DNA of 64,000 nucleotides from Bradyrhizobium sp. NP1 (GTDB lineage: Bacteria > Pseudomonadota > Alphaproteobacteria > Rhizobiales > Xanthobacteraceae): assembly GCF_030378205.1 (NCBI RefSeq), contig NZ_CP127385.1, forward strand, positions 5,868,001 through 5,932,000. The letters run 5' to 3'. Of this stretch, positions 1 to 64,000 are shown piece by piece. Numbering within the stretch: position 1 is the stretch's first letter; each line of letters begins with the position of its first letter. The notes beneath the pieces were generated by a model. The model saw nothing but the letters and a program-made list of their open reading frames with translations, did no database searches and had not been told where the DNA came from. Both the position numbers and the translations under genes were made by a program.

Positions 1-331
1 GGATTTCGACCGTGACACGCTCGCCGATCCTGTATTCGTCGACGCCGGGTCCGAGCGCGACCACGGTGCCCATATATTCATGGCCGGGCGTGAAATTCTT
101 GTTGAAGGGCAGACCGCCCTGGATCATCGCCGGCGGGCCGTGATGGATGATCTCGAGATCGGTCGCGCAAATCGCAACCGCATCGATCCGCACCAGAACC
201 TCCGCGCGCTTCGGCACCGGGACCGGCTTCTTGCTCAGCGTGAGCTGGTCGGGATCGCCGAGCACCCAGGCGCGCATCGTGTCCGGGATCGGAAAGTCGG
301 GCGAAGTCTTGACGTGGTCGTGCTGGTACAT
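1..331 (-). CDS. Zinc-dependent alcohol dehydrogenase family protein, N-terminal part
   Basis: This is the first 110 residues of a medium-chain dehydrogenase; the rest lies beyond the left edge. The GroES-like N-terminal domain is visible. A Cys-Ala-Thr-Asp segment (AICATDLEI) supplies the expected catalytic zinc cysteine, and GHEYMG supplies the zinc-ligand histidine and the glutamate typical of the family. The start is the ATG at 331, giving MYQHDHVKTS. The gene begins 27 bases after the IclR regulator stops, on the same strand, so the two may be co-transcribed and the regulator may control it. The substrate cannot be read from this fragment. Membership of the family is secure; the exact activity is not. 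Confidence 0.85.
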   Translation of the reverse strand, partial: MYQHDHVKTSPDFPIPDTMRAWVLGDPDQLTLSKKPVPVPKRAEVLVRIDAVAICATDLEIIHHGPPAMIQGGLPFNKNFTPGHEYMGTVVALGPGVDEYRIGERVTVEI

Positions 332-358
332 CGGTTTTCTCCCTGAAAGAACGGCCTT

Positions 359-1237
359 CTATTCAGCCGCGGCGCTCTTGCCGGCCTGGCTCACGATCGC
401 ACCCGGCGCACCGAGCTCGATCGAAAGCTCGTTGGTGGCCGCGAGCAGATGGATGCGGATCTGGTCGAGATGGTCGTCCGTGGCGCGGAACACCGGCGAC
501 GACACGCTGATCGAGCCGACCACGGCGCCGGCGTGATCGCGGATAGCGGCACCGAGACAGATCACGCCCGGCTGGAATTCCTCGCGATCAACTGCATAGC
601 CGTTGCGCCGCGCCAGCCTCAGCTCTTCCCTCAAGCGATCGAGATCGACGATCGTGTTCGGCGTGAATGCCGTCATGCCCTTGTCGGCGATGATCCGCTC
701 GAGTTCGGTCGGCGGCAGCCAGGCCAGGATCGCCTTGCCGGTTGCGGTTGCATGCGCGGCATTCATCTTGCCGCCGAGCCCGGCATCGACGCGAACGGCG
801 TGGCGCGCCTCGCGGCGCAGAATGTTGACGAGGCTGGTGTCCTGCATGATCGCAAGCTGCACCGCCTCGCGGGTCTGGTCGTTGAGCCGATCGACATAGG
901 CTTGTGCGCGACGCGGCAGGTCGACCTGGCGCAGACACGCCGCGCTCAGGTGAAGGATGCGCGGGCCGAGCACATAGGATCGGCCCGTGGAGCCGCGTCC
1001 GACATAACCCCAATTGTGCAGCGTCGAGATCAGGTGATGGCAGGTGGAGACGTTCAACCCCGCCGTTGCCGCGATCTCGGTGAGCTTCGCCTCGCCGCCG
1101 GCGTCTGCGATGATGTCGAGGATCAGGAAGGCACGATCGAGCGCCTGGATGCCGCCGCGATCCCGGCCGATCGGGGGTCGAGCCGGCATGATGCTGGGCG
1201 GCTGCTCTGCACTATCGACCAAAACCCTCTCCTCCAC
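359..1237 (-). CDS. IclR family transcriptional regulator
   Basis: The protein (about 292 residues) has the two-domain IclR layout. A winged helix-turn-helix at roughly residues 30-90 carries the recognition-helix-like NVSTCHHLISTL, and a C-terminal effector-binding domain follows (ATGKAILAWLP, then VDREEFQPGVICLGAAI near residue 215). IclR proteins repress or activate small catabolic units in response to organic acids or aromatic metabolites. The alcohol dehydrogenase gene lies directly downstream and is the most likely target. The ATG at 1237 opens the frame, but a GGAGGAGAGG Shine-Dalgarno-like run sits just inside it. A TTG at 1222 (protein VDSAEQPP...) may therefore be the true start. 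An AT-rich inverted repeat lies upstream. Confidence 0.9.
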   Translation of the reverse strand: MEERVLVDSAEQPPSIMPARPPIGRDRGGIQALDRAFLILDIIADAGGEAKLTEIAATAGLNVSTCHHLISTLHNWGYVGRGSTGRSYVLGPRILHLSAACLRQVDLPRRAQAYVDRLNDQTREAVQLAIMQDTSLVNILRREARHAVRVDAGLGGKMNAAHATATGKAILAWLPPTELERIIADKGMTAFTPNTIVDLDRLREELRLARRNGYAVDREEFQPGVICLGAAIRDHAGAVVGSISVSSPVFRATDDHLDQIRIHLLAATNELSIELGAPGAIVSQAGKSAAAE

Positions 1238-1285
1238 TGCGTGTTTTCGGCAGAAGAGCGCAAGCAGGCGCCGTTGGTCAAACCA

Positions 1286-1324
1286 ATTTTCACATTACAG
1301 ATCATGTTTTTATTAGGTGAAAAT
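1286..1324. promoter_or_regulatory. AT-rich inverted repeat upstream of the IclR gene
   Basis: ATTTTCAC at 1286-1293 is mirrored by GTGAAAAT at 1317-1324. The half-site centres are 31 bases apart, close to three helical turns. The segment is strikingly AT-rich against its GC-rich surroundings and lies about 50-90 bases upstream of the IclR start, so it could be an autoregulatory operator and promoter. Function is inferred from position and symmetry only. Confidence 0.4.
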
Positions 1325-1501
1325 CTGGCGTCCCTGCCGATCTCCGCAGAATCCCACCAGGTCGGTCGCAAACCGACCATCACCCTGAATTGATCAGCCC
1401 TGTCGGCGCCTGAAGTAACGTCGATCGCGTGCGGGCCGTATTGGCTTTCGGGGCGGCCCGATATTGACCACCACCGGCTCCAGCCAAGAAGAGAAATCGC
1501 G

Positions 1502-2278
1502 ATGATGAGCAGACGCGCATTCACGGCGACACTTGCGGCCGGTGCGGCCGCTTCACTGCTTTCGACGCGCGGCATGGCTGCAACGCAGGCTCCGACGAAG
1601 GCGCGCAACGTCGTGCTCGTGCACGGGCTGTTTGCCGACGGATCGTGCTGGTCGGAGGTGATCGCACGGCTGCAGGCGGCGGGACTCAATGCGACCGCCG
1701 TGCAAAACCCGCTGACGACGCTGCCCGAAGCGGTCGCCTCTGCCGAGCGCGTCCTGGCGCGGCAGGATGGCCCGACCGTCCTGGTCGGCCATTCTTTTTC
1801 CGGGATGATCGTCACGGACGCCGGCATGCATCCGAACGTCTCGGCGCTGGTCTATGTGGCGGCGCGGGCGCCGGATGCGGACGAGGATTACACGGCACTG
1901 GCCAAGACCTATCCGACGCCGCCGGCGAGCGCTGGCATCGTCTTCGATGGCGATGAAGGACGGCTTTCCGAGCAAGCTTTCCTGCGCGATTTCGCCGGCG
2001 ACCTGCCGGAGGCGAAGGCAAAGGTGCTTTATGCGGTCCAGCAGCCGTTCCACAAGGCGCTGCTCGCGGGCAAGACCACGCATGCGGCCTGGCGCTCGAA
2101 GCCGAGCTACTACGCCGTTTCAACCGAAGACCGCACCATCAATCCCGACCTCGAGCGCTTCATGGCCAAGCGGATGGGCGCGAAGACCATCGAGGTAAAG
2201 GCGAGCCATCTTGCGCTGATCTCCCATCCCGATGAAATCACGCAGCTGATCCTGGAAGCGGCCGGCCAGCGGTCCTGA
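1502..2278 (+). CDS. Alpha/beta hydrolase with Tat-type signal peptide
   Basis: A 258-residue serine hydrolase. The N-terminus (MMSRRAFTATLAAGAAA) has a twin-arginine SRRAF motif and a hydrophobic stretch ending near AATQA, predicting export in folded form. The hydrolase domain shows VLVHGLFADGSCW (oxyanion-hole region), the nucleophile elbow GHSFSG at about residues 98-103, and a C-terminal catalytic histidine in KASHLALISHPDE. This pattern matches small esterases of the EstC/salicylate-esterase-like type. The substrate is unknown. It stands alone between the IclR and TetR genes with its own upstream region, and a GAAGAGA ribosome-binding site precedes the ATG. Confidence 0.88.
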   Translation: MMSRRAFTATLAAGAAASLLSTRGMAATQAPTKARNVVLVHGLFADGSCWSEVIARLQAAGLNATAVQNPLTTLPEAVASAERVLARQDGPTVLVGHSFSGMIVTDAGMHPNVSALVYVAARAPDADEDYTALAKTYPTPPASAGIVFDGDEGRLSEQAFLRDFAGDLPEAKAKVLYAVQQPFHKALLAGKTTHAAWRSKPSYYAVSTEDRTINPDLERFMAKRMGAKTIEVKASHLALISHPDEITQLILEAAGQRS

Positions 2279-2549
2279 AAAGGCGCAAACGAGCGGGAGC
2301 GCGGTTACGCGTGTTTCATCGGGCGTGGATCGAAACGAAGTCTCCTCTCATTCCCAGAACGGTGGAATGCGAGGATGCGCGGAAAACAGCGCATCGCCGC
2401 GAGGTCACGTGCTTCAACCAGCGACAAAGACGGGCGAGCTGACAGGTATCGGATTTACATGCCGCGCAAAATCTGCTTTGGCGCTGCGTAGCGATCGTTG
2501 ACGACTCGGATCGGCGCGCCAATACTTCGACAAGGGACTTCGGGCAGGC

Positions 2550-3266
2550 ATGAGGACGATGCGGTCATCCCAGCGTTCCGGTGACCGGTCCCGCAATGGA
2601 GCGACCGCGCGCCGGTCAGGACCAACGACAGGCAAGCGCGGGAAGACCGCGGAGCAGGACAAGAAACTGGCCAGCGGCACGTCGAAATCGGAGCGGTCGC
2701 GGGATCTCATCCTTCACGCTGCCGCTCAGCTGTTTCGCCGCCAGGGATTTTCGGCAACGACGCTGCGCCAGATCGCTGACCTCGCCAAGACCAAGGCCGG
2801 CAGCATCTACTACCATTTCGACTCCAAGGAAGAGATCCTCGACGAAGTGCTGGACCGCGGCCTTCGCCACGTCTTCGAGACCGTCAGGAACGCGGTCGAT
2901 CGGGCAGGCAAGGCATCACACCGGCGCAAGATCGGCCTTGCGATCGAGGCCCATCTCGTCGCCCTGCTCGAAACCAGCGACTTCACCTCGGCGAACATCC
3001 GCATGTACGGGCAGTTGCCGGAACATTTGAAGAAGCCGCACCGGCCGTTGCGCCGCGCCTACGCCGAATATTGGGACCAGCTCTTCCTCAACGCCCGGCG
3101 CGCCGGCGAGATCCGCGCGGACATCGAGATCGTGCCGTTGCGCATGTTCGTCATCGGCGCACTGAACTGGACGATCGAATGGTTCAGGCTCGAAGATCGC
3201 GATGCCGTCCTTGAACTGGCCCGTCGCACCGAGGCGCTGATCTTCGAGGGCGTCCGCAAGCCGTGA
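2550..3266 (+). CDS. TetR family transcriptional regulator
   Basis: A 238-residue regulator. After a basic, poorly conserved N-terminal tail of about 50 residues comes a TetR helix-turn-helix at about residues 55-100 (FSATTLRQIADLAKTKAGSIYYHF). An all-helical ligand-binding domain follows. TetR proteins beside acyl-CoA genes usually sense an acyl-CoA and repress the degradation operon. This gene converges with an enoyl-CoA hydratase gene whose promoter holds a palindrome repeated at two other acyl-CoA promoters nearby, so it is the best candidate to bind that motif. No copy was seen in front of its own gene. An internal ATG at 2559 is an alternative start. Confidence 0.92.
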   Translation: MRTMRSSQRSGDRSRNGATARRSGPTTGKRGKTAEQDKKLASGTSKSERSRDLILHAAAQLFRRQGFSATTLRQIADLAKTKAGSIYYHFDSKEEILDEVLDRGLRHVFETVRNAVDRAGKASHRRKIGLAIEAHLVALLETSDFTSANIRMYGQLPEHLKKPHRPLRRAYAEYWDQLFLNARRAGEIRADIEIVPLRMFVIGALNWTIEWFRLEDRDAVLELARRTEALIFEGVRKP

Positions 3267-3272
3267 GGTCGC

Positions 3273-4058
3273 CTACCTGCCCTGCCAGACCGGCTTGCGC
3301 TTTTCCGCAAACGCCTTCGGCCCCTCGATGGCGTCAAGGCTGGCATAGGTCTCGACGTGCAGCCGCCCGGCCTCGACCAGTCCCTGCGCATAGCCGAGAT
3401 CCATCGCGGCAAGCACGCTGGCCTTGGCTGCCTTGACCGACAGGGGCGCGGCCTCAACGATCTTGCGCGCCAGTTCGCCGGCGCGTTCGCGCACCGCCTG
3501 CGGATTGTCCTCGAGGTAGTTGACGAAGCCATACGCGGCGAGCCGCTCGATCGGCATGGTCTCGCCAGTCAGCACCATCTCCATCAGAAGCGGCTGCGGC
3601 AGCATCCAGAGCAGCGGCACCGCCCACGGGCTGCCCCGCCCCATTTTCACCTCGGTTATTCCCGCGCGCGTGCCGCGCAGGCCGACCCTCAGGTCGCATT
3701 TGATCGCAAGCATCATGCCGCCCGCCATCAAGGAGCCTGTCATGGCGGCGATGATCGGCTTTGATACGTTCCGCATACCGTTCTGCATGGGATCGCGCAT
3801 CAGCGTCAGGATATCCACCCCGTCGCGCGCCCTGATCTCGGCCGCCTGCTTCAGATCGAGCCCGGCGCAGAACACACCGCAATCGGCCGAGGTCAGGATG
3901 ATCACGCGTACCGACTTGTCGGCTTCGGCACGGCTCCAGGCCTCCGTCAGGCCGTTCATCGCCTCGACGGAAAGCGCGTTCTTGCGTTCGGGCCGGTCGA
4001 TGCTGACGGTTGCGATACCGCCCTCGACCGAATAGCGGACCTGATCGTCGTGGGTCAC
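3273..4058 (-). CDS. Enoyl-CoA hydratase/isomerase family protein
   Basis: A crotonase-fold protein of about 261 residues. It shows the N-terminal VSIDRPERKNALS segment, the oxyanion-hole region CGVFCAGLDLKQ, and the second conserved block around AAMTGSLMAGGMMLA. The usual acidic catalytic residues of the hydratase centre are not obvious, so hydratase, isomerase or hydrolase activity are all possible. An ATG at 4085 lies inside the operator palindrome (4076-4095). A GTG at 4058 preceded by GAGGAAG at good spacing is the better start. It is divergent from the CoA ligase at 4155 and shares the operator with it, so the two are likely co-regulated. Confidence 0.88.
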   Translation of the reverse strand: MTHDDQVRYSVEGGIATVSIDRPERKNALSVEAMNGLTEAWSRAEADKSVRVIILTSADCGVFCAGLDLKQAAEIRARDGVDILTLMRDPMQNGMRNVSKPIIAAMTGSLMAGGMMLAIKCDLRVGLRGTRAGITEVKMGRGSPWAVPLLWMLPQPLLMEMVLTGETMPIERLAAYGFVNYLEDNPQAVRERAGELARKIVEAAPLSVKAAKASVLAAMDLGYAQGLVEAGRLHVETYASLDAIEGPKAFAEKRKPVWQGR

Positions 4059-4075
4059 GATATTGGCTTCCTCAA

Positions 4076-4095
4076 ATTCTAACATCTGTTAGAAT
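4076..4095. promoter_or_regulatory. Operator palindrome, copy 1 (putative TetR site)
   Basis: Perfect 9-base arms ATTCTAACA and TGTTAGAAT flank a 2-base spacer. The site lies between the divergent enoyl-CoA hydratase and CoA ligase genes. The same motif recurs at 7118-7137 and 10378-10397. Assignment to the TetR regulator at 2550 is an inference from proximity. Confidence 0.75.
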
Positions 4096-4154
4096 ACACC
4101 GCGGCGTGCTGAAGACAAGGTTGAGATCACGCCCTTGAGGTCAGGAGGAATGAG

Positions 4155-6104
4155 ATGGCGTATCTCTGGACGCCGCCCGCCGCGCTGGTGGAACAGAGCA
4201 ATCTGAGCGCGTTCCTGCGCGCTACCGGACAGCCGCACTACGATGCGCTGGCGGCCCGGGCGAACGCCGATCCGGCGTGGCTGATGGAGGAGGTGTTCCG
4301 CTTCTGCGACGTTCGCTTCTACCGCAAGTATGACAGGATGCTCGATCTTGCGCGGGGACAGCCGTGGGCGCGCTGGTGCGTCGGAGGAACCACCAACATC
4401 GTGCTCAACTGCCTCGACAAGCACCGCGACACGGCGGTCTGGGATCAGACTTTCCTGGTCTGGGAGGGCGAAGACAAACACGAGCAGCGGCGGCTGAGCT
4501 ATGCCGAGTTCGCCGCCGAGGTCGGACGGCTGGCGAGCGGCTTGCGCCAACTCGGCATCGGCAAGGGCGATGTCGTCGCCATCTACATGCCGAATCTGGC
4601 GGAAACCTTCGTCGCCTTCTTCGCGATCCTGAAGATCGGCGCGATCGTGATGCCGCTGTTCTCGGGATTTGGCCCTGCCCCGATCCTGTCGCGACTCAAT
4701 CACGGCGAAGCCAAGGCGGTGATTACCGCGAACGGAACCTGGCGCCGCGGCGTGGGGGCGCCGCTAAAGTCCGTGCTCGACGAGGCGCTTGCGAGCGCGC
4801 CCAGTGTCCGGCACGTGATCGTGTTCGACCGCGGCGGCCTCAACATCGACACGCCGATGCAGGCCGGACGGGACCATTGGTGGCGCGAGATCGCGCAAGA
4901 AGGCGCTGACCTTTCGACGGCCGAGATGAACGCCGAGGATCCGGCCATCCTGCTCTACACGTCGGGCACGACAGGCGAACCCAAGGGCTGCGTGTGGACG
5001 CATATCAGCTTCATCGGCTCGATGGTTACGCGCGACATGATCATCTGCGGCGACTTCAAGCCGTCGGACCTGTTCTTCTTCTTCAGCGACATGGGATGGA
5101 TGGTCGGCGCCATGTGCGCCTGCATTCCGAGCTTTGCCGGCGGCCGGCTGCTGGTCGCGGAGGGCACGCCCGATTTTCCCGACACGGGCCGGTTCTGGCG
5201 CCTGATTGCCGAGCATCAAGTTACCTATCTCGGCGTCTCGCCGACCATCGTGCGCGGCATGATGCGCTACGGCCTCGAGGTCGAGAACTACGATCTTTCG
5301 AGCCTGCGGATGACGGCATCGGGCGGCGAGGCCTGGACCGAGACGCCATGGCGATGGTTCTTCGAGCATGTCTGCAAGTCGAAGCTGCCGGTCATCAATA
5401 TCTCAGGCGGCACGGAAGTCGGCGGCTGCATCTTCACCGGCACGCCGAACCATCCGATGAACCCCTGCGCGTTCTCCCGGCCTGCACTCGGGGTCGGCGC
5501 CGATATCGTCGACCTCTCCGGCAACCCGGTGGCTGACGGAGAAGTCGGCGAGCTCGTGCTGCGGCATGCGTCGATCGGCTTGACAAAAAGCCTCTGGAAA
5601 TCCGACCAGCGTTATCTCGACAGCTATTGGAATACGATACCCGGGATTTGGGTGCACGGCGATTTCGCCATGCGCGGGCGCGACGGCCTCTACTACATCC
5701 TTGGCCGATCGGACGACACCATCAAGATCTCGGGAAAGCGCACGGGCCCTGCGGAGCTCGAAGGCGTGCTGACCGCGACCGGCAAGGTCGCGGAAGCCGC
5801 GGTCTTCAGCATCCCGCACCCGGTCAAGGGCTCGGCGATCGTGTGCGCCTGCGTGCCGATGGCGGGCGCGGCGACTTCCGCCGCGCTTTCGGAGGAGCTG
5901 GCCCAGGCGCTGGTGCGCGGCATGGGCGCCTCATACCGTCCGGAAAAGGTCCTGCTGGTCGAAGACCTGCCGCGGACGCGCAATATGAAGATCATGCGGC
6001 GCGTGCTGCGTGCCGTGTTCGAGGACAAGGACCCCGGCGACCTTTCGGCGCTCGCCAACCCCGAGGCGATCGAACACGTCCGTCGCAGCCTCAAGGCATC
6101 CTAG
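4155..6104 (+). CDS. AMP-dependent acyl-CoA synthetase (acetyl-CoA synthetase-like, long form)
   Basis: This 649-residue ligase activates a carboxylic acid to its CoA thioester through an acyl-adenylate. The N-terminal extension of about 100 residues resembles the cap of acetyl- or acetoacetyl-CoA synthetases. The adenylation domain carries the P-loop-like LLYTSGTTGEPKG near residue 270, the A5-type ISGGTE near 417, and GRSDDTIKISGKR near 520 (hinge and A8 motif). The conserved C-terminal lysine region is RTRNMKIMRR. The substrate is unknown; short or branched acids are plausible given the neighbours. It is transcribed away from the hydratase at 3273, sharing the operator palindrome. Its TAG stop lies inside the terminal arm of a palindromic repeat. 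Confidence 0.92.
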   Translation: MAYLWTPPAALVEQSNLSAFLRATGQPHYDALAARANADPAWLMEEVFRFCDVRFYRKYDRMLDLARGQPWARWCVGGTTNIVLNCLDKHRDTAVWDQTFLVWEGEDKHEQRRLSYAEFAAEVGRLASGLRQLGIGKGDVVAIYMPNLAETFVAFFAILKIGAIVMPLFSGFGPAPILSRLNHGEAKAVITANGTWRRGVGAPLKSVLDEALASAPSVRHVIVFDRGGLNIDTPMQAGRDHWWREIAQEGADLSTAEMNAEDPAILLYTSGTTGEPKGCVWTHISFIGSMVTRDMIICGDFKPSDLFFFFSDMGWMVGAMCACIPSFAGGRLLVAEGTPDFPDTGRFWRLIAEHQVTYLGVSPTIVRGMMRYGLEVENYDLSSLRMTASGGEAWTETPWRWFFEHVCKSKLPVINISGGTEVGGCIFTGTPNHPMNPCAFSRPALGVGADIVDLSGNPVADGEVGELVLRHASIGLTKSLWKSDQRYLDSYWNTIPGIWVHGDFAMRGRDGLYYILGRSDDTIKISGKRTGPAELEGVLTATGKVAEAAVFSIPHPVKGSAIVCACVPMAGAATSAALSEELAQALVRGMGASYRPEKVLLVEDLPRTRNMKIMRRVLRAVFEDKDPGDLSALANPEAIEHVRRSLKAS

Positions 6105-6175
6105 TGGCCCGATTCTAACATTCGCATCCATCGCTGCAGGCACTTTTGCGAATGTTAGAATCAAAGGACCACTAG
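6101..6175. repeat. CTAGTGG-bounded palindromic repeat, copy 1
   Basis: Outer arms CTAGTGG (6101-6107) and CCACTAG (6169-6175) enclose long inner arms starting GATTCTAACATTCGCA and ending in its reverse complement, giving a stable hairpin of about 75 bases. The left arm supplies the TAG stop of the CoA ligase. The inner arms contain the same half-sites (ATTCTAACA/TGTTAGAAT) as the operator palindromes, here 32 bases apart. It probably also acts as a transcription terminator between convergent genes. Confidence 0.7.
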
Positions 6176-6187
6176 CAAATTGTCTGT

Positions 6188-6267
6188 TCTAGTGGAGCTT
6201 TGGCTTTGACGTTCGCATGAAGAAATCGCGGCAGACAGGTAGCGAACGTCAAATCCGCTCCACTAGA
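6188..6267. repeat. CTAGTGG-bounded palindromic repeat, copy 2
   Basis: Outer arms TCTAGTGGAG (6188-6197) and CTCCACTAGA (6258-6267) enclose inner arms TTTGACGTTCGC (6205-6216) and GCGAACGTCAAA (6242-6253). It lies 12 bases from copy 1 and has the same architecture but a different inner stem. Its right arm supplies the TAG stop of the minus-strand enoyl-CoA hydratase. The pair looks like a mobile palindromic element family; a terminator role is likely. Confidence 0.7.
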
Positions 6268-7072
6268 TCGGACAATCGTTCGGGAACGAAGGCTTGCGCT
6301 TCTCGAGATGCGAAGCCAGCCCTTCCCTCGCCTCGTTGCCGGCAAAACCGAGGATTTCCAGCGCAGTCGAGGTATCAAACAGCGGCCCGTTGACGCGGAG
6401 CCAATTGTTCAGGGAATATTTGGTCCAGCGGATCGCGCTCTGCGCGCCGGTCGCGAGATCCTGCGCGGTTTCGAGCGCAATCTTCTGCAGCTCCGCATCC
6501 TCGACGCAAAGCGAGACCAGCCCGATACGCTCGGCCTCCTCGCCCGACAACGGCTTGCAGGTCAGGAGATAGTACTTGGCCTTCGCCAGGCCGCACAGCA
6601 GCGGCCAGATGATGCAGGCGACATCGCCCGCCGCGACCCCGAGCCGGGTATGGCCGTCGACGATCCGCGCGGACTTGCCGCAGATCGAGACGTCGGCAAG
6701 GATGCCGACGACAAGGCCGGCGCCCACCGCAACGCCATTGATGGCGGAGATGATCGGCTTGTTGCAGTTGATGATGTTGTAGACGAGGTCCTTGGCCTCC
6801 TTCCATGTCGCCATCCGCGCCGCCGGATTGTCGAGCAAGGCCTTGATCAACTCGAAGTCACCGCCGGCCGAGAACGCCTTCCCCGCGCCGGTCACAATCA
6901 CGGCGTTGATGTCGGGATCGTCGTTGATGTCGCGCCAAATGTTGGTGAGTTGCGTGTGGGTTTCAGCATCCACGGAATTATATGTCTCGGGACGGTCGAA
7001 GGTGACGCGCAAGATCCGCTCCGAGGGATAGTCGAGCTTCAGTCTGGTGTAGGCGGCGTATCGATCGGCCAT
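6263..7072 (-). CDS. Enoyl-CoA hydratase/isomerase family protein
   Basis: A second crotonase-fold protein, about 269 residues from the ATG at 7072 ([10 protein letters not shown]). It shows [12 protein letters not shown], the oxyanion-hole segment [11 protein letters not shown], and [21 protein letters not shown] glutamate in a canonical hydratase position is not evident, so the reaction on the acyl-CoA is uncertain. The frame extends to a TTG at 7114, but no ribosome-binding site precedes that codon. The gene is divergent from a CoA ligase and separated from it by operator copy 2. This mirrors the arrangement at 3.3-6.1 kb. The stop codon lies in the adjacent palindromic repeat. Confidence 0.9.
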
Positions 7073-7117
7073 GTGGATGTTCCCGTTGCTGGCGTCCCCG
7101 GAGGACGCTATCAATTG

Positions 7118-7137
7118 TTTCTAACAGATGTTAGAAT
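7118..7137. promoter_or_regulatory. Operator palindrome, copy 2 (putative TetR site)
   Basis: TTTCTAACA and TGTTAGAAT flank a 2-base spacer; eight of nine arm positions pair. The site lies between the second divergent hydratase/ligase pair, matching the position of copy 1 in the first pair. Confidence 0.72.
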
Positions 7138-7207
7138 TTGCCAGCCAGCGGCGCAAGCGCCGCGTTCAGGACCATGATGTCGAAAGATCGTGCGTGAGGG
7201 AATGGCC

Positions 7208-8743
7208 ATGGCGACCGCGTTGAAAGCCCAACTTGGCGCGGCATGCGGAATTGGAACGGTCGGCGCCCTGTTCGGCGCCTGTGCCGAGCTCCATGCCGGG
7301 AAGGTTGCGATCGAACATGGCGAGCGGCGCATTTCCTATGGCGAGTTGCTCGATCGCGTTCGGCGGCTGACCGCGCTGCTCGCGGCACGGGGTCTCAGAC
7401 GAGGCGACCGTATCGGCCTGTTGTCCCGGAACCGCCCGGAATATCTCGAGGTCGAGCTCGCTGCGGCCAACCTCGGCGTCATCACAGCGTGCCTGAACTG
7501 GCGGCTGTCGACCCGCGAGCTCGCCTATTGCATCGAGCTGGTCTCGCCGAAGCTGCTGATCGTGGAAGCCGAGCTGGCGGCCGGCCTTCCGTCCTCGGGC
7601 ACGCCCGCGCTGGAGCTCGGGCCGCCCTATGAAAACGAGCTTGCGCGGCACGGCACGCGCACGCCGCTGCCCCTGGCAGAGCCCGAAGACGGGCTTGTCA
7701 TTCTCTATACCAGCGGCACCACCGGCCTGCCGAAAGGAGCCGTCATCTCCCATCGCGCCATGGTGATGCGCGCACTGGTGTTTGCATCCGAGCTTGCGAT
7801 TGCGCCGCACGCCACTTTCGTCGCATGGGCGCCGCTCTTCCACATGGCCTCGACCGATCACGCGCTCGCCACGCTGCTGCGCGGCGGCACGGTGATCGTC
7901 GTCGACGGGTTCCAGCTGGACGTGCTGCTCGCGGCCGTGTCCCGACACTCTATCGGCTGGCTTGTCCTGATCCCCGGCATGGTCGAGGCCTTTGTCGAGG
8001 GCCTGAAAGCACAACGCACGAAGGTGAAGGGCGTGCAGGTTTGCGGCGCAATGGCCGACCTGGTGCCGCCGCATGCCATCGCGGAAGTGACCGCGCTGCT
8101 CAATGCGCCCTATCTGAACAGCTTCGGATCGACCGAGACCGGCCTGCCGCCTGCGACGCGGTCGTTGATCATGCCCGGCGAGGCGCCGACACGGCTGTCG
8201 AAACGGCAGAACGCGTTTTGCGAGATCCGGCTGGTCGATCCGGCCGACAACGAGGTCGCCGCTGGCGAGCCCGGAGAGCTTGCGATACGCGGCCCGACCC
8301 TGTTCTCAGGCTACTGGCAGGCCGAAGAGACCAACGCGCGCGACTTCCGCGGCGGCTGGTTCCACATGGGTGACGTGTTCCGGCGTAACGAGGACGGCTC
8401 GCTCGATTTCGTCGACCGCGCCAAATATTTGATCAAGTCGGGCGGCGAGAATATCTATCCCGCCGAGATCGAACGCGTGCTCCTGACCGACAAGCGCGTG
8501 ACCGAGGTCGCCGTGGTGCGCGCCGCTGATCCGAAATGGGGCGAGGTGCCGGTCGCCTTCGTCGCCTGCCGCGACGATGCGCCGCTCACCGAGATCGAGC
8601 TTGCCGATCTGTGCCGTCGCGAGCTCGCCGGGTACAAGCGACCGCGCGAATTCCGCTTCATCGGATTTACCGAGTTTCCGCGCTCGACCAGCGGCAAGGT
8701 GCAGCGCCATGAACTCGAGCGCCGGCTGAAGGGCTCCGCATGA
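7208..8743 (+). CDS. AMP-dependent acyl-CoA synthetase (class I adenylate-forming)
   Basis: A CoA ligase of about 511 residues, shorter than its neighbour at 4155 and of the FadD/feruloyl-CoA-synthetase type. It shows VILYTSGTTGLPKG, the A5 block LNSFGSTETG, GGWFHMGDVFRRNEDG and the hinge DRAKYLIKSGGENIYP. The C-terminal adenylation lysine lies in FPRSTSGKVQRHEL. An upstream GTG (7190) and an ATG (7202) are in frame; the ATG at 7208 has the best-spaced GAGGGA. It overlaps the thiolase-like gene by 4 bases (ATGA), indicating translational coupling in a three-gene unit with the DUF35 protein. Substrate unknown. Confidence 0.92.
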   Translation: MATALKAQLGAACGIGTVGALFGACAELHAGKVAIEHGERRISYGELLDRVRRLTALLAARGLRRGDRIGLLSRNRPEYLEVELAAANLGVITACLNWRLSTRELAYCIELVSPKLLIVEAELAAGLPSSGTPALELGPPYENELARHGTRTPLPLAEPEDGLVILYTSGTTGLPKGAVISHRAMVMRALVFASELAIAPHATFVAWAPLFHMASTDHALATLLRGGTVIVVDGFQLDVLLAAVSRHSIGWLVLIPGMVEAFVEGLKAQRTKVKGVQVCGAMADLVPPHAIAEVTALLNAPYLNSFGSTETGLPPATRSLIMPGEAPTRLSKRQNAFCEIRLVDPADNEVAAGEPGELAIRGPTLFSGYWQAEETNARDFRGGWFHMGDVFRRNEDGSLDFVDRAKYLIKSGGENIYPAEIERVLLTDKRVTEVAVVRAADPKWGEVPVAFVACRDDAPLTEIELADLCRRELAGYKRPREFRFIGFTEFPRSTSGKVQRHELERRLKGSA

Positions 8744-9921
8744 CCGACACGACGCTTCGGGGCAAGGTCGCCCTCATCGGAATCGGGATGTCGCGGGTCG
8801 GCAAGGTGCTGGGCCGCAGCCCGCTCTCGCTTGCGGCAGAAGCTGCGAGAAACGCGCTTGCCGATGCCGGCCTTGCCAAGGGCGACGTGGACGGCGTGCT
8901 GTCGAGCCACGCCTTTGCCTCGCCGTTTCACCGCTTCAGCGTCGCCTTCAGCGAATATTTCGGCATTCGCCCGACCTTTTCCAACACGCTGCAGGTGTCC
9001 GGCGCCACCGCAGCCACGATGTTCGCCATCGGCGCCGCCGCCATTCATGGCGGGCTCGCGAAAGTGGTGCTGCTGGTCGCGGCCGACAGCCTGTTGACCG
9101 GCCTGACGCCTGACCTCGCGCTGCGCTCGCTGACCGAGAGCCGGGACCAGCAATACGAGATGCCGTTCGGCATTCCCGTCGCCAACACTTTCGCCATGAC
9201 CGCACACCGGCACATGAAGGAATTCGGCACCACGCCCGAGCAGCTGGCCGAGGTCGCGGTCGTCCACCGCCGCCATGCGTCGCGGACGCCGGGCGCGCAG
9301 CAGACGACGCCGATCGGCGTGGCAGACGTGCTGAACTCACCGATGGTCACCACGCCCTATCACAAGCTCGACTGCTCGCTGATATCGGACGGCGGCGCGG
9401 CGTTCGTCCTGACCTCGGCCGAACACGCCGAGGCGCTTGGCATCGACAGGCCGGTCTACATTCTCGGGTCCGGAGAATGCTACACGCATGAGCACATCTT
9501 CCTGATGCCGTCGCTCACCACGACCGGCGCCGTCGAATCGGCCCGCAGGGCCTATGCCATGGCGGGCCACGGGCCGTCCGACATGGATGTCGCCGGCATC
9601 TATGACTGCTTCACCGGCACTGTCATCATGATGCTCGAGGACCTCGGCTTTTGCCGCAAGGGAGAAGGCGGCCCCTTTGTTGCCGACGGCCAGATCACCT
9701 ATGGCGGCCGCATTCCCAGCAACACCCATGGCGGGCTGTTGTCGTTCGCGCATTCGGGAATGCCGGGATCGTTGTTCCACTTCCACGAGGTGATCGCGCA
9801 GTTGCGCGGGCGCTGCGGCGAGCGTCAGGTCGCGCGCGCCCATCTCGGCCTGGTGCACAGCCTTGGCGCAGGCTTTGCGACCAACGCCACGATTGTTCTC
9901 GGGACACGGGACGCCTTGTGA
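8740..9921 (+). CDS. Thiolase-superfamily protein lacking the usual catalytic cysteines (Ltp2/SCP-x-like)
   Basis: The 393-residue protein has the thiolase fold order: an N-terminal half with SPLSLAAEAARNALADAG and a C-terminal half with NTHGGLLSFAHSGMPG. Where degradative thiolases carry the nucleophilic cysteine (SGCASG-like), this protein reads VSGATAAT near residues 86-93. The C-terminal cysteine position reads HSLGAGFATNA. The gene is directly followed by a DUF35 zinc-ribbon/OB-fold protein. In characterised systems (Ltp2-ChsH2 type) such pairs form retro-aldol lyases that shorten acyl-CoA side chains rather than true thiolases. That activity is inferred here. It overlaps the upstream ligase by 4 bases and the next gene by 1 base. 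Confidence 0.85.
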   Translation: MTDTTLRGKVALIGIGMSRVGKVLGRSPLSLAAEAARNALADAGLAKGDVDGVLSSHAFASPFHRFSVAFSEYFGIRPTFSNTLQVSGATAATMFAIGAAAIHGGLAKVVLLVAADSLLTGLTPDLALRSLTESRDQQYEMPFGIPVANTFAMTAHRHMKEFGTTPEQLAEVAVVHRRHASRTPGAQQTTPIGVADVLNSPMVTTPYHKLDCSLISDGGAAFVLTSAEHAEALGIDRPVYILGSGECYTHEHIFLMPSLTTTGAVESARRAYAMAGHGPSDMDVAGIYDCFTGTVIMMLEDLGFCRKGEGGPFVADGQITYGGRIPSNTHGGLLSFAHSGMPGSLFHFHEVIAQLRGRCGERQVARAHLGLVHSLGAGFATNATIVLGTRDAL

Positions 9922-10337
9922 TGTCGCCCGACGATGCGCTTCAAAAGCCCCTCCCCGCACCGGACGCGGACACGGCCGCGTTCTGGCGCGGCTTGCGCGA
10001 GGGCAAGCTGCTGCTGCAGCACTGCCGCGCTTGCGGGCATGTGCAATACTATCAGCAGGCCATGTGCCGGGCGTGCGGCAGTGAAGAACTTGAGCATCGC
10101 GCCGCAAGCGGACGCGGCAAGGTGCATTCCTTCAGCGTGGTCCACCGCGCGCCGGGGCCAGCCTTCAAGGCCGATACTCCCTACGCGGTGCTGCTGGTCG
10201 AGCTCGCGGAAGGACCGCGCATGATCAGCACTTTTACCGGCGGCAAACCGGAAGACGTGACGTTCGACATGGATGTCGAACTCACCTTCGACAGGGTCGC
10301 GGAAGAGATCACGCTGCCGCGGTTCAGAAGAGCCTGA
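9921..10337 (+). CDS. DUF35 / zinc-ribbon OB-fold protein (thiolase-like partner)
   Basis: A 138-residue protein starting at the ATG that overlaps the thiolase-like stop by one base (TGATG). It has an N-terminal helix region (AAFWRGLREGKLLLQHC), a rubredoxin-like zinc ribbon with two CxxC pairs (CRACGH and CRACGS), and a C-terminal OB-fold segment (GKVHSFSVVHR, then YAVLLVELAEGPRM). Proteins of this family bind thiolase-fold partners and help hold acyl-CoA substrates. The overlap with its partner strongly implies a complex. Confidence 0.9.
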   Translation: MSPDDALQKPLPAPDADTAAFWRGLREGKLLLQHCRACGHVQYYQQAMCRACGSEELEHRAASGRGKVHSFSVVHRAPGPAFKADTPYAVLLVELAEGPRMISTFTGGKPEDVTFDMDVELTFDRVAEEITLPRFRRA

Positions 10338-10377
10338 GAAAATCACATGAATCTGCCCTTGCATTGCCACGCGCCAA

Positions 10378-10397
10378 ATTCTAACGTTTGTTAGATT
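10378..10397. promoter_or_regulatory. Operator palindrome, copy 3 (putative TetR site)
   Basis: ATTCTAACG and TGTTAGATT flank a 2-base TT spacer, about 60 bases before the carboxylase beta-subunit start. The arms are slightly degenerate relative to copy 1. It suggests that the carboxylase genes have their own promoter in the same regulon. Confidence 0.68.
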
Positions 10398-10459
10398 TTA
10401 CCAACAACAGGCGGCAGGCCCATGACGGGCGTGCCGGACAACTGACAGGGCCGGTCGCC

Positions 10460-12067
10460 ATGGCGATCATGAAATCGGAAGTCTTGACCGCGAGCGAGGA
10501 ATTCGCGCGCAACCGCCAGGCCTATGCCGAGCGGATCGCAGACTTGCGCGAGCGCCGCGCGGCCGCTGCGATCGGCGGACCCGACCGGGCGCGCCGGCTC
10601 CACAAGGAACGCAAGCAATTGCTGCCGCGGGAACGGGTCGCCGCACTGACCGATCCCGGCTCGCCGTTCCTGGAGTTCTGCCAGCTCGCCGGCGAGGGCC
10701 TGTATGAAGGTGTGCCGCCGGGCGGCTCCATCATCACCGGCGTCGGCATGATCTCCGGCCGGCCCTGCATGATCATCGCGAACGAGCCGACCGTGAAAGG
10801 CGGGACCTATTACGGCATCACCTGCAAGAAGCACGTGCGTGCCCAGCGCTTCGCCTGGCAGCACCGCCTGCCCTGCGTGACCATGGTCCAGTCCGGCGGC
10901 GCCAACCTGCCCGACCAGCCCAGCATCTTCCCGGACGAGGGCCAGTTCGGCTCGATCTTCTACAATCAGGTCAGGATGTCGGCCGAGGGCATCCCGCAGA
11001 TTGCGGTCGTGCATGGTCCGTCCACCGCCGGCGGCGCCTACATTCCCGCCCTCTGCGACGAGACCGTCATCATCAGGAACCAGGGCGCAATGTTCCTCGG
11101 CGGGCCGCAGCTCGTCTATGCGGCGACGCGCGAGGAAGTCGGCATCGAGGCGCTCGGCGGCGGTGAGATGCACAGCCGCGTCAGCGGCGTCACCGACCAT
11201 CTTGCCGAAAACGACGCGCATGCCATCGCCATCACCCGCGAGATCGTGGCCAATCTCGGCGAGATCCCGCCGCAGACATGGACGGTCGCGCCGGTTCGCG
11301 AACCCCTGTTCGCCGGCAGCGAAATCTATGGCCTGATCAGCGCTGATGCGCGCGTCCCCACCAACAACCGCGAGATCCTCGCGCGTCTGGTCGACGGCAG
11401 CGAATTCCACGAATTCAAGCCGCTCTACGGCGATACCCTGCTGACCGGGTTCGCGCGCATCATGGGCTTCGAGATCGGCATCCTCTGCAACAACGGCGTG
11501 CTGTTCTCGGAAAGCGCGCTCAAGGCCACGCATTTCATCGAGCTCTGCTGCAAGCGCAACATCCCGCTGCTGTTCATGGCCGACGTCACAGGCTTCATGG
11601 TCGGCCGCGAGGCCGAGGAAGGCGGCATCACGAAGGACGGGGCGAAGATGATCACGGCGATGGCGAGCGCCAACGTGCCGAAATACACGCTGATCATGGG
11701 CAATGCCTATGGTGCGGGATATCTCGCGATGTGCGGACGCGCGTTCCGACCCAACGCCATGATGATGTGGCCGAACGCGCGCTCGGCGATCATGGGCCCC
11801 GAACAGGCCGCAACCACGCTCGCGATGGTCCGGGACGAAGTTCACAAGCGCGAGGGCACGAGCTGGACCGACGCGGAGCGCGAGGCCTACATGGCCCCGA
11901 CACGGCGGACGTTCGAGGAATTTGCCAATGCCTACAACTTCGCCCGCAACACCTGGTGCGACATGGTGATCGATCCCCTGGAGACGCGCAGCGTCCTTGG
12001 CCTGCTGCTCGACCTTGCCGGGCGGCTGCCGCGCCAGAACACCGATTTCGGCGTGTTCCGGATGTAG
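10460..12067 (+). CDS. Biotin-dependent acyl-CoA carboxylase, carboxyltransferase (beta) subunit
   Basis: About 535 residues, the usual length for methylcrotonyl-/geranyl-CoA carboxylase beta subunits. It transfers carboxyl from carboxybiotin to an acyl-CoA. Two crotonase-like carboxyltransferase domains are visible: the N-half with MVQSGGANLPDQ, GPSTAGGAYIPAL and VSGVTDHLAENDAHA, and the C-half with GFEIGILCNNG, MADVTGFMVGREAE and GNAYGAGYLAMCGRAF. The last two match MCC/GCC-type enzymes more than propionyl-CoA carboxylase. The ATG at 10460 is chosen over an upstream TTG because the latter lies inside the operator. The alpha subunit follows after 15 bases. Substrate (3-methylcrotonyl, geranyl or other branched acyl-CoA) is not resolved. 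Confidence 0.92.
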   Translation: MAIMKSEVLTASEEFARNRQAYAERIADLRERRAAAAIGGPDRARRLHKERKQLLPRERVAALTDPGSPFLEFCQLAGEGLYEGVPPGGSIITGVGMISGRPCMIIANEPTVKGGTYYGITCKKHVRAQRFAWQHRLPCVTMVQSGGANLPDQPSIFPDEGQFGSIFYNQVRMSAEGIPQIAVVHGPSTAGGAYIPALCDETVIIRNQGAMFLGGPQLVYAATREEVGIEALGGGEMHSRVSGVTDHLAENDAHAIAITREIVANLGEIPPQTWTVAPVREPLFAGSEIYGLISADARVPTNNREILARLVDGSEFHEFKPLYGDTLLTGFARIMGFEIGILCNNGVLFSESALKATHFIELCCKRNIPLLFMADVTGFMVGREAEEGGITKDGAKMITAMASANVPKYTLIMGNAYGAGYLAMCGRAFRPNAMMMWPNARSAIMGPEQAATTLAMVRDEVHKREGTSWTDAEREAYMAPTRRTFEEFANAYNFARNTWCDMVIDPLETRSVLGLLLDLAGRLPRQNTDFGVFRM

Positions 12068-12082
12068 GCGGGAGGGCAGCCG

Positions 12083-14077
12083 GTGTTCAAGAAAATCCTG
12101 ATCGCGAACCGCGGCGAGATCGCCTGCCGGATCGCCCGCACGTGCCGCCGCCACGGCATTGCGGTCGCCGGCGTTCATTCTAGCGCGGATGCGGATGCGC
12201 TGCATGTCAAGGTGATCGGCGACTCCATCGAGATCGGGGGCGCTGCCGCCTCCGAAAGCTATCTGCGCATCGATGCCGTCATCGCTGCGGCAAAGACGAC
12301 CGGCGCCGACGCCATCCACCCGGGCTTCGGCTTCCTCGCCGAGAACGCGGCCTTCGCACGAGCGGTGGAAGCGGCGGGCCTGGTCTTCATCGGGCCGACG
12401 CCGGAGACGATCGAGCGGCTCGGCGACAAGGCGGCCGCCAAGCGCGAGGCGGTCGCGGCCGGGGTTCCCACGATCCCCGGCAGCACGGCGCCGAGCGAAG
12501 AACCCGGAGAAATCGAGCGGACCGTCCGACAACTCGGCCTTCCCGTCATGCTGAAGGCAGCGGCCGGTGGCGGCGGCAAGGGCATGCGGGCCATCGCGTC
12601 CCTTGAAGGACTGCGTGGTGAAATCGAGTCCGCGATGCGGGAGGCCAGGAATGCGTTCGGCAACGCCGGCCTGATCGTCGAAAAGCTGGTGCAGCGCGGC
12701 CGGCACATCGAGGTGCAGATCGCGGGCGACGGCAGCGGCAATGCCGTGCATCTGTTCGAGCGCGAATGTTCGCTGCAGCGCCGCCATCAGAAGCTTATCG
12801 AGGAAGCGCCTGCCGCCAATCTTCCGCCAAAGCTCCGCGAGCGGATGCTTGACGATGCGGTCCGGCTCGGCCGCCGCCTTAACTATCGCGGCGTCGGCAC
12901 CGTCGAATTCATTGTCAGCGGCGGCGACTATTACTTCCTCGAGGTCAATCCCCGGCTGCAGGTCGAGCATCCCGTGACCGAAATGGTCACCGGCATCGAC
13001 ATCGTCGCGCTCATGCTGCGCATCGCCGCCGGCGAAGGCCTGCCGTTTGCACAGGACAGCGTCGCCTGCCGCGGCCACGCGGTCGAAGCCCGCATCTGCG
13101 CCGAGGATCCGGACGACGACTTCATGCCATGCACCGGCGAGATAGCCTATGCGCGCTTTCCTGCAAGCGACATCCGCGTCGAGACCGGGATCGAGAGCGG
13201 CTCGACGGTCACACCCTATTACGACTCGATGCTGGCGAAGCTGATTGCTTGCGCCGACACGCGCGCCCAGGCGTTCGACCGGCTTCAGCAAGCGCTCGAT
13301 GAAACCTCAATCTTTGGTATCACGACCAATCGCGCCTTCCTCGGCCGCCTGCTCGCTTTGCCTGCGACGCGCAACGCCACGTTCCACACCCGTCTCATCG
13401 ACGAAGAAATCGAGCAGCTGGTCGATCGCGTTGATGACATCGACCATGAAGCGCTGGCGCTGGGAGCCTGTTTCTGGATGATGCGGCAACGCCACGCCGG
13501 GTCCGGCAATCCGTGGCAATCAAGCGCAATGACCGGCTGGCACATGACAACTGGAGATAACGGGTTGTCGCCGATCCCGGTCCTGCACCTGGAAAGCGCA
13601 GGCGTCAGCGCCGAAATCCGTTTCGCTCCGCTCCGGCCCGACGGCTCGATGCTGATCGGCGTGAACGATGTCACGCTTGCGGTGAAGCTCTCGCCTCTCG
13701 ACGACGGGCAATACCTTGCCGCCGTCGGATCGCGCCGCGAGACAGTACGCATCCATCAGAAGGATCAAGCCATCTTCGTGCACGATCCGCGTCGCGCACA
13801 TGCGATGCAGGCCATTTCCTACCTCGGCTACATCAGCGCGGCCGCCGAGATCAGTGGTGAATTGCGCGCACCGATGACGGGCATCGTGTTGAAGGTCAAC
13901 GTCGCCGCCGGCAGCCGGCTGAAGGCGGGCGACACCGCCGTCGTCATGGAATCCATGAAGATGGAACTCCGGCTCGCCAGCAAGATCGACGGCATCGTCA
14001 CGGCGGTGCATTTCAAGCCCGGCGAGACGGTCGAGCGGAACGCGGTTGTCGTGGTTGTCGAGCCGGACCCGCAGTAG
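12083..14077 (+). CDS. Biotin-dependent acyl-CoA carboxylase, biotin carboxylase/BCCP (alpha) subunit
   Basis: A 664-residue protein starting at GTG after a GGGAGG ribosome-binding site. The biotin carboxylase domain (residues 1-450) begins KKILIANRGEIACRIART, with the glycine-rich ATP loop LKAAAGGGGKGMRA, the catalytic-site HIEVQIAGDG and EVNPRLQVEHPVTE. The C-terminal biotinyl domain holds the attachment lysine in VMESMKMEL near residue 627. It carboxylates its own biotin with ATP and bicarbonate and passes the group to the beta subunit encoded just upstream. Length and architecture fit MCC-/GCC-type alpha subunits. A long antisense reading frame across this gene is a GC-rich shadow. Confidence 0.93.
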   Translation: MFKKILIANRGEIACRIARTCRRHGIAVAGVHSSADADALHVKVIGDSIEIGGAAASESYLRIDAVIAAAKTTGADAIHPGFGFLAENAAFARAVEAAGLVFIGPTPETIERLGDKAAAKREAVAAGVPTIPGSTAPSEEPGEIERTVRQLGLPVMLKAAAGGGGKGMRAIASLEGLRGEIESAMREARNAFGNAGLIVEKLVQRGRHIEVQIAGDGSGNAVHLFERECSLQRRHQKLIEEAPAANLPPKLRERMLDDAVRLGRRLNYRGVGTVEFIVSGGDYYFLEVNPRLQVEHPVTEMVTGIDIVALMLRIAAGEGLPFAQDSVACRGHAVEARICAEDPDDDFMPCTGEIAYARFPASDIRVETGIESGSTVTPYYDSMLAKLIACADTRAQAFDRLQQALDETSIFGITTNRAFLGRLLALPATRNATFHTRLIDEEIEQLVDRVDDIDHEALALGACFWMMRQRHAGSGNPWQSSAMTGWHMTTGDNGLSPIPVLHLESAGVSAEIRFAPLRPDGSMLIGVNDVTLAVKLSPLDDGQYLAAVGSRRETVRIHQKDQAIFVHDPRRAHAMQAISYLGYISAAAEISGELRAPMTGIVLKVNVAAGSRLKAGDTAVVMESMKMELRLASKIDGIVTAVHFKPGETVERNAVVVVVEPDPQ

Positions 14078-14153
14078 CCGGTCTCCGGCCACGCACAACC
14101 ACCGTCCGCAATCATCAAACGCCGCAATGTTGCGGTAAAAATGGGAGAGAAAC

Positions 14154-15356
14154 TTGAAAAGACACGTCCTGGCCCTGGCCTTTCTTGTCGCCGCGACACC
14201 ATCGGCCTTCGCACAGGTCTCCGACGACGCGGTGCGCATCGGCGTGTTGACCGACCTGTCGAGCTGGGGGCGTGACAACAGCGGGCCCGGCTCGGTCGAG
14301 GCGGCGAAGATGGCGGTCGAGGAATTCGGGCCGACCGTGCTCGGCAAGCCGATCCAGATCATCAGCGCCGATCACCAGATGAAGAACGATGTCGGCACCC
14401 AGATCGTGCGCGACTGGTTCGACAACGGCAAGGTCGACGCCGTCGTCGACATCCCGAACTCCGGCATCGCGATCGCCGTGCACAACATGGTGAAGGAGCG
14501 CAACAAGATCGCGCTGCTGTCGGGTCCCGGCGCGAGTTCCCTGACGGACGAATTGTGCAGTCCCAACACCGTGCACTTCGCCTATGACACCTATGCGCTG
14601 TCGAAGGTGACGGCATCCGCCGTGATCGCCGAGGGCGGCAAATCCTGGTTCTTCATCACCGCCGACTACGCCTTCGGCCAGCAGCTCGAGAAGGATGCCA
14701 CGCGCTTCATCAAGGAGCTCGGCGGCACCGTGCTCGGCGGCGTGCGCCACCCGACCAACACCGCCGACTTCTCCTCCTTCGCGCTGCAGGCGCAGAGCTC
14801 GAAGGCCGACGTCGTCGCCTTCGCCAATGCCGGGCAGGACACCGACAACGCGATCAAGCAGTCCGGCGAGTTCGGGCTCGTCAAGGGCGGCCAGAAGCTC
14901 GTCGGGTTGTTGATGTTCGACACCGACGTGCACGCGATCGGGCTCGAGGCCGCCCAAGGCACCTACATGACCACGGCGTCCTACTGGAACATGGATGACA
15001 AGACCCGCGCCTGGTCGAAGAAGTTCTTCGCCCGGACCGGCGTGATGCCGACCATGATCCACACCGGCGTCTACGGCTCGGTGCTGCATTATCTGAAAGC
15101 GATCCAGGCCGCCGGCAGCGACGATCCGAAAGCGGTGATGGCGAGGATGCGCGAGCTGCCGATCGAGGACGCCTTCGTGCATGGCGGCAAGTTGCGCGAG
15201 GACGGCCGCGTCATCCGCGACATGTATCTCGCCAAGGTGAAGAAGCCCTCGGAGTCGAAGGAGCCGTGGGACTATCTCACCATCGTCAAGACTGTGAAGG
15301 GCGAGGACGCCTACCGTCCGGTCTCCGAATCCAAGTGCCCGCTGCTCAAGAAGTAG
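14154..15356 (+). CDS. ABC transporter periplasmic substrate-binding protein (Leu/Ile/Val-binding type)
   Basis: A 400-residue type I periplasmic binding protein. A TTG start preceded by GGGAGAG yields a signal peptide (MKRHVLALAFLVAATPSAFAQ). The mature part shows the LivK-like opening DAVRIGVLTDLSSWGR, FITADYAFGQQLEKD and HTGVYGSVLHYLKAIQAAGS. It lies about 75 bases after the carboxylase genes with no permease or ATPase alongside, so it must use a transporter encoded elsewhere. The context suggests it delivers the substrate, or a related carboxylic compound, of the acyl-CoA pathway; this is inference. Confidence 0.9.
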   Translation: MKRHVLALAFLVAATPSAFAQVSDDAVRIGVLTDLSSWGRDNSGPGSVEAAKMAVEEFGPTVLGKPIQIISADHQMKNDVGTQIVRDWFDNGKVDAVVDIPNSGIAIAVHNMVKERNKIALLSGPGASSLTDELCSPNTVHFAYDTYALSKVTASAVIAEGGKSWFFITADYAFGQQLEKDATRFIKELGGTVLGGVRHPTNTADFSSFALQAQSSKADVVAFANAGQDTDNAIKQSGEFGLVKGGQKLVGLLMFDTDVHAIGLEAAQGTYMTTASYWNMDDKTRAWSKKFFARTGVMPTMIHTGVYGSVLHYLKAIQAAGSDDPKAVMARMRELPIEDAFVHGGKLREDGRVIRDMYLAKVKKPSESKEPWDYLTIVKTVKGEDAYRPVSESKCPLLKK

Positions 15357-15391
15357 GACGTTCGGTCAACTGACCAGCAGCGTCGAAAGGA

Positions 15392-15413
15392 GGGTCAGCC
15401 GCGCGGCTGACCC
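15392..15413. terminator. Perfect 22-base palindrome between convergent genes
   Basis: GGGTCAGCC and GGCTGACCC arms surround GCGC, so the full 22 bases are self-complementary. It lies between the convergent binding-protein and Tex genes. There is no run of T, so it is a terminator-like hairpin rather than a classical intrinsic terminator. Confidence 0.55.
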
Positions 15414-15424
15414 CGTTGCGGCGC

Positions 15425-17758
15425 TCAAACCTTTGACTTTCCGTCGCCGCGTTTTTCGCTGGCGCGGCGCAACGCCTCCGCCAACGCCCCACCGCCGGAT
15501 TGCTCCTGCGGGTTACGCCGCGGCGAAGCCTTGCTTGGGGCACGGAAATTGTCCCTCGACGACCCCTTCTCCTTCTTGGCGCCGGCCTCATCATCGAGAC
15601 GGAGCGTCAGCGCGATGCGCTTGCGGGCCACCTCAACCTCTAGCACCTTCACCTTGACGATGTCGCCCGGTTTCACGACCTCGCGCGGGTCCTTGATGAA
15701 GGTCCTGGACATTGCCGAGATATGCACGAGCCCGTCCTGGTGCACGCCGATGTCGACAAAGGCGCCGAACGCCGCGACGTTGGTGACGGTGCCTTCCAGG
15801 ACCATGCCGGGCTTGAGATGCTTGATTTCCTCAACCCCCTCCTTGAACACCGCTGCCTTGAAGGCCGGACGCGGATCGCGGCCCGGCTTTTCCAGTTCGC
15901 GCAGGATGTCCGTCACCGTGGGGACGCCGAACGTCGCGTCAACGAAGGCCTGCGGCTTCAGTTGACGGACAATCTCGGCATTGCCGATCAGCGCCTTGAT
16001 GTCGCTCTTGGTCGCCGCAAGGATTCGCCGGACAACCGGATACGCCTCTGGATGCACACCCGATGCATCGAGCGGGTCATCGCCGCTGTTGATACGCAGG
16101 AAGCCGGCGGATTGCTCGAAGGCTTTCGGTCCAAGCCGGGGCACCTCCTTGAGCGCCTTGCGCGACTTGAATGGACCGTTCACATCTCGATGCTCGACGA
16201 TGCTTTGCGCGAGCGAAGGGCCAACGCCTGATACGCGCGCGAGCAGCGGGACGGAAGCCGTGTTGACGTCGACGCCGACCGCGTTAACGCAGTCCTCGAC
16301 CACGGCATCGAGCGAGCGGGCCAATTTTGATTCGCCGATGTCGTGCTGGTACTGGCCGACGCCGATCGCCTTGGGATCGATCTTCACCAGTTCGGCCAGC
16401 GGATCCTGCAGGCGGCGCGCAATGGAGACGGCGCCTCGCAGTGTCACATCGAGACCGGGCAGTTCCTCCGAGGCGAAGGCCGACGCCGAATAGACGGAAG
16501 CCCCGGCCTCGGAGACCACGATCTTGGTCATCTTGAGCTCGGGCAGCCGCTTCACCAGTTCGGTCGCGAGCTTGTCCGTCTCGCGCGACGCGGTACCGTT
16601 GCCAATGGCGATGAGATCGACGCGGTGCGCAATCGCGAGCTTGCCGAGCGTGGCCAGGGCCTGATCCCATTGCCGTTGCGGCTCATGCGGAAAAATGGCG
16701 GTGGTGGCCACCACCTTGCCGGTCGCCTCGACGACGGCGACCTTCACGCCGGTGCGATAGCCGGGATCGAGGCCCATGGTCACCCGCGCCCCGGCAGGCG
16801 CCGCCAGCAGCAGGTCGCGCAGATTCGAGGCGAACACGCGCACGGCTTCGGTTTCAGCCGCCGTCCATAGCCGCATGCGCTGATCGATATTCAGGTGCAC
16901 CTGAATCTTGGTGCGCCATGCCCAGCGCACGGTCTCCATCAGCCAGCGATCGCCCGGACGGCCCTGATTTGAAATGCCGAAGCGCTTCATGATCTTCAGC
17001 TCGTAGGCGCCGGGCTCGCCAGCGGCCGGCGCTTGCGCGTCAGGCTGGATCTGCAGGTCGAGAATGCCTTCCTTCTCGCCGCGAAACAGCGCCAGGATGC
17101 GGTGCGACGGCAGTTTGGCCAGCGGCTCACTGAAATCGAAATAGTCCTTGAACTTCTCGCCTTCGGCCTTCTTGTCCTCGCGCACGGCGGACATCATGCG
17201 GCCGTTCGACCACACTTCTTCGCGCAAGGCGCCGATGAGATCGGCATCTTCGCCAAAGCGTTCCACCAGAATTGCGCGCGCCCCCTCGAGCGCCGCAGCA
17301 ACATCGGCGACGCCACGCTCGCCATCGACGAAAGCCGCCGCCACAGCCTGCGGATCATTGTGCGGCTCCGCCAGCAGCATCTCCGACAAGGGTTCGAGGC
17401 CCGCCTCCCTGGCAATCTCTGCCTTGGTACGGCGCTTCGGCTTGTAGGGAAGATAGATGTCCTCCAGCCGCCCCTTGCTGTCGGCCGCGAGGATCTTGGC
17501 CTCGAGCGTCGCGTCGAGCTTGCCCTGCTCGCGTATGGAGTTGAGGATGGCGGCTCGACGCTCTTCGAGTTCGCGCAAATAGCCCAGCCGCTCTTCCAGG
17601 GTCCGCAACTGCGCGTCATCGAGCGCGCCGGTCAGTTCCTTGCGGTAACGGGCAATGAACGGGACGGTGGCGCCGCCGTCGAGCAAGGTAATGGCGGCTG
17701 TGACCTGCTGCTCGCGGACGCCGAGTTCCTGCGCGATCCTCTGATGAATGTCCGCCAT
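15425..17758 (-). CDS. tex: Tex family RNA-binding protein with S1 domain
   Basis: A cytoplasmic nucleic-acid-binding protein of about 777 residues from the ATG at 17758 ([12 protein letters not shown]). An in-frame upstream extension to 17797 is not needed. The domain order is that of Tex: helical N-terminus ([18 protein letters not shown]), a YqgF/RNase-H-like domain ([17 protein letters not shown]), helix-hairpin-helix repeats ([27 protein letters not shown]) and a C-terminal S1 domain ([19 protein letters not shown]). A basic tail rich in Lys, Ser and Arg ends the protein. Tex proteins affect transcription and stress tolerance. The gene is monocistronic here, convergent with the binding-protein gene. 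Confidence 0.95.
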
Positions 17759-18036
17759 GCAAAACCCTCCGACGCACGCGAGCAACCGGCGGGCCACCGG
17801 TCGCGAGGACGCCGCTTATGGACCATCCTCGAATGATTCAGCAAGCACGGAGTGTGAAACGATCGACCGGGTTTGCAACCAGGGCGCAAGGGCGCAAATC
17901 GGCTACAGGCCATTTTGCGCGCGAGCCGTGGTCGTGGGTGGAACCAGACCTTTTCGAGCAGGATCGCGCGGACAAGGACCGCACGAATCGGCCGGTGCAG
18001 AGAGGCTCGCCGCCTGACTTCCGCCGCGTGCGGCGC

Positions 18037-19746
18037 CTATTCCGCGGCCCTCAGATCGGCAATGTTCGACTTCTGCTTTGGCGAAGCCGCCGGCCGGGAA
18101 TAGCCGTAACGTTCATCCCGGTCGATAAGGCCGGGCGGCCGCTCGGACGGTGGACCGTATCCGCCGCCTCCGGGGGTCTGCACGCGGATCACGTCGCCAC
18201 CGCGAAGCTCGATGTCCTGATCCTTTGAGAGATGAACGGGCACGAACTTTCTGCCGTTCTGCTGGATTTCGATCTGATTCGGCTGTCCGGACTCGCCGCC
18301 CAGCACGCCGGGCGGACCGACGCGGCCATGGTCCATGACGAAGGACGCGCGCGCCTCGCCGCGGCGCAGCGAAACGGCGTAGCGGACACCAAAGCCGCCG
18401 CGATGGCGACCGGCCCCGGCCGAACCTTCCGCGATCGCAAACTCCTCGAACAGGACCGGAAAGCGCTGTTCGAGAATCTCGATCGGCGGCGTCTTCGCAA
18501 TGCCGATCGTCGAGCAACCGTTGGAGATGCCGTCGAACTTCGTCGAACCGCCATAGCCGCCGCCGGTCACGATGTACATGACGAAGTTCTGCCCGGTCTG
18601 CGGGTCGGTGCCGCCGATCGCGAGGTTGCCGCTGGTGCCCGCCGGCGCGGCAAACAGGCGTTCCGGCAGCGCGTCCGCAAGCGCCAGGAATACCGCTTCG
18701 GCGATGCGCTGGCTCACTTCGGCCGCGCAGCCCGATACCGGACGCGGATAGTGCGCATCGAGGAAGGTGCCGGCCGGGACCGGTATGTCGAGCGGCTCGA
18801 ACGTGCCGGCATTGATCGGCACCTCCGGAAAGATGTGCTTGATCGCGAGATAGATCGCCGATTTCGTCGTCGCGATCACGCTGTTCATCGGCCCGCGGCA
18901 CGGCGGGCTGGATCCGGACAGGTCGAACTCCAGCTTCTCGCCGCGCTTGCGGATCACGAGGTTGATCTCCAGCGGCTCGTCGACCACGCCGTCGGAATCG
19001 ACGATTGCGATGCTTCGATAGTCGCCGTCCGGTATCGTCGCGATCTTGGCCCGCATCTGCTGGCTGGCTCCGGCCCGAAGCAGCTCGATCGCATGCTCGA
19101 CCGTATCAGCGCCGTAGCGGTCGAGCAGCGCCGTCAGGCGCCGCTCGCCGATCTCGAGTGCCGCGGCCTGGGCGCGGATGTCGCCGATGCGCTGATCGGC
19201 AACGCGGATGTTCGAAAGGATGATGGAAAGGATCTCCTCGTCGATCACGCCGCGCTTGTACAGCTTGACCGGCGGCAGCCTGAGCCCCTCCTGCTCCACT
19301 TCCGTAGCCTTGGCGGAAAATCCGCCGGGCACCATGCCGCCGGTATCCGGCCAGTGACCGGTGTTGGCGAGCCAGGCGAAAAGATGCCCCTTGTAGAAGA
19401 ACGGCTTGACGAACTTGACGTCCATCAGATGGGTGCCACCCATATAGGGGTCGTTGACGATGAAAATGTCGCCGTCCTCGACCTGCCTGGCGCGATCGAT
19501 CACCGCGCGGGTCGAGAACTGCATGGTGCCGACGAAGATCGGCAACCCCAGCTCGCCTTGCGCGATCAGATCACCCGTCGTGCGATGGTAGATGCCGTCA
19601 GACCGGTCGAGACCTTCCGCGATGACCGGGCTAAAGGCGGCGCGGACGAAGGCCGTATCCATTTCATTACAGACCTGCTGCAGGCCGTTCTGGATGACCG
19701 CGAGCGTTACTGGATCGATGGTCGTCAAGTTAGTGTCCTTCAACAT
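18037..19746 (-). CDS. hyuB: Hydantoinase/oxoprolinase family protein, B subunit
   Basis: About 569 residues from the ATG at 19746 (MLKDTNLTTIDPVTLA). It is the HyuB-type subunit that pairs with HyuA in ATP-dependent opening of cyclic amides (5-oxoproline, N-methylhydantoin) and, in relatives, carboxylation of acetone-like substrates. Conserved segments include NDPYMGGTHLMDVKF, the glycine-rich GGGYGGSTKFDG and the C-terminal TPGGGGYGPP. The start lies inside the end of hyuA (17-base overlap), so the two are translationally coupled. An open frame continues upstream to 20349, but that part overlaps hyuA and has no family similarity. The substrate cannot be read from sequence. Confidence 0.93.
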   Translation of the reverse strand: MLKDTNLTTIDPVTLAVIQNGLQQVCNEMDTAFVRAAFSPVIAEGLDRSDGIYHRTTGDLIAQGELGLPIFVGTMQFSTRAVIDRARQVEDGDIFIVNDPYMGGTHLMDVKFVKPFFYKGHLFAWLANTGHWPDTGGMVPGGFSAKATEVEQEGLRLPPVKLYKRGVIDEEILSIILSNIRVADQRIGDIRAQAAALEIGERRLTALLDRYGADTVEHAIELLRAGASQQMRAKIATIPDGDYRSIAIVDSDGVVDEPLEINLVIRKRGEKLEFDLSGSSPPCRGPMNSVIATTKSAIYLAIKHIFPEVPINAGTFEPLDIPVPAGTFLDAHYPRPVSGCAAEVSQRIAEAVFLALADALPERLFAAPAGTSGNLAIGGTDPQTGQNFVMYIVTGGGYGGSTKFDGISNGCSTIGIAKTPPIEILEQRFPVLFEEFAIAEGSAGAGRHRGGFGVRYAVSLRRGEARASFVMDHGRVGPPGVLGGESGQPNQIEIQQNGRKFVPVHLSKDQDIELRGGDVIRVQTPGGGGYGPPSERPPGLIDRDERYGYSRPAASPKQKSNIADLRAAE

Positions 19747-21772
19747 GGATGATGACATTTCCAAATCCGTCGACCTCAACACGGTCCCCCGGATGGACCA
19801 CGGTCGTGGCGTCGAGCTGCTCCAGGATGGCAGGTCCCAGAAATGCGCTCCGCAGCGGCAGCCGATCGCGGTCGAACACGGGCGTTGCGAGCCAGCCATC
19901 CTCGAACCAGACCTGGCGCACCTCGATCCGTGCCATATCCACGCTCGCCGCGGGCTCTTTCGAGCGCAGCGCATCGATGGGAAAAGGCTTGCGCCGGCCG
20001 ATGACCGCCGTGTGCAGATTGGCCAGCACCGGCTTGATTTCCGGCAAGGCGACACGGAAGCGGTTCCAGTAGGCTTCGGCGAACGCCTGATGCAGATCCT
20101 CGATCTTCGGGGCGCCGCCGGTGATGGCGACATTGAGGATGTGGGTTTGTCCCTGAAACTGCATGTCGGCGGTATGGAACACCTTGACGGTGTCGATCTC
20201 GATATTCTCCCGCTCGAGGATTTCCCGCCCTTCCCTGACATGCGCCTCGAGAACCGCATGGAGATCCGCCTGATCGACCAGCGGCAGCGGCTTGTTGATG
20301 GTGCGGACAAAATCATGGCGCAGGTCGGCGACAAGACAGCCGAGCGCATTGGTCAGCCCGGGACGGGCCGGTATCAGCACTTTCGGAATACCGAGCTCGC
20401 GGGCGAGCGCAGCGGCATGAAGCGGGCCCGCTCCGCCGAACGCCAGCAGCACGAAATCGCGCGGATCGTGCCCGCGCGATAGCGAAACGAGCCGGATCGC
20501 GCCGGCCATTTTGTCGTTGGCGACGCGGATCACCGCCTCGGCGGCCTGCGCGCCGCTCAGCTCGAGCGCATTGCCGACATGGCGCTGCAATGCCTGCTCG
20601 ACCGTTTCCAGGGTCGTCGTGTTCTCGACCCCGAGCAGACGATTGGGATTGAGCCGGCCAAGCACAAGATTGGCGTCGGTGATGGTCGGCTCGGTGCCGC
20701 CGCGTCCGAAGCAGATCGGTCCGGGTATGGCCCCGGCGCTCTTCGGCCCGATCTGCAGCAGCCCGGCCTCGTTGACATGGGCAATCGAGCCACCGCCGGC
20801 GCCGACGGTATGGACGTCCACCATCGGCACATGGATGGGCATCGCATATTCGATCTCGAGCTCGGACGAGACCAGCGGCACGCCATCCTGGATCAGGGCG
20901 ACATCGGTGGATGTGCCGCCCATGTCATAGGTGATGACATTCGGGAAACCGGCGGCGGATGCGGTGTTGGCGGCGGCGATCACGCCCGACGCCGGTCCCG
21001 ACATCACCGTATGCACCGCTGCATGCGTCACGATCGATGAGGAGGCCGTTCCGCCGTTGCCCTGCATCACCAGAAGCTCTTGCTTTAGCCCGCGCGCCTT
21101 CAGCTCGGTTTCCAGCTTGTTGAGATAGCGATGCAGGATCGGCTGCACCGACCCGTTGACAGCAGCGGTGACGCCCCGCTCATACTCGCGACATTCGCCG
21201 ATGATCTGGTGGCCGGCAGAGACATATTCGTTCGGCCAGATTTCCCTGACGAGTTCGGCCGCGCGCAGCTCGTGGGCGGGATTGACGTAGGAATGCAGGA
21301 AATGAATCACGACCGCCTCGGCGCCGCGGTCAAGCAGGTCGCGTGCCGCCTGCCGGACCTCGTCCTCCGATATCGGCTGGACCACGGCGCCCTCGGCATC
21401 CATGCGTTCGGTCACCTCGAGGCGAAGATCGCGCGGGATGACCGGCAGGAACGTGCCGATCAGACCATATGGATTCGGCCGCGTTCGGCGGCCGAGCTCG
21501 AGCACGTCGCGAAATCCCCGCGTCGTGATCAAGCCGCATTTGGCGAGCTTGCGCTCGAGCAGCGCATTCGTCGTGGCGGTGGTGCCGTGGATGAAGAGAT
21601 CGATGCCGTTCGCGCTCTTGCCGGTCTTCTCCAGTGCGGCGAGCACGCCGTGCGCCTGATTGGCTGTAGTCGTCGGCACCTTCGCCAGCTTCAGGCCGCC
21701 ATTGGCCGGATCATGCAGAATGAGGTCCGTAAAGGTGCCTCCGACATCACATCCAACAATCACCGACCCCAT
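19730..21772 (-). CDS. hyuA: Hydantoinase/oxoprolinase family protein, A subunit
   Basis: A 680-residue ATP-binding subunit of the hydantoinase/oxoprolinase family. The actin-like ATPase fold is indicated by VGCDVGGTFTDLILHD at the N-terminus and DMGGTSTDVALI near residue 280. FIHGTTATTNALLER and GAGGGSIAHV are further family signatures. The protein forms a complex with HyuB, whose gene overlaps its 3' end. It would use ATP to activate a lactam, hydantoin or similar ring. The cupin, GntR, molybdoenzyme and Fe-S reductase genes that follow suggest a dedicated catabolic pathway. Confidence 0.94.
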   Translation of the reverse strand: MGSVIVGCDVGGTFTDLILHDPANGGLKLAKVPTTTANQAHGVLAALEKTGKSANGIDLFIHGTTATTNALLERKLAKCGLITTRGFRDVLELGRRTRPNPYGLIGTFLPVIPRDLRLEVTERMDAEGAVVQPISEDEVRQAARDLLDRGAEAVVIHFLHSYVNPAHELRAAELVREIWPNEYVSAGHQIIGECREYERGVTAAVNGSVQPILHRYLNKLETELKARGLKQELLVMQGNGGTASSSIVTHAAVHTVMSGPASGVIAAANTASAAGFPNVITYDMGGTSTDVALIQDGVPLVSSELEIEYAMPIHVPMVDVHTVGAGGGSIAHVNEAGLLQIGPKSAGAIPGPICFGRGGTEPTITDANLVLGRLNPNRLLGVENTTTLETVEQALQRHVGNALELSGAQAAEAVIRVANDKMAGAIRLVSLSRGHDPRDFVLLAFGGAGPLHAAALARELGIPKVLIPARPGLTNALGCLVADLRHDFVRTINKPLPLVDQADLHAVLEAHVREGREILERENIEIDTVKVFHTADMQFQGQTHILNVAITGGAPKIEDLHQAFAEAYWNRFRVALPEIKPVLANLHTAVIGRRKPFPIDALRSKEPAASVDMARIEVRQVWFEDGWLATPVFDRDRLPLRSAFLGPAILEQLDATTVVHPGDRVEVDGFGNVIIHVEGH

Positions 21773-21930
21773 GCCACCGCTCTCCGCTCAAAATTCGATT
21801 GTTCAAGTTCACGAAGTTCTTCGCCGCCGCATCCTCAAATGCACACGCATCCTCAAATGCATATTCCGTGCCTGATGGCACGACCAACGGTTCCGGCTCG
21901 CTATCGCCCCGGTCGGTTACAGCAAGAGAA

Positions 21931-21961
21931 AGGTCCGGCCTCGTCAGGCGAAGCCGGACCT
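21931..21961 (-). terminator. Hairpin terminator downstream of the cupin gene
   Basis: AGGTCCGGC at 21931-21939 pairs perfectly with GCCGGACCT at 21953-21961 around a 13-base loop. Read on the minus strand it lies 10 bases after the cupin stop and is followed by a T/C-rich stretch (TTTCTCTT), as in an intrinsic terminator. It separates the cupin transcript from hyuAB. Confidence 0.65.
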
Positions 21962-21970
21962 GATCTGCGC

Positions 21971-22405
21971 TCAGCGTTCGAGATCGGCCGTGGTGTACGT
22001 CTTCACTTCATCGGCCTTGAGATTCATGCGGCCGGCATAGATCGGCCTGGCGCCGGTGGTCGGCCCCGGATATTGCAGGAAGACGATCTTGCCGCCGGTC
22101 TCCGTCTTCATCTCATATTCGAAGTGCGGATCCTGCATGAAGGCAAACGTGCCCGGCTTGTAGACCTTGTCGCCGAACTGAAACTCGCCTTCGAGGATGT
22201 ACCAGACCTGCGCGAAGTCGTGCTTGTGCAGCGGGAAGCTCGCGCCGGGCTCGTAGTTCAGGATGCCGGCATTGGGCTCCGTCGGGCGCTCCGGGGTCGG
22301 GTGGAACAGGAACTTGGTTTTGTTCTTGAACCGACCCATTTCCCATTCCATTTCGCTGACATGCTTGAATTCAGGGGCATGGTGGGTCGTGGTTACCTTG
22401 CTCAT
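21971..22405 (-). CDS. Cupin domain-containing protein
   Basis: A 144-residue single-domain cupin starting at the ATG at 22405 (MSKVTTTHHAPE). The first cupin motif is visible in PGASFPLHKHDFAQVWYILEGEF, providing two histidines and a downstream glutamate for a metal. The second motif region reads YKPGTFAFMQDPHFEYE. Such proteins serve as small dioxygenases, isomerases or metabolite-binding proteins. A 29-bp regulatory element lies 27 bases before the start and recurs before the molybdoenzyme gene, so the cupin probably belongs to the same pathway. Confidence 0.88.
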   Translation of the reverse strand: MSKVTTTHHAPEFKHVSEMEWEMGRFKNKTKFLFHPTPERPTEPNAGILNYEPGASFPLHKHDFAQVWYILEGEFQFGDKVYKPGTFAFMQDPHFEYEMKTETGGKIVFLQYPGPTTGARPIYAGRMNLKADEVKTYTTADLER

Positions 22406-22431
22406 ATCCTTGGCTCCCGGCAGCTTGTTAC

Positions 22432-22460
22432 ATCCAATATCTTTATTTTTGTATCCAAAA
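22432..22460. promoter_or_regulatory. 29-bp conserved element, copy 1 (putative GntR operator)
   Basis: The element begins ATCCAATATCTTT and ends TTGTATCCAAAA, so two ATCCAA boxes recur exactly 21 bases apart. A near-identical 29-bp copy, also with 21-base box spacing, is at 25410-25438 before the molybdopterin oxidoreductase. TTGTATCCAA resembles the semi-palindromes bound by FCD-type GntR regulators. It lies between the divergent cupin and GntR genes. Confidence 0.65.
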
Positions 22461-22604
22461 ATGGCAAAGTCAAGCGCATAAATGGTGGAAATGCATCTCG
22501 AAAAGGCAATGCTGCCTTTCATTTTGTGCAAAAAGCGGGGCATCGATGAGCGGAATGCCTTGCGCATTTTTTCTTCACCCACTAGGCGGGAGACGGCCGA
22601 TCCG

Positions 22605-23360
22605 ATGAAGGCAGCGACGACCTTGAGAAATCCCAGCTCTCCCAAGCTGATCGAAGAGCTCGCCAACAAGATTCAGGCAAAGATCTTCGCCGGCGAATTC
22701 CCGCCCGGCACACGCCTGAAGCAAGAACTGCTGGCGCAGGAGTTCGATGTCAGCCGCACGCCCATTCGCGAGGCGCTTTCGCGGCTGGAGGCGAAAGGCA
22801 TCGTCAGCCAGGCCCAGCACCGGAGCGCGGTGGTGCGCGCGCCATCGAGCCGCGAGATCAGCGAGATGTACCAGGTGCGCGCCGAGCTCGAAGGGCTCGC
22901 GGCGCAACTTTGCGCGCGCTGGATCACCGATCAGCAGCTCGCGGAGCTGCGGATCTCGCACGACGAGTTCGTGCAGGCGGTCAAGGACCTGCGCGAGCGC
23001 GATGCCGAGCAGCGCGCTAAAGCCTCCCGTGCCGATCCCAAATGGTTCGAGCATGCCGCCGAACGCTGGATCGAGATGAACGCCAGGTTTCACAAGACGA
23101 TCAACGACGCCTCCAACAACCGCTTCCTGGCGCGGACCATTCTCGACGTCACATCCGGCTATGCCCGCAGCGTCATGCTGTCGTCGGCGCTTGGCATGAA
23201 CAGCTTCCGCATCGAGTCCAATATCACCCATCATGAGCGCATCCTGAAGGCGCTCGAGGACCGGGAGCCCGCCCGCGCCCGGCGTGCGATGGTCGATCAC
23301 ATCCTGGAATCGGGCGAATTCGTCATTGCGTCATTTGCCAATCTGACGCCAGAGGAGTGA
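22605..23360 (+). CDS. GntR family regulator with FCD domain
   Basis: About 251 residues from the ATG at 22605 (MKAATTLRNPSSPK); the frame is open upstream to 22482. A winged HTH at residues 15-80 includes GEFPPGTRLKQELLAQEF and SRTPIREALSRLEAKG. An all-helical FCD effector domain follows, with EMYQVRAELEGLAAQLC and metal-ligand-type residues (DEFVQAV, FHKTINDASNN, HHERILKAL). FCD regulators usually repress catabolic genes and release DNA on binding an organic acid. The gene is divergent from the cupin and its 3' end overlaps the convergent molybdoenzyme gene by 38 bases. Confidence 0.92.
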   Translation: MKAATTLRNPSSPKLIEELANKIQAKIFAGEFPPGTRLKQELLAQEFDVSRTPIREALSRLEAKGIVSQAQHRSAVVRAPSSREISEMYQVRAELEGLAAQLCARWITDQQLAELRISHDEFVQAVKDLRERDAEQRAKASRADPKWFEHAAERWIEMNARFHKTINDASNNRFLARTILDVTSGYARSVMLSSALGMNSFRIESNITHHERILKALEDREPARARRAMVDHILESGEFVIASFANLTPEE

Positions 23361-25341
23361 CGCTGGCCCCTTCCTCCGGGCCGCTTGCCCTCGCGATCGG
23401 CTCGAGCCGGACGCGCGTTTCGCCATAGGCGGCCATCTCGCCGAAATTGGACATGACGTCCTCGGTGAGCACATTGGCGCCGCCGCCGCGCTTCATCCAG
23501 GTGCCGACCGGCATGATCACCATGTCCGCTCCGACCCGGGGATCGACCAGCACCTCGACGCGCAATTCACCAACCGCCGAGCGCAACAGCGCGATCTCCC
23601 CATTGGCAATACCGGCCTTGCGGGCGGCCTCCTCGCCGACGCGGATCGATGCGGTCTTCGGGTGCTCGGTTTCCAGCATCTGCGACAACAGCCACTTCTT
23701 GCTGAAATTGGTGACGAAGGTGAGCGGAAAATCCGCATCGACGCGCGGCACGATGTCGACATCGGTCACGAATTCGAACCGGCCCGAAGGCGTCGGAAAC
23801 CTGCGGTCCGAAAACGGCACGAGCGGTGCGACCGGACAGCGTACCGGCCCCTTCATGAGTTCGTCGACGCTGACGCCCTTTTTCGTCAGCGGCGCCAGGA
23901 TGCGTTCGAGCCACTGCCGCGGCGTGCCCGCCATTTCCTCAGCCAGGCCAAGACGCGCAGCGAGATCCTGATAGATCCGCAAGTCCGAACGTGATTCCCC
24001 GAGCGGCGGAATCGCGGCATTGACGCCGCCCAGAATGTTGTGCCCCCAAGAAACGAGGGCGTCTTCCTCTTCCAGGAAGGTCGTCGTCGGCAGGAAAAGA
24101 TGGGCATAGTCCGTCGTGTCGGTCAGAAAGCTGTCGACCACGACGACGCATTCGAGCTGCCGCAGCGCGCGCGCGACGAGATTGGAGTTCGGCGACTGGT
24201 TGACGGGATTGCCGCCGTTGACGAACAGCATGCGAATTGGCGGGTCCTTCGCCTCCAGCAATCCCCGGCCGAGCAGCGGCTCTGGAATCGCGCGATGATG
24301 GCTGGCGCGATCGGAAGCATCGAGCGACTTGTCGAACAGCCGCTGCGTATCAAAGCCGTGCGAGACGCCGCCGCCGGCGACGCCGATCTGGCCGCAGATC
24401 GCCGCCAGCGCGTCGACGCAGCGAAAGATCTCGGCGCTGTTCTTGTACTTGTTGAGACCCCAGCCGAGCAGGATCGAGGCTGGCCGCGTGGTGGCATATT
24501 CCCGCGCGACGCATTGCAGATCAGGAATCGCGATGCCGCATGCCGCGCTCAGTCCTTCCAGCGAATGCCGTTCGATCAGTTTGCAATAGCCGGCAAAGCC
24601 GTGCGTGTGATGCGCGATGAATGCCTTGTCCTCCAGGCCTTCGGCAAGGATGATCTTGGCGAGCGCGAGCGCGAGCGCGGCATCGCTCGCAACGCGCGGC
24701 TGGATGTGCTGGTCGCACAGCGTCGCCGATTCGCTTCGCACGGGATCGACGAGGATGACCCGCCCGCCCTGCTCGCGGACCGATTTCAGAAGCGGCACCA
24801 CATGCAGATTGGTGGCGAGCGGGTTACGGCCCCACAGCACCACCAGGCGGCTGTTCAGCATGTCCGACGGATCGTGGCCGAGCCTTGTCCCGAAATCGAG
24901 CTTCTGGCCGGCACGCGCGGCGCCGCTGCACAGCGAGCCGCTGGTGGTCGTCACTCCACCCAGCAGATTCCAGAACCGATGACTGAGTTTCTTGGTCGCG
25001 CCCCATGAGCCGGTGCGCTGATAGTGCATGATCGAGAGCGGGCCGTCGCTTTGCTTCAGCGCCTCGATCCCGGCGGCGATGCGGTCGAGCGCGTCATCCC
25101 ATTCGATCCTTACCCAGGGTGAGTGGATGGTGCCGTCGGCGCGTGCCAGCGGATACAGCTGGCGCTCCGCACTATAGAGCCTGCGCGGGAAGCGGTAGGT
25201 CTTCGCGCAAAGATAGCCGCGGGTGAATTCGTGATCGGGATGGCCCTCGAGCCTGATGACCCGGCCATCCTCGACATGCGCAACGATCCCGCATCCATCC
25301 GGACAGTCCAGCGTGCAGGACGTGTAGATCTTTTCGGCCAT
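23323..25341 (-). CDS. Molybdopterin-dependent oxidoreductase (DMSO reductase superfamily)
   Basis: A 672-residue protein that should carry a bis-molybdopterin cofactor and one [4Fe-4S] cluster. Cluster ligands Cys9, Cys13, Cys17 and Cys45 lie in SCTLDCPDGC and RGYLCAKTYRF, with Lys47 placed for electron transfer. A GSLCSGAAR segment near residue 138 lies in the cofactor region. Further signatures are VVLWGRNPLATNLHV, FVNGGNPVNQSPN and the C-terminal molydopterin-binding domain (PLTFVTNFSKKW). No Tat signal is present, so it is cytoplasmic. The gene is preceded by the 29-bp element shared with the cupin. Its substrate is unknown; a hydroxylation or redox step on a ring compound is an inference from the neighbours. 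Confidence 0.92.
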   Translation of the reverse strand: MAEKIYTSCTLDCPDGCGIVAHVEDGRVIRLEGHPDHEFTRGYLCAKTYRFPRRLYSAERQLYPLARADGTIHSPWVRIEWDDALDRIAAGIEALKQSDGPLSIMHYQRTGSWGATKKLSHRFWNLLGGVTTTSGSLCSGAARAGQKLDFGTRLGHDPSDMLNSRLVVLWGRNPLATNLHVVPLLKSVREQGGRVILVDPVRSESATLCDQHIQPRVASDAALALALAKIILAEGLEDKAFIAHHTHGFAGYCKLIERHSLEGLSAACGIAIPDLQCVAREYATTRPASILLGWGLNKYKNSAEIFRCVDALAAICGQIGVAGGGVSHGFDTQRLFDKSLDASDRASHHRAIPEPLLGRGLLEAKDPPIRMLFVNGGNPVNQSPNSNLVARALRQLECVVVVDSFLTDTTDYAHLFLPTTTFLEEEDALVSWGHNILGGVNAAIPPLGESRSDLRIYQDLAARLGLAEEMAGTPRQWLERILAPLTKKGVSVDELMKGPVRCPVAPLVPFSDRRFPTPSGRFEFVTDVDIVPRVDADFPLTFVTNFSKKWLLSQMLETEHPKTASIRVGEEAARKAGIANGEIALLRSAVGELRVEVLVDPRVGADMVIMPVGTWMKRGGGANVLTEDVMSNFGEMAAYGETRVRLEPIARASGPEEGASVTPLASDWQMTQ

Positions 25342-25409
25342 CGGTCAGCTCCCGTCGCAAATCGGCCGATCGCCCGGGCAGGCCACCGGCTCTGCTTGAA
25401 ATTTATTGT

Positions 25410-25438
25410 ATCCAATATCTTTTGTCTTGCATTCAAAA
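25410..25438. promoter_or_regulatory. 29-bp conserved element, copy 2 (putative GntR operator)
   Basis: Starting ATCCAATATCTTTT and ending GCATTCAAAA, it matches copy 1 at 22432-22460 in orientation, length and box spacing. It lies about 70 bases upstream of the minus-strand molybdoenzyme start. The left box sits in ATTGTATCCAAT, a near-palindrome. Confidence 0.65.
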
Positions 25439-25572
25439 TTATCACTCTGGTAATCTTTTGAGCACGCCTTGGACGGAAATCCGAGGCGGCGCAAAGGGCG
25501 GCGAAGCGACTGCCCATTGAAACAAATGGATAAATTCCCGTCTGACCTGCCTGGGAGGGGTCGCACGGGGTT

Positions 25573-25587
25573 TGGCACAGGTCTTGC
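25573..25587 (+). promoter_or_regulatory. Sigma-54 (RpoN) -24/-12 promoter of the MFS gene
   Basis: TGGCAC, five bases, then TTGC: the invariant GG (25574-25575) and GC (25586-25587) are exactly 12 bases apart, as in the RpoN consensus. Transcription would begin near 25598, about 25 bases before the MFS start codon. An NtrC-type activator is encoded nearby at 30661-32076. Confidence 0.78.
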
Positions 25588-25622
25588 GAACCTGGTCTCG
25601 TCATTCCCTGAAGGAGAGCACA

Positions 25623-26966
25623 ATGAGTGAAACGTCACAGACGGCGGTCACGCGACAGCCGGTTCGTGCCGCGGCCGCGGCCTTCGCTGGCACGACCATC
25701 GAGTGGTACGACTTCTTCGTCTACAGCACGGCATCGGCGCTGGTCTTTCCGCAGCTGTTCTTTCCCGGCAGCGATCCGACAGTTGGACTGCTCGCCTCCT
25801 TCGCGACATTTGCGGTCGGCTTCTTCGCGCGCCCGTTCGGCGGCTTTCTGTTCGGCCATCTCGGTGATCGCTTCGGCCGCAAGCGCGCGCTGATCGCAAC
25901 GCTTCTGCTGATGGGCACCGCGACCACCGCGATCGGCTTCCTGCCGACTTACGGCCAGATTGGAATCTGGGCGCCGACGCTCCTGATCCTCTGCCGCGTG
26001 CTGCAGGGCGTCTCGGTCGGCGGCGAATGGGGCGGCGCCGTGCTGATGGCGGGCGAACATGCGCCCAAGGCGCGGCGTACCTGGTACGCCTCCTTCGCCC
26101 AGCTCGGCAGCCCCGCGGCCGTGCTGTTGTCGATGGGCATCTTCGCGTTGGTGACACGGGCATCAGGCGATGCCTTCGCGAGCTGGGGCTGGCGCATCCC
26201 CTTCCTGCTCAGCTTCGTGCTCCTGATCATCGGGTTGATGATCCGCCTCGGCGTCGAGGAGTCGCCGGAATTCGCCGCAGCGCAAGACCGCAAGGCGCTG
26301 TCGCGGATGCCGATCGTCGATGCGTTCCGCGTCGCCACCAAGCCGATCGTCTTCACGCTGCTGGCCTTCACCATTGGGACGGCCGGCTTCTATTTCACCA
26401 ACACCTTCCTGATCGCCTATTCGACACGAACGCTCGGCCTTGATCGCGGACTGATCCTCGAATGCCTCGCGATGGTCGCGGTGGTGCAGTTCGTCGGCCA
26501 GCTGGCCGCGGCCCAGATTGCCGAGAAGATCGGCGACAGCAAGTTCCTGCTGGCGGCCTCGGCGCTGGCGATGGCCGCGCCCTATCCGATGTTCACGCTG
26601 GTCGAAACCAAGAGCCAGATCGGCATCGTCGCCGGCGTCTCGATCGCGACCCTCTGCGCATCGGGCTTCTATGCCGTGATCGCCGGCTATGCCAGCAAGG
26701 TATTCCCGGTCGAGGTCCGCTACACCTCGATCTCGGCGGCCTACCAGCTTGGCGGCGCGATCTTCGGCGGGTTTACCCCCATCATCGGCGTGATGCTCTC
26801 GTCGAGCTACCCCAACGTCTGGATGCCGCTCGCGATCTTCTACAGCATCCTTGCCGGCGTCTCCTTCCTCGGCGTGCTGCTGCTTTCGTACACCGGGTTT
26901 GCGGCCCAATACGGCCAGGCATCGACGCAGCCGACAATGCCCATCAAGGCGGCGGCAACGAACTGA
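25623..26966 (+). CDS. MFS transporter, metabolite:H+ symporter (MHS) type
   Basis: A 447-residue inner-membrane carrier with about 12 hydrophobic segments. The MHS-subfamily opening AFAGTTIEWYDFFVYSTASAL is present, as is the loop 2-3 signature GHLGDRFGRKRAL and GVSVGGEWGGAVLMAGEHAP. Such carriers import organic acids, betaines or similar small molecules by proton symport. The ATG at 25623 follows an AAGGAGAG ribosome-binding site. A sigma-54 promoter lies just upstream, and the Fe-S reductase-like gene follows behind a hairpin. It is the likely uptake step for the compound handled by this region; the substrate is unknown. Confidence 0.93.
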   Translation: MSETSQTAVTRQPVRAAAAAFAGTTIEWYDFFVYSTASALVFPQLFFPGSDPTVGLLASFATFAVGFFARPFGGFLFGHLGDRFGRKRALIATLLLMGTATTAIGFLPTYGQIGIWAPTLLILCRVLQGVSVGGEWGGAVLMAGEHAPKARRTWYASFAQLGSPAAVLLSMGIFALVTRASGDAFASWGWRIPFLLSFVLLIIGLMIRLGVEESPEFAAAQDRKALSRMPIVDAFRVATKPIVFTLLAFTIGTAGFYFTNTFLIAYSTRTLGLDRGLILECLAMVAVVQFVGQLAAAQIAEKIGDSKFLLAASALAMAAPYPMFTLVETKSQIGIVAGVSIATLCASGFYAVIAGYASKVFPVEVRYTSISAAYQLGGAIFGGFTPIIGVMLSSSYPNVWMPLAIFYSILAGVSFLGVLLLSYTGFAAQYGQASTQPTMPIKAAATN

Positions 26967-26974
26967 TGTGAAAT

Positions 26975-27002
26975 GACGGCGGCGCGCCAAGGCGCCGCCG
27001 TC
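26975..27002 (+). terminator. Strong GC hairpin between the MFS and Fe-S protein genes
   Basis: GACGGCGGCGC (26975-26985) pairs with GCGCCGCCGTC (26992-27002) around a 6-base loop, giving an 11-bp perfect stem starting 8 bases after the MFS stop. No T-run follows. It could attenuate transcription or stabilise the upstream message and so uncouple the two genes. Confidence 0.55.
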
Positions 27003-27050
27003 CCTTGCGCCCTCCACCTTTCGGGCCAGGGCCAAGCCGGGACGACGACA

Positions 27051-28478
27051 ATGTCCAAGCCAGATCTCTTCGCCGCGCAATCCGCAGCGACGGCGGACAA
27101 GGTACGCTGCGATGCATGCCCGGTGATGTGCTACATCAGGCCGGGCGCGGCCGGCGCCTGCGATCGCTACGCCAACGACAACGGCACGATCGTTCGCGTC
27201 GATCCCCATGTCGTGCTGGAGCGGACCGTGTCCGGCGGCGGCAGCCTCGTTCCATTCGCCGGAGCTCCCGACTGGGACGGCAATGTCGTCCACGAAAAGA
27301 GCCTGTTCGTGACCGCGATCGGTGCAGGCACAACCTACCCCGATTACAAGCCGGCGCCGCTGATCGTCGCATCCGACATCGCCGGCGTCGACATGGTGAC
27401 CGTCGTCACCGAGGGAATCTTCAGCTACTGCGGCGTCAAGATCAAGATCGACACCGATCGTCATCTCGGCAAAGAGACCGCACTGGTCCGCGCGCAGGGC
27501 GAAGTCGTCGGGCACGTGACGACCGGTGAATACGGCTCGCAGATGCTGTCGCTCGGCGGCGTCGATCACCTCACCGGCGGCTCCAAGAAGGAAGGCCGGG
27601 TGACCTGCGATACCATCATGGATCTCTGCAACGGCAACGCCGTGGAGCTTGCCATCGACGGCGGCTCATCGGTGGTCGTGCAGGCAGGCAAGGCGCCGAT
27701 CGTCAATGGCGTCGCGGAAACGCGCATGCGCGCCGGGTGCGGCTCGGCGACGATCGGCATGTTCGCGAAGCAGTGGCAGGGCAAGATCGACGAGGTGGTC
27801 GTGGTCGACGATCACATCACCGGCGTCTGGACCGAGCATCAGGCCGGCAAGATGCTTGGCTTGCGTCCAACCGGTGTGAAAGTAAAAGGTCGCCGCTCGA
27901 CGCCCGGCCGCTACTTCCAGGTCGCCGAGCCCGGCGGCGGCTGGGGCGGCACCGACGTCACCGATCCCCTGTCGATTCTCGGGCCGTTCGATCCAAAGGA
28001 GGCGTGGCCGGGACTGCGCATGCTGATGGTCAGCACGACCGGCGAGCAATGGGCCTATTACGAGCTCGACGACGCACTGCGGCCGGTCGAGCGGCCCCTG
28101 CCCGCTGCGCTCGTTCCGACCGTCGAGCGGATTGCCGAGAACTGCGAGCCGGCGCTCTGCAACGTGCTGTTCATGGGCGGCGCCGGCGGCTCGCTGCGAT
28201 CGGGCGTCACCGAGAATCCGGTTCGGCTGACCCGGTCGGTCAAGGATGCGCTGGTTTCCGTTACCTGCGGCGGCGCGCCAGTCTATGGCTGGCCCGGGGG
28301 CGGCATCACCTTCATGGTCGACGTCACGCGCGTTCCGCCCGGCGCCTTCGGTTATGTACCCACACCGGCGATCGTCGCCCCGATCGAATTCACGATGCGA
28401 CGCGCCGACTATGCGGCGCTTGGCGGACATCTCGACCATATCCGCCCGATCGACTCGCTGCGCGCTGCGCAATCCTGA
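27051..28478 (+). CDS. 6-hydroxynicotinate reductase-like Fe-S protein
   Basis: A 475-residue cytoplasmic protein from the ATG at 27051. The N-terminus has a cysteine cluster CDACPVMCYIRPG...CDRY with spacing C-x2-C-x3-C-x9-C, suited to an iron-sulfur cluster. More cysteines follow in FSYCGVKIK, VTCDTIMDLC, RAGCGSATIG, ENCEPALC and VTCGGAPVYG. The sequence resembles proteins annotated as 6-hydroxynicotinate reductase, an enzyme first known from anaerobic nicotinate fermentation that partly reduces the pyridone ring. I assign this by recognition, not alignment, so the reaction is uncertain. It follows the MFS carrier under a likely sigma-54 promoter and sits in the same region as HyuAB, which could open a lactam ring. 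Confidence 0.6.
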   Translation: MSKPDLFAAQSAATADKVRCDACPVMCYIRPGAAGACDRYANDNGTIVRVDPHVVLERTVSGGGSLVPFAGAPDWDGNVVHEKSLFVTAIGAGTTYPDYKPAPLIVASDIAGVDMVTVVTEGIFSYCGVKIKIDTDRHLGKETALVRAQGEVVGHVTTGEYGSQMLSLGGVDHLTGGSKKEGRVTCDTIMDLCNGNAVELAIDGGSSVVVQAGKAPIVNGVAETRMRAGCGSATIGMFAKQWQGKIDEVVVVDDHITGVWTEHQAGKMLGLRPTGVKVKGRRSTPGRYFQVAEPGGGWGGTDVTDPLSILGPFDPKEAWPGLRMLMVSTTGEQWAYYELDDALRPVERPLPAALVPTVERIAENCEPALCNVLFMGGAGGSLRSGVTENPVRLTRSVKDALVSVTCGGAPVYGWPGGGITFMVDVTRVPPGAFGYVPTPAIVAPIEFTMRRADYAALGGHLDHIRPIDSLRAAQS

Positions 28479-28649
28479 CCGGCCGTTCCCTTCTCTCTAT
28501 CCGGTTTGGCGGCGCGACGCAGCGATCGCCGTTTCCGGCATCACAGGAACGCGGGGGCATCGGAGGCGACGCGCGTCGCGATCACCCTCGAACGCCCTGA
28601 GGCGATCGCGCGGCAACGGCGGCTTCGGCCGCGCAGCTGATCAGCGGCA

Positions 28650-30668
28650 TCAGGACACCTCGGGCAGCCAGACGGTGAAGGTCGTACCTTTGCCGGGTTT
28701 GCTCGCAACCGAAATCCTGCCCCCTTGACGCGTCACGAGCATCTGACTGACCGACAGGCCGAGCCCGGTACCCTCGCGCCTTTTGGTCGTGAAGAACGGA
28801 TCAAAGATTCTCTGCATCACCTCCGGTGTCATGCCGGCGCCCGTATCCGCAACCTCGATGACGACCCCGGGACGGCCATCCAGGTCCTGGTCGAACGTCC
28901 GCACCGCGAGCCGCCCGCCATCCAGCATGGCATGAATCGCATTGACGATCAGGTTGACGAGGACCTGTTGAAGTTCGGTCCGGTTCATCAGGACAAGCCG
29001 CGACGCACTGTCTTCGCGCTCGACCGCAATCGTGGTCTTCTTGAGCAGATGCTGAACGAGCGGCAAAGTGTCGGAAACAATGTCCGCGACGGCCTGCGGC
29101 TCCAGGTAGCCGGCATATTCCTGCGGCTTGGCGAATTGCAGGAGCTTGGTCACGATTTCGCTGATGCGATGCATCTGCTCGTCAATCAGGCGAAACTCCG
29201 TCCTCGCTGCCTCGGCCTTCTCGCCCATCAGGTCCCGGATCACCTCCAGGTTTCCCTGCATGACCGCGATCGGATTATTGATCTCATGCGCGACGCCAGC
29301 GGTGATTTCGCCGATCGCCGCGAGCTTCTCCGACATGACGAGCTGCCTCGTCGTCGTCTCCAGTTGAAGATTGGCTTGCTGCAGCCTGAGGGCACGTTCC
29401 TCGACGCGCCGGTTCAATTCCTCGTTCCATTGACGCAACTGCGTGTCGCGCTCCTGAACCTGATCGAGTAGATGATCGAGATGGAGCGCTACCTGACCGA
29501 TCTCGTCCTTGCTCTCGACATCGCCGGTTCGCGCAGCCAGATCGCCGCTTTCCACCCGGGCGATCGTGCCGGTCATTCGCTCGAGCGGCCGAAAGATGCC
29601 GCTGGCCCACTTCAGGAATAAAGGAACGGTGGCAGCAGCCGCCACAAGGAACGCAGCCGCGATCCCCAGCAGGGCCTGGTGCTTCGCTTCGGTGAACGGC
29701 TGTTCCAGAAATCCCACATAGAGCATGCCGGCCCGTCGGCCATAGCTGTCGATGATCGGCTCATAGCCCGAGATGTACCAGTCGCTCACGACGAAAGCGC
29801 TGCCGAGCCAGGTGCGCCCCTGGTCGAGCACCGCAGCCCGCACCGCTGCCGACACCCGGGTTCCGAGGGCGCGGCGTCCCTCGAACAATCGCACATTGGT
29901 GCTGATCCGGACATCATCGAGAAACAACGTGGCTGTGCCCCGGCTGCCTTCGGGCAGGCCGGCGTCGTGGTAGACCAGGTCGTTGATGGTGTCGATAAAG
30001 CCAAGATTCCTGTTCAGCAGCATGCCGCCGACCAGCGCCGCACGCCGGCCGTCGGGCAGCAGCAGGGCGCTGGCCGAATGGATCACCATGCCGCGCGTCT
30101 CCAGCGTGCGACCGGCATCCGCGATGTCGTTGGCCGGGATCAGTTCAAGACGCGCGCGCTGCGCAAGCTCGGGCGATATCGCGGCAAGATCTGCGCTATC
30201 GAATATGTCGATGCCCGTCCTTGCTTGGCCGCCGAGCGCTGCGCGGATGACCGGCCAGTCCCATCGCACCGATGACGATCCGATGGGCCGCGCGCCCGCG
30301 ATGATCCGTCCGTCGTCGCCGACCAGATAGAGAAAATCGAACCTGAGGGCTTGCGCCTTCTCCGTCAGCAACGCGGCGAGGCCCTCGTTGACGGAGCCAC
30401 CTCCCGCAAGGAGATCGCGAAACCGCGCCGATTCGCCCACGGAGACGAGCTGTTGTTCGGTGCTCTCGAGGATCCGCGCCAGGTATTGATGGGCAATGGT
30501 CAAATCGCCATTGACCTTGGAGATCAGCGCGGCATCGAATTTGGCGTTCCAGCGGTAGATGGTGATGGCAAGCAGCAGCGGCAGAATGACCAGCATCGGC
30601 AGGAGCGCGATCGCCAGCAGGCGGTAACGGACCGATCGCCTGCCAGACGCCGGCATGACCTTATACAT
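28650..30668 (-). CDS. Membrane-bound sensor histidine kinase with Cache and HAMP domains
   Basis: A 672-residue sensor from the ATG at 30668, overlapping the response-regulator stop by 8 bases. Membrane segments lie at about residues 17-37 (LLPMLVILPLLLAITIY) and 330-352. Between them is a periplasmic Cache-like sensor ending SYGRRAGMLYVGFLE. A HAMP domain (355-400) and a coiled coil follow. The kinase core has the phospho-acceptor His461 in GVAHEINNPIAV, the N-box asparagine (LIVNAIHAM, near 576), DTGAGM near 608 and GTGLGLSVS near 633. This is the DctB/NtrB-like class that partners sigma-54 activators. It likely senses the external compound imported by the MFS carrier. Confidence 0.95.
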   Translation of the reverse strand: MYKVMPASGRRSVRYRLLAIALLPMLVILPLLLAITIYRWNAKFDAALISKVNGDLTIAHQYLARILESTEQQLVSVGESARFRDLLAGGGSVNEGLAALLTEKAQALRFDFLYLVGDDGRIIAGARPIGSSSVRWDWPVIRAALGGQARTGIDIFDSADLAAISPELAQRARLELIPANDIADAGRTLETRGMVIHSASALLLPDGRRAALVGGMLLNRNLGFIDTINDLVYHDAGLPEGSRGTATLFLDDVRISTNVRLFEGRRALGTRVSAAVRAAVLDQGRTWLGSAFVVSDWYISGYEPIIDSYGRRAGMLYVGFLEQPFTEAKHQALLGIAAAFLVAAAATVPLFLKWASGIFRPLERMTGTIARVESGDLAARTGDVESKDEIGQVALHLDHLLDQVQERDTQLRQWNEELNRRVEERALRLQQANLQLETTTRQLVMSEKLAAIGEITAGVAHEINNPIAVMQGNLEVIRDLMGEKAEAARTEFRLIDEQMHRISEIVTKLLQFAKPQEYAGYLEPQAVADIVSDTLPLVQHLLKKTTIAVEREDSASRLVLMNRTELQQVLVNLIVNAIHAMLDGGRLAVRTFDQDLDGRPGVVIEVADTGAGMTPEVMQRIFDPFFTTKRREGTGLGLSVSQMLVTRQGGRISVASKPGKGTTFTVWLPEVS

Positions 30669-32076
30669 GCCAGGCCGCACATTTGCGGTCGATCGTCTTG
30701 CGCGAGATACCGAGCCGGCGTGCAGCTTCCTCGCGATCGCCGCCCGCCTCGCGGAGCACGGATAAAATATGCCGTCGCTCCACTTCCGCCAGACTCTGGC
30801 CGCCCTGCTCATCGGAATCAGCGGCCCTTTCGAAATCCTCCGGGAAGCCGCCGAGGATCACCGTTCGCTCCACGAGGTTGCGCAATTCGCGGATATTTCC
30901 GGGCCAGTCATATCTCGAAAGCGCGGCGCGCACCCTGTCGTCGATCGCGACAGGCGGCATGCCGAGCTGCTGGGTGAGCTCGCGCATGAAAAGCGCCGCG
31001 AGATACTGCACGTCCTCGCCGCGATCCTTCAGCGGCGGCAGACGAATTTGCATGACGTTGATCCGAAAGTAGAGGTCGGACCGGAAGGTGCCCGCCTCGA
31101 CGCGGCTTTGCAGGTCAGCGTTGGTGGCAAAGACGAAACGGGCGTCGAACGGAACCTCCCGCTCCGAGCCGACCGGCCGCACGCGGCGGTCTTCCAGGAC
31201 ACGCAGCAGCTTGCTCTGCAAGAGATACGGCAGCTCGCCAATTTCGTCGAGGAAGAGCGTGCCGCCCTGCGCATGCATGAACAGGCCTTCGCGGTCACGG
31301 CCGGCGCCGGTAAATGCCCCCTTCAAATGGCCAAACAATTCGCTCTCGATCATGTCAGGCGGAATGGCGCCACAGTTGACCGGCACAAAGAGCTTGTCGG
31401 CCCGGTTTGACAGCGAATGGAGCAAGCGGGCCGCCACGTCCTTCCCCGTTCCCGATTGCCCCGTGAACAAGACCGAGGTCGGCAAGGGAGCGACGCGCGC
31501 GATGGTCTCACGCACTTTATGGATCGCGGCAGAATCGCCGAGCAGCTTGTCGCGCAAAAGAACCTGATGTGATGCCGATCTCAGTTCCTGGCGCAGCACG
31601 TCGTTCTCACGCTGCAGCCGGGTCCGATCGAGACAGCGCGCCACGGCGTTGAGCAGCTGGTTCGATCGGAACGGTTTCAGAACAAAGTCGACGACGCCGG
31701 CACGCAAGGCCTCTATCGCGGTGTCCAGATCGGCATAAGCGGTCATCAGGATCACATCGGCGAAGAAGCCGATCGTCCGCTGCTCTGCGAGCCAATCAAG
31801 ACCGTTCCTGCCGGGCATGATGTTGTCGAGGATCACGACATCGAACGGCTGCTCGTCGAGCTTGCGCGATGCCTCCTTCGTGTCCGCAGCCTCCTCGATC
31901 CGCTTGCAGCGCGGCTTGAGCGTCCGAACCAGGAAGTTGCGCATGCCAGGTTCATCGTCGACCACCAGGATGGACGCCTGGGCCAGCCATGGACCAAACT
32001 CCGGATCAGCTGCGGCTGCACCGATCCTGCCGGTTGTCTCCAGGGGCATTCGGCTTCCTTCCGGCGCACCAGTCAT
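30661..32076 (-). CDS. NtrC-family sigma-54-dependent response regulator
   Basis: A 471-residue activator from the ATG at 32076, which follows a GGGAGAG ribosome-binding site; the frame is open to 32118. The receiver domain (35-150) has phosphorylatable Asp84 in VILDNIMPGR and the acidic pair VVDDEPG. The AAA+ domain carries Walker A GQSGTGKD and the sigma-54 contact loop GAFTGA. The C-terminal Fis-type HTH reads EEAARRLGISRKTIDRK. It forms an operon with the sensor kinase (8-base overlap). A sigma-54 promoter at 25573-25587 before the MFS gene is its most evident target. Confidence 0.96.
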   Translation of the reverse strand: MTGAPEGSRMPLETTGRIGAAAADPEFGPWLAQASILVVDDEPGMRNFLVRTLKPRCKRIEEAADTKEASRKLDEQPFDVVILDNIMPGRNGLDWLAEQRTIGFFADVILMTAYADLDTAIEALRAGVVDFVLKPFRSNQLLNAVARCLDRTRLQRENDVLRQELRSASHQVLLRDKLLGDSAAIHKVRETIARVAPLPTSVLFTGQSGTGKDVAARLLHSLSNRADKLFVPVNCGAIPPDMIESELFGHLKGAFTGAGRDREGLFMHAQGGTLFLDEIGELPYLLQSKLLRVLEDRRVRPVGSEREVPFDARFVFATNADLQSRVEAGTFRSDLYFRINVMQIRLPPLKDRGEDVQYLAALFMRELTQQLGMPPVAIDDRVRAALSRYDWPGNIRELRNLVERTVILGGFPEDFERAADSDEQGGQSLAEVERRHILSVLREAGGDREEAARRLGISRKTIDRKCAAWHV

Positions 32077-32181
32077 GCGCTCTCCCTCGATGGTAAGGCC
32101 GTCTCGGCGGTAAGGCAAAGAGCTTCGGTCATCAGCGAGAGCCCTGCCCTTTGTCGTGCACCGCCCAGCCCATCGCTGCCC

Positions 32182-32592
32182 TCAGCGCGTCGCCGGCCGG
32201 CCACTCTTGATCGCGAGGCGCTGCGACAGCCGGCGGAGATCAACCACCATCCGCTCGTGGGTGCCTCTTCCGATCTCCTCGACTTCGTCGCGCGCCGTCA
32301 CGGCGAAGGCGATGCGCCGTCCATCGACCTCGACCACTTCCGCCTCCGCCGTCACGCGCTGCCCGACCGGCGTCGCGGCGAGATGACGAACGTCGACCAC
32401 CGTGCCGAGCGCGCTCTCGCCGGGCTCCAGGTAGCCGCGCACGGCGTTGAGGGCTGCATTTTCCATCACCAGGACCATGATCGGCGTCGCCAGTACCGGC
32501 GGCAGCATCGCATCCTTGAACCGGTTCGCCAGATGTTCGGGTGCGACGACCAGTGTGAAGCTTCCCTTGGCGCCCAGTGGAATCGCCTGCAT
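32182..32592 (-). CDS. FlK-like hot-dog thioesterase
   Basis: A 136-residue single hot-dog domain resembling fluoroacetyl-CoA thioesterase FlK. Residues Thr36 (LATPIM), Glu44 (VMENAAL) and His70 (DVRHLAATPVG) have the same spacing (8 and 26) as the FlK catalytic set Thr42/Glu50/His76. The family hydrolyses small acyl-CoAs, and only some members discriminate fluorinated substrates, so fluoroacetate resistance must not be assumed. A GGAGGTGAG ribosome-binding site precedes the ATG. It stands alone between the two-component system and the stress genes. Confidence 0.85.
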   Translation of the reverse strand: MQAIPLGAKGSFTLVVAPEHLANRFKDAMLPPVLATPIMVLVMENAALNAVRGYLEPGESALGTVVDVRHLAATPVGQRVTAEAEVVEVDGRRIAFAVTARDEVEEIGRGTHERMVVDLRRLSQRLAIKSGRPATR

Positions 32593-32758
32593 CTCTCACC
32601 TCCTTGCTTCCGTTGAGAGCCTCCCGCGCGACCTGCCAAAGTCGCGGAGCCGGACAGAGGGCCAAACTCCGCCCTCGAAGCTGGCCAGAATCGGCGCCCC
32701 TGTCACCCATAGTCCGGTCAGAAAGCGGGCAGCGACGTTCGGTGCCACGCGGGTGGAT

Positions 32759-32953
32759 CTAGTCCGCGTCATCGAGCGGCGGACGCGATGCGCCCTGTCC
32801 GTGCTGGTCCGAAAAGCGAAGAGCATCGATAATCATCATCTTGATCTGCTTTGGTTCATCATCATGGTTTAGCTCAAGTTCCCACAGCAGCGACGCAAAC
32901 GCCTCTTCGTCTACTTTTTCGAGTGCATCAGCAAGTTCCTTGGGGCTCATCAT
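32759..32953 (-). CDS. Small acidic protein of unknown function
   Basis: A 64-residue protein from an ATG-ATG at 32953 preceded by AAGGAG. It is acidic and likely helical (MSPKELADALEKVDEEAFASLLWELEL), with no signal, membrane segment or recognisable motif. The good ribosome-binding site and ordered amphipathic composition support a real gene. It is the first of several small proteins on this strand leading towards CbpM/CbpA, suggesting a stress role by association only. Confidence 0.6.
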   Translation of the reverse strand: MMSPKELADALEKVDEEAFASLLWELELNHDDEPKQIKMMIIDALRFSDQHGQGASRPPLDDAD

Positions 32954-33102
32954 GCATCTCCTTGCTCGCTGCCGAACCATGTCTTGCAGCTTGTGCGCCG
33001 GAACGGCCCGCCGCATGTCAGGCCACCTGGCTCAAGCGCAATTTTCGTCGCGGAGCCGGCCCGAGTTGCATACCGACTGCCGCCGCCGGCCACGACAATT
33101 GA

Positions 33103-33327
33103 TCAGGGCTTCAAGAACGCGGGTATCAAGTCCTCCTCCACGATGATGTGCGCTGTTTCCGCCGTCAGTTCACCACCGACCGGATCCAGTCCTTTGGCTG
33201 CATCGAAAAGGATGGATCGCACGTCGTCCGGCGAGAGCACACCCTTTGCGACAAGCTTGCGTACAAGGGCCCGCAGAATGAGGACGTCGATTTCGCCGTG
33301 TCCGAGCGACATTGCCTTTTCGGTCAT
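33103..33327 (-). CDS. Small helical protein of unknown function
   Basis: A 74-residue protein beginning MTEKAMSLGHGEIDVLI after a GGGAGA ribosome-binding site. It looks all-helical (ALVRKLVAKGVLSPDDVRSILFDA) and ends IPAFLKP. No family was recognised. It lies 45 bases downstream of cbpM on the same strand and may be the tail of the cbpA-cbpM operon. Coding is supported by its start context and sensible composition. Confidence 0.62.
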   Translation of the reverse strand: MTEKAMSLGHGEIDVLILRALVRKLVAKGVLSPDDVRSILFDAAKGLDPVGGELTAETAHIIVEEDLIPAFLKP

Positions 33328-33372
33328 CCGTGATCTCCCGCATCATGCGCGTCTCGACGGGCAGGCGAAGCC

Positions 33373-33654
33373 CTAGCGCGACGTTCCCTGAATATCCCTG
33401 TTCAATTGCGCGAGCGCGCGACGCAGACCGTGAAGCTGATCCACCAGATGAAGAATCACGTCGACGCCTTCGTCGTTGACTCCGAAATCGGCTTTCAGGT
33501 CCCGGATGAGATGCGCCCGCGCGACGTCCATCTCGGAGAAATTCATTCCAGCCGCCGTCTGGTCGGGAACAAGCCAGTGCTGCTCGACCCAGACTTCCAG
33601 CGTTTGCACCTCGATACCCGCACGACTGAGGAACTCCACTTTGCTCATGGTCAT
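33373..33654 (-). CDS. cbpM: Chaperone modulator CbpM-like protein
   Basis: A 93-residue protein with a MerR-like/CbpM pattern: [24 protein letters not shown] followed by [42 protein letters not shown]. CbpM binds the J-domain of CbpA and tunes its co-chaperone activity. The start overlaps the cbpA stop by 4 bases, the canonical cbpA-cbpM layout. This supports the assignment despite low sequence conservation in the family. Confidence 0.85.
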
Positions 33655-34556
33655 GATGTGCTGTCCTCGCGCGGATTGAATGCCTTCCCCTTGTCCCAGT
33701 TCGAAACGAACGCCTCCAGCTCGGGATCAGGAGGTTTCGGCAAGACCACCTTCAGCTTGACGAACTGGTCTCCGTGCCCGCCGTCGCGGCGTGGCGCGCC
33801 CTTGCCTTTCAAGCGCAGCGTCGTGCCGGTGTTCGACCCCTTCGGAACCGTCATGGTGACGTCGCCGGTCGGCGTCGGAACGCGAATCCGTCCGCCCAGC
33901 ACCGCTTCAGAAAGCGAGACCGGCAATTCCAGGGAGATGTCGTCGCCTTCGCGCGTGAAGCGGGGATCGGGCAGGACCTCGACCTCGATCAAGGCATCGC
34001 CGTGTCCCCCTTTCCCGGTGCCGGGCGCTCCCTTGCCTCGCAGACGAAGAATCTGCCCGTCGAGCAGTCCGGGCGGAATCGTCACGTCGAGGGTGCCGCC
34101 GTCCGGCAGCGTCAGCCGCTTGTTCGCGCCGGTGATCGACTCTGCAAAGGCGATCGGCAGATGGTAATGCAGGTCCTGTCCGCGGCGGTTCGCGCGCGCC
34201 CTTCCGCTGCGCCTGAGAAGCTCGGCGAGCGCGTCATCCTCATCCATGAAATCGGCGAAACCGGAATTGTCCGTGTAGGGATGACCGTGATCCGAGGTGG
34301 CGAAATCCCGATAGAAGCGATGCTGCGGCCGCTCCGCGCCCGTCGCATCGATCTCGCCGGCGTCGAAACGTTTTCGCTTCTCGGCATCGCTGAGTAGATC
34401 GTAGGCGCCGGCGACTTCCTTGAATTTGTCCTCGGCCGCCTTGTCACCGGGGTTGAGATCCGGGTGCAGTTTCTTCGCCAGCTTGCGATATGCCTTCTGG
34501 ATATCGGCGGAAGATGCCGTTGGGGCAACGCCGAGAACCTCGTACGGATTTTTCAC
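33651..34556 (-). CDS. cbpA: DnaJ-class co-chaperone CbpA-like protein
   Basis: A 301-residue J-protein. The N-terminal J-domain (residues 1-70: [20 protein letters not shown]) has the essential HPD in [10 protein letters not shown]. There is no zinc-finger domain; two C-terminal beta-sandwich substrate-binding domains follow ([17 protein letters not shown], then [20 protein letters not shown]). This is the CbpA architecture rather than DnaJ. It would deliver clients to the DnaK encoded 1.3 kb away and is coupled to cbpM by a 4-base overlap. Confidence 0.93.
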
Positions 34557-34811
34557 GACCTACTCCGCAAGGCCTTCAATTCGCATGACGATCATGAGGG
34601 CTCAGTTTCGCGAAATTTGCAACAGCATTCGGCACGCACAAAGTGGTTCGTGGTCCACCGGCGATGATGTCAGCCGAACCAATTTCGCGCTTGAGGCAGG
34701 AATCGCAGCCGGCCCAGCTTCGCCTCGGCCATGAGGAAATGGCCACGGCTCAGGCCGCGCCGGGCGATCGCCTGCGAAGTGGCGGCTGCAAGCGTTCGCA
34801 TCGTCTCCTTG

Positions 34812-34994
34812 CTAGGCCGTATGTCCGGGATCCGTATATCTCGGAAAGTTCTTCTCTTGCTGCGGCGTCATTTTCGCGGTGTCCGGCTTGCCCGGAACGC
34901 CGCGCGGGCCGAGCAGCGCTCGCGTGATGTCGTCCTCGCTCAAACGGGGTTTGCCATCTTCGAGTTGCCCGTTGCCTCCGTGACTGATCGTCAT
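34812..34994 (-). CDS. Small hydrophilic protein of unknown function
   Basis: A 60-residue polar protein beginning MTISHGGNGQLEDGKPRLSE after a GGGAGGG ribosome-binding site. It is rich in Gly, Pro, Asp and Lys and looks largely disordered (TPQQEKNFPRYTDPG). No family was recognised. Support is the start context and coherent composition; the neighbours on both sides are chaperone or stress-related genes on the same strand. Confidence 0.5.
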   Translation of the reverse strand: MTISHGGNGQLEDGKPRLSEDDITRALLGPRGVPGKPDTAKMTPQQEKNFPRYTDPGHTA

Positions 34995-35108
34995 TTCGCC
35001 CTCCCGCGCATGAATGCTTCGACGGTGTTTGGAGGCCGAAACGGATCGCTCCCGCGCGGCCTCCCGGATTCGAGTTTCAACAACCCGACAGCGGCTTCGA
35101 CGAGCCCG

Positions 35109-35591
35109 TTACCTCCCCGGCCGCAGTTCCAGGCTCTCCAGTCCCGCCGCGACACTGAGGCCGACTTCGCCTTGCACACTCAAAGGCTGCAACGCGATGG
35201 ATCTGTTCGAACCGCCGACCAGCACGTTGCCGCCAAGGCCGAGGCCGACCGCGGCACTGGCGTCGGCGCCCGCATAGGTGCCGGCGAGGTCGCCCGGCCC
35301 GAGCCGCGCCACCGGCGCGAACACGCTCCAGGCGAGCGCCGTGTTCTCGGTGATTCCGATATCGAGGCCCACCTTCTGGATGACGGCGACATAGTAATCC
35401 GGCGGCACGCCATCGACGCGCAGCATGCATCCGAGATTGGTCACCGATCCCACGATGAAGCCGACGCTGGCACCGCCACGGCACTCGAGCACACCGACCT
35501 GCACCCGTTGGGCTGGCTGCTGCGCGTCGGCAGCGAAGGGAGCCGCAAGCATGGTCGTGATGACGGCGGCAAGGATGGTCGAACGGCGCAT
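35109..35591 (-). CDS. DUF992 family exported protein
   Basis: A 160-residue secreted protein. A clear signal peptide (MRRSTILAAVITTMLAAPF) ends at the AxA site ADAQQ. The mature part has the DUF992 pattern: VQVGVLECRGGASVGFIVGS, LGCMLRVDG, and a glycine-rich C-terminal half predicted to be beta-structured (VGLGLGGNVLVGGSNRSIALQPLSVQG). It lacks an established function and is common in Bradyrhizobium-like genomes. It has no tight operon link; dnaK lies about 270 bases upstream, with nothing recognisable in between. Confidence 0.85.
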   Translation of the reverse strand: MRRSTILAAVITTMLAAPFAADAQQPAQRVQVGVLECRGGASVGFIVGSVTNLGCMLRVDGVPPDYYVAVIQKVGLDIGITENTALAWSVFAPVARLGPGDLAGTYAGADASAAVGLGLGGNVLVGGSNRSIALQPLSVQGEVGLSVAAGLESLELRPGR

Positions 35592-35859
35592 TCAAATACT
35601 CCTGGTTGAGAACGGGCTACAGTTTGTAGGAACGGATGGATTTCGATCGGGGTTTCGAATCGGCACATGGACTCCGGCGCTTCCACCCCCTCGGCCTGGA
35701 AGCGCGATCTCTGCACGGGATATCTCAAATCGGCCTTTTGCTGCGGAGACTGCCGATCCCGTCCAACGAACCGTCCCGAGCAGCCGCATCCGGCTGCCCG
35801 GCAACGGTATTGGCAAGACAGAAATCAGCCGACCACAGGTCTCCATGTCGTCTGCGAGA

Positions 35860-37755
<1,896 letters not shown>

Positions 37756-37920
37756 CACGGCACTCCCTCAACTCGGTTTACTACTCTGTTCATCTTGTCA
37801 CACGTCGAAGAGCCCGACCAGAACGGAACGTGGGTTTGGCCGCCGCACCAGGTCCGGCTCGTCATCGACGCCTGACGCTTGATCTGATGGTTCGATGTCA
37901 CAAGGACCGCAGTGCTTACC

Positions 37921-37948
37921 GATTATTCTGCATAATCATTGGCCAATG
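37921..37948. promoter_or_regulatory. Adjacent perfect palindromes upstream of dnaK
   Basis: GATTAT/ATAATC (37921-37926 and 37932-37937, 5-base spacer) is followed at once by the 12-base perfect palindrome CATTGGCCAATG (37937-37948). They lie about 170 bases before the dnaK start in an unusually AT-rich patch. A protein-binding or promoter role is likely but unproven. Confidence 0.4.
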
Positions 37949-38356
37949 CCAGGTGACGCGCTGGTGACGCCCCGGCTGCAACCCCATATGCCTGGCTCGT
38001 CGCTTTGCCACCGCTGTTGTGTTTGCTCAAACGACGGCACCACGGTCACTGATCGGGGTCAGCTCGCCGACCATCCTCATCTCCCTCCTGGCTTCGCGCA
38101 TGTCGATCTTTTGCGACATGGGACCACGTGATTGCGGTGAGGCACATCATCGAACAGGCGGCTTACCTCGCGATGACGCGCGCGCAAGCGGAGTCCCGAG
38201 GTCGCGCTCAAAGAGTCTGCCTGAACCAACCGAGGTTAGAGCGCCTCGCGCCATGATCCCGTCCACCGCTGATGTCCGGATATTGCTAGCAACCGACGTG
38301 CCATCTTGCACAGGAAGCAAAATCAACGGTTTAAGATTCGATTTTTCAGTAACGCA

Positions 38357-38391
38357 GACAAATTGTCCAAAACTGGCCGGACAAACTGTCC
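38357..38391. promoter_or_regulatory. Tandem GACAA-TTGTC-type operator repeats
   Basis: Two related palindromes lie 23 bases apart: GACAAATTGTC (38357-38367) and GGACAAACTGTCC (38379-38391). Each is symmetric on its own. The repeat spacing of about two helical turns is typical of cooperative repressor binding. They lie about 350 bases upstream of clpB; the binding protein is unknown. Confidence 0.5.
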
Positions 38392-38737
38392 GTCGTGACG
38401 CTCTCGCTCACGCTGCTTCAGTTTCCCGGCTGCTGTCCGATACGAGCAACGGCACGCTTTGCGAAAGAAGTCGATGCTGGCATGCAAGCAGGACAACCTC
38501 CGTCGTTGACTATCGCCTGAAACGATCACACGATGAGACGGTTCAACAAGCAGCGCTCGCCGCTTTGGTCGGCGCCACCGCAAGGCGAATATCGAAATGA
38601 TGGATCGTCATCGTTGCGCCACTGCCGTGCTGCGGCGACTGACCATCCGACATCGGGATGTTCGGCGGGTGACGACGCGGACCGGCGGCGCGTAGAAGTT
38701 TTGCTCGGCCGGCGTCGTTACCTTGAGAGGTGCAACC

Positions 38738-41350
<2,613 letters not shown>

Positions 41351-41435
41351 GATCTTGCGGCATCGGAGGCTCGTGGGAGACAGGCCTGAAGCCAACCGCT
41401 CGCGACCATCCGAGGGATCAACGAAGGAGGAAGTC

Positions 41436-41693
41436 ATGACCAAGCAAGAGATCAGGGAAAACATGGAGGTCATCGGTGCGGACGGCGTCCATGTCGGCAC
41501 GGTCGATCGCGTTGTCGACGGCCGCATCAAGCTCAAGAAGCGCGACAGCTCCGGGCTACACGGGAGACACCATCACTACATCGAGATGGGCTTTGTCGCC
41601 GGTGTCGAGGGCGACAAGGTCCGCCTCTCCGCCAATGCCGACATTGCGGTGACGCTGGAGGAGGAGAAATCCGGACGGCCTGTCGATGATTGA
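41436..41693 (+). CDS. DUF2171 domain-containing small protein
   Basis: An 85-residue protein from the ATG at 41436, preceded by an excellent AAGGAGGAAG ribosome-binding site. It shows the DUF2171/PRC-barrel-like pattern: NMEVIGADGVHVGTVDRVVDGRIKLKKRDS, then a His-rich HGRHHHYIEMGFVAGVEGDKVRLSANA read as short beta strands. No function is established; members occur with general stress genes. It follows clpB by 85 bases on the same strand and may be co-transcribed. Confidence 0.82.
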   Translation: MTKQEIRENMEVIGADGVHVGTVDRVVDGRIKLKKRDSSGLHGRHHHYIEMGFVAGVEGDKVRLSANADIAVTLEEEKSGRPVDD

Positions 41694-42090
41694 CGTGCGG
41701 GAATCGAGGCGGTCGCACCGGCTGCCTCGCCCTGTTCGGCAAGGCCGAACGCCGGGGCATGAGCATTGGCAGCGGACGCCACCGGGGCGCGGGCCGGCGA
41801 CGCTGAGATCGAGGTTGTGCCGATCACGGAACCCGGCATACCATGGGTCGACGAAGAGAAGCACGGCAGATGGGATGGCCATCTGACAACCTGCAAGACC
41901 TCAATAGGACAATCGGAGCCATGATGGCGAAACCGCAAACCATCCCGCCGAATGATGCCGCCCCGCCTGCCACGATCTAGAACAAGCCGACAAGAATCCG
42001 CGTCTTCGGTCTACCGTGTTTTGGTCGTCGCGCTTGACAGCCATGACGGTAAACGGATGCCGAACAGATTGATTAAGTAAGGAGCAAAGC
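41694..42090. other. Intergenic region before the encapsulin operon
   Basis: About 400 bases without a supported gene. A TTGACA hexamer at 42034-42039 could be a -35 element for the peroxidase-encapsulin operon, but no good -10 is seen. No strong hairpin was found. Confidence 0.4.
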
Positions 42091-43146
42091 GTGCCATCCG
42101 CTGTTCCGCAACCGGTCGTCGCGCAGCTCACGCGGACCGCCATCTTTCTTGTGCTCACAATCGACCCCGAACCCCGATGTGATACCGTCGTGCGGGCCTT
42201 GTGTGGTGACTTGGCCGCCCTGCTGCGCGCGGTAGGCTTCCGCGACCTCGAGGGCCGGCTGTCATGCGTCATGGGATTTGGCTCCGACGCATGGGACCGG
42301 CTTTTCGGAGAACCGAAGCCAAAGGGATTGCATCCATTCCGTGAGATCCATGGTCAGCATCACGCCGTCGCGACACCGGGCGACATTCTCTTTCATATCC
42401 GCTCCACGCGAATGGATCTGTGCTTCGAGCTGGCGACCCAAATCATGTCGCGGCTCGACGGCGCAGTCTCGGTCGTGGATGAGGTGCATGGCTTCAAATA
42501 TTTCGATGACCGGGACCTGATCGGTTTTGTCGACGGAACGGAGAACCCCGTGGATCAGGCGGCCCTCGACGCCACCGTCATCGGCGAGGAGGATGCCGCG
42601 TTCGCGGGCGGCAGCTACGTCATCGTGCAAAAATATCTTCACGACGTGAAGCGATGGAACGAGCTGCCTGTCGAGATGCAGGAAAAGATCATCGGCCGGA
42701 CCAAACTGGCCGACATCGAGCTTGACGATTCGGTGAAGCCGACCTCGGCACACAACGCCTTGACGACGATCATCGAAGACGGAAAGCAGCTCGAGATCGT
42801 ACGCGACAACATGCCGTTCGGCGATGTCGGAAAGGGTGAGTTCGGCACCTATTTCATCGGTTACGCCCGATTGCCGCACAGGATCGAGCAGATGCTCGTG
42901 AACATGTTCGTCGGTCGGCCGCCAGGCAACTACGACCGGCTGCTCGATTTCAGCCGTGCCGTCACGGGCACGCTGTTCTTTGTGCCGTCGGCGACGTTCC
43001 TGGAGGATGTTGCATCCGGGGACGCTGCATCGCCTGCCGACCCGTCGGCGGACGGACGCAGGACCGACGACACGTCTCAAACGAAAATGCCGCCCGATGG
43101 CTCGCTCGGGATCGGCTCGCTGAAAGGAGAGGCTGGACATGAATAA
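42091..43146 (+). CDS. Dye-decolorizing peroxidase with encapsulin-targeting peptide
   Basis: A 351-residue haem peroxidase from a GTG start preceded by AAGGAGC. The DyP signature GFVDGTENP (145-153) includes the catalytic aspartate Asp148. His221 (TSAHNAL) is the likely haem ligand and Arg238, just before NMPFG, the distal arginine; GTYFIGYAR follows. After a flexible Asp/Ala/Pro-rich linker (about 306-335) the tail reads DGSLGIGSLKG, the consensus peptide that docks cargo to the inside of encapsulin shells. Five further residues (EAGHE) follow it. The stop overlaps the encapsulin start by 8 bases. It reduces peroxides inside the nanocompartment; the organic substrate is unknown. Confidence 0.95.
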   Translation: MPSAVPQPVVAQLTRTAIFLVLTIDPEPRCDTVVRALCGDLAALLRAVGFRDLEGRLSCVMGFGSDAWDRLFGEPKPKGLHPFREIHGQHHAVATPGDILFHIRSTRMDLCFELATQIMSRLDGAVSVVDEVHGFKYFDDRDLIGFVDGTENPVDQAALDATVIGEEDAAFAGGSYVIVQKYLHDVKRWNELPVEMQEKIIGRTKLADIELDDSVKPTSAHNALTTIIEDGKQLEIVRDNMPFGDVGKGEFGTYFIGYARLPHRIEQMLVNMFVGRPPGNYDRLLDFSRAVTGTLFFVPSATFLEDVASGDAASPADPSADGRRTDDTSQTKMPPDGSLGIGSLKGEAGHE

Positions 43147-43942
43147 CCTTCATCGGGGACTCGCCCCCATCTCGGACGCGGCATGGGCCCAGATCGAGGA
43201 GGAAGCCTCCCGCACCCTCAAGCGTCACCTGGCGGCGCGCCGTGTCGTGGACGTCGAAGGCCCGAAGGGCACGGATTTCTCCGCCGTCGGCACCGGTCAC
43301 CAGCGGCAGATCGAGGCGCCCGGCGAGGGAATCCAGGCCGCGCAGCGCGACGTCAAGGCGCTCGTCGAATTGCGCGTCCCCTTCGAGCTCACGCGCCAGG
43401 CCATCGACGATGTCGAGCGTGGCGCCAACGATTCTGACTGGGATCCGCTCAAGGAAGCGGCGCGCAAGATCGCCTTCGCCGAAGATCGAGCGATTTTCGA
43501 TGGCTACGGCGCCGCCGGGATCGTGGGCATCCGTCAGGGCAGCAGCAACCCGGTGCTGACACTTCCGTCCAACGTGCAGGATTATCCCGGCGTGGTCGCG
43601 CAGGCGGTGAGCCAGTTGCGGCTGGCGGGCGTCAACGGACCTTATACGCTGCTGCTCGGCACGGAGCCCTACACCGCGATTGGCGGCTCGAGCGACGACG
43701 GGTATCCGATCCTGCAGCACGTCCAGCGCCTCGTGGACGGCAAGATCATCTGGGCGCCGGCTATCGAGGGCGGCGTCGTCCTCAGCACCCGCGGTGGCGA
43801 TTTTGAGCTGGCCATCGGCCAGGACATCTCGATCGGCTATCTGAGTCATTCCGAGACGGCCGTCCGACTCTACTTCCAGGAATCCATCACCTTTCTGCTG
43901 TTGACGACCGAGGCCGTTGTGTCGCTCGCGCCGCAAACGTGA
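43139..43942 (+). CDS. enc: Family 1 encapsulin shell protein
   Basis: A 267-residue encapsulin with the HK97-type capsid fold. Characteristic segments are the N-terminal LAPISDAAWAQIEEEASRTL, RVVDVEGPKGTDFSAV, QRDVKALVELRVPFEL, WDPLKEAARKIAFAEDRAIF, and the C-terminal GYLSHSETAVRLYFQESITF. The length fits the T=1 (60-mer) class, which makes shells of roughly 24 nm. The cargo peroxidase is encoded immediately upstream and translationally coupled, so packaging of DyP is strongly implied. The shell would sequester peroxide chemistry under oxidative stress. Confidence 0.96.
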   Translation: MNNLHRGLAPISDAAWAQIEEEASRTLKRHLAARRVVDVEGPKGTDFSAVGTGHQRQIEAPGEGIQAAQRDVKALVELRVPFELTRQAIDDVERGANDSDWDPLKEAARKIAFAEDRAIFDGYGAAGIVGIRQGSSNPVLTLPSNVQDYPGVVAQAVSQLRLAGVNGPYTLLLGTEPYTAIGGSSDDGYPILQHVQRLVDGKIIWAPAIEGGVVLSTRGGDFELAIGQDISIGYLSHSETAVRLYFQESITFLLLTTEAVVSLAPQT

Positions 43943-43955
43943 AGGAGACATCTCG

Positions 43956-44150
43956 ATGCAGGAATTCGATCTCTACATCAATCCGCAAAAGCCATCCGTC
44001 GGCCTCTACGTGCGGAAAGGAGCAAGTCTCCCCGACCTGGCCGACGCCAAGGAATGGGCGTTCGACGGCACCGCGGCACAGGCCGAATTGCCGGCGGACC
44101 TCGTCAAGAGGATCGAAGCCAACGGCCACGCCTTTCGCGACATGGATTGA
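43956..44150 (+). CDS. Small protein of the encapsulin operon, unknown function
   Basis: A 64-residue acidic protein starting MQEFDLYINPQKPSVGLYVRK, 13 bases after the encapsulin stop, with GAAGGAGA as ribosome-binding site. It continues with DAKEWAFDGTAAQAELPADLVKRIEANGHAF and lacks cysteines, membrane segments and a cargo-loading motif. The tight linkage makes it the third gene of the nanocompartment operon. It could be an accessory or regulatory partner of the peroxidase. I do not recognise its family. Confidence 0.75.
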   Translation: MQEFDLYINPQKPSVGLYVRKGASLPDLADAKEWAFDGTAAQAELPADLVKRIEANGHAFRDMD

Positions 44151-44320
44151 GCGCGTTCGGCACCGGAACAAAGAGGAAATGCCGACGTCTGCTTTCGCGC
44201 GCTGGCGCGCCCGCGCTTCGATGGCAGGCCCGATGCGCGCACCGATGGGCCACGCGCCTGGCAGCTCCGCTCTCCAAAGCGGGAGCCAAATCCGAGGCTG
44301 CCAACAGTCAATCACAGGTT

Positions 44321-45034
44321 TCAGAGCGTGCCTAAATAGGAGTGCTTGATCCGCTCGTCCGTCAAGAGTTGCGCCGCCGGCCCCTGAACGGGAATGCTGC
44401 CCTCGTCCAGGACATATGAGTAATCGGAGATCGGCAGGGTTCGATAGGCGTTTTGTTCGACCAGGAGCACGGCCACGCCTGATCGATGGATAGCCTGGAT
44501 CACGTCCAGAATTCGATCGATTATCTTCGGCGCCAGGCCCAGGCTCGGCTCGTCCAGCAGCAACATCCGCGGTCTCGACATCAGAGCGCGACCGATCGCC
44601 AGCATCTGCTGCTGGCCGCCGCTAAGCGTGCTCGCCCGCTGCTTCCTCTTGACGGTCAGCTCCGGAAAAAGGTCGAAAATCTCGGGCAAGCGCCGCATGG
44701 CGTCCTGCCTGCTCCCCCGCGTGTAAGCCCCCATCACCAAATTTTCGTCCACCGTCATTTCGGGGAAGAGCTGCCTGTGCTCGGGAACGAGCGACAACCC
44801 GGCTTCCACGATCTCCCAAGCCGCCATCCGGGTGAGTTCAATCCCCTCGAATTGAATGGTTCCGGCAAGCGGCCTGATCAATCCAGCAATCGTCGCCAAT
44901 GCGGTGGTCTTGCCTGCGCCGTTTGCTCCAAGCAGCGTGACGATCGTCCTTGCTTCCACGTTCAACGATATCTCGCGCAACGCTACTGCGCTTCCATATG
45001 CGACCTTCAGCTTCCGCACCGAAAGGAGACTCAA
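44321..45034 (-). CDS. livF: Branched-chain amino acid-type ABC transporter ATP-binding protein LivF
   Basis: A 237-residue ATPase of the LivF type. Walker A is GANGAGKTTA, the signature motif LSGGQQQMLAIGRAL, Walker B LLLDEPSLGLAP, and the switch histidine region lies near VEQNAYRTL. The start is a TTG at 45034 overlapping the livG stop (TTGA), preceded by GGAGG. It is the last gene of the seven-gene operon and powers import with LivG. The two amidohydrolase-like genes at the operon head suggest the cargo is not a simple amino acid. Confidence 0.94.
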   Translation of the reverse strand: MSLLSVRKLKVAYGSAVALREISLNVEARTIVTLLGANGAGKTTALATIAGLIRPLAGTIQFEGIELTRMAAWEIVEAGLSLVPEHRQLFPEMTVDENLVMGAYTRGSRQDAMRRLPEIFDLFPELTVKRKQRASTLSGGQQQMLAIGRALMSRPRMLLLDEPSLGLAPKIIDRILDVIQAIHRSGVAVLLVEQNAYRTLPISDYSYVLDEGSIPVQGPAAQLLTDERIKHSYLGTL

Positions 45035-45798
45035 TTCGATCCTCCCAAATAGGCCGCAATAACCGCAGGATCTTCAACGACGACCTTGGGAGGTCCGCTG
45101 GCGATCTTAACTCCATGGTCCAGCACGGCTATCTGATCGGAAAGATTCATCACCAACTTCATGGTGTGGGCCACGAGTATGATCGTCGGCGACAGCCGCT
45201 GCCTTATTGACCTGATGGTTTCCGTCAGTCGCTCGACCTCTTCCGAGCTCATCCCGGCGGACGGCTCGTCGAGAAACATCAATCGGGGTCGGTTGACGAC
45301 GCAACGCGCCAATTCGAGGAGGCGCTGGTGGCCAAGCGGGAGGGAGCCTGCCTGAAGATTGCAGTAAGATTGCAATCCGACCAGCTCAAGTGCGTCGAAT
45401 GCGCGTTCGCGCATCAAGCGGTCTTCAAATCGCTCCCGACCGACCGCCGTCGATAGATAGTTCGTGGCGAATGAGGAGTGCAGGCCCAGAAGAACGTTCT
45501 CCAGCACGGACATGTCTTTCAGGAGCAGCACGTTCTGGAACGTCCGCGCGATGCCTGCCCGGGCCAGCTCGTGCGGTCGCTTCGCAAACAAATCGCTCCC
45601 GAAGAATACGGCTTGGCCGCCCTGCGCCTCGTAGTGTCTCGTAAGAACATTGATCAGGCTGGTCTTGCCGGCTCCGTTGGGACCGATCAACGAGAACAGT
45701 TCACCGTCATTGATCGACAGGCTTACATTGCTCAATACGCGGTTTCCGCCAAAGGAAAGGCAGACATCGACTATTTTGAGAGCGGATATTGTGGCCAT
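45031..45798 (-). CDS. livG: Branched-chain amino acid-type ABC transporter ATP-binding protein LivG
   Basis: A 255-residue ATPase from the ATG at 45798 (MATISALKIVDVCLSFGG); the frame is open to 45840 inside livM. Walker A is GPNGAGKTSL. The signature motif is diverged: SLPLGHQRLLELARC in place of LSxGQ. Walker B is LMFLDEPSAGMS, followed by ILVAHTMKLVM with the switch histidine. The C-terminal extension typical of LivG is present (KVVVEDPAVIAAYLG). It heterodimerises with LivF on the LivH/LivM membrane pair. Confidence 0.93.
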   Translation of the reverse strand: MATISALKIVDVCLSFGGNRVLSNVSLSINDGELFSLIGPNGAGKTSLINVLTRHYEAQGGQAVFFGSDLFAKRPHELARAGIARTFQNVLLLKDMSVLENVLLGLHSSFATNYLSTAVGRERFEDRLMRERAFDALELVGLQSYCNLQAGSLPLGHQRLLELARCVVNRPRLMFLDEPSAGMSSEEVERLTETIRSIRQRLSPTIILVAHTMKLVMNLSDQIAVLDHGVKIASGPPKVVVEDPAVIAAYLGGSN

Positions 45799-45808
45799 CT
45801 GCAAACTT

Positions 45809-46828
45809 TCAACGGCGCAAGCGTCCGACGCCGCGACCAATCAAAGGCGCGATGCCCTCAGGCATCACGATGAGAAAAATCAAAAGCAGCGAACCGAACA
45901 CGAGCTCCTTGTACTCGGCGACCGGACGAAGCAACTCGGGAAGCACGGTCAGCAGCGACGCTCCGAACACGGGCCCCCAGAAGACCCCGAGCCCTCCAAC
46001 CACGCTCATCGTCAGATATGCGATCGATACCTCGAACGAAAACGCATAGGGATTGATGAAATCCGAGACTCCCACGTACAGCGACCCGGAAAGCCCGCCG
46101 AACAGCGCGCCAAGCGCGAAGGCCGCTATCTTGTATCGCGCCACCGGAATACCCATCGATTCGGCGGCAGCCTCGTTGCCCTTCAGTGCCAGCAACGCCC
46201 TGCCAAAACGGGAAGACAGCAGGTTCCAGGAAATCCAGAGCGCACAAAGGAAGGCCCCGATGAGAAAATAGTACATGAGGACCGGTTGCACCTCGTGACC
46301 AAACACCTGTATCGGGGGCACCGCCAATCCGTTAGGTCCCCGCGTCAGCTCCAGCCAGTTCATCAGCACCAGGTTGACCGCTTGCCCGAAGCCGAATGTG
46401 ATCATCGCGATATAGAGCGAGCTCAGCCTGAGCGATGGAATGGCAATGATGATGCCACACGTGGCAGCGATTGCTGAGGCCAACAGGATGGCGAGGAAGT
46501 AAGACACGCCGAGATGGGTCATGAGCAGGACGGTTGCGTAAGCTCCGATGGCCGCGAAGCCGGCGTGACCCACGGAGACCAGGCCCGCATAACCCATGCT
46601 GATGTTGATGCCGGTGGCGGCAACGCAGTTGATCAACGCAAGCCCGACCACAAAGCCGAAGTACGGGCCGGCCAGAGCAGGGACGGCAGCGAGCAATGCG
46701 CAAATAACCACGCCGAACAACAACTTTCCTTTTGACATCGCCCGAACCGTTTTTGCGGATCGCCCCGGTTCTTTCGACTTTTCAGGAAAAGAATGTTCCG
46801 ACCCGCGGCTCAAGCTGCTGGAAATCAT
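45809..46828 (-). CDS. livM: Branched-chain amino acid-type ABC transporter permease LivM
   Basis: A 339-residue inner-membrane permease with about ten hydrophobic segments. Signatures include GINISMGYAGLVSVGHAGFAAIGAY and the cytoplasmic coupling loop RFGRALLALKGNEAAAESMGI. The ATG at 46828 lies just after the livH stop; a methionine at 46738 (MSKGKLLF) is an alternative that drops a polar 30-residue leader. The same frame stays open far upstream through livH, but that part is not coding. It forms the channel with LivH. Confidence 0.93.
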   Translation of the reverse strand: MISSSLSRGSEHSFPEKSKEPGRSAKTVRAMSKGKLLFGVVICALLAAVPALAGPYFGFVVGLALINCVAATGINISMGYAGLVSVGHAGFAAIGAYATVLLMTHLGVSYFLAILLASAIAATCGIIIAIPSLRLSSLYIAMITFGFGQAVNLVLMNWLELTRGPNGLAVPPIQVFGHEVQPVLMYYFLIGAFLCALWISWNLLSSRFGRALLALKGNEAAAESMGIPVARYKIAAFALGALFGGLSGSLYVGVSDFINPYAFSFEVSIAYLTMSVVGGLGVFWGPVFGASLLTVLPELLRPVAEYKELVFGSLLLIFLIVMPEGIAPLIGRGVGRLRR

Positions 46829-46830
46829 CT

Positions 46831-47709
46831 CTAGACCCTCGAGACCGTCGCTTTTCCGAAAATTCCATTCGGCAACGCCGCGAGCACACCAAGCAGCAGG
46901 ACGAATACGACGACGTCCTTGAAAGCGCTGGTCACGTACACGCCGACGATTATCTCGACGACGCCGAGGATGAACCCGCCGGCGGCGGCGCCGCCCAGAC
47001 TGCTGAAGCCGCCAAGTATGGCCGCGATGAATCCCTTGTTTCCGATGACGCCCATGTCCGGCGTGACAATGATCATCGGAGCAAGCAGGACGCCGCCGAT
47101 GGCCGCAAGCGCTCCGGCCATCGCCCACGTCGCAGACAACACGGTCGGCACGTTTACTCCGACGATCGCAGCACCTCGCAAGTTCTGCGAAGTCGCGCGC
47201 ATACCCCAGCCGAGCTTGGCCAGGGAAAAGAACGCGGCGACCGCAATGAGCGTCGCGGCGGCAACACCGAGAATGCCGAGCTGGAGCGGCGTGACCCTCA
47301 CCCCGAGCAGGTCGATCTGCTCCGTGCTCAATACAGGTGGCAGGATAGAGACCTCCTGCCCATAGAAGACGCGCACGCCGCTTCTGAGAATCTGGCCGAT
47401 TGCCACGGTCGAGAGCAGAACGGTGAAGTGAGGCGCGTCGATCAGCGGCCGAAAGGCGATCCTCTCGACCAAATAGCCAAGCAGCGTACAAAGCCCGACG
47501 GCAAGCAGCAGCGCGGCGACCTGGCCGAGATGGAAGTCCCTGAGAGAGACCAGCGCCGCCATTGCGCCGATCATCATCATGTCGCCCTGCGCAAAATTGA
47601 CGACACCTGAAGCCCGGTAGATGGTCGCAAAACCCAGGGCGGTGAGAGCATAGATCGAGCCCAAGGTGAGGCCGCTGACCAGGAGCTGTGCAAAACCCAC
47701 GGCATTCAT
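46831..47709 (-). CDS. livH: Branched-chain amino acid-type ABC transporter permease LivH
   Basis: A 292-residue permease from the ATG at 47709, which overlaps the binding-protein stop (ATGA). It shows the LivH opening QLLVSGLTLGSIYALTALGF, GVVNFAQGDMMMIGA and the coupling loop GMRATSQNLRGAAIVGVN, with eight to nine membrane segments. It pairs with LivM, encoded 2 bases downstream. Confidence 0.94.
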   Translation of the reverse strand: MNAVGFAQLLVSGLTLGSIYALTALGFATIYRASGVVNFAQGDMMMIGAMAALVSLRDFHLGQVAALLLAVGLCTLLGYLVERIAFRPLIDAPHFTVLLSTVAIGQILRSGVRVFYGQEVSILPPVLSTEQIDLLGVRVTPLQLGILGVAAATLIAVAAFFSLAKLGWGMRATSQNLRGAAIVGVNVPTVLSATWAMAGALAAIGGVLLAPMIIVTPDMGVIGNKGFIAAILGGFSSLGGAAAGGFILGVVEIIVGVYVTSAFKDVVVFVLLLGVLAALPNGIFGKATVSRV

Positions 47710-48917
47710 TGCGCCACCTCCCACGCCAGGCCGGCATTGATCCTGATCATCGTCGCGGCCGCTGTTCCTTCATGCGAGGCCTTGCTGTAGGTCACGGGGA
47801 ACATCACGCCGGTGCGAAAGTCGTTGAGGGTTTCAAGCGCCTCGATGAATTTCGCCCGCGTAAGAGAGCGCCCGGCCCGGCTCAGCCCCTCCGCAAATAT
47901 CTTTATGGCCGCGTAGCCCGCGAAGTCGTATTCGGACGGCCGGCCCGGCGGAAGTCCGCCCGGATATTTCGACCTGAGGGCACTCCGGTATTTCACGATT
48001 TCCGCGTTCGTTGAATCGTCGGCCAGGAACGGCGCGAACGTAACCGCGATAAAGCCTTCACCCGACTGGCCTGCGGCCTTCGGAAACAAGGGCGTGGCCG
48101 TTCCCGCGCCGCCAAACAGCGGCACTTTCAAGCCAAGGTCCTTGGCCTGGCGCGTGATGACGCCGGCTTCCGCCGCGAATGCCCAGACGTACAGGGCGTC
48201 GGCGCCAGACTGAGCGATCCTCAAGAGCTGGGCTGAGAAGTCCTGATCACCCTGGTTGAACCTTTCGCTCGCTTTGAGAGCGATGTTCGACTTTCCCAAC
48301 CACTCTCGAACCGCTTCCTCACCGCCGATGCCGTAGTCGTTGCTGGTGTAGATCAGCGCCGGCTGCTTCACGCCGAATTTCTTGACGGTGTATTCGAGGA
48401 GACGATCGGCATGCGCGATCTCGTTGGAGAATACGCGAAAGACATTGTCGCGCGGCGGGACGAGCAGATTGCGGTTGGACGAAATCGACGCCAGGAAAGG
48501 AACCTTTTCCCGCCCGATGAGCGGCAGAACCGGCAACGTGCTGCCGCTCGTCGAACCCGCGATCAGGCCGAAGACGCGATCCTGGCTGAGGAGCCGTCTG
48601 ACGCTCGCCTGAGCCTCTTGCGGTGACCCGGCATCGTCGTACACCACCAGCCTCAGTTTTCGTCCGTTGATTCCACCCGCCGCGTTGATCTCATCGATTC
48701 CGATTTGAATCGCGTCCCGCTCGGATGTTCCGAGTAGCGACGTTGACCCGGTTAACGGCGTCCACATGCCCAGAACGACCTCGTTGTCGGAGACCCCGAT
48801 CTCCTGACACCTCGCCTGGGTCGCCGCGGCGACCATCGTCAGGGACGCCAGCAAGAGAGACAGCACCGACGACCATGAAAAGATCGCGCTAACCTTTCGA
48901 AGACCGATGTCACTCAC
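47706..48917 (-). CDS. ABC transporter substrate-binding protein (Leu/Ile/Val-binding type)
   Basis: A 403-residue periplasmic binding protein. A GTG start at 48917 overlaps the amidohydrolase stop and follows GGAGGG; an ATG at 48929 is an alternative. The signal peptide (VSAIFSWSSVLSLLLASLTMV) ends near ARCQE. The mature protein has the LivJ-like opening VVLGMWTPLTGSTSLLG, the typical AIQIGIDEINAAGGINGRKL, and YTSNDYGIGGEEAVREW. Genes for both permeases and both ATPases follow, so this is a complete importer. Upstream amidohydrolase genes suggest a ring amine or amide as ligand (inference). Confidence 0.94.
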   Translation of the reverse strand: MSDIGLRKVSAIFSWSSVLSLLLASLTMVAAATQARCQEIGVSDNEVVLGMWTPLTGSTSLLGTSERDAIQIGIDEINAAGGINGRKLRLVVYDDAGSPQEAQASVRRLLSQDRVFGLIAGSTSGSTLPVLPLIGREKVPFLASISSNRNLLVPPRDNVFRVFSNEIAHADRLLEYTVKKFGVKQPALIYTSNDYGIGGEEAVREWLGKSNIALKASERFNQGDQDFSAQLLRIAQSGADALYVWAFAAEAGVITRQAKDLGLKVPLFGGAGTATPLFPKAAGQSGEGFIAVTFAPFLADDSTNAEIVKYRSALRSKYPGGLPPGRPSEYDFAGYAAIKIFAEGLSRAGRSLTRAKFIEALETLNDFRTGVMFPVTYSKASHEGTAAATMIRINAGLAWEVAQ

Positions 48918-50326
48918 ACGACCCTCCATCTCGGCTGGGAATGTCTGGATAGTTTGCTTCTCTCCGCAACGGCCGAGGCGCGCGCCTGGCCCTCCTGCAA
49001 AAGCGCCCCCTCGTCCATCGAGGTCAGCTTTCCCCTTTCGAGCAGAATCCGGCCATCGACCAACACTGTGTCGGCCCCGCCGCGCGTGCTGAAAGCGAGG
49101 TTCGCAAGGGGATCGTGCAGCGGCACCCAATCACTCTGATTGACACCGAACAACGCGATATCGGCCTTCTTGCCTGCTTCGAGCGAGCCGATTTCCTTGT
49201 CGATGCCGAGCGCTTTGGCGGCCCGAATCGTCGCCATCTCCAATGCCAATTCGGGCGGCGTAATCGTCGCGTCCAGCCTGAACGACATGCTGCCGCCGCA
49301 AAACAGAAAGAGCTGCCGCAGCAGGTCGGTGTGATTGCTGGCCATCGCGGAGAAGCTGCCGAGCAGGACATTGACGCCGAAAGCGACGAGCTCCGGATAG
49401 CGGCCATATTCCAGCGATCCGGTACCGAGCCTGTGCGAGGCTGACGGCGTGCAAACGACGTGAGCGGCAGCATCGCGCAGCCTGACCATGTCAGTCGGAC
49501 TGGACCAGCCGGCGTTCGAGATCAAAAGCCTGTCGCCGAGCAATCCGGCCGCGTCGAGACGCTCGACCTCGGTGCGAAAGTGCTCCCGGCGGGATGCGAC
49601 GGCGTCGTCACGGCAGAAGGCCGCACCTGCCAATGTGATTGCGCCGGTCGTGGCGGCAAGTCTCGCCATTCCTCGGCAAAGGTCGTCGCTGCACGCCGGA
49701 AGCCAGGGCAGAGCCAGGGCCGGCCGGACACGAGACGACCCCAGCGCCTGAATTTCGAGAACGGCGCGTTGGGCGTTTTCAATTTCTTCGACGCAATCCG
49801 TCGCTCCGATCGGCGCCTCACCAAAAAACGTATCGGTCACGTCAGAGCAAGAACGTGAAACGAATGCCCGGATCCCCAGGGAGGCCGCAGCGCCTGCGAC
49901 CTGTCCATAAAAGCGGCTGCCCGCGTCCACGAAGCACGTCGTACCCGCATGAACCATTTCAACCTGGCTCAGGAGGGATGCCGCGAATGCGTCTTCGGGA
50001 GACAGCGCCGCCTCGTAGGGCAGCCGACGACCGAGATGGTATTCATACATGTCGCAGGCGTCAGCCAGACCACGGCCAAGATGGTGACTGCTGTTGACGC
50101 AGCAGTCGACGATGCCCGGCAGCGCGAGCAGCCCGCGTCCGTCGATGGTTTTCTCGGCCTCGATGGAATGATCCAGATCCTCGGATTTCCCGATTGCCAC
50201 GATCCGGTCGCGGTCAACCGCAATCGATGCGCTCTTCACGATTTCACGGGAAGCGTTGACCGTTACGGCCCAGTCCACGCCCTTGATGAGGACGGAACAG
50301 CGCGGCAAACCATCTCTCGCGCTCAT
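48914..50326 (-). CDS. Amidohydrolase-fold protein without metal ligands (probable pseudoenzyme)
   Basis: A 470-residue paralogue of the next gene, with the fold of cytosine/8-oxoguanine/triazine deaminases: an N-terminal beta-sandwich (CSVLIKGVDWAVTV), barrel, and C-terminal SLEAGKKADIALFGV. All usual metal positions are changed. The HxH after beta-1 reads Cys76-Val-Asn78 (IVDCCVNSS). The beta-5 His/Glu become Gly and Phe (LAGAAFC), the beta-6 His region reads SNAGWSS, and the beta-8 Asp region reads GSFSAMASN. It therefore probably does not catalyse metal-dependent hydrolysis, and may be a structural or regulatory subunit of its paralogue. It overlaps both neighbours by 4 bases. Confidence 0.85.
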   Translation of the reverse strand: MSARDGLPRCSVLIKGVDWAVTVNASREIVKSASIAVDRDRIVAIGKSEDLDHSIEAEKTIDGRGLLALPGIVDCCVNSSHHLGRGLADACDMYEYHLGRRLPYEAALSPEDAFAASLLSQVEMVHAGTTCFVDAGSRFYGQVAGAAASLGIRAFVSRSCSDVTDTFFGEAPIGATDCVEEIENAQRAVLEIQALGSSRVRPALALPWLPACSDDLCRGMARLAATTGAITLAGAAFCRDDAVASRREHFRTEVERLDAAGLLGDRLLISNAGWSSPTDMVRLRDAAAHVVCTPSASHRLGTGSLEYGRYPELVAFGVNVLLGSFSAMASNHTDLLRQLFLFCGGSMSFRLDATITPPELALEMATIRAAKALGIDKEIGSLEAGKKADIALFGVNQSDWVPLHDPLANLAFSTRGGADTVLVDGRILLERGKLTSMDEGALLQEGQARASAVAERSKLSRHSQPRWRVV

Positions 50327-51720
50327 CTGACGCTCCAGTGCGGCCTGTGGATCCGATCGAGGCCAGAGCGCTCTGCGATCGCGAGGCCCCGCATCTGGCC
50401 TTCGCGAATTGTCTCCTCTTCAGAGAAGGCAGTAATTTCGCCCTCCCGCATGAGCAGGCGGCCATCGACGAACACGTAATTTGCGCCGCCGCGGGAACTG
50501 TGCACGAGATTTGAGAGGGGGTTGTGGACCGGGCACCATTCAGATGTCCGCGTGTCGAACAGGACCAGGTCGGCTTTCTTGCCGACTTCAAGGGATCCAA
50601 TCTCATCCTGCATCCCGACGGCGACGGCGCCATTGATCGTTGCCATTTCGATCATCTGCTCCGGGGGAAAGATGAAAGGACTTATCCGTGTTGATCTCAT
50701 CATGCCCGCGCCGAGCCCCATCACGCGCACCAGGTCGAGGTGGTTGCTCGACATTGCCGCATTCCCGCCGAGCGCCACGGTCACGCCAAGCGCAGCAAAT
50801 TCCGGGAAATGGCCGAAGGTCGCGTCACCCAGAGCAATTCGATAGCCGGTGGTCGGGGTATATGAGATCTTGAAGCCGCGCTTCTGGGCGAGCGCTATCT
50901 CATTTGGATTGGCCCAGCCCATTTGGATCATCACCATGTCGGGGCCAAGGACATCGAGCGCTTCCATGCGTTCGATATCGGTGAGGCCGCTGGTCCGTCG
51001 CGATCCGACGCTTTGATCGTGAGATTCACAGCAATGCGTGACGATGCCGACCTTGTGCTTGTCAGCCAGGCGGCGGATGCCCTTGCAAAGGGCATCGGAA
51101 CAGCCGACCGGTATGCGTATCGAGAGCCAGGCCCGAACGCGGCCGCCGTGCGCATTCTTGTATGTGACGACGGTTTCTTCAGCCCGATCGAGCGCTTCTT
51201 CGGTGCTCTCGCGGAACAGCGGCCTTCGCGGCAGCTTTCCGATTTTCGTATTCTGAATGTCGAAGGCGGTTCGCGAAACGAAGCCGCGCATGCCGGAGTC
51301 GCCGGTGGCGCGTGCCGTCTCGTCGGGATAGTAGCTGCTCGGATCGAGAAAGCATGTGGTGCCGGATCGAATCAATTCGAGCTGACACAGGCGCGCCGCC
51401 CAGTAGGCGTCTTCGGCAGTCATCACCGACTCGTAGGCGTAGAGACGCTCCAGAAGCAGGACGGGCATGTCGCATCCGTCGCCAAGCCCCCTGCCGAGAT
51501 GCTGGGTGTTGTGAACGTGGGTGTCGATGAAACCCGGCAGCGCAATGTGGCCGCTGCCGTCAATGACCTCATCCGCCTGGTAGTCGGGCGGCAGGTCCTC
51601 CGCCTTTCCGACGAATTCCAGCCTGTCGTCGGCGATGCCAACCGCGCCGTGCCTATAGATTGTCCTTCCGGCATCGACGGTTATCAGCCAGTCTACATTC
51701 TTGATCAGAACGCGCCCCAT
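50323..51720 (-). CDS. Amidohydrolase family protein (deaminase-like) with incomplete metal site
   Basis: About 465 residues from the ATG at 51720, preceded by GGGAGAG; the frame is open to a TTG at 51738. The sequence resembles 8-oxoguanine/cytosine/s-triazine deaminases. HxH is intact (DTHVHNTQHLGRGL, His68/His70) and His229/Glu232 of beta-5 are present (VTHCCES). However, the third histidine is replaced by Gln266 (MIQMGWANPNEI) and the catalytic Asp of beta-8 by Asn320 (LGGNAAMSSNH). Activity is therefore doubtful or of a new type. It heads the operon and overlaps the paralogue by 4 bases; the Liv importer follows. Confidence 0.88.
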   Translation of the reverse strand: MGRVLIKNVDWLITVDAGRTIYRHGAVGIADDRLEFVGKAEDLPPDYQADEVIDGSGHIALPGFIDTHVHNTQHLGRGLGDGCDMPVLLLERLYAYESVMTAEDAYWAARLCQLELIRSGTTCFLDPSSYYPDETARATGDSGMRGFVSRTAFDIQNTKIGKLPRRPLFRESTEEALDRAEETVVTYKNAHGGRVRAWLSIRIPVGCSDALCKGIRRLADKHKVGIVTHCCESHDQSVGSRRTSGLTDIERMEALDVLGPDMVMIQMGWANPNEIALAQKRGFKISYTPTTGYRIALGDATFGHFPEFAALGVTVALGGNAAMSSNHLDLVRVMGLGAGMMRSTRISPFIFPPEQMIEMATINGAVAVGMQDEIGSLEVGKKADLVLFDTRTSEWCPVHNPLSNLVHSSRGGANYVFVDGRLLMREGEITAFSEEETIREGQMRGLAIAERSGLDRIHRPHWSVR

Positions 51721-51741
51721 GGGGTTTCGCTCTCCCAACTC

Positions 51742-51758
51742 ATTCTATTTGTTAGAAT
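51742..51758. promoter_or_regulatory. Inverted repeat upstream of the amidohydrolase-liv operon
   Basis: ATTCTA (51742-51747) and TAGAAT (51753-51758) flank 5 bases. It lies between the divergent GntR gene and the operon, where an operator is expected. The arms resemble those of the TetR motif at 4076, 7118 and 10378, but the spacing is 3 bases shorter, so it may belong to the local GntR regulator instead. Confidence 0.45.
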
Positions 51759-51854
51759 GACCGTAAGATGGCAAGAATTGGCTGTCAAGAGGACGATTTG
51801 CGCTGGGCCGAATGATCCCGTACGTAACTTGACGGAGCGAACCCTGAACGAGCC

Positions 51855-52664
51855 ATGCGGACAGCAGAAAAGAAGTCGCAGCTAAACGCGCCGCTGTATC
51901 AGCAAGTCGCCGCTGAGTTTCGCCGCCGATTGGAGACCGCGGTCTGGGTGCCGGGCGCGCGCATTCCCAGCATCGACGCGCTCCAGGAAGAGTTTTCGGT
52001 CGCCGGCGTGACGATCCGGCAAGCGATAGAATCGCTTGAATCCGAAGGACTGCTGAAACGATACCAGGGCAAGGGAACGTTCGTATCCGGCGACGTTCAG
52101 GCGCGACGCTGGCTGAAAGTAGCCACGACATGGCGCTCTCAATTGGAGACGATCAAGGACGTCGTTCCCAATTTCATTGAGACGTCGGATCCTCCCAAGT
52201 CACCGAGACTGGCCAGCACCGAAGGCCGCCCGGCCGCGGACTACATCTATCTGAAGAGCGTGCAGTCGAGAGACGGATCCCCTTACGCATTGGTCAGCTT
52301 GCACCTGGCGAAATCGATCTTTGATCAGGATCCGAAGGCCTTTCGCAGTCGGGCAGCAATGGCCGCGCTGGTCGAGATGCCCGGCGTTTCCATCAAGAGA
52401 ACGCGTCAAACCATCATCATCGGAAAGGCCGATGCCGCCACGGCCGTGCGGTTGGGGCTCGCGTTGGACGCGCCTGTGGTCGAGGCCAGGTGGATCATTA
52501 CCGATCAGGATGACGTCGCGATCTACGTCGCCGAGATAGTCTATCGCGGCGATCTCATTCGCTTCGAGATCGAGCTTCCCGCGCCCGACGATGACCTGGA
52601 CCTTCGGCGTGCAGGGACTTCGCGACGATCCGGCTCTAAGAACAGTGGTCGCCGGCGAGCCTAG
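51855..52664 (+). CDS. GntR family regulator, HutC subfamily (UTRA domain)
   Basis: A 269-residue regulator. The winged HTH (residues 10-80) reads APLYQQVAAEFRRRLE and GVTIRQAIESLESEGLL, ending RYQGKGTFVSG. A UTRA effector domain follows (SPYALVSLHLAKSIFD, then VEARWIITDQDDVAIYVAEIVYRGD). HutC-type regulators sense small nitrogenous or sugar ligands. It is divergent from the amidohydrolase-liv operon and is its likely regulator. The C-terminus converges on the first peptide-type binding protein gene. Confidence 0.93.
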   Translation: MRTAEKKSQLNAPLYQQVAAEFRRRLETAVWVPGARIPSIDALQEEFSVAGVTIRQAIESLESEGLLKRYQGKGTFVSGDVQARRWLKVATTWRSQLETIKDVVPNFIETSDPPKSPRLASTEGRPAADYIYLKSVQSRDGSPYALVSLHLAKSIFDQDPKAFRSRAAMAALVEMPGVSIKRTRQTIIIGKADAATAVRLGLALDAPVVEARWIITDQDDVAIYVAEIVYRGDLIRFEIELPAPDDDLDLRRAGTSRRSGSKNSGRRRA

Positions 52665-52751
52665 CCCAGTGGAGGCATCGCCGGCGCCGCCCTCTCCGCA
52701 GGCGGTCTTGCCGCGGGCGACGGCGTCGAGTCACCGCCCGGCTGAATGCCA

Positions 52752-54302
52752 TCATTTCCAGTGGATTGTGCGCAGATCATAGAACGCGTAGCCTTGTTGA
52801 GGCACCCATTCGATCTGGCTGTCCATCGCAAAGACGGAGAACAGCTCGGAAATCAGAACGGCATGCCCGTCATCGCGCATGATCCGTGCGATCTTGCGGA
52901 ACAGCTTGTCGCGCTCGGCGGGATCCTCAACCGAGTTCGTCTGTTCGATCAGCGCATCAACTTCGGGATTGTGGTAGTCTGACCAGGTGCCCTTCTTGGC
53001 TGCGGTGCCGAAGATCGCAGTGATCGGATCATAGATCGCGTTCGAATACTGCATGACGGTCATCGGCCCGGACGCGTGCGTATTGTTGAGCCGATTCCAC
53101 GCTGGATAGTCCAGTATCTTGATCTTTGCGCGCACGCCGATGGCCTGCCAGTAGCCGGCGACCGCATCGGTGACATCCTTCGGATAGGAGTTCGGGCTCA
53201 GAAGTTCAGTTTCGAAACCGCGTGGATAGCCTGCATCGGCAAGAAGCTTTCGCGCCTGCGTCGGGTCGTATGGATACGGCTTCAGATCCGGATCGACGCC
53301 CACGGGATAGTAGGCCGAGATGAAAGACGTCAGAGGTTTGCCGATGCCATGTTGAACATGCTTGATGATGGCGTCGACATCGATCGCGTAGTTCAATGCA
53401 AGGCGCACTCGCTTGTCGGCCAGCGGCGTGTTCGGCACGTTCGAATAGAGACGAATGTGCAGCGGACTCCCGGCCGGTACGAGGACAACCGAGAGACCGG
53501 CCGTGCTTTTGATCTGCTTCACGTCGCTCGGTGCGATCATGTCGGCCACATCAACCTCGCCGGCGCGCAGCGCGTTCAGACGGCTTGATGCGTCGGGGAT
53601 GTACCGAAAAATCAGATGCTTGATCGCCGGCTTGGCGCCATAATACGCGTCGTGGCGCTCGAGCTCGAGAGACTGTCCGATCTGGTGCGAGACAAGCTTG
53701 TAGGGACCAGCGCCGACCGGCGCCCTGGCGAAAGCCTCGACCGACGGCAACGACTCCAGATATGCCTTCGGCACCAGAGCGACGAAAGCCGCCACCTTGT
53801 TCAGGAATACGACGTCGCGTTGCTTGAGCTTGACGTTGACGGTCGCGGGATCAATGACGTCGACCCGGTCGATGATGTCGGCAAGATAAGGCCGCCGCGT
53901 ACTCTTGATTGCCGGGTCCAGGATCCGATCGAAGGAGAATTTCACGTCTTCGGCAGTCAGTTTGGCTCCGTTGTGAAAGATGACGTCCTGTCGGATGGTG
54001 AATCTATAGTCGAGACCGTCGTCGGAAACCTTCACGTCTTTGGCGACCTGAGGGATCAGTTTGCCCTGTTTGTCGAACGTGTAAAGATTGTCGAACATCT
54101 GCCAGGCATAACGATCGGAATTTCCGGTGTTGTCGACCTGCGCATCGAGCATCGCGATATCGCGACCGATAGCGATGACGATCGTGTCCTTGTCGACCGC
54201 CGGCCTCCCGCCAATCGCCGTGGACGGCGTAGCACCGAGCACGACACCGAAAAGAGCGAGGGCAACGATCGCGACACGCGATCCACGTTTATTCGCCCAC
54301 AT
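52752..54302 (-). CDS. Peptide/opine/nickel-type ABC substrate-binding protein, paralogue 1
   Basis: A 516-residue SBP_bac_5 protein. The signal peptide (VAIVALALFGVVLGATPSTA) is followed by a mature start IGGRPAVDKDTIVIAIG. It has the family segments DNLYTFDKQGKLIPQVA, FHNGAKLTAEDVKFSFDRIL and PVGAGPYKLVSH, and ends YDLRTIHWK. It is closely similar to the proteins at 60532 and 62962. It is the last gene of the run on this strand, after the LLM and acyl-CoA-dehydrogenase-like enzymes. It supplies ligand to the Dpp-like permeases; the ligand is unknown. Confidence 0.94.
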   Translation of the reverse strand: MWANKRGSRVAIVALALFGVVLGATPSTAIGGRPAVDKDTIVIAIGRDIAMLDAQVDNTGNSDRYAWQMFDNLYTFDKQGKLIPQVAKDVKVSDDGLDYRFTIRQDVIFHNGAKLTAEDVKFSFDRILDPAIKSTRRPYLADIIDRVDVIDPATVNVKLKQRDVVFLNKVAAFVALVPKAYLESLPSVEAFARAPVGAGPYKLVSHQIGQSLELERHDAYYGAKPAIKHLIFRYIPDASSRLNALRAGEVDVADMIAPSDVKQIKSTAGLSVVLVPAGSPLHIRLYSNVPNTPLADKRVRLALNYAIDVDAIIKHVQHGIGKPLTSFISAYYPVGVDPDLKPYPYDPTQARKLLADAGYPRGFETELLSPNSYPKDVTDAVAGYWQAIGVRAKIKILDYPAWNRLNNTHASGPMTVMQYSNAIYDPITAIFGTAAKKGTWSDYHNPEVDALIEQTNSVEDPAERDKLFRKIARIMRDDGHAVLISELFSVFAMDSQIEWVPQQGYAFYDLRTIHWK

Positions 54303-54353
54303 CGTCGTTCCTCACATGCTGCCGTTGGTTTGAATTCTCGACCGACAAAATGA

Positions 54354-55412
54354 CTATGCGTTCTTCGCTCGCAGCAACGGCAGCACCAAGCGGCCAAAGC
54401 GCTCCGCCTCCTCGTCGTGGAGATAGCCCGACAGGCAGAAGGAATGGCAGCCAACGTCGATGAACTTCTGCAGCGTGTCGGCGCACTGCCGGGGATCGCC
54501 GACAACTGCGATGCCTGCACCGGGGCGCACTTTGGTGATGCCGGTCCACAGATGGGGGATGATGAGGTCCTGACTGGAGAGTTCCTGCATCCGACGGTTC
54601 GCCACCGAATTCTGGAAACGACCGGCGATATCCTTGCGGAATTCGGCATCCGCGTGACGAATGAGTTGGTCGGCAGCCGCCCAGGCGTCTTCCTCGCGCT
54701 CGCGGCAGATGATTTGCAGGCGCATGCCGAATCCGATCTGGTCAGCCCGCCCATACTTTGCCGCGAGCTGTCGAATCTGGCTCATATTCTCGGCCACCCG
54801 GTCCGGGTGATCGCCCCAGAAGAGATGGACGTCCGCGTGCTTGGCCGAGATCTCCCACGCTTCTTTCGAGCCACCTCCCAGATAGAATTTCGGATACGGC
54901 TTCTGAAGGACGGGCGGAATGACCTGAACGCCCTTGAGCTTGTAGAATCGCCCGTCATAGTCGATCGGCGCGTCGGCTTTCCACAAGGCCTTGAGGATGC
55001 TGACTTCCTCATCCATCAGCAGATAGCGGTCGTTTTTGCTGTAGGGTAGCCCGTCGGCGGCATATTGCTCGTCGCTCAGACCGGCGATCAGATTGATACA
55101 AATCCGCCCACCGGAGAGCTGATCGAATGTCGAGATCATCTTTGCCAGCAGCACCGGATTGATGTAGCCGGGTCGGGCCGCGATCAGCGGCTTTATCGAT
55201 TTGGTTCGGGCCGCCATCATCGCGCCCGTGATCCAGGCTTCCCAGCAATGGACGTTGACCGGAATCAGCAGGTACTCGAAACCAGCGCGCTCCGCACTGA
55301 GCGACACGCGGTCGAAAGCGTCGATCGATGGCGGCACGGATGCACCCGGATCTCCGTAGGCCGTCGTGTCACCTTGCGTGGGAATGAACCAGCCCAGCTC
55401 GATTTTTCGCAT
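54354..55412 (-). CDS. LLM class flavin-dependent oxidoreductase (SsuD-like)
   Basis: A 352-residue bacterial-luciferase-like TIM barrel from the ATG at 55412 (MRKIELGWFIPTQGD), preceded by GGAGGAGG. Segments FEYLLIPVNVHCWEAW, KMISTFDQLSGGRICINLIAG, KFYLGGGSKEAWEISAKHADV and GVHLFWGD-like text fit alkanesulfonate monooxygenase relatives, which use reduced FMN and oxygen. No flavin reductase gene is nearby, so reduced flavin must come from elsewhere. It is linked to the flavin monooxygenase-like gene upstream and to the importer; it may desulfonate or oxidise the imported compound. Confidence 0.9.
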   Translation of the reverse strand: MRKIELGWFIPTQGDTTAYGDPGASVPPSIDAFDRVSLSAERAGFEYLLIPVNVHCWEAWITGAMMAARTKSIKPLIAARPGYINPVLLAKMISTFDQLSGGRICINLIAGLSDEQYAADGLPYSKNDRYLLMDEEVSILKALWKADAPIDYDGRFYKLKGVQVIPPVLQKPYPKFYLGGGSKEAWEISAKHADVHLFWGDHPDRVAENMSQIRQLAAKYGRADQIGFGMRLQIICREREEDAWAAADQLIRHADAEFRKDIAGRFQNSVANRRMQELSSQDLIIPHLWTGITKVRPGAGIAVVGDPRQCADTLQKFIDVGCHSFCLSGYLHDEEAERFGRLVLPLLRAKNA

Positions 55413-55535
55413 CGCCCGACAAACCTCCTCCATAGACCACCCAGTGAATCCGCTCGACGATCGTCGCGGTGCCGAGCCCGCCATCCGCAGCAGGTGTTGC
55501 GGAGGCGGCGTAATCCGCCTCCGCTGAAACGCGCG

Positions 55536-56708
55536 TCAGCGCTGCAGGGTCGAATCGAAGCTTTCTCCCAGTTCGGACTGGCCGATGATCTGCGCCGTGC
55601 GGTCGTGGCCCGCATGCAGGACGTGGGTTTCCAGGTCGCGCAGATAACGGCTGAGCGGGAACTCGTCGAACAGAGCGGTCGAGCCAGCTGCGTGGATAAT
55701 CTTGTGGGAGAGTTCGAAGGCCACATGCGCCGCCGTCGACTTGGCCGCCATGGATGCAAGCTCCGCCTCGACGACCGGTTTCGTCTTCCAGCACGCGATG
55801 GCGTGATGGAAGATCGCCCGCGCCGCCTCGAGCTGGATCTTCATTTCGCCGGTTCGCATCTGGGTGATGCCGTCCCGACCGCGGCCGCGCTTGCGCATGT
55901 AGTCGAGGTACCAATCGTACATGCCCTCGGTCGCGCCCAGATAGGTGGCCGCGAATCCGAGGTGGAATTTCCCCTGCCAGCGCTGACGCGGATACGTGCC
56001 CGGTTCACCGAGGAACTGGTCTTCGGTCACGAAAACGTTGTCGAGTGTAATGATCGATGATGGAGCCGCCCGCATCCCGTTCGGCCGATACCAGGCGTGA
56101 TCCATCGAGACACCCTCCATACCCGGCTCGATGATGATCATCTGGTGATTTTGGTTGTAGTCCTCGGTTCCGGCGAGGGCGACGAAGATGATTGCGAAGT
56201 CCATCGTCGGCGCATTGGTGGCGTAGTTCTTCTCGCCGTTGATGACCCATCCGCCATCGACCTTCTTGGCGGTCGTATTCATCATATACATATGCTTGCG
56301 CTTGGCTTCGCTGCCGACGAACGAGCCCAGGAACGAACGCTCCCGCATGGGCTCAAGATAGCGCTTCTTCTGGCTCTTCGTGCCGATGGCTTCCAGGCAC
56401 CAGGCGGTGTGATTGGTCACCTGAACACAATGCGCGGTGCCGGGGCAGCCCTGCGCGATGCTGCGCTGGGCCTGCAGATAGGTCGCCGGATCGTCGGTAT
56501 CGAGATTGCTGCCGCGACCTCCGCGTTCCTTCGACAGGGTGGTGCGTAGCCAGCCACCCTGGTGAAGTTCCCTGATGTTCTCGACCGGCATGTCGCAATT
56601 GGCATCGTAGGCGCGCCCGCGCTCGCGAAACTTGGTCGTCGCGAGTTCGCGCAGCGCCGTCATCTCCGCGGTATGCAGGGCTGCTTCCGGATCAATCGGG
56701 CGTTCCAT
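55536..56708 (-). CDS. Acyl-CoA dehydrogenase-fold flavin enzyme (DszC/SfnC-like monooxygenase type)
   Basis: About 390 residues from the ATG at 56708, preceded by AAAGGA; a start at 56729 inside the ATPase gene is less likely. The fold is that of acyl-CoA dehydrogenases (HQGGWLRTTLSKERGGRG, VDGGWVINGEKNYATNA, FELSHKIIHAAGSTALFDEF). The C-terminal HAGHDRTAQIIGQSELG fits group D flavin monooxygenases. The usual catalytic glutamate of dehydrogenases is not evident. With the LLM enzyme downstream it suggests oxygen-dependent attack on a sulfur- or nitrogen-containing compound. The function is inferred from class and context. Confidence 0.85.
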   Translation of the reverse strand: MERPIDPEAALHTAEMTALRELATTKFRERGRAYDANCDMPVENIRELHQGGWLRTTLSKERGGRGSNLDTDDPATYLQAQRSIAQGCPGTAHCVQVTNHTAWCLEAIGTKSQKKRYLEPMRERSFLGSFVGSEAKRKHMYMMNTTAKKVDGGWVINGEKNYATNAPTMDFAIIFVALAGTEDYNQNHQMIIIEPGMEGVSMDHAWYRPNGMRAAPSSIITLDNVFVTEDQFLGEPGTYPRQRWQGKFHLGFAATYLGATEGMYDWYLDYMRKRGRGRDGITQMRTGEMKIQLEAARAIFHHAIACWKTKPVVEAELASMAAKSTAAHVAFELSHKIIHAAGSTALFDEFPLSRYLRDLETHVLHAGHDRTAQIIGQSELGESFDSTLQR

Positions 56709-56721
56709 CGGGCGATTCCTT

Positions 56722-57699
56722 TCAAGCATTATTGGTCTCCAGGCGGATCGTTTCGGCGAAATGGCAGGCGACGAGGTGATCAGGCTCCAGCCGGCGCAGG
56801 GATGGCGGCTCCAGGCGGCAGCGATCGCGGGCGAAAGGACAGCGAGTGTGGAAGACGCAGCCTGAGGGCGGGGACAGCGGCGAGGGTATCTCCCCGGAAA
56901 CCGGAGCTGCGTTGACGTCCGGCGTGGCGGAGGCGATCAGGGCCAGACTGTAGGGATGCCGCGCGTCGGAGAGGATCGTCTCCTTCGATCCGACTTCGAC
57001 AAAGCGCCCCAGATAAAGCACGCCTATCTGCGTGCTCATGAAGCCAATGACGGCGAGGTCGTGTGAAATCAGGAGATAGGTCAGCCCCAGTCGGTCCTGC
57101 AAATCGCGGAGCAAATTCAGGATCTGAGCCTGAATCGACACGTCGAGCGCCGAAACCGGTTCGTCCAGGACGAGGAGACGCGGCTCGAGCGCGAGAGCTC
57201 GCGCAATCGCCACACGCTGGCGCTGTCCTCCCGACATCTCGTTCGGATAGCACCGCGCCACGCTCTGCGGCAGGCCGACCGCGTCGAGGAGGTAGGCGAC
57301 CCGTTCCGCCCGCGCCGCTTTGCTCGGATAAGTGCGATGGATTCGAAGCGGCTCATCGATGATGCGATCGACCCGCATGCGCGGACTGAGCGCGCTGTAG
57401 GGGTCCTGCAGCACCGGCTGCAGCAAGCGGCGGAACGCAAAGCGTTCCGCCCTGTCGTGCCCGGCAATGTCGCGACCATCGATGACGATCTCACCCGATG
57501 TCGGCTCGTCGGCTCCCATGACCATCTTTGCGGTCGTCGTTTTGCCGGAGCCGGATTCGCCCACCAGGCCGAAGGTCGTTCCGGCGGGCACGTCGAACGA
57601 AATCCCGGCGACGGCGTGCAGAATCTCCGCCTTCCCGAACAGGCCGCGGGAGATCGGAAACGTCTTTCGCAAATCTCGAACCGAGAGGAAGGCGCTCAT
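56722..57699 (-). CDS. Dipeptide/oligopeptide-type ABC transporter ATP-binding protein (DppF/OppF-like)
   Basis: A 325-residue ATPase from the ATG at 57699 (MSAFLSVRDLRKTFPIS), overlapping the next ATPase stop by 4 bases. Walker A is GESGSGKTTT, the signature MSGGQRQRVAIARAL, Walker B LLVLDEPVSALDVS and the switch region LLISHDLAVIGF. The C-terminal cysteine-rich oligopeptide/dipeptide tail (GCVFHTRCPFARDRC) can hold an iron-sulfur cluster in some relatives. It pairs with the DppD-like ATPase. Confidence 0.94.
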   Translation of the reverse strand: MSAFLSVRDLRKTFPISRGLFGKAEILHAVAGISFDVPAGTTFGLVGESGSGKTTTAKMVMGADEPTSGEIVIDGRDIAGHDRAERFAFRRLLQPVLQDPYSALSPRMRVDRIIDEPLRIHRTYPSKAARAERVAYLLDAVGLPQSVARCYPNEMSGGQRQRVAIARALALEPRLLVLDEPVSALDVSIQAQILNLLRDLQDRLGLTYLLISHDLAVIGFMSTQIGVLYLGRFVEVGSKETILSDARHPYSLALIASATPDVNAAPVSGEIPSPLSPPSGCVFHTRCPFARDRCRLEPPSLRRLEPDHLVACHFAETIRLETNNA

Positions 57700-58676
57700 C
57701 CGAGCACCTCGTCGGCATGCCAGCAGGCCGAGCGGCGCGTCTCGCCGGCCGTTGCCATCCAGTCGGGGTATTCCGTCCTGCACAATTCGGTCGCGCGCGG
57801 ACAGCGAGGTTCGAACCTGCACCCGGAGGGAAGCGCCGCAAGGGATGGAGGCTGGCCGGAGATCAGCGGAAGGCGATCTTCCTGCCTGCCGAGCTGAGGC
57901 AGCGCACGCAGCAGCCCTTCCGTATAGGGATGGGCTGGCCGGGCAAAGATCTCGGCCACCGGCCCCTGCTCGACGATCCGGCCCGCATACATGATCGCGA
58001 CCTCGTCACAGAAGCGCTGGACGGTGTGCAGGTCGTGCGTGACGAGAATGATCGCCATCCCGGTCTCACGCTGGAGATCGCGAAGCAGGGCCAGGATCTG
58101 CTGCTGCACCGTCACGTCGAGCGCAGTCGTCGGCTCGTCCGCGATCAGCAGCTTCGGTGCACAGGCGATGTTGAGCGCGATCGCGACGCGCTGGCGCATG
58201 CCGCCCGAAAATTCGTGCGGATAGGACCCGAGGCGCTTCTCCGCGGCCGGAATCTGCACCCGCGACAGCACGTCCACGACCTTGGGCCGTCGCGCGCGAC
58301 GCGACCGATCGCCGAGGTGATATTTGAAGACCTCTCCGACCTGATCCTCGACATCGAAGAGCGGGTTGAGGGAGGTCATCGGGTCTTGGACGATCATGCC
58401 GATCTTGCGGCCGCGAATGGCCTCCATCTCCGCCGGACTCTTGGTCAGGAGATCCTTGCCCTCGAACAGCACTCGGCCGCCCGCGATATGTCCGTTGCCG
58501 GGCAGAAGCCGCATGATGGAGGAGCACGTCATGCTCTTGCCGGAACCGGATTCGCCGACGAGGGCGAGCGTGCGGCCGGGCGGGACGGAGAAACTCACAT
58601 CGTCGACCGCCGTGACGATGCCGGATTCCGTGGCCAGCCAGGTGGTCAGATTCTCGACACGGAGAAGAGTGCTCAT
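57696..58676 (-). CDS. Dipeptide/oligopeptide-type ABC transporter ATP-binding protein (DppD/OppD-like)
   Basis: A 326-residue ATPase from the ATG at 58676, 2 bases after the permease stop. Walker A is GESGSGKSMTC, the signature FSGGMRQRVAIALN, Walker B LLIADEPTTALDVT and the switch ILVTHDLHTVQRF. The oligopeptide tail has GCRFEPRCPRATELC. The same reading frame remains open upstream across the permease gene, but without coding sense. It overlaps the DppF-like gene by 4 bases. Confidence 0.94.
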   Translation of the reverse strand: MSTLLRVENLTTWLATESGIVTAVDDVSFSVPPGRTLALVGESGSGKSMTCSSIMRLLPGNGHIAGGRVLFEGKDLLTKSPAEMEAIRGRKIGMIVQDPMTSLNPLFDVEDQVGEVFKYHLGDRSRRARRPKVVDVLSRVQIPAAEKRLGSYPHEFSGGMRQRVAIALNIACAPKLLIADEPTTALDVTVQQQILALLRDLQRETGMAIILVTHDLHTVQRFCDEVAIMYAGRIVEQGPVAEIFARPAHPYTEGLLRALPQLGRQEDRLPLISGQPPSLAALPSGCRFEPRCPRATELCRTEYPDWMATAGETRRSACWHADEVLG

Positions 58677-58678
58677 CT

Positions 58679-59590
58679 CTACCATCTCCGCCTTAGGCTG
58701 GGATTGAGCCTGTCGCGCAGCGCATCGCCGAGCAGATTGCCGGACAGCACGGTCGCCATGAGGGCAAGACCCGGGAAGACGGATATCCACCATGCTCGTT
58801 CGAGATAGCCGCGACCGTCCGCGATCATCGTGCCCCACGAGGGATCGGGAGGCTGCACACCGAGCCCGAGGAACGACAGCGTCGCTTCCAGGATGATGAT
58901 CAAGCCGACATCCAGCGTCGCGAGGACGATGAAGGTGCCGAGCACGTTCGGCAGGATGTGATGGGCGATGATCCTGAGGGGCGATGCCCCGCCGAGCTTC
59001 GCCAACAACACGAAATCCCGGCTCTTGAGCGAGAGCGCTTCGGAGCGGATGACGCGCGTGAAGCGCGCCCAGTTGGCGAGGCTGAGGACAACGACGATGT
59101 TGGTGAAACTCGGACCGACGGCACCGACCAGGACGAGCGCGAGGATGACGGCCGGCAGCGAAAACTGCACGTCGGCGATCCACATCACCGCCCTGTCCAC
59201 GACGCCGCCGAAATAGCCCGCGACGAGGCCGAGGATCGTGCCGAAAGCCCCCGCCAGCGCGACGGCACAGGCGGCAAGAAAGAGCGAGACCTGCCCGCCC
59301 CAGATCACGCGCGACAGCACATCGCGTCCGAGTTGATCGGTCCCGAACCAATGCTGCACGGAGGGAGCCTGCAAGGCCCTGTCGAGGCCGATCTCGTTCG
59401 GATCGTAAGGTGCCACGAAGACGGCCAGCAGTGCCGAGCCGAAGACGATCGCAAGCAGAATGATCGCGACCCAGACCTGCAGCGAGCCGAGCCAGCGCGA
59501 GGAGCGCTTCGCCGCGATCGTCGCCAGCGTGCGATCCTTCGCGCCGGTCGATCGCAGGACGGGCCGGTCTGGCGAGGGGGCATCAAGCAT
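58679..59590 (-). CDS. Dipeptide-type ABC transporter permease (DppC-like)
   Basis: A 303-residue inner-membrane permease from the ATG at 59590, overlapping the DppB-like stop by 8 bases. It has an N-terminal cytoplasmic tail, a first membrane segment (VWVAIILLAIVFGSALLAVF), the DppC signature HWFGTDQLGRDVLSRVIWGG, and the coupling loop KSRDFVLLAKLGGASPLRII. It ends near FPGLALMATVLSGNLLGDALRD. It forms the channel with the DppB-like protein. Confidence 0.94.
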   Translation of the reverse strand: MLDAPSPDRPVLRSTGAKDRTLATIAAKRSSRWLGSLQVWVAIILLAIVFGSALLAVFVAPYDPNEIGLDRALQAPSVQHWFGTDQLGRDVLSRVIWGGQVSLFLAACAVALAGAFGTILGLVAGYFGGVVDRAVMWIADVQFSLPAVILALVLVGAVGPSFTNIVVVLSLANWARFTRVIRSEALSLKSRDFVLLAKLGGASPLRIIAHHILPNVLGTFIVLATLDVGLIIILEATLSFLGLGVQPPDPSWGTMIADGRGYLERAWWISVFPGLALMATVLSGNLLGDALRDRLNPSLRRRW

Positions 59591-60500
59591 AGCGGATGCG
59601 CGGGTCGATATAGGCGTAGAGGAGATCAACCGCGAGATTGATCGCGGTGAACATCAGCGCGGAAAGGGTCACGGCCGCCTGAACGACCGCGTAGTCGAGA
59701 TTCGCGATCGAATCGAGGATGAGCTTGCCCATTCCCGGCCAGGCGAAAACAGACTCGATCGATACCGCGCCGCCCATCAGAATGCCGAACTGGAGCGAGG
59801 CGAAGGTGAGAACCGGGAGCGCCGCGTTCTTGAGCGCGTGCTTGTAGACGACGGTCCGCTCGGGTACCCCCTTGATTCGAGCCATCTTGACGTATTCGGA
59901 GGTCAGGACCTCCATCATGTTGGAACGCGTCAGCCGCATCAGGCCGGCTGCGGAATACCATCCGAGCGCGATCGACGGCATGATGAGATATTGCGGGCCG
60001 CCATAGCCGCTGGTCGGCAGCCAGCCGAGCTGGACGGAGAATACGAGCACGAAGATCAGCCCGAAGAAGAAGGGCGGCGCCGCCTGGCCGAACAGGGCGA
60101 TGGCCTTGGCCAGAAAGTCGATCCAGCTGTCCGGGCGAACGGCCGAGGCGACACCCAGCGGCACCCCGACCAGGATTCCGATCGCGAGTGAGGTGCAGGT
60201 GAGCAGAAGCGTTGGACCTATCCGCGCCAGCACGACATCGAGGGCCGGCAGGCTGAAGCGATAGGACATCCCCATATCGCCGTGGAGCAATTGCCGCAGA
60301 TAGCGCCAGTACTGGACCACGACCGGATCGGAGAGCCCCATCTGTTGGCGCAGCAATTCGCGATCCGCCTCCGTCGCCTCGGGAGGCAGCATCAGATGGG
60401 TCGGGTCGCCGATCAGGCGGATGATCACGAAGATGATCATCGTGACCAGCAGCACCGTCACGATCGACTGCGCGATACGGAGGGTTAGGTAGCGCAGCAT
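59583..60500 (-). CDS. Dipeptide-type ABC transporter permease (DppB-like)
   Basis: A 305-residue permease with six membrane segments, starting MLRYLTLRIAQSIVTVLLVT. Family segments include MGLSDPVVVQYWRYLRQLLHGDMGMSY-type text, the coupling loop RLTRSNMMEVLTSEYVKMAR with KGVPERTVVYKHALKNA, and the C-terminal FAWPGMGKLILDSI. It begins 31 bases after the second binding-protein gene and is coupled to the DppC-like gene. Confidence 0.94.
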   Translation of the reverse strand: MLRYLTLRIAQSIVTVLLVTMIIFVIIRLIGDPTHLMLPPEATEADRELLRQQMGLSDPVVVQYWRYLRQLLHGDMGMSYRFSLPALDVVLARIGPTLLLTCTSLAIGILVGVPLGVASAVRPDSWIDFLAKAIALFGQAAPPFFFGLIFVLVFSVQLGWLPTSGYGGPQYLIMPSIALGWYSAAGLMRLTRSNMMEVLTSEYVKMARIKGVPERTVVYKHALKNAALPVLTFASLQFGILMGGAVSIESVFAWPGMGKLILDSIANLDYAVVQAAVTLSALMFTAINLAVDLLYAYIDPRIRYA

Positions 60501-60531
60501 TGCCGCATCTCGCCTCGAGGCCTGATGTCCG

Positions 60532-62073
60532 TTACTTCCAGCGGACCGTACGCAGGTCGTACCAGGCGATACCCGGCTGAGGCGCCCAGTCCAACTCGCT
60601 GTCAGCGCCGTAGACGTAGAAGATCTCGGTAATCAGCACGGCCTGCGCATCGTCGTGCAGGATCGAGCCGATCCGCTTGAAGATGCGATCGCGTTCGGAC
60701 CGGTCGGCGGTCTTGTTCGCCTCGATGATGAGCTCTTCGATCTCGGGATTGGAGTAGTCGGACCAGGTGCCGGACTTGCTCGCGCCCCCCGTCACCGGAT
60801 GGATCGGATCGAAGATGGCGTTCGACATCTGCATCAAGGTCATCGGCCCGCTCTTGTGGGTGTTGTTGAGCCGGCTCCAGGCCGCGTAGTCGATCCTTTG
60901 AATCTTCGCCTTGACGCCGACCTGCGTCCAATAGGCGGCCAATGTCTCGGCGATCTCCTTCGGCCAATCGCTCGACGAATAGATCGATATCTCGAAGCCG
61001 TTGGGATAACCGGCCTCTTTCAAGAGCTGCTTTGCCTTGGCGGGATTGTAGCCGTAGGGCTTGAGATCGCGGTTCACGCCATACGAATAGTAGGACGAGA
61101 TGTAGCTCGTGAGCGGCGCCCCGGCGCCGTGCAGCACGTTCTTGATCAAGGCGTTGACGTCGATGGCGTAGTTGAGGGCCAGCCGCACCTTCGCCTTCGA
61201 GATCGGCGACGACGGATCGTCGGCGTAGAGACGAACCCCGAGCGGGCTTCCGATCGGGACGGAGTGAACCGTGAGGCCGGGCGTCTTCTTGAGCCGCTCG
61301 ATCTCGGCGGTCGGAATGCCGTCGCTCAGATCGACCTCGCCGGTCAGGAGCGCGTTCACCCGGCTCGAGGGCTCCTCGATCAGGCGCATGATAAGGCGCT
61401 TGATGCCGGCTTTCGGACCGAAATAGTCGTCGAAGCGCTCGAAGGTGACGGACTGGCCGATCTTCTGCTCGACGAAACGATACGGTCCGGTTCCGACCGG
61501 CGCGCGCGCAAACGCCTCGGGGCTTCCGAGCGATTGCGTATAGGCCTTGGGCACGATGAAGAGATAGCCGGCGATCTTGTTGAGGAACGCCCCGTCCGGC
61601 TCCTTGAGCGTGAAGACGACCGTCTTCGCATCCTTGGCCTCGGATTTGGCGACGACCGGCGCGAAGGCGGGACGGCGCGTGCTTTTCACGGCCGGATCAA
61701 GAATCCGGTCCATCGAATAGGCCACGTCTTCGGCCGTCATGAGCTGACCGTTGTGAAACTTCACGTCGGTGCGCAGCGTGAACGTGTAGGTGAGACCGTC
61801 CTCGGATCGGGTCATGCCGGTCGCCAGACTCGGCACGATGTCGCCTTTGCGGTCGAGCGCGTAGAGCGTGTCGTAGAGTTGCCAGCCGTAGCGCTGGGAG
61901 TCCCCGCTCGCGGTGACCTGCCCGTCGAGATTGAATATCTCCTTGCTGACCGCCATGACGACCGTGTCGCGATCGACCGCCGGCTTGCCGCCAATCGCGG
62001 CGGCCGGAAGAGGGACGAGAAGCGCGGCCAGACAGGAGAGCATCCGAAGATGCCGCGCGATGCCGGTTGTCAT
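60532..62073 (-). CDS. Peptide/opine/nickel-type ABC substrate-binding protein, paralogue 2
   Basis: A 513-residue SBP_bac_5 protein from the ATG at 62073. The signal peptide (LRMLSCLAALLVPLPAAA) precedes a mature start IGGKPAVDRDTVVMAVS. It is nearly the same as the mature start of paralogue 1. Shared blocks are FHNGQLMTAEDVAYSMDRIL, PVGTGPYRFVEQ, SSRVNALLTGEVDLSD and the end YDLRTVRWK. Located immediately upstream of the permease genes, it is probably the primary binding protein of this importer. Confidence 0.94.
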   Translation of the reverse strand: MTTGIARHLRMLSCLAALLVPLPAAAIGGKPAVDRDTVVMAVSKEIFNLDGQVTASGDSQRYGWQLYDTLYALDRKGDIVPSLATGMTRSEDGLTYTFTLRTDVKFHNGQLMTAEDVAYSMDRILDPAVKSTRRPAFAPVVAKSEAKDAKTVVFTLKEPDGAFLNKIAGYLFIVPKAYTQSLGSPEAFARAPVGTGPYRFVEQKIGQSVTFERFDDYFGPKAGIKRLIMRLIEEPSSRVNALLTGEVDLSDGIPTAEIERLKKTPGLTVHSVPIGSPLGVRLYADDPSSPISKAKVRLALNYAIDVNALIKNVLHGAGAPLTSYISSYYSYGVNRDLKPYGYNPAKAKQLLKEAGYPNGFEISIYSSSDWPKEIAETLAAYWTQVGVKAKIQRIDYAAWSRLNNTHKSGPMTLMQMSNAIFDPIHPVTGGASKSGTWSDYSNPEIEELIIEANKTADRSERDRIFKRIGSILHDDAQAVLITEIFYVYGADSELDWAPQPGIAWYDLRTVRWK

Positions 62074-62084
62074 GGTGCTCTCCC

Positions 62085-62864
62085 TCAGCCGCCGCGGCGG
62101 GTTTCCGGCCCGCCGCTGACATAGATGACTTGGCCGGACACGTAGGACGCCTCGTCGTCGGACAGGAAAGCGATCACGGCGGCGACGTCGGCCGGAACCC
62201 CGACGCGGCCGACCGCGATGCCCTTCGCGCGCTCCGCCTTGTAGGCCTCCGGATCCTTGCCGAGCCTGCCGGCGGTCTTGCGCGTCATTTCGGTGTCGAT
62301 GAAACCCGGCGCGACGCAGTTCACCGTGATGCCGAAGCGACCGAGTTCGAGCGCGAGCGATCGCGTGAAGCCCTGCAACCCGGCCTTGGCCGTCGAATAG
62401 TTCACCTGGCCGCGATTGCCGAGCGCAGACGTCGAGGACAGGTTCACGATCCGCCCCCAACCGCGCTCCACCATGGCCCGCTGCGCGACACGACTGCACA
62501 GGAACGCGCCGCGCAAATGGACGAACATGATGTCGTCCCAGTTCTCGAGGCTCATCTTGTGGACGAGGTTGTCGCGGGTGACCCCCGCATTGTTCACGAG
62601 GATGTCGAGCGATCCGAGATCCCGCGTTACGTCCGCAACGAGCTGCTCGACCGCGTCGGGGTCGCCGACATTGGTCCGATAGCCCCGCGCCGGCACGGCA
62701 TGGTCGGCATTGATCCTGGCGGCAGCCTTCTGTGCCGCCGCGTCGTCGAGGTCGCAGATCGCGATCGCCGCGCCATCGCGCGCGAGGCGCTCGGCTGTCG
62801 CGAAACCTATGCCACCGGCGCCGCCGGTAATGAGCGCGACGCGCCCGTGTTTCCGCCCTGACAT
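62085..62864 (-). CDS. SDR family oxidoreductase (FabG/PhaB-like)
   Basis: A 259-residue short-chain dehydrogenase from the ATG at 62864 (MSGRKHGRVALITGG), preceded by GGAAGAGA. The NAD(P)-binding TGGAGGIGFA, the structural NNAGVT, the catalytic serine in VNLSSTSAL and the YSTAK pair are all present. The sequence is most like acetoacetyl-CoA/3-oxoacyl-ACP reductases. The gene lies between two binding-protein genes of the importer and has an operator-like palindrome upstream. It probably handles a keto or hydroxy intermediate of the imported compound; the substrate is unknown. Confidence 0.93.
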   Translation of the reverse strand: MSGRKHGRVALITGGAGGIGFATAERLARDGAAIAICDLDDAAAQKAAARINADHAVPARGYRTNVGDPDAVEQLVADVTRDLGSLDILVNNAGVTRDNLVHKMSLENWDDIMFVHLRGAFLCSRVAQRAMVERGWGRIVNLSSTSALGNRGQVNYSTAKAGLQGFTRSLALELGRFGITVNCVAPGFIDTEMTRKTAGRLGKDPEAYKAERAKGIAVGRVGVPADVAAVIAFLSDDEASYVSGQVIYVSGGPETRRGG

Positions 62865-62902
62865 TGTCTCTTCCAATTGGAGCGCCCGTTTTGGCACCCT
62901 GA

Positions 62903-62934
62903 TTGTGTCAATTGTATCTATGAAATTGACGCAA
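62903..62934. promoter_or_regulatory. Operator-like inverted repeat upstream of the SDR gene
   Basis: TTGTGTCAATT (62903-62913) and AATTGACGCAA (62924-62934) form an inverted repeat with one mismatch and a 10-base spacer. It lies about 40 bases before the SDR start, in an AT-rich gap after the third binding-protein gene. It suggests a separately regulated promoter for the SDR-importer operon. Confidence 0.5.
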
Positions 62935-62961
62935 TGCCAGTGACAATTTCGCCCGGTCCCA

Positions 62962-64000
62962 TCATGACCACGACACTTGCCGGAGGTTCAGGAAGCCGGA
63001 CCCCTCTTGCATGCTCCACCGCAGCCCGTCCTTGTGGCTGAACAGGTGAAACAGTTCGGTGATGAAGACCGCGGCTGCATCGTCGTGAAGAAGCTGCCCG
63101 ATCTGGCGGAAGATGGCTCCGCGTTTGTCGTCGCCGACGGCGGAATTGAGCTTCTCGATCAGCGCTTCGACATCTGGATTGAAATAGTCGGACCAGGTCC
63201 CGCTCTTCGAGAAGGAGCCGGCCACCGGGTGGATCGGGTCGTAGATGGCGTTGGTAAACTGCGTGATCGTCGCCGGGCCGCTCTTGTGCGTATTGTTAAG
63301 CCGGCTCCAGGCCGCGTAGTCGATGCGCAGAATTTCGGTCTTCACGCCGACCTGGCCCCAATAGGCGGCGATGGCTTCGGCCAATTCCTTGGGATGGTCG
63401 TTGGCGCTATAGAGCTTGAGCGCGAACCCGTCCGGAAAGCCTGCCTTCTTGAGGAGCTCGCGGGCCTTCTTGGGATCGTACGCGTAGGGCTTGATGTCGG
63501 GATCTGCCCCATAGGGGTAGAAAGCCGAGATGAACGTTCCCATCGGCTGGCCGACGCCGTAGTAGACCGACCGGATGATCGCCTTGCAGTCGAGGGCGTG
63601 GTTCAGGGCGAGGCGTACGTCGCGCTTGGAAATCGGCAGCGACGCGTCGTTCGAATAGAGCCTGACATGCATGGGGGCGGAGACGGGATTGGTCAGCGTC
63701 TTCAGCCCCGGTGTCTTGCTGAGCCGTTCCTTCTCGTTGAGTGGCGCCTGCACGACGAGATCGACCTCCCCCGTCAGCAGCGCGTTCACGCGTGTCGATC
63801 CCTCGGGGATCATCTTCATGACGAGGGTCTTGATGCCGGGCTTCTCGCCATAGAAATCCTCGAACCGCTCCAACTCGAGCGTCTGACCGATATCGTGGCG
63901 CTTCAACCTGTAGGGACCCGAGCCGATGGGCGCAGTGGCAAAGGCTTCCGAATTGGGCAGCCCGCTCGTGTAGGCCTTGGGGACGATAAACAGAAAGCCC
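62962..64000 (-). CDS. Peptide/opine/nickel-type ABC substrate-binding protein, paralogue 3 (5' end missing)
   Basis: The C-terminal 345 or so residues of a third SBP_bac_5 protein; the start lies beyond the right edge. It is collinear with the two paralogues: PIGSGPYRLKRHDIGQTLELERF, STRVNALLTGEVDLVV, HVRLYSNDASLPISKRDVRLALNHA, and an end reading LNLRQVSWS. The shared SRLNNTHKSG and SGTWSDYFNPDVE segments show it arose by duplication. No second permease set is visible, so it probably serves the same transporter or one outside the window. Confidence 0.93.
   Translation of the reverse strand, partial: GFLFIVPKAYTSGLPNSEAFATAPIGSGPYRLKRHDIGQTLELERFEDFYGEKPGIKTLVMKMIPEGSTRVNALLTGEVDLVVQAPLNEKERLSKTPGLKTLTNPVSAPMHVRLYSNDASLPISKRDVRLALNHALDCKAIIRSVYYGVGQPMGTFISAFYPYGADPDIKPYAYDPKKARELLKKAGFPDGFALKLYSANDHPKELAEAIAAYWGQVGVKTEILRIDYAAWSRLNNTHKSGPATITQFTNAIYDPIHPVAGSFSKSGTWSDYFNPDVEALIEKLNSAVGDDKRGAIFRQIGQLLHDDAAAVFITELFHLFSHKDGLRWSMQEGSGFLNLRQVSWS

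Follow-up and report, generated by a model that had tools for sequence, protein, structure and literature searches.

Tandem amidohydrolase paralogues, one with an altered and one without a metal site, at the head of a Liv-type importer operon in Bradyrhizobium sp. NP1

Introduction

The strand-8 Asp is treated as central to the amidohydrolase superfamily. What, then, might two adjacent and intact amidohydrolase genes be doing when neither product carries it? Such a pair lies on the minus strand of a 64,000-nucleotide stretch of the Bradyrhizobium sp. NP1 genome (NZ_CP127385.1, positions 5,868,001 to 5,932,000), the whole of which is called the window here. The first gene encodes P1 (465 aa, 50323..51720) and the second P2 (470 aa, 48914..50326), and both reading frames are intact over their full length. 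An earlier note on this DNA had described the pair as amidohydrolases with decayed metal sites, lost stepwise from P1 to P2.

The reading that we prefer, with a probability of about one half, is a heteromeric amidohydrolase in which P1 would be catalytic with a non-standard chemistry, P2 would be a metal-free partner, and the substrate would be brought in by the Liv-type importer that shares their operon. It is proposed because the site of P1 is retained and that of P2 lost, the two genes share one operon, and the solved relatives are dimeric. The pair is possibly a bacterial case of an enzyme depending on its own dead paralogue, and the group around P1 with Asn in place of the Asp (Asn-type), travelling with a metal-less paralogue (P2-type) and in one subgroup without the adjacent His as well, would be a natural experiment on the requirements of a zinc site. 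Judged by title, none of the papers listed in searches of the open-licence literature deals with such an Asn-type and metal-less pair.

Fold, family and active-site residues

P1 and P2 are 41% identical, and both carry the Amidohydrolase profile and a TIM-barrel fold. Structure prediction of each protein, a check proposed in the earlier note, yielded confident single-chain models (pLDDT 93.9 and 94.2) that match the structures of AtzA, TrzN and NatAM. PDB entries 6sj0 to 6sj2 are presumably NatAM, which fits the title of 6sj2. The nearest solved relatives in both sequence and fold are SAH/MTA/5'-deoxyadenosine deaminases and AtzA (4f0r, 4gbd, 4v1x). The genome is one contig of 7.7 Mb in which the only strong P1 matches are these two genes, the next match being 28% identical. 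Annotation as 8-oxoguanine deaminase (P1 186 bits, P2 133 bits; NCBIfam cut-off 532) or 5'-deoxyadenosine deaminase (265 and 197 bits; cut-off 522) was rejected, as the scores lie under the cut-offs; for SAH/MTA deaminase they were 115 and 85 bits (cut-off 779). The source databases give the name SAH/MTA deaminase to many of these relatives among the matches listed, and such names appear doubtful because of the residues at their sites.

At the site columns P1 carries His68, His70, His229, Glu232, Gln266 and Asn320, exactly as had been claimed, and also Ser128. The matching columns in P2 hold Cys76, Asn78, Gly234, Phe237, Asn271 and Phe325, so the claim that the second protein is without the family ligands stands as well. 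P1 therefore has the HxH on strand 1 and the His on strand 5, neither of which is present in P2, and the strand-6 His and strand-8 Asp are absent from both. The column assignment is backed by motif windows, by strand positions in the two confident models, with which it agrees, and by a HMMER alignment of P1 to AtzA that places Asn320 on Asp327 and Gln266 on His276 (AtzA numbering). Alignment error as a cause of the missing residues was ruled out by reading the motif windows. Migration of ligands, which the earlier note had named as a way in which its interpretation could fail, was also considered: P1 His327 is Phe or Tyr in 4 of 5 Asn-type and canonical rows shown, Cys75 and His81 of P2 are not common to the relatives displayed in the motif alignment, and no conserved ligand was found at other positions.

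The metal site of P1 is not decayed in the sense first proposed, since all three histidines that bind zinc in TrzN are retained. Read from this alignment, the changes in P1 are the replacement of the Asp and of the water-contacting His, with the zinc-binding histidines kept. TrzN appears to be the closest precedent for such a site. It has Thr325 at the Asp column and His274 at the His column, and it binds zinc and functions without the Asp, while His274 hydrogen-bonds the zinc water (accessible sections of PMC4356373). TrzN (PDB 3ls9, 4l9x) and P1 share the fold, the three-His zinc site with Glu, and the replaced last-strand Asp. They differ in that TrzN keeps His274 where P1 has Gln266, so that P1 is without a strand-6 His to contact the zinc water, and Foldseek identity is 21-22%. 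Unlike P1 with its neighbour P2, TrzN has no pseudoenzyme partner described in those sections of PMC4356373. AtzA has the full metal site (His66, His68, His243, His276 and Asp327) against Gln266 and Asn320 in P1, and the same 2015 paper, in its accessible sections, regarded the loss of the Asp in TrzN as unique among the structures considered (PMC4356373).

An Asn/Gln site might instead perform a new, perhaps non-hydrolytic chemistry such as ring closure or a lyase or transferase reaction. The structural neighbour NatAM makes a benzoxazole through reverse hydrolysis (accessible part of PMC7204872) and offers an example of this kind; however, Asp and His are retained in NatAM and no biosynthetic genes were recognised beside the pair, and we consider this explanation improbable.

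Conservation of the substitutions among relatives

Three protein searches (the best 120 each of 2116, 260 and 266 matches) gave 275 proteins together, of which 263 were aligned and 12 outside 400-510 aa left out, so that the groups described here are samples. Asn-type and canonical groups were chosen by motif, and P2-type proteins by their place in the search list and their clade in FastTree. Asn at the Asp column was found in at least 53 of the 263 aligned proteins, and all 53 have the three metal-binding His, the Glu and Ser128; no aligned protein with Asn at this column shows another site pattern among the matches listed. Canonical proteins with the motif HHHEHD number at least 112, with Gly128 in 100 of 112. 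This coupling of Asn320 with Ser128, as seen among the listed matches, argues for the heteromer with a catalytic P1. Among the 53 Asn-type matches listed, 38 still have His at position 266 and the other 15, with P1 among them, have Gln; loss of His266 in the window's group would remove a further catalytic residue and argues against the heteromer.

The P2-type group, with at least 79 aligned members, keeps the first His of the HxH in 4 and the second in 0 of 78, and among the matches listed 0 of 79 keep His229, Glu232 or the Asp, the Asp column being Gly in 77 of 79. The 266 column is His in 71 of the 79 listed, although P2 itself has Asn. In 78 listed sequences the group has fixed residues of its own: Pro207, Trp208, Asp279 and Gly301 without exception, and Thr302 and Leu305 nearly so. 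Pro207 replaces an Arg that is conserved among the matches listed, and Trp208 lies directly after a barrel strand in the model. Such residues point to constraint rather than drift, and, fixed as they are in groups of at least 53 and at least 79 aligned sequences, the residue losses are beyond what chance would produce. Relatives with identical substitutions, for which the earlier note had proposed a search, were found among the matches listed and are often linked; orthologous pairs with all ligands retained in both proteins, which it had regarded as fatal to its view, did not appear, as no aligned member of either group regained them.

If both proteins were non-catalytic, P1 would hold a metal and only bind or sequester a ligand, and the pair would serve uptake. 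The Asp is gone from all 53 Asn-type proteins among the matches listed, His266 is gone from the window's group, and a Liv-type importer lies downstream at both loci described below, all of which would suit such a role. However, catalysis is favoured by the retention of the three His and the Glu throughout the same 53 proteins, since a non-catalytic protein need not keep them, and we regard a purely binding pair as quite unlikely.

The order of the losses was assessed in two trees. In the better one (IQ-TREE, LG+C20, quick mode, 77 chosen rows) the Asn-type proteins form one clade inside the canonical enzymes (SH-aLRT 99), and the P2-type proteins form one clade (support 100, stem 1.41) that separates from the canonical enzymes at an earlier, open fork. 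With 214 rows, FastTree splits the Asn-type in two and places the P2-type as sister to the larger part (support 71). We trust IQ-TREE more, and on its topology each loss would be a single event; the joining point of the P2 clade is unsure because the two trees disagree and the stem is long. The proposed stepwise loss from P1 to P2 does not fit IQ-TREE, on which the P2-type branches before the Asn-type arises, though FastTree disagrees. A real step, as judged from the aligned columns, is found inside the P1 group, with Asn in all 53 proteins and then the change from His266 to Gln in 15.

Linkage and co-evolution of the pair

Equal sizes of the longest contigs were used as a sign of linkage. Asn-type and P2-type proteins (49 and 78 clusters listed) agree in 10 cases, where 0.31 would be expected from the local density of contig sizes, and among the matches listed on contigs of at least 4 kb there are 9 equal-size matches against 0.06 expected. 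By the same measure a 12,648-bp contig (Alphaproteobacteria bacterium) unites all three types, canonical, Asn-type and P2-type, and a 25,860-bp contig an Asn-type and a canonical one; among the sizes compared, canonical and P2-type proteins match only in the 12,648-bp trio. Among the matches listed with longest contigs of at least 20 kb, 3 of 8 Asn-type proteins have a size-matched P2-type, and 3 of 20 P2-type proteins (window excluded) have a size-matched Asn-type partner. On present counts the pairing therefore does not seem universal, and most long-contig P2-type proteins being without a matched partner argues against the heteromer, if weakly, as one contig is visible per cluster. The P2-type protein P0205 (69,075-bp contig), in which both HxH columns are gapped, is outside the lists used for the equal-size count. 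Two sets of P2-type twins also have equal longest contigs (P0187 and P0194, 2927 bp; P0131 and P0165, 4191 bp); tandem metal-less P2-type pairs may exist, or the equal sizes are due to chance.

Over 12 pairs, 10 of which are inferred from equal contig sizes, the distances within the two groups correlate (r 0.83, Mantel p 2e-4), and in these same pairs evolution is 1.57 times faster in the P2-type than in the Asn-type. The linkage and the mirrored distances both speak for the heteromer, but plain co-inheritance could yield them as well. Decaying paralogues heading for loss might be suspected from the faster rate and from the rarity of the pair in sampled genomes, yet the frames are free of stops, the full-length P2-type proteins among the matches listed share 47-59% identity with P2, and each type has its specific fixed residues. 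Decay is accordingly very improbable, and the earlier judgement that these are unlikely to be decaying genes is borne out by full-length frames and by losses fixed across large groups.

A further alternative is that P1 works on its own, as a homodimeric zinc enzyme with chemistry like that of TrzN, and that P2 is a separate cytoplasmic ligand binder, for instance a sensor, buffer or chaperone. The complete three-His site of P1 would permit this, and the new conserved residues of the P2-type, such as Trp208, together with the His kept at column 266 in most listed members, could belong to a ligand-binding site. Nevertheless, the genes of P1 and P2 overlap and their divergence is mirrored, and the solved relatives AtzA and TrzN are built from dimers, AtzA as a trimer of dimers and TrzN as a dimer (accessible sections of PMC4356373). 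We hold independent roles for the two proteins to be unlikely.

The operon and a second locus

On the minus strand the order of transcription is P1, P2, a periplasmic substrate-binding protein (Peripla_BP_6, 47706..48917), LivH (46831..47724), LivM (339 aa, 45809..46828, start taken at 46828), LivG (45031..45840) and LivF (44321..45034), ending at 44321. P1 and P2 overlap by four bases (ATGA), and P2 overlaps the binding-protein gene by GTGA, given a GTG start of the latter at 48917 (ATG at 48929 is an alternative). The genes overlap but, contrary to what had been stated, are not fused to the importer. These genes encode a Liv-type ABC importer, with the binding protein, LivH-like permease and LivG-like ATPase recognised by profile, the LivM-like permease by position and reading, and the LivF-like ATPase by position and by being 41% identical to its positional counterpart at the second locus; profile scores are below the curated cut-offs of leucine and urea systems. 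Upstream of P1 and divergent from it, a GntR/UTRA regulator found by profile scan (51855..52664, plus strand) starts 134 bp away. Between the two lies a candidate operator, a perfect 8-bp palindrome TCATTCTA-N5-TAGAATGA (51740..51760), with 1 zero-mismatch match in the window where 0.05 would be expected at up to 3 mismatches.

A second locus, L009, in a MAG titled Bordetella parapertussis, contains an Asn-type protein, a P2-type protein, a binding protein and Liv-type genes (named by position) in the same order as in the window. Identity between the loci is 71% for P1 and 55% for P2, compared with 24% for the binding protein, 25% for LivH, and 41% for both LivG and LivF. An order common to both loci despite the low importer identity is consistent with the heteromer. 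Since the binding protein and permease are so little alike, these comparisons suggest that the pair joined a Liv-type importer twice, and two separate meetings would tie the pair more firmly to uptake than the inheritance of a single operon would. Alternatively, a single ancestral importer may have diverged strongly, with ATPases that are still 41% identical.

Each locus has further genes of note. At L009, a molybdopterin oxidoreductase and a TRAP-type binding protein (1207-4514, minus strand) adjoin the pair and are transcribed away from it. In the window, a DyP-type peroxidase gene forms a cargo-shell pair with the encapsulin shell gene (PF04454) that comes after it, at 42091-43942 (plus strand). 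Positions 52752-60500 (minus strand) hold Opp/Dpp-like importer genes, an SsuD-like luciferase-family monooxygenase and an SfnB-like protein of the acyl-CoA-dehydrogenase fold, all with scores below curated cut-offs and with permeases and ATPases named by reading; this cluster resembles sulfur-scavenging clusters.

Proposed mechanism and comparison with known systems

In the preferred heteromer, P1 and P2 would form two halves of one amidohydrolase. One zinc would be held by His68, His70 and His229 of P1, with Glu232 as the likely proton donor, and P1 would turn over without the Asp/His pair, much as TrzN does without its Asp. P2, predicted to be fully folded, could fill the second position of the family's usual dimer, where it may stabilise or tune P1; NatAM is likewise built from dimers (accessible part of PMC7204872). 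The pair would probably act in the cytoplasm on a small nitrogen-containing compound brought in by the importer, and the GntR/UTRA regulator would control the operon. A more far-reaching form, in which a two-part, ancestrally perhaps three-part (canonical, Asn-type and metal-less) system has a zinc site that is active only as a heteromer and became associated with Liv-type importers on more than one occasion, is put forward tentatively, as somewhat doubtful.

Dead partners are known elsewhere. Pseudomonas ATCase requires pDHO, a catalytically dead dihydroorotase-like chain, and this amidohydrolase-fold partner is the likeness that we propose for P2; the active partner there is a transcarbamoylase, whereas P2 would serve a paralogue with which it shares 41% identity (accessible part of PMC7053772). 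In the trypanosome AdoMetDC/prozyme and deoxyhypusine synthase pairs, an impaired enzyme works with a dead paralogue. These belong to different enzyme families, and the heteromer has been demonstrated there, according to the accessible parts of both sources, while the pair described here is known from genes and single-chain models (PMC5201418, PMC3663545).

Distribution

Genome surveys used P0002 or P0155 as query with E limits from 1e-80 to 1e-95, in overlapping samples with some candidates per genome scored. Strong matches occurred in 1 of 242 genomes in a genus survey, 1 of 297 in an order survey, 1 of 385 in a class survey, 1 of 398 in a phylum survey and 1 of 1 in one further survey. Around G887, the MAG that contains L009, there were 6 of 98 in the family survey and 1 of 399 in the order survey; the other five matches in the family are 34-36% identical and keep the HxH in the printed frames. 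The phylum of a Chloroflexi MAG gave strong matches in 0 of 101 genomes sampled, and the plasmids and viral contigs searched gave no match to the pair. Strong survey matches being confined to the window's genome or G887, the gene context described above is drawn from two loci.

In a scan of named genome contigs the loci obtained were L009 and two others that are distant (29% and 35%). The genome of the window has another three amidohydrolase genes in tandem at L025 (2565-6757; G000:C1, ~2.015-2.019 Mb), where they follow the genes of an ABC ATPase and a permease and face a LacI-like regulator named by reading. A Ser or Thr that a quick alignment had placed at the Asp column of this trio was dropped, as an Asp is visible by eye near the last-strand site. 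The trio keeps the HxH and the strand-5 His and has Lys or Arg at the position of Glu232 in P1.
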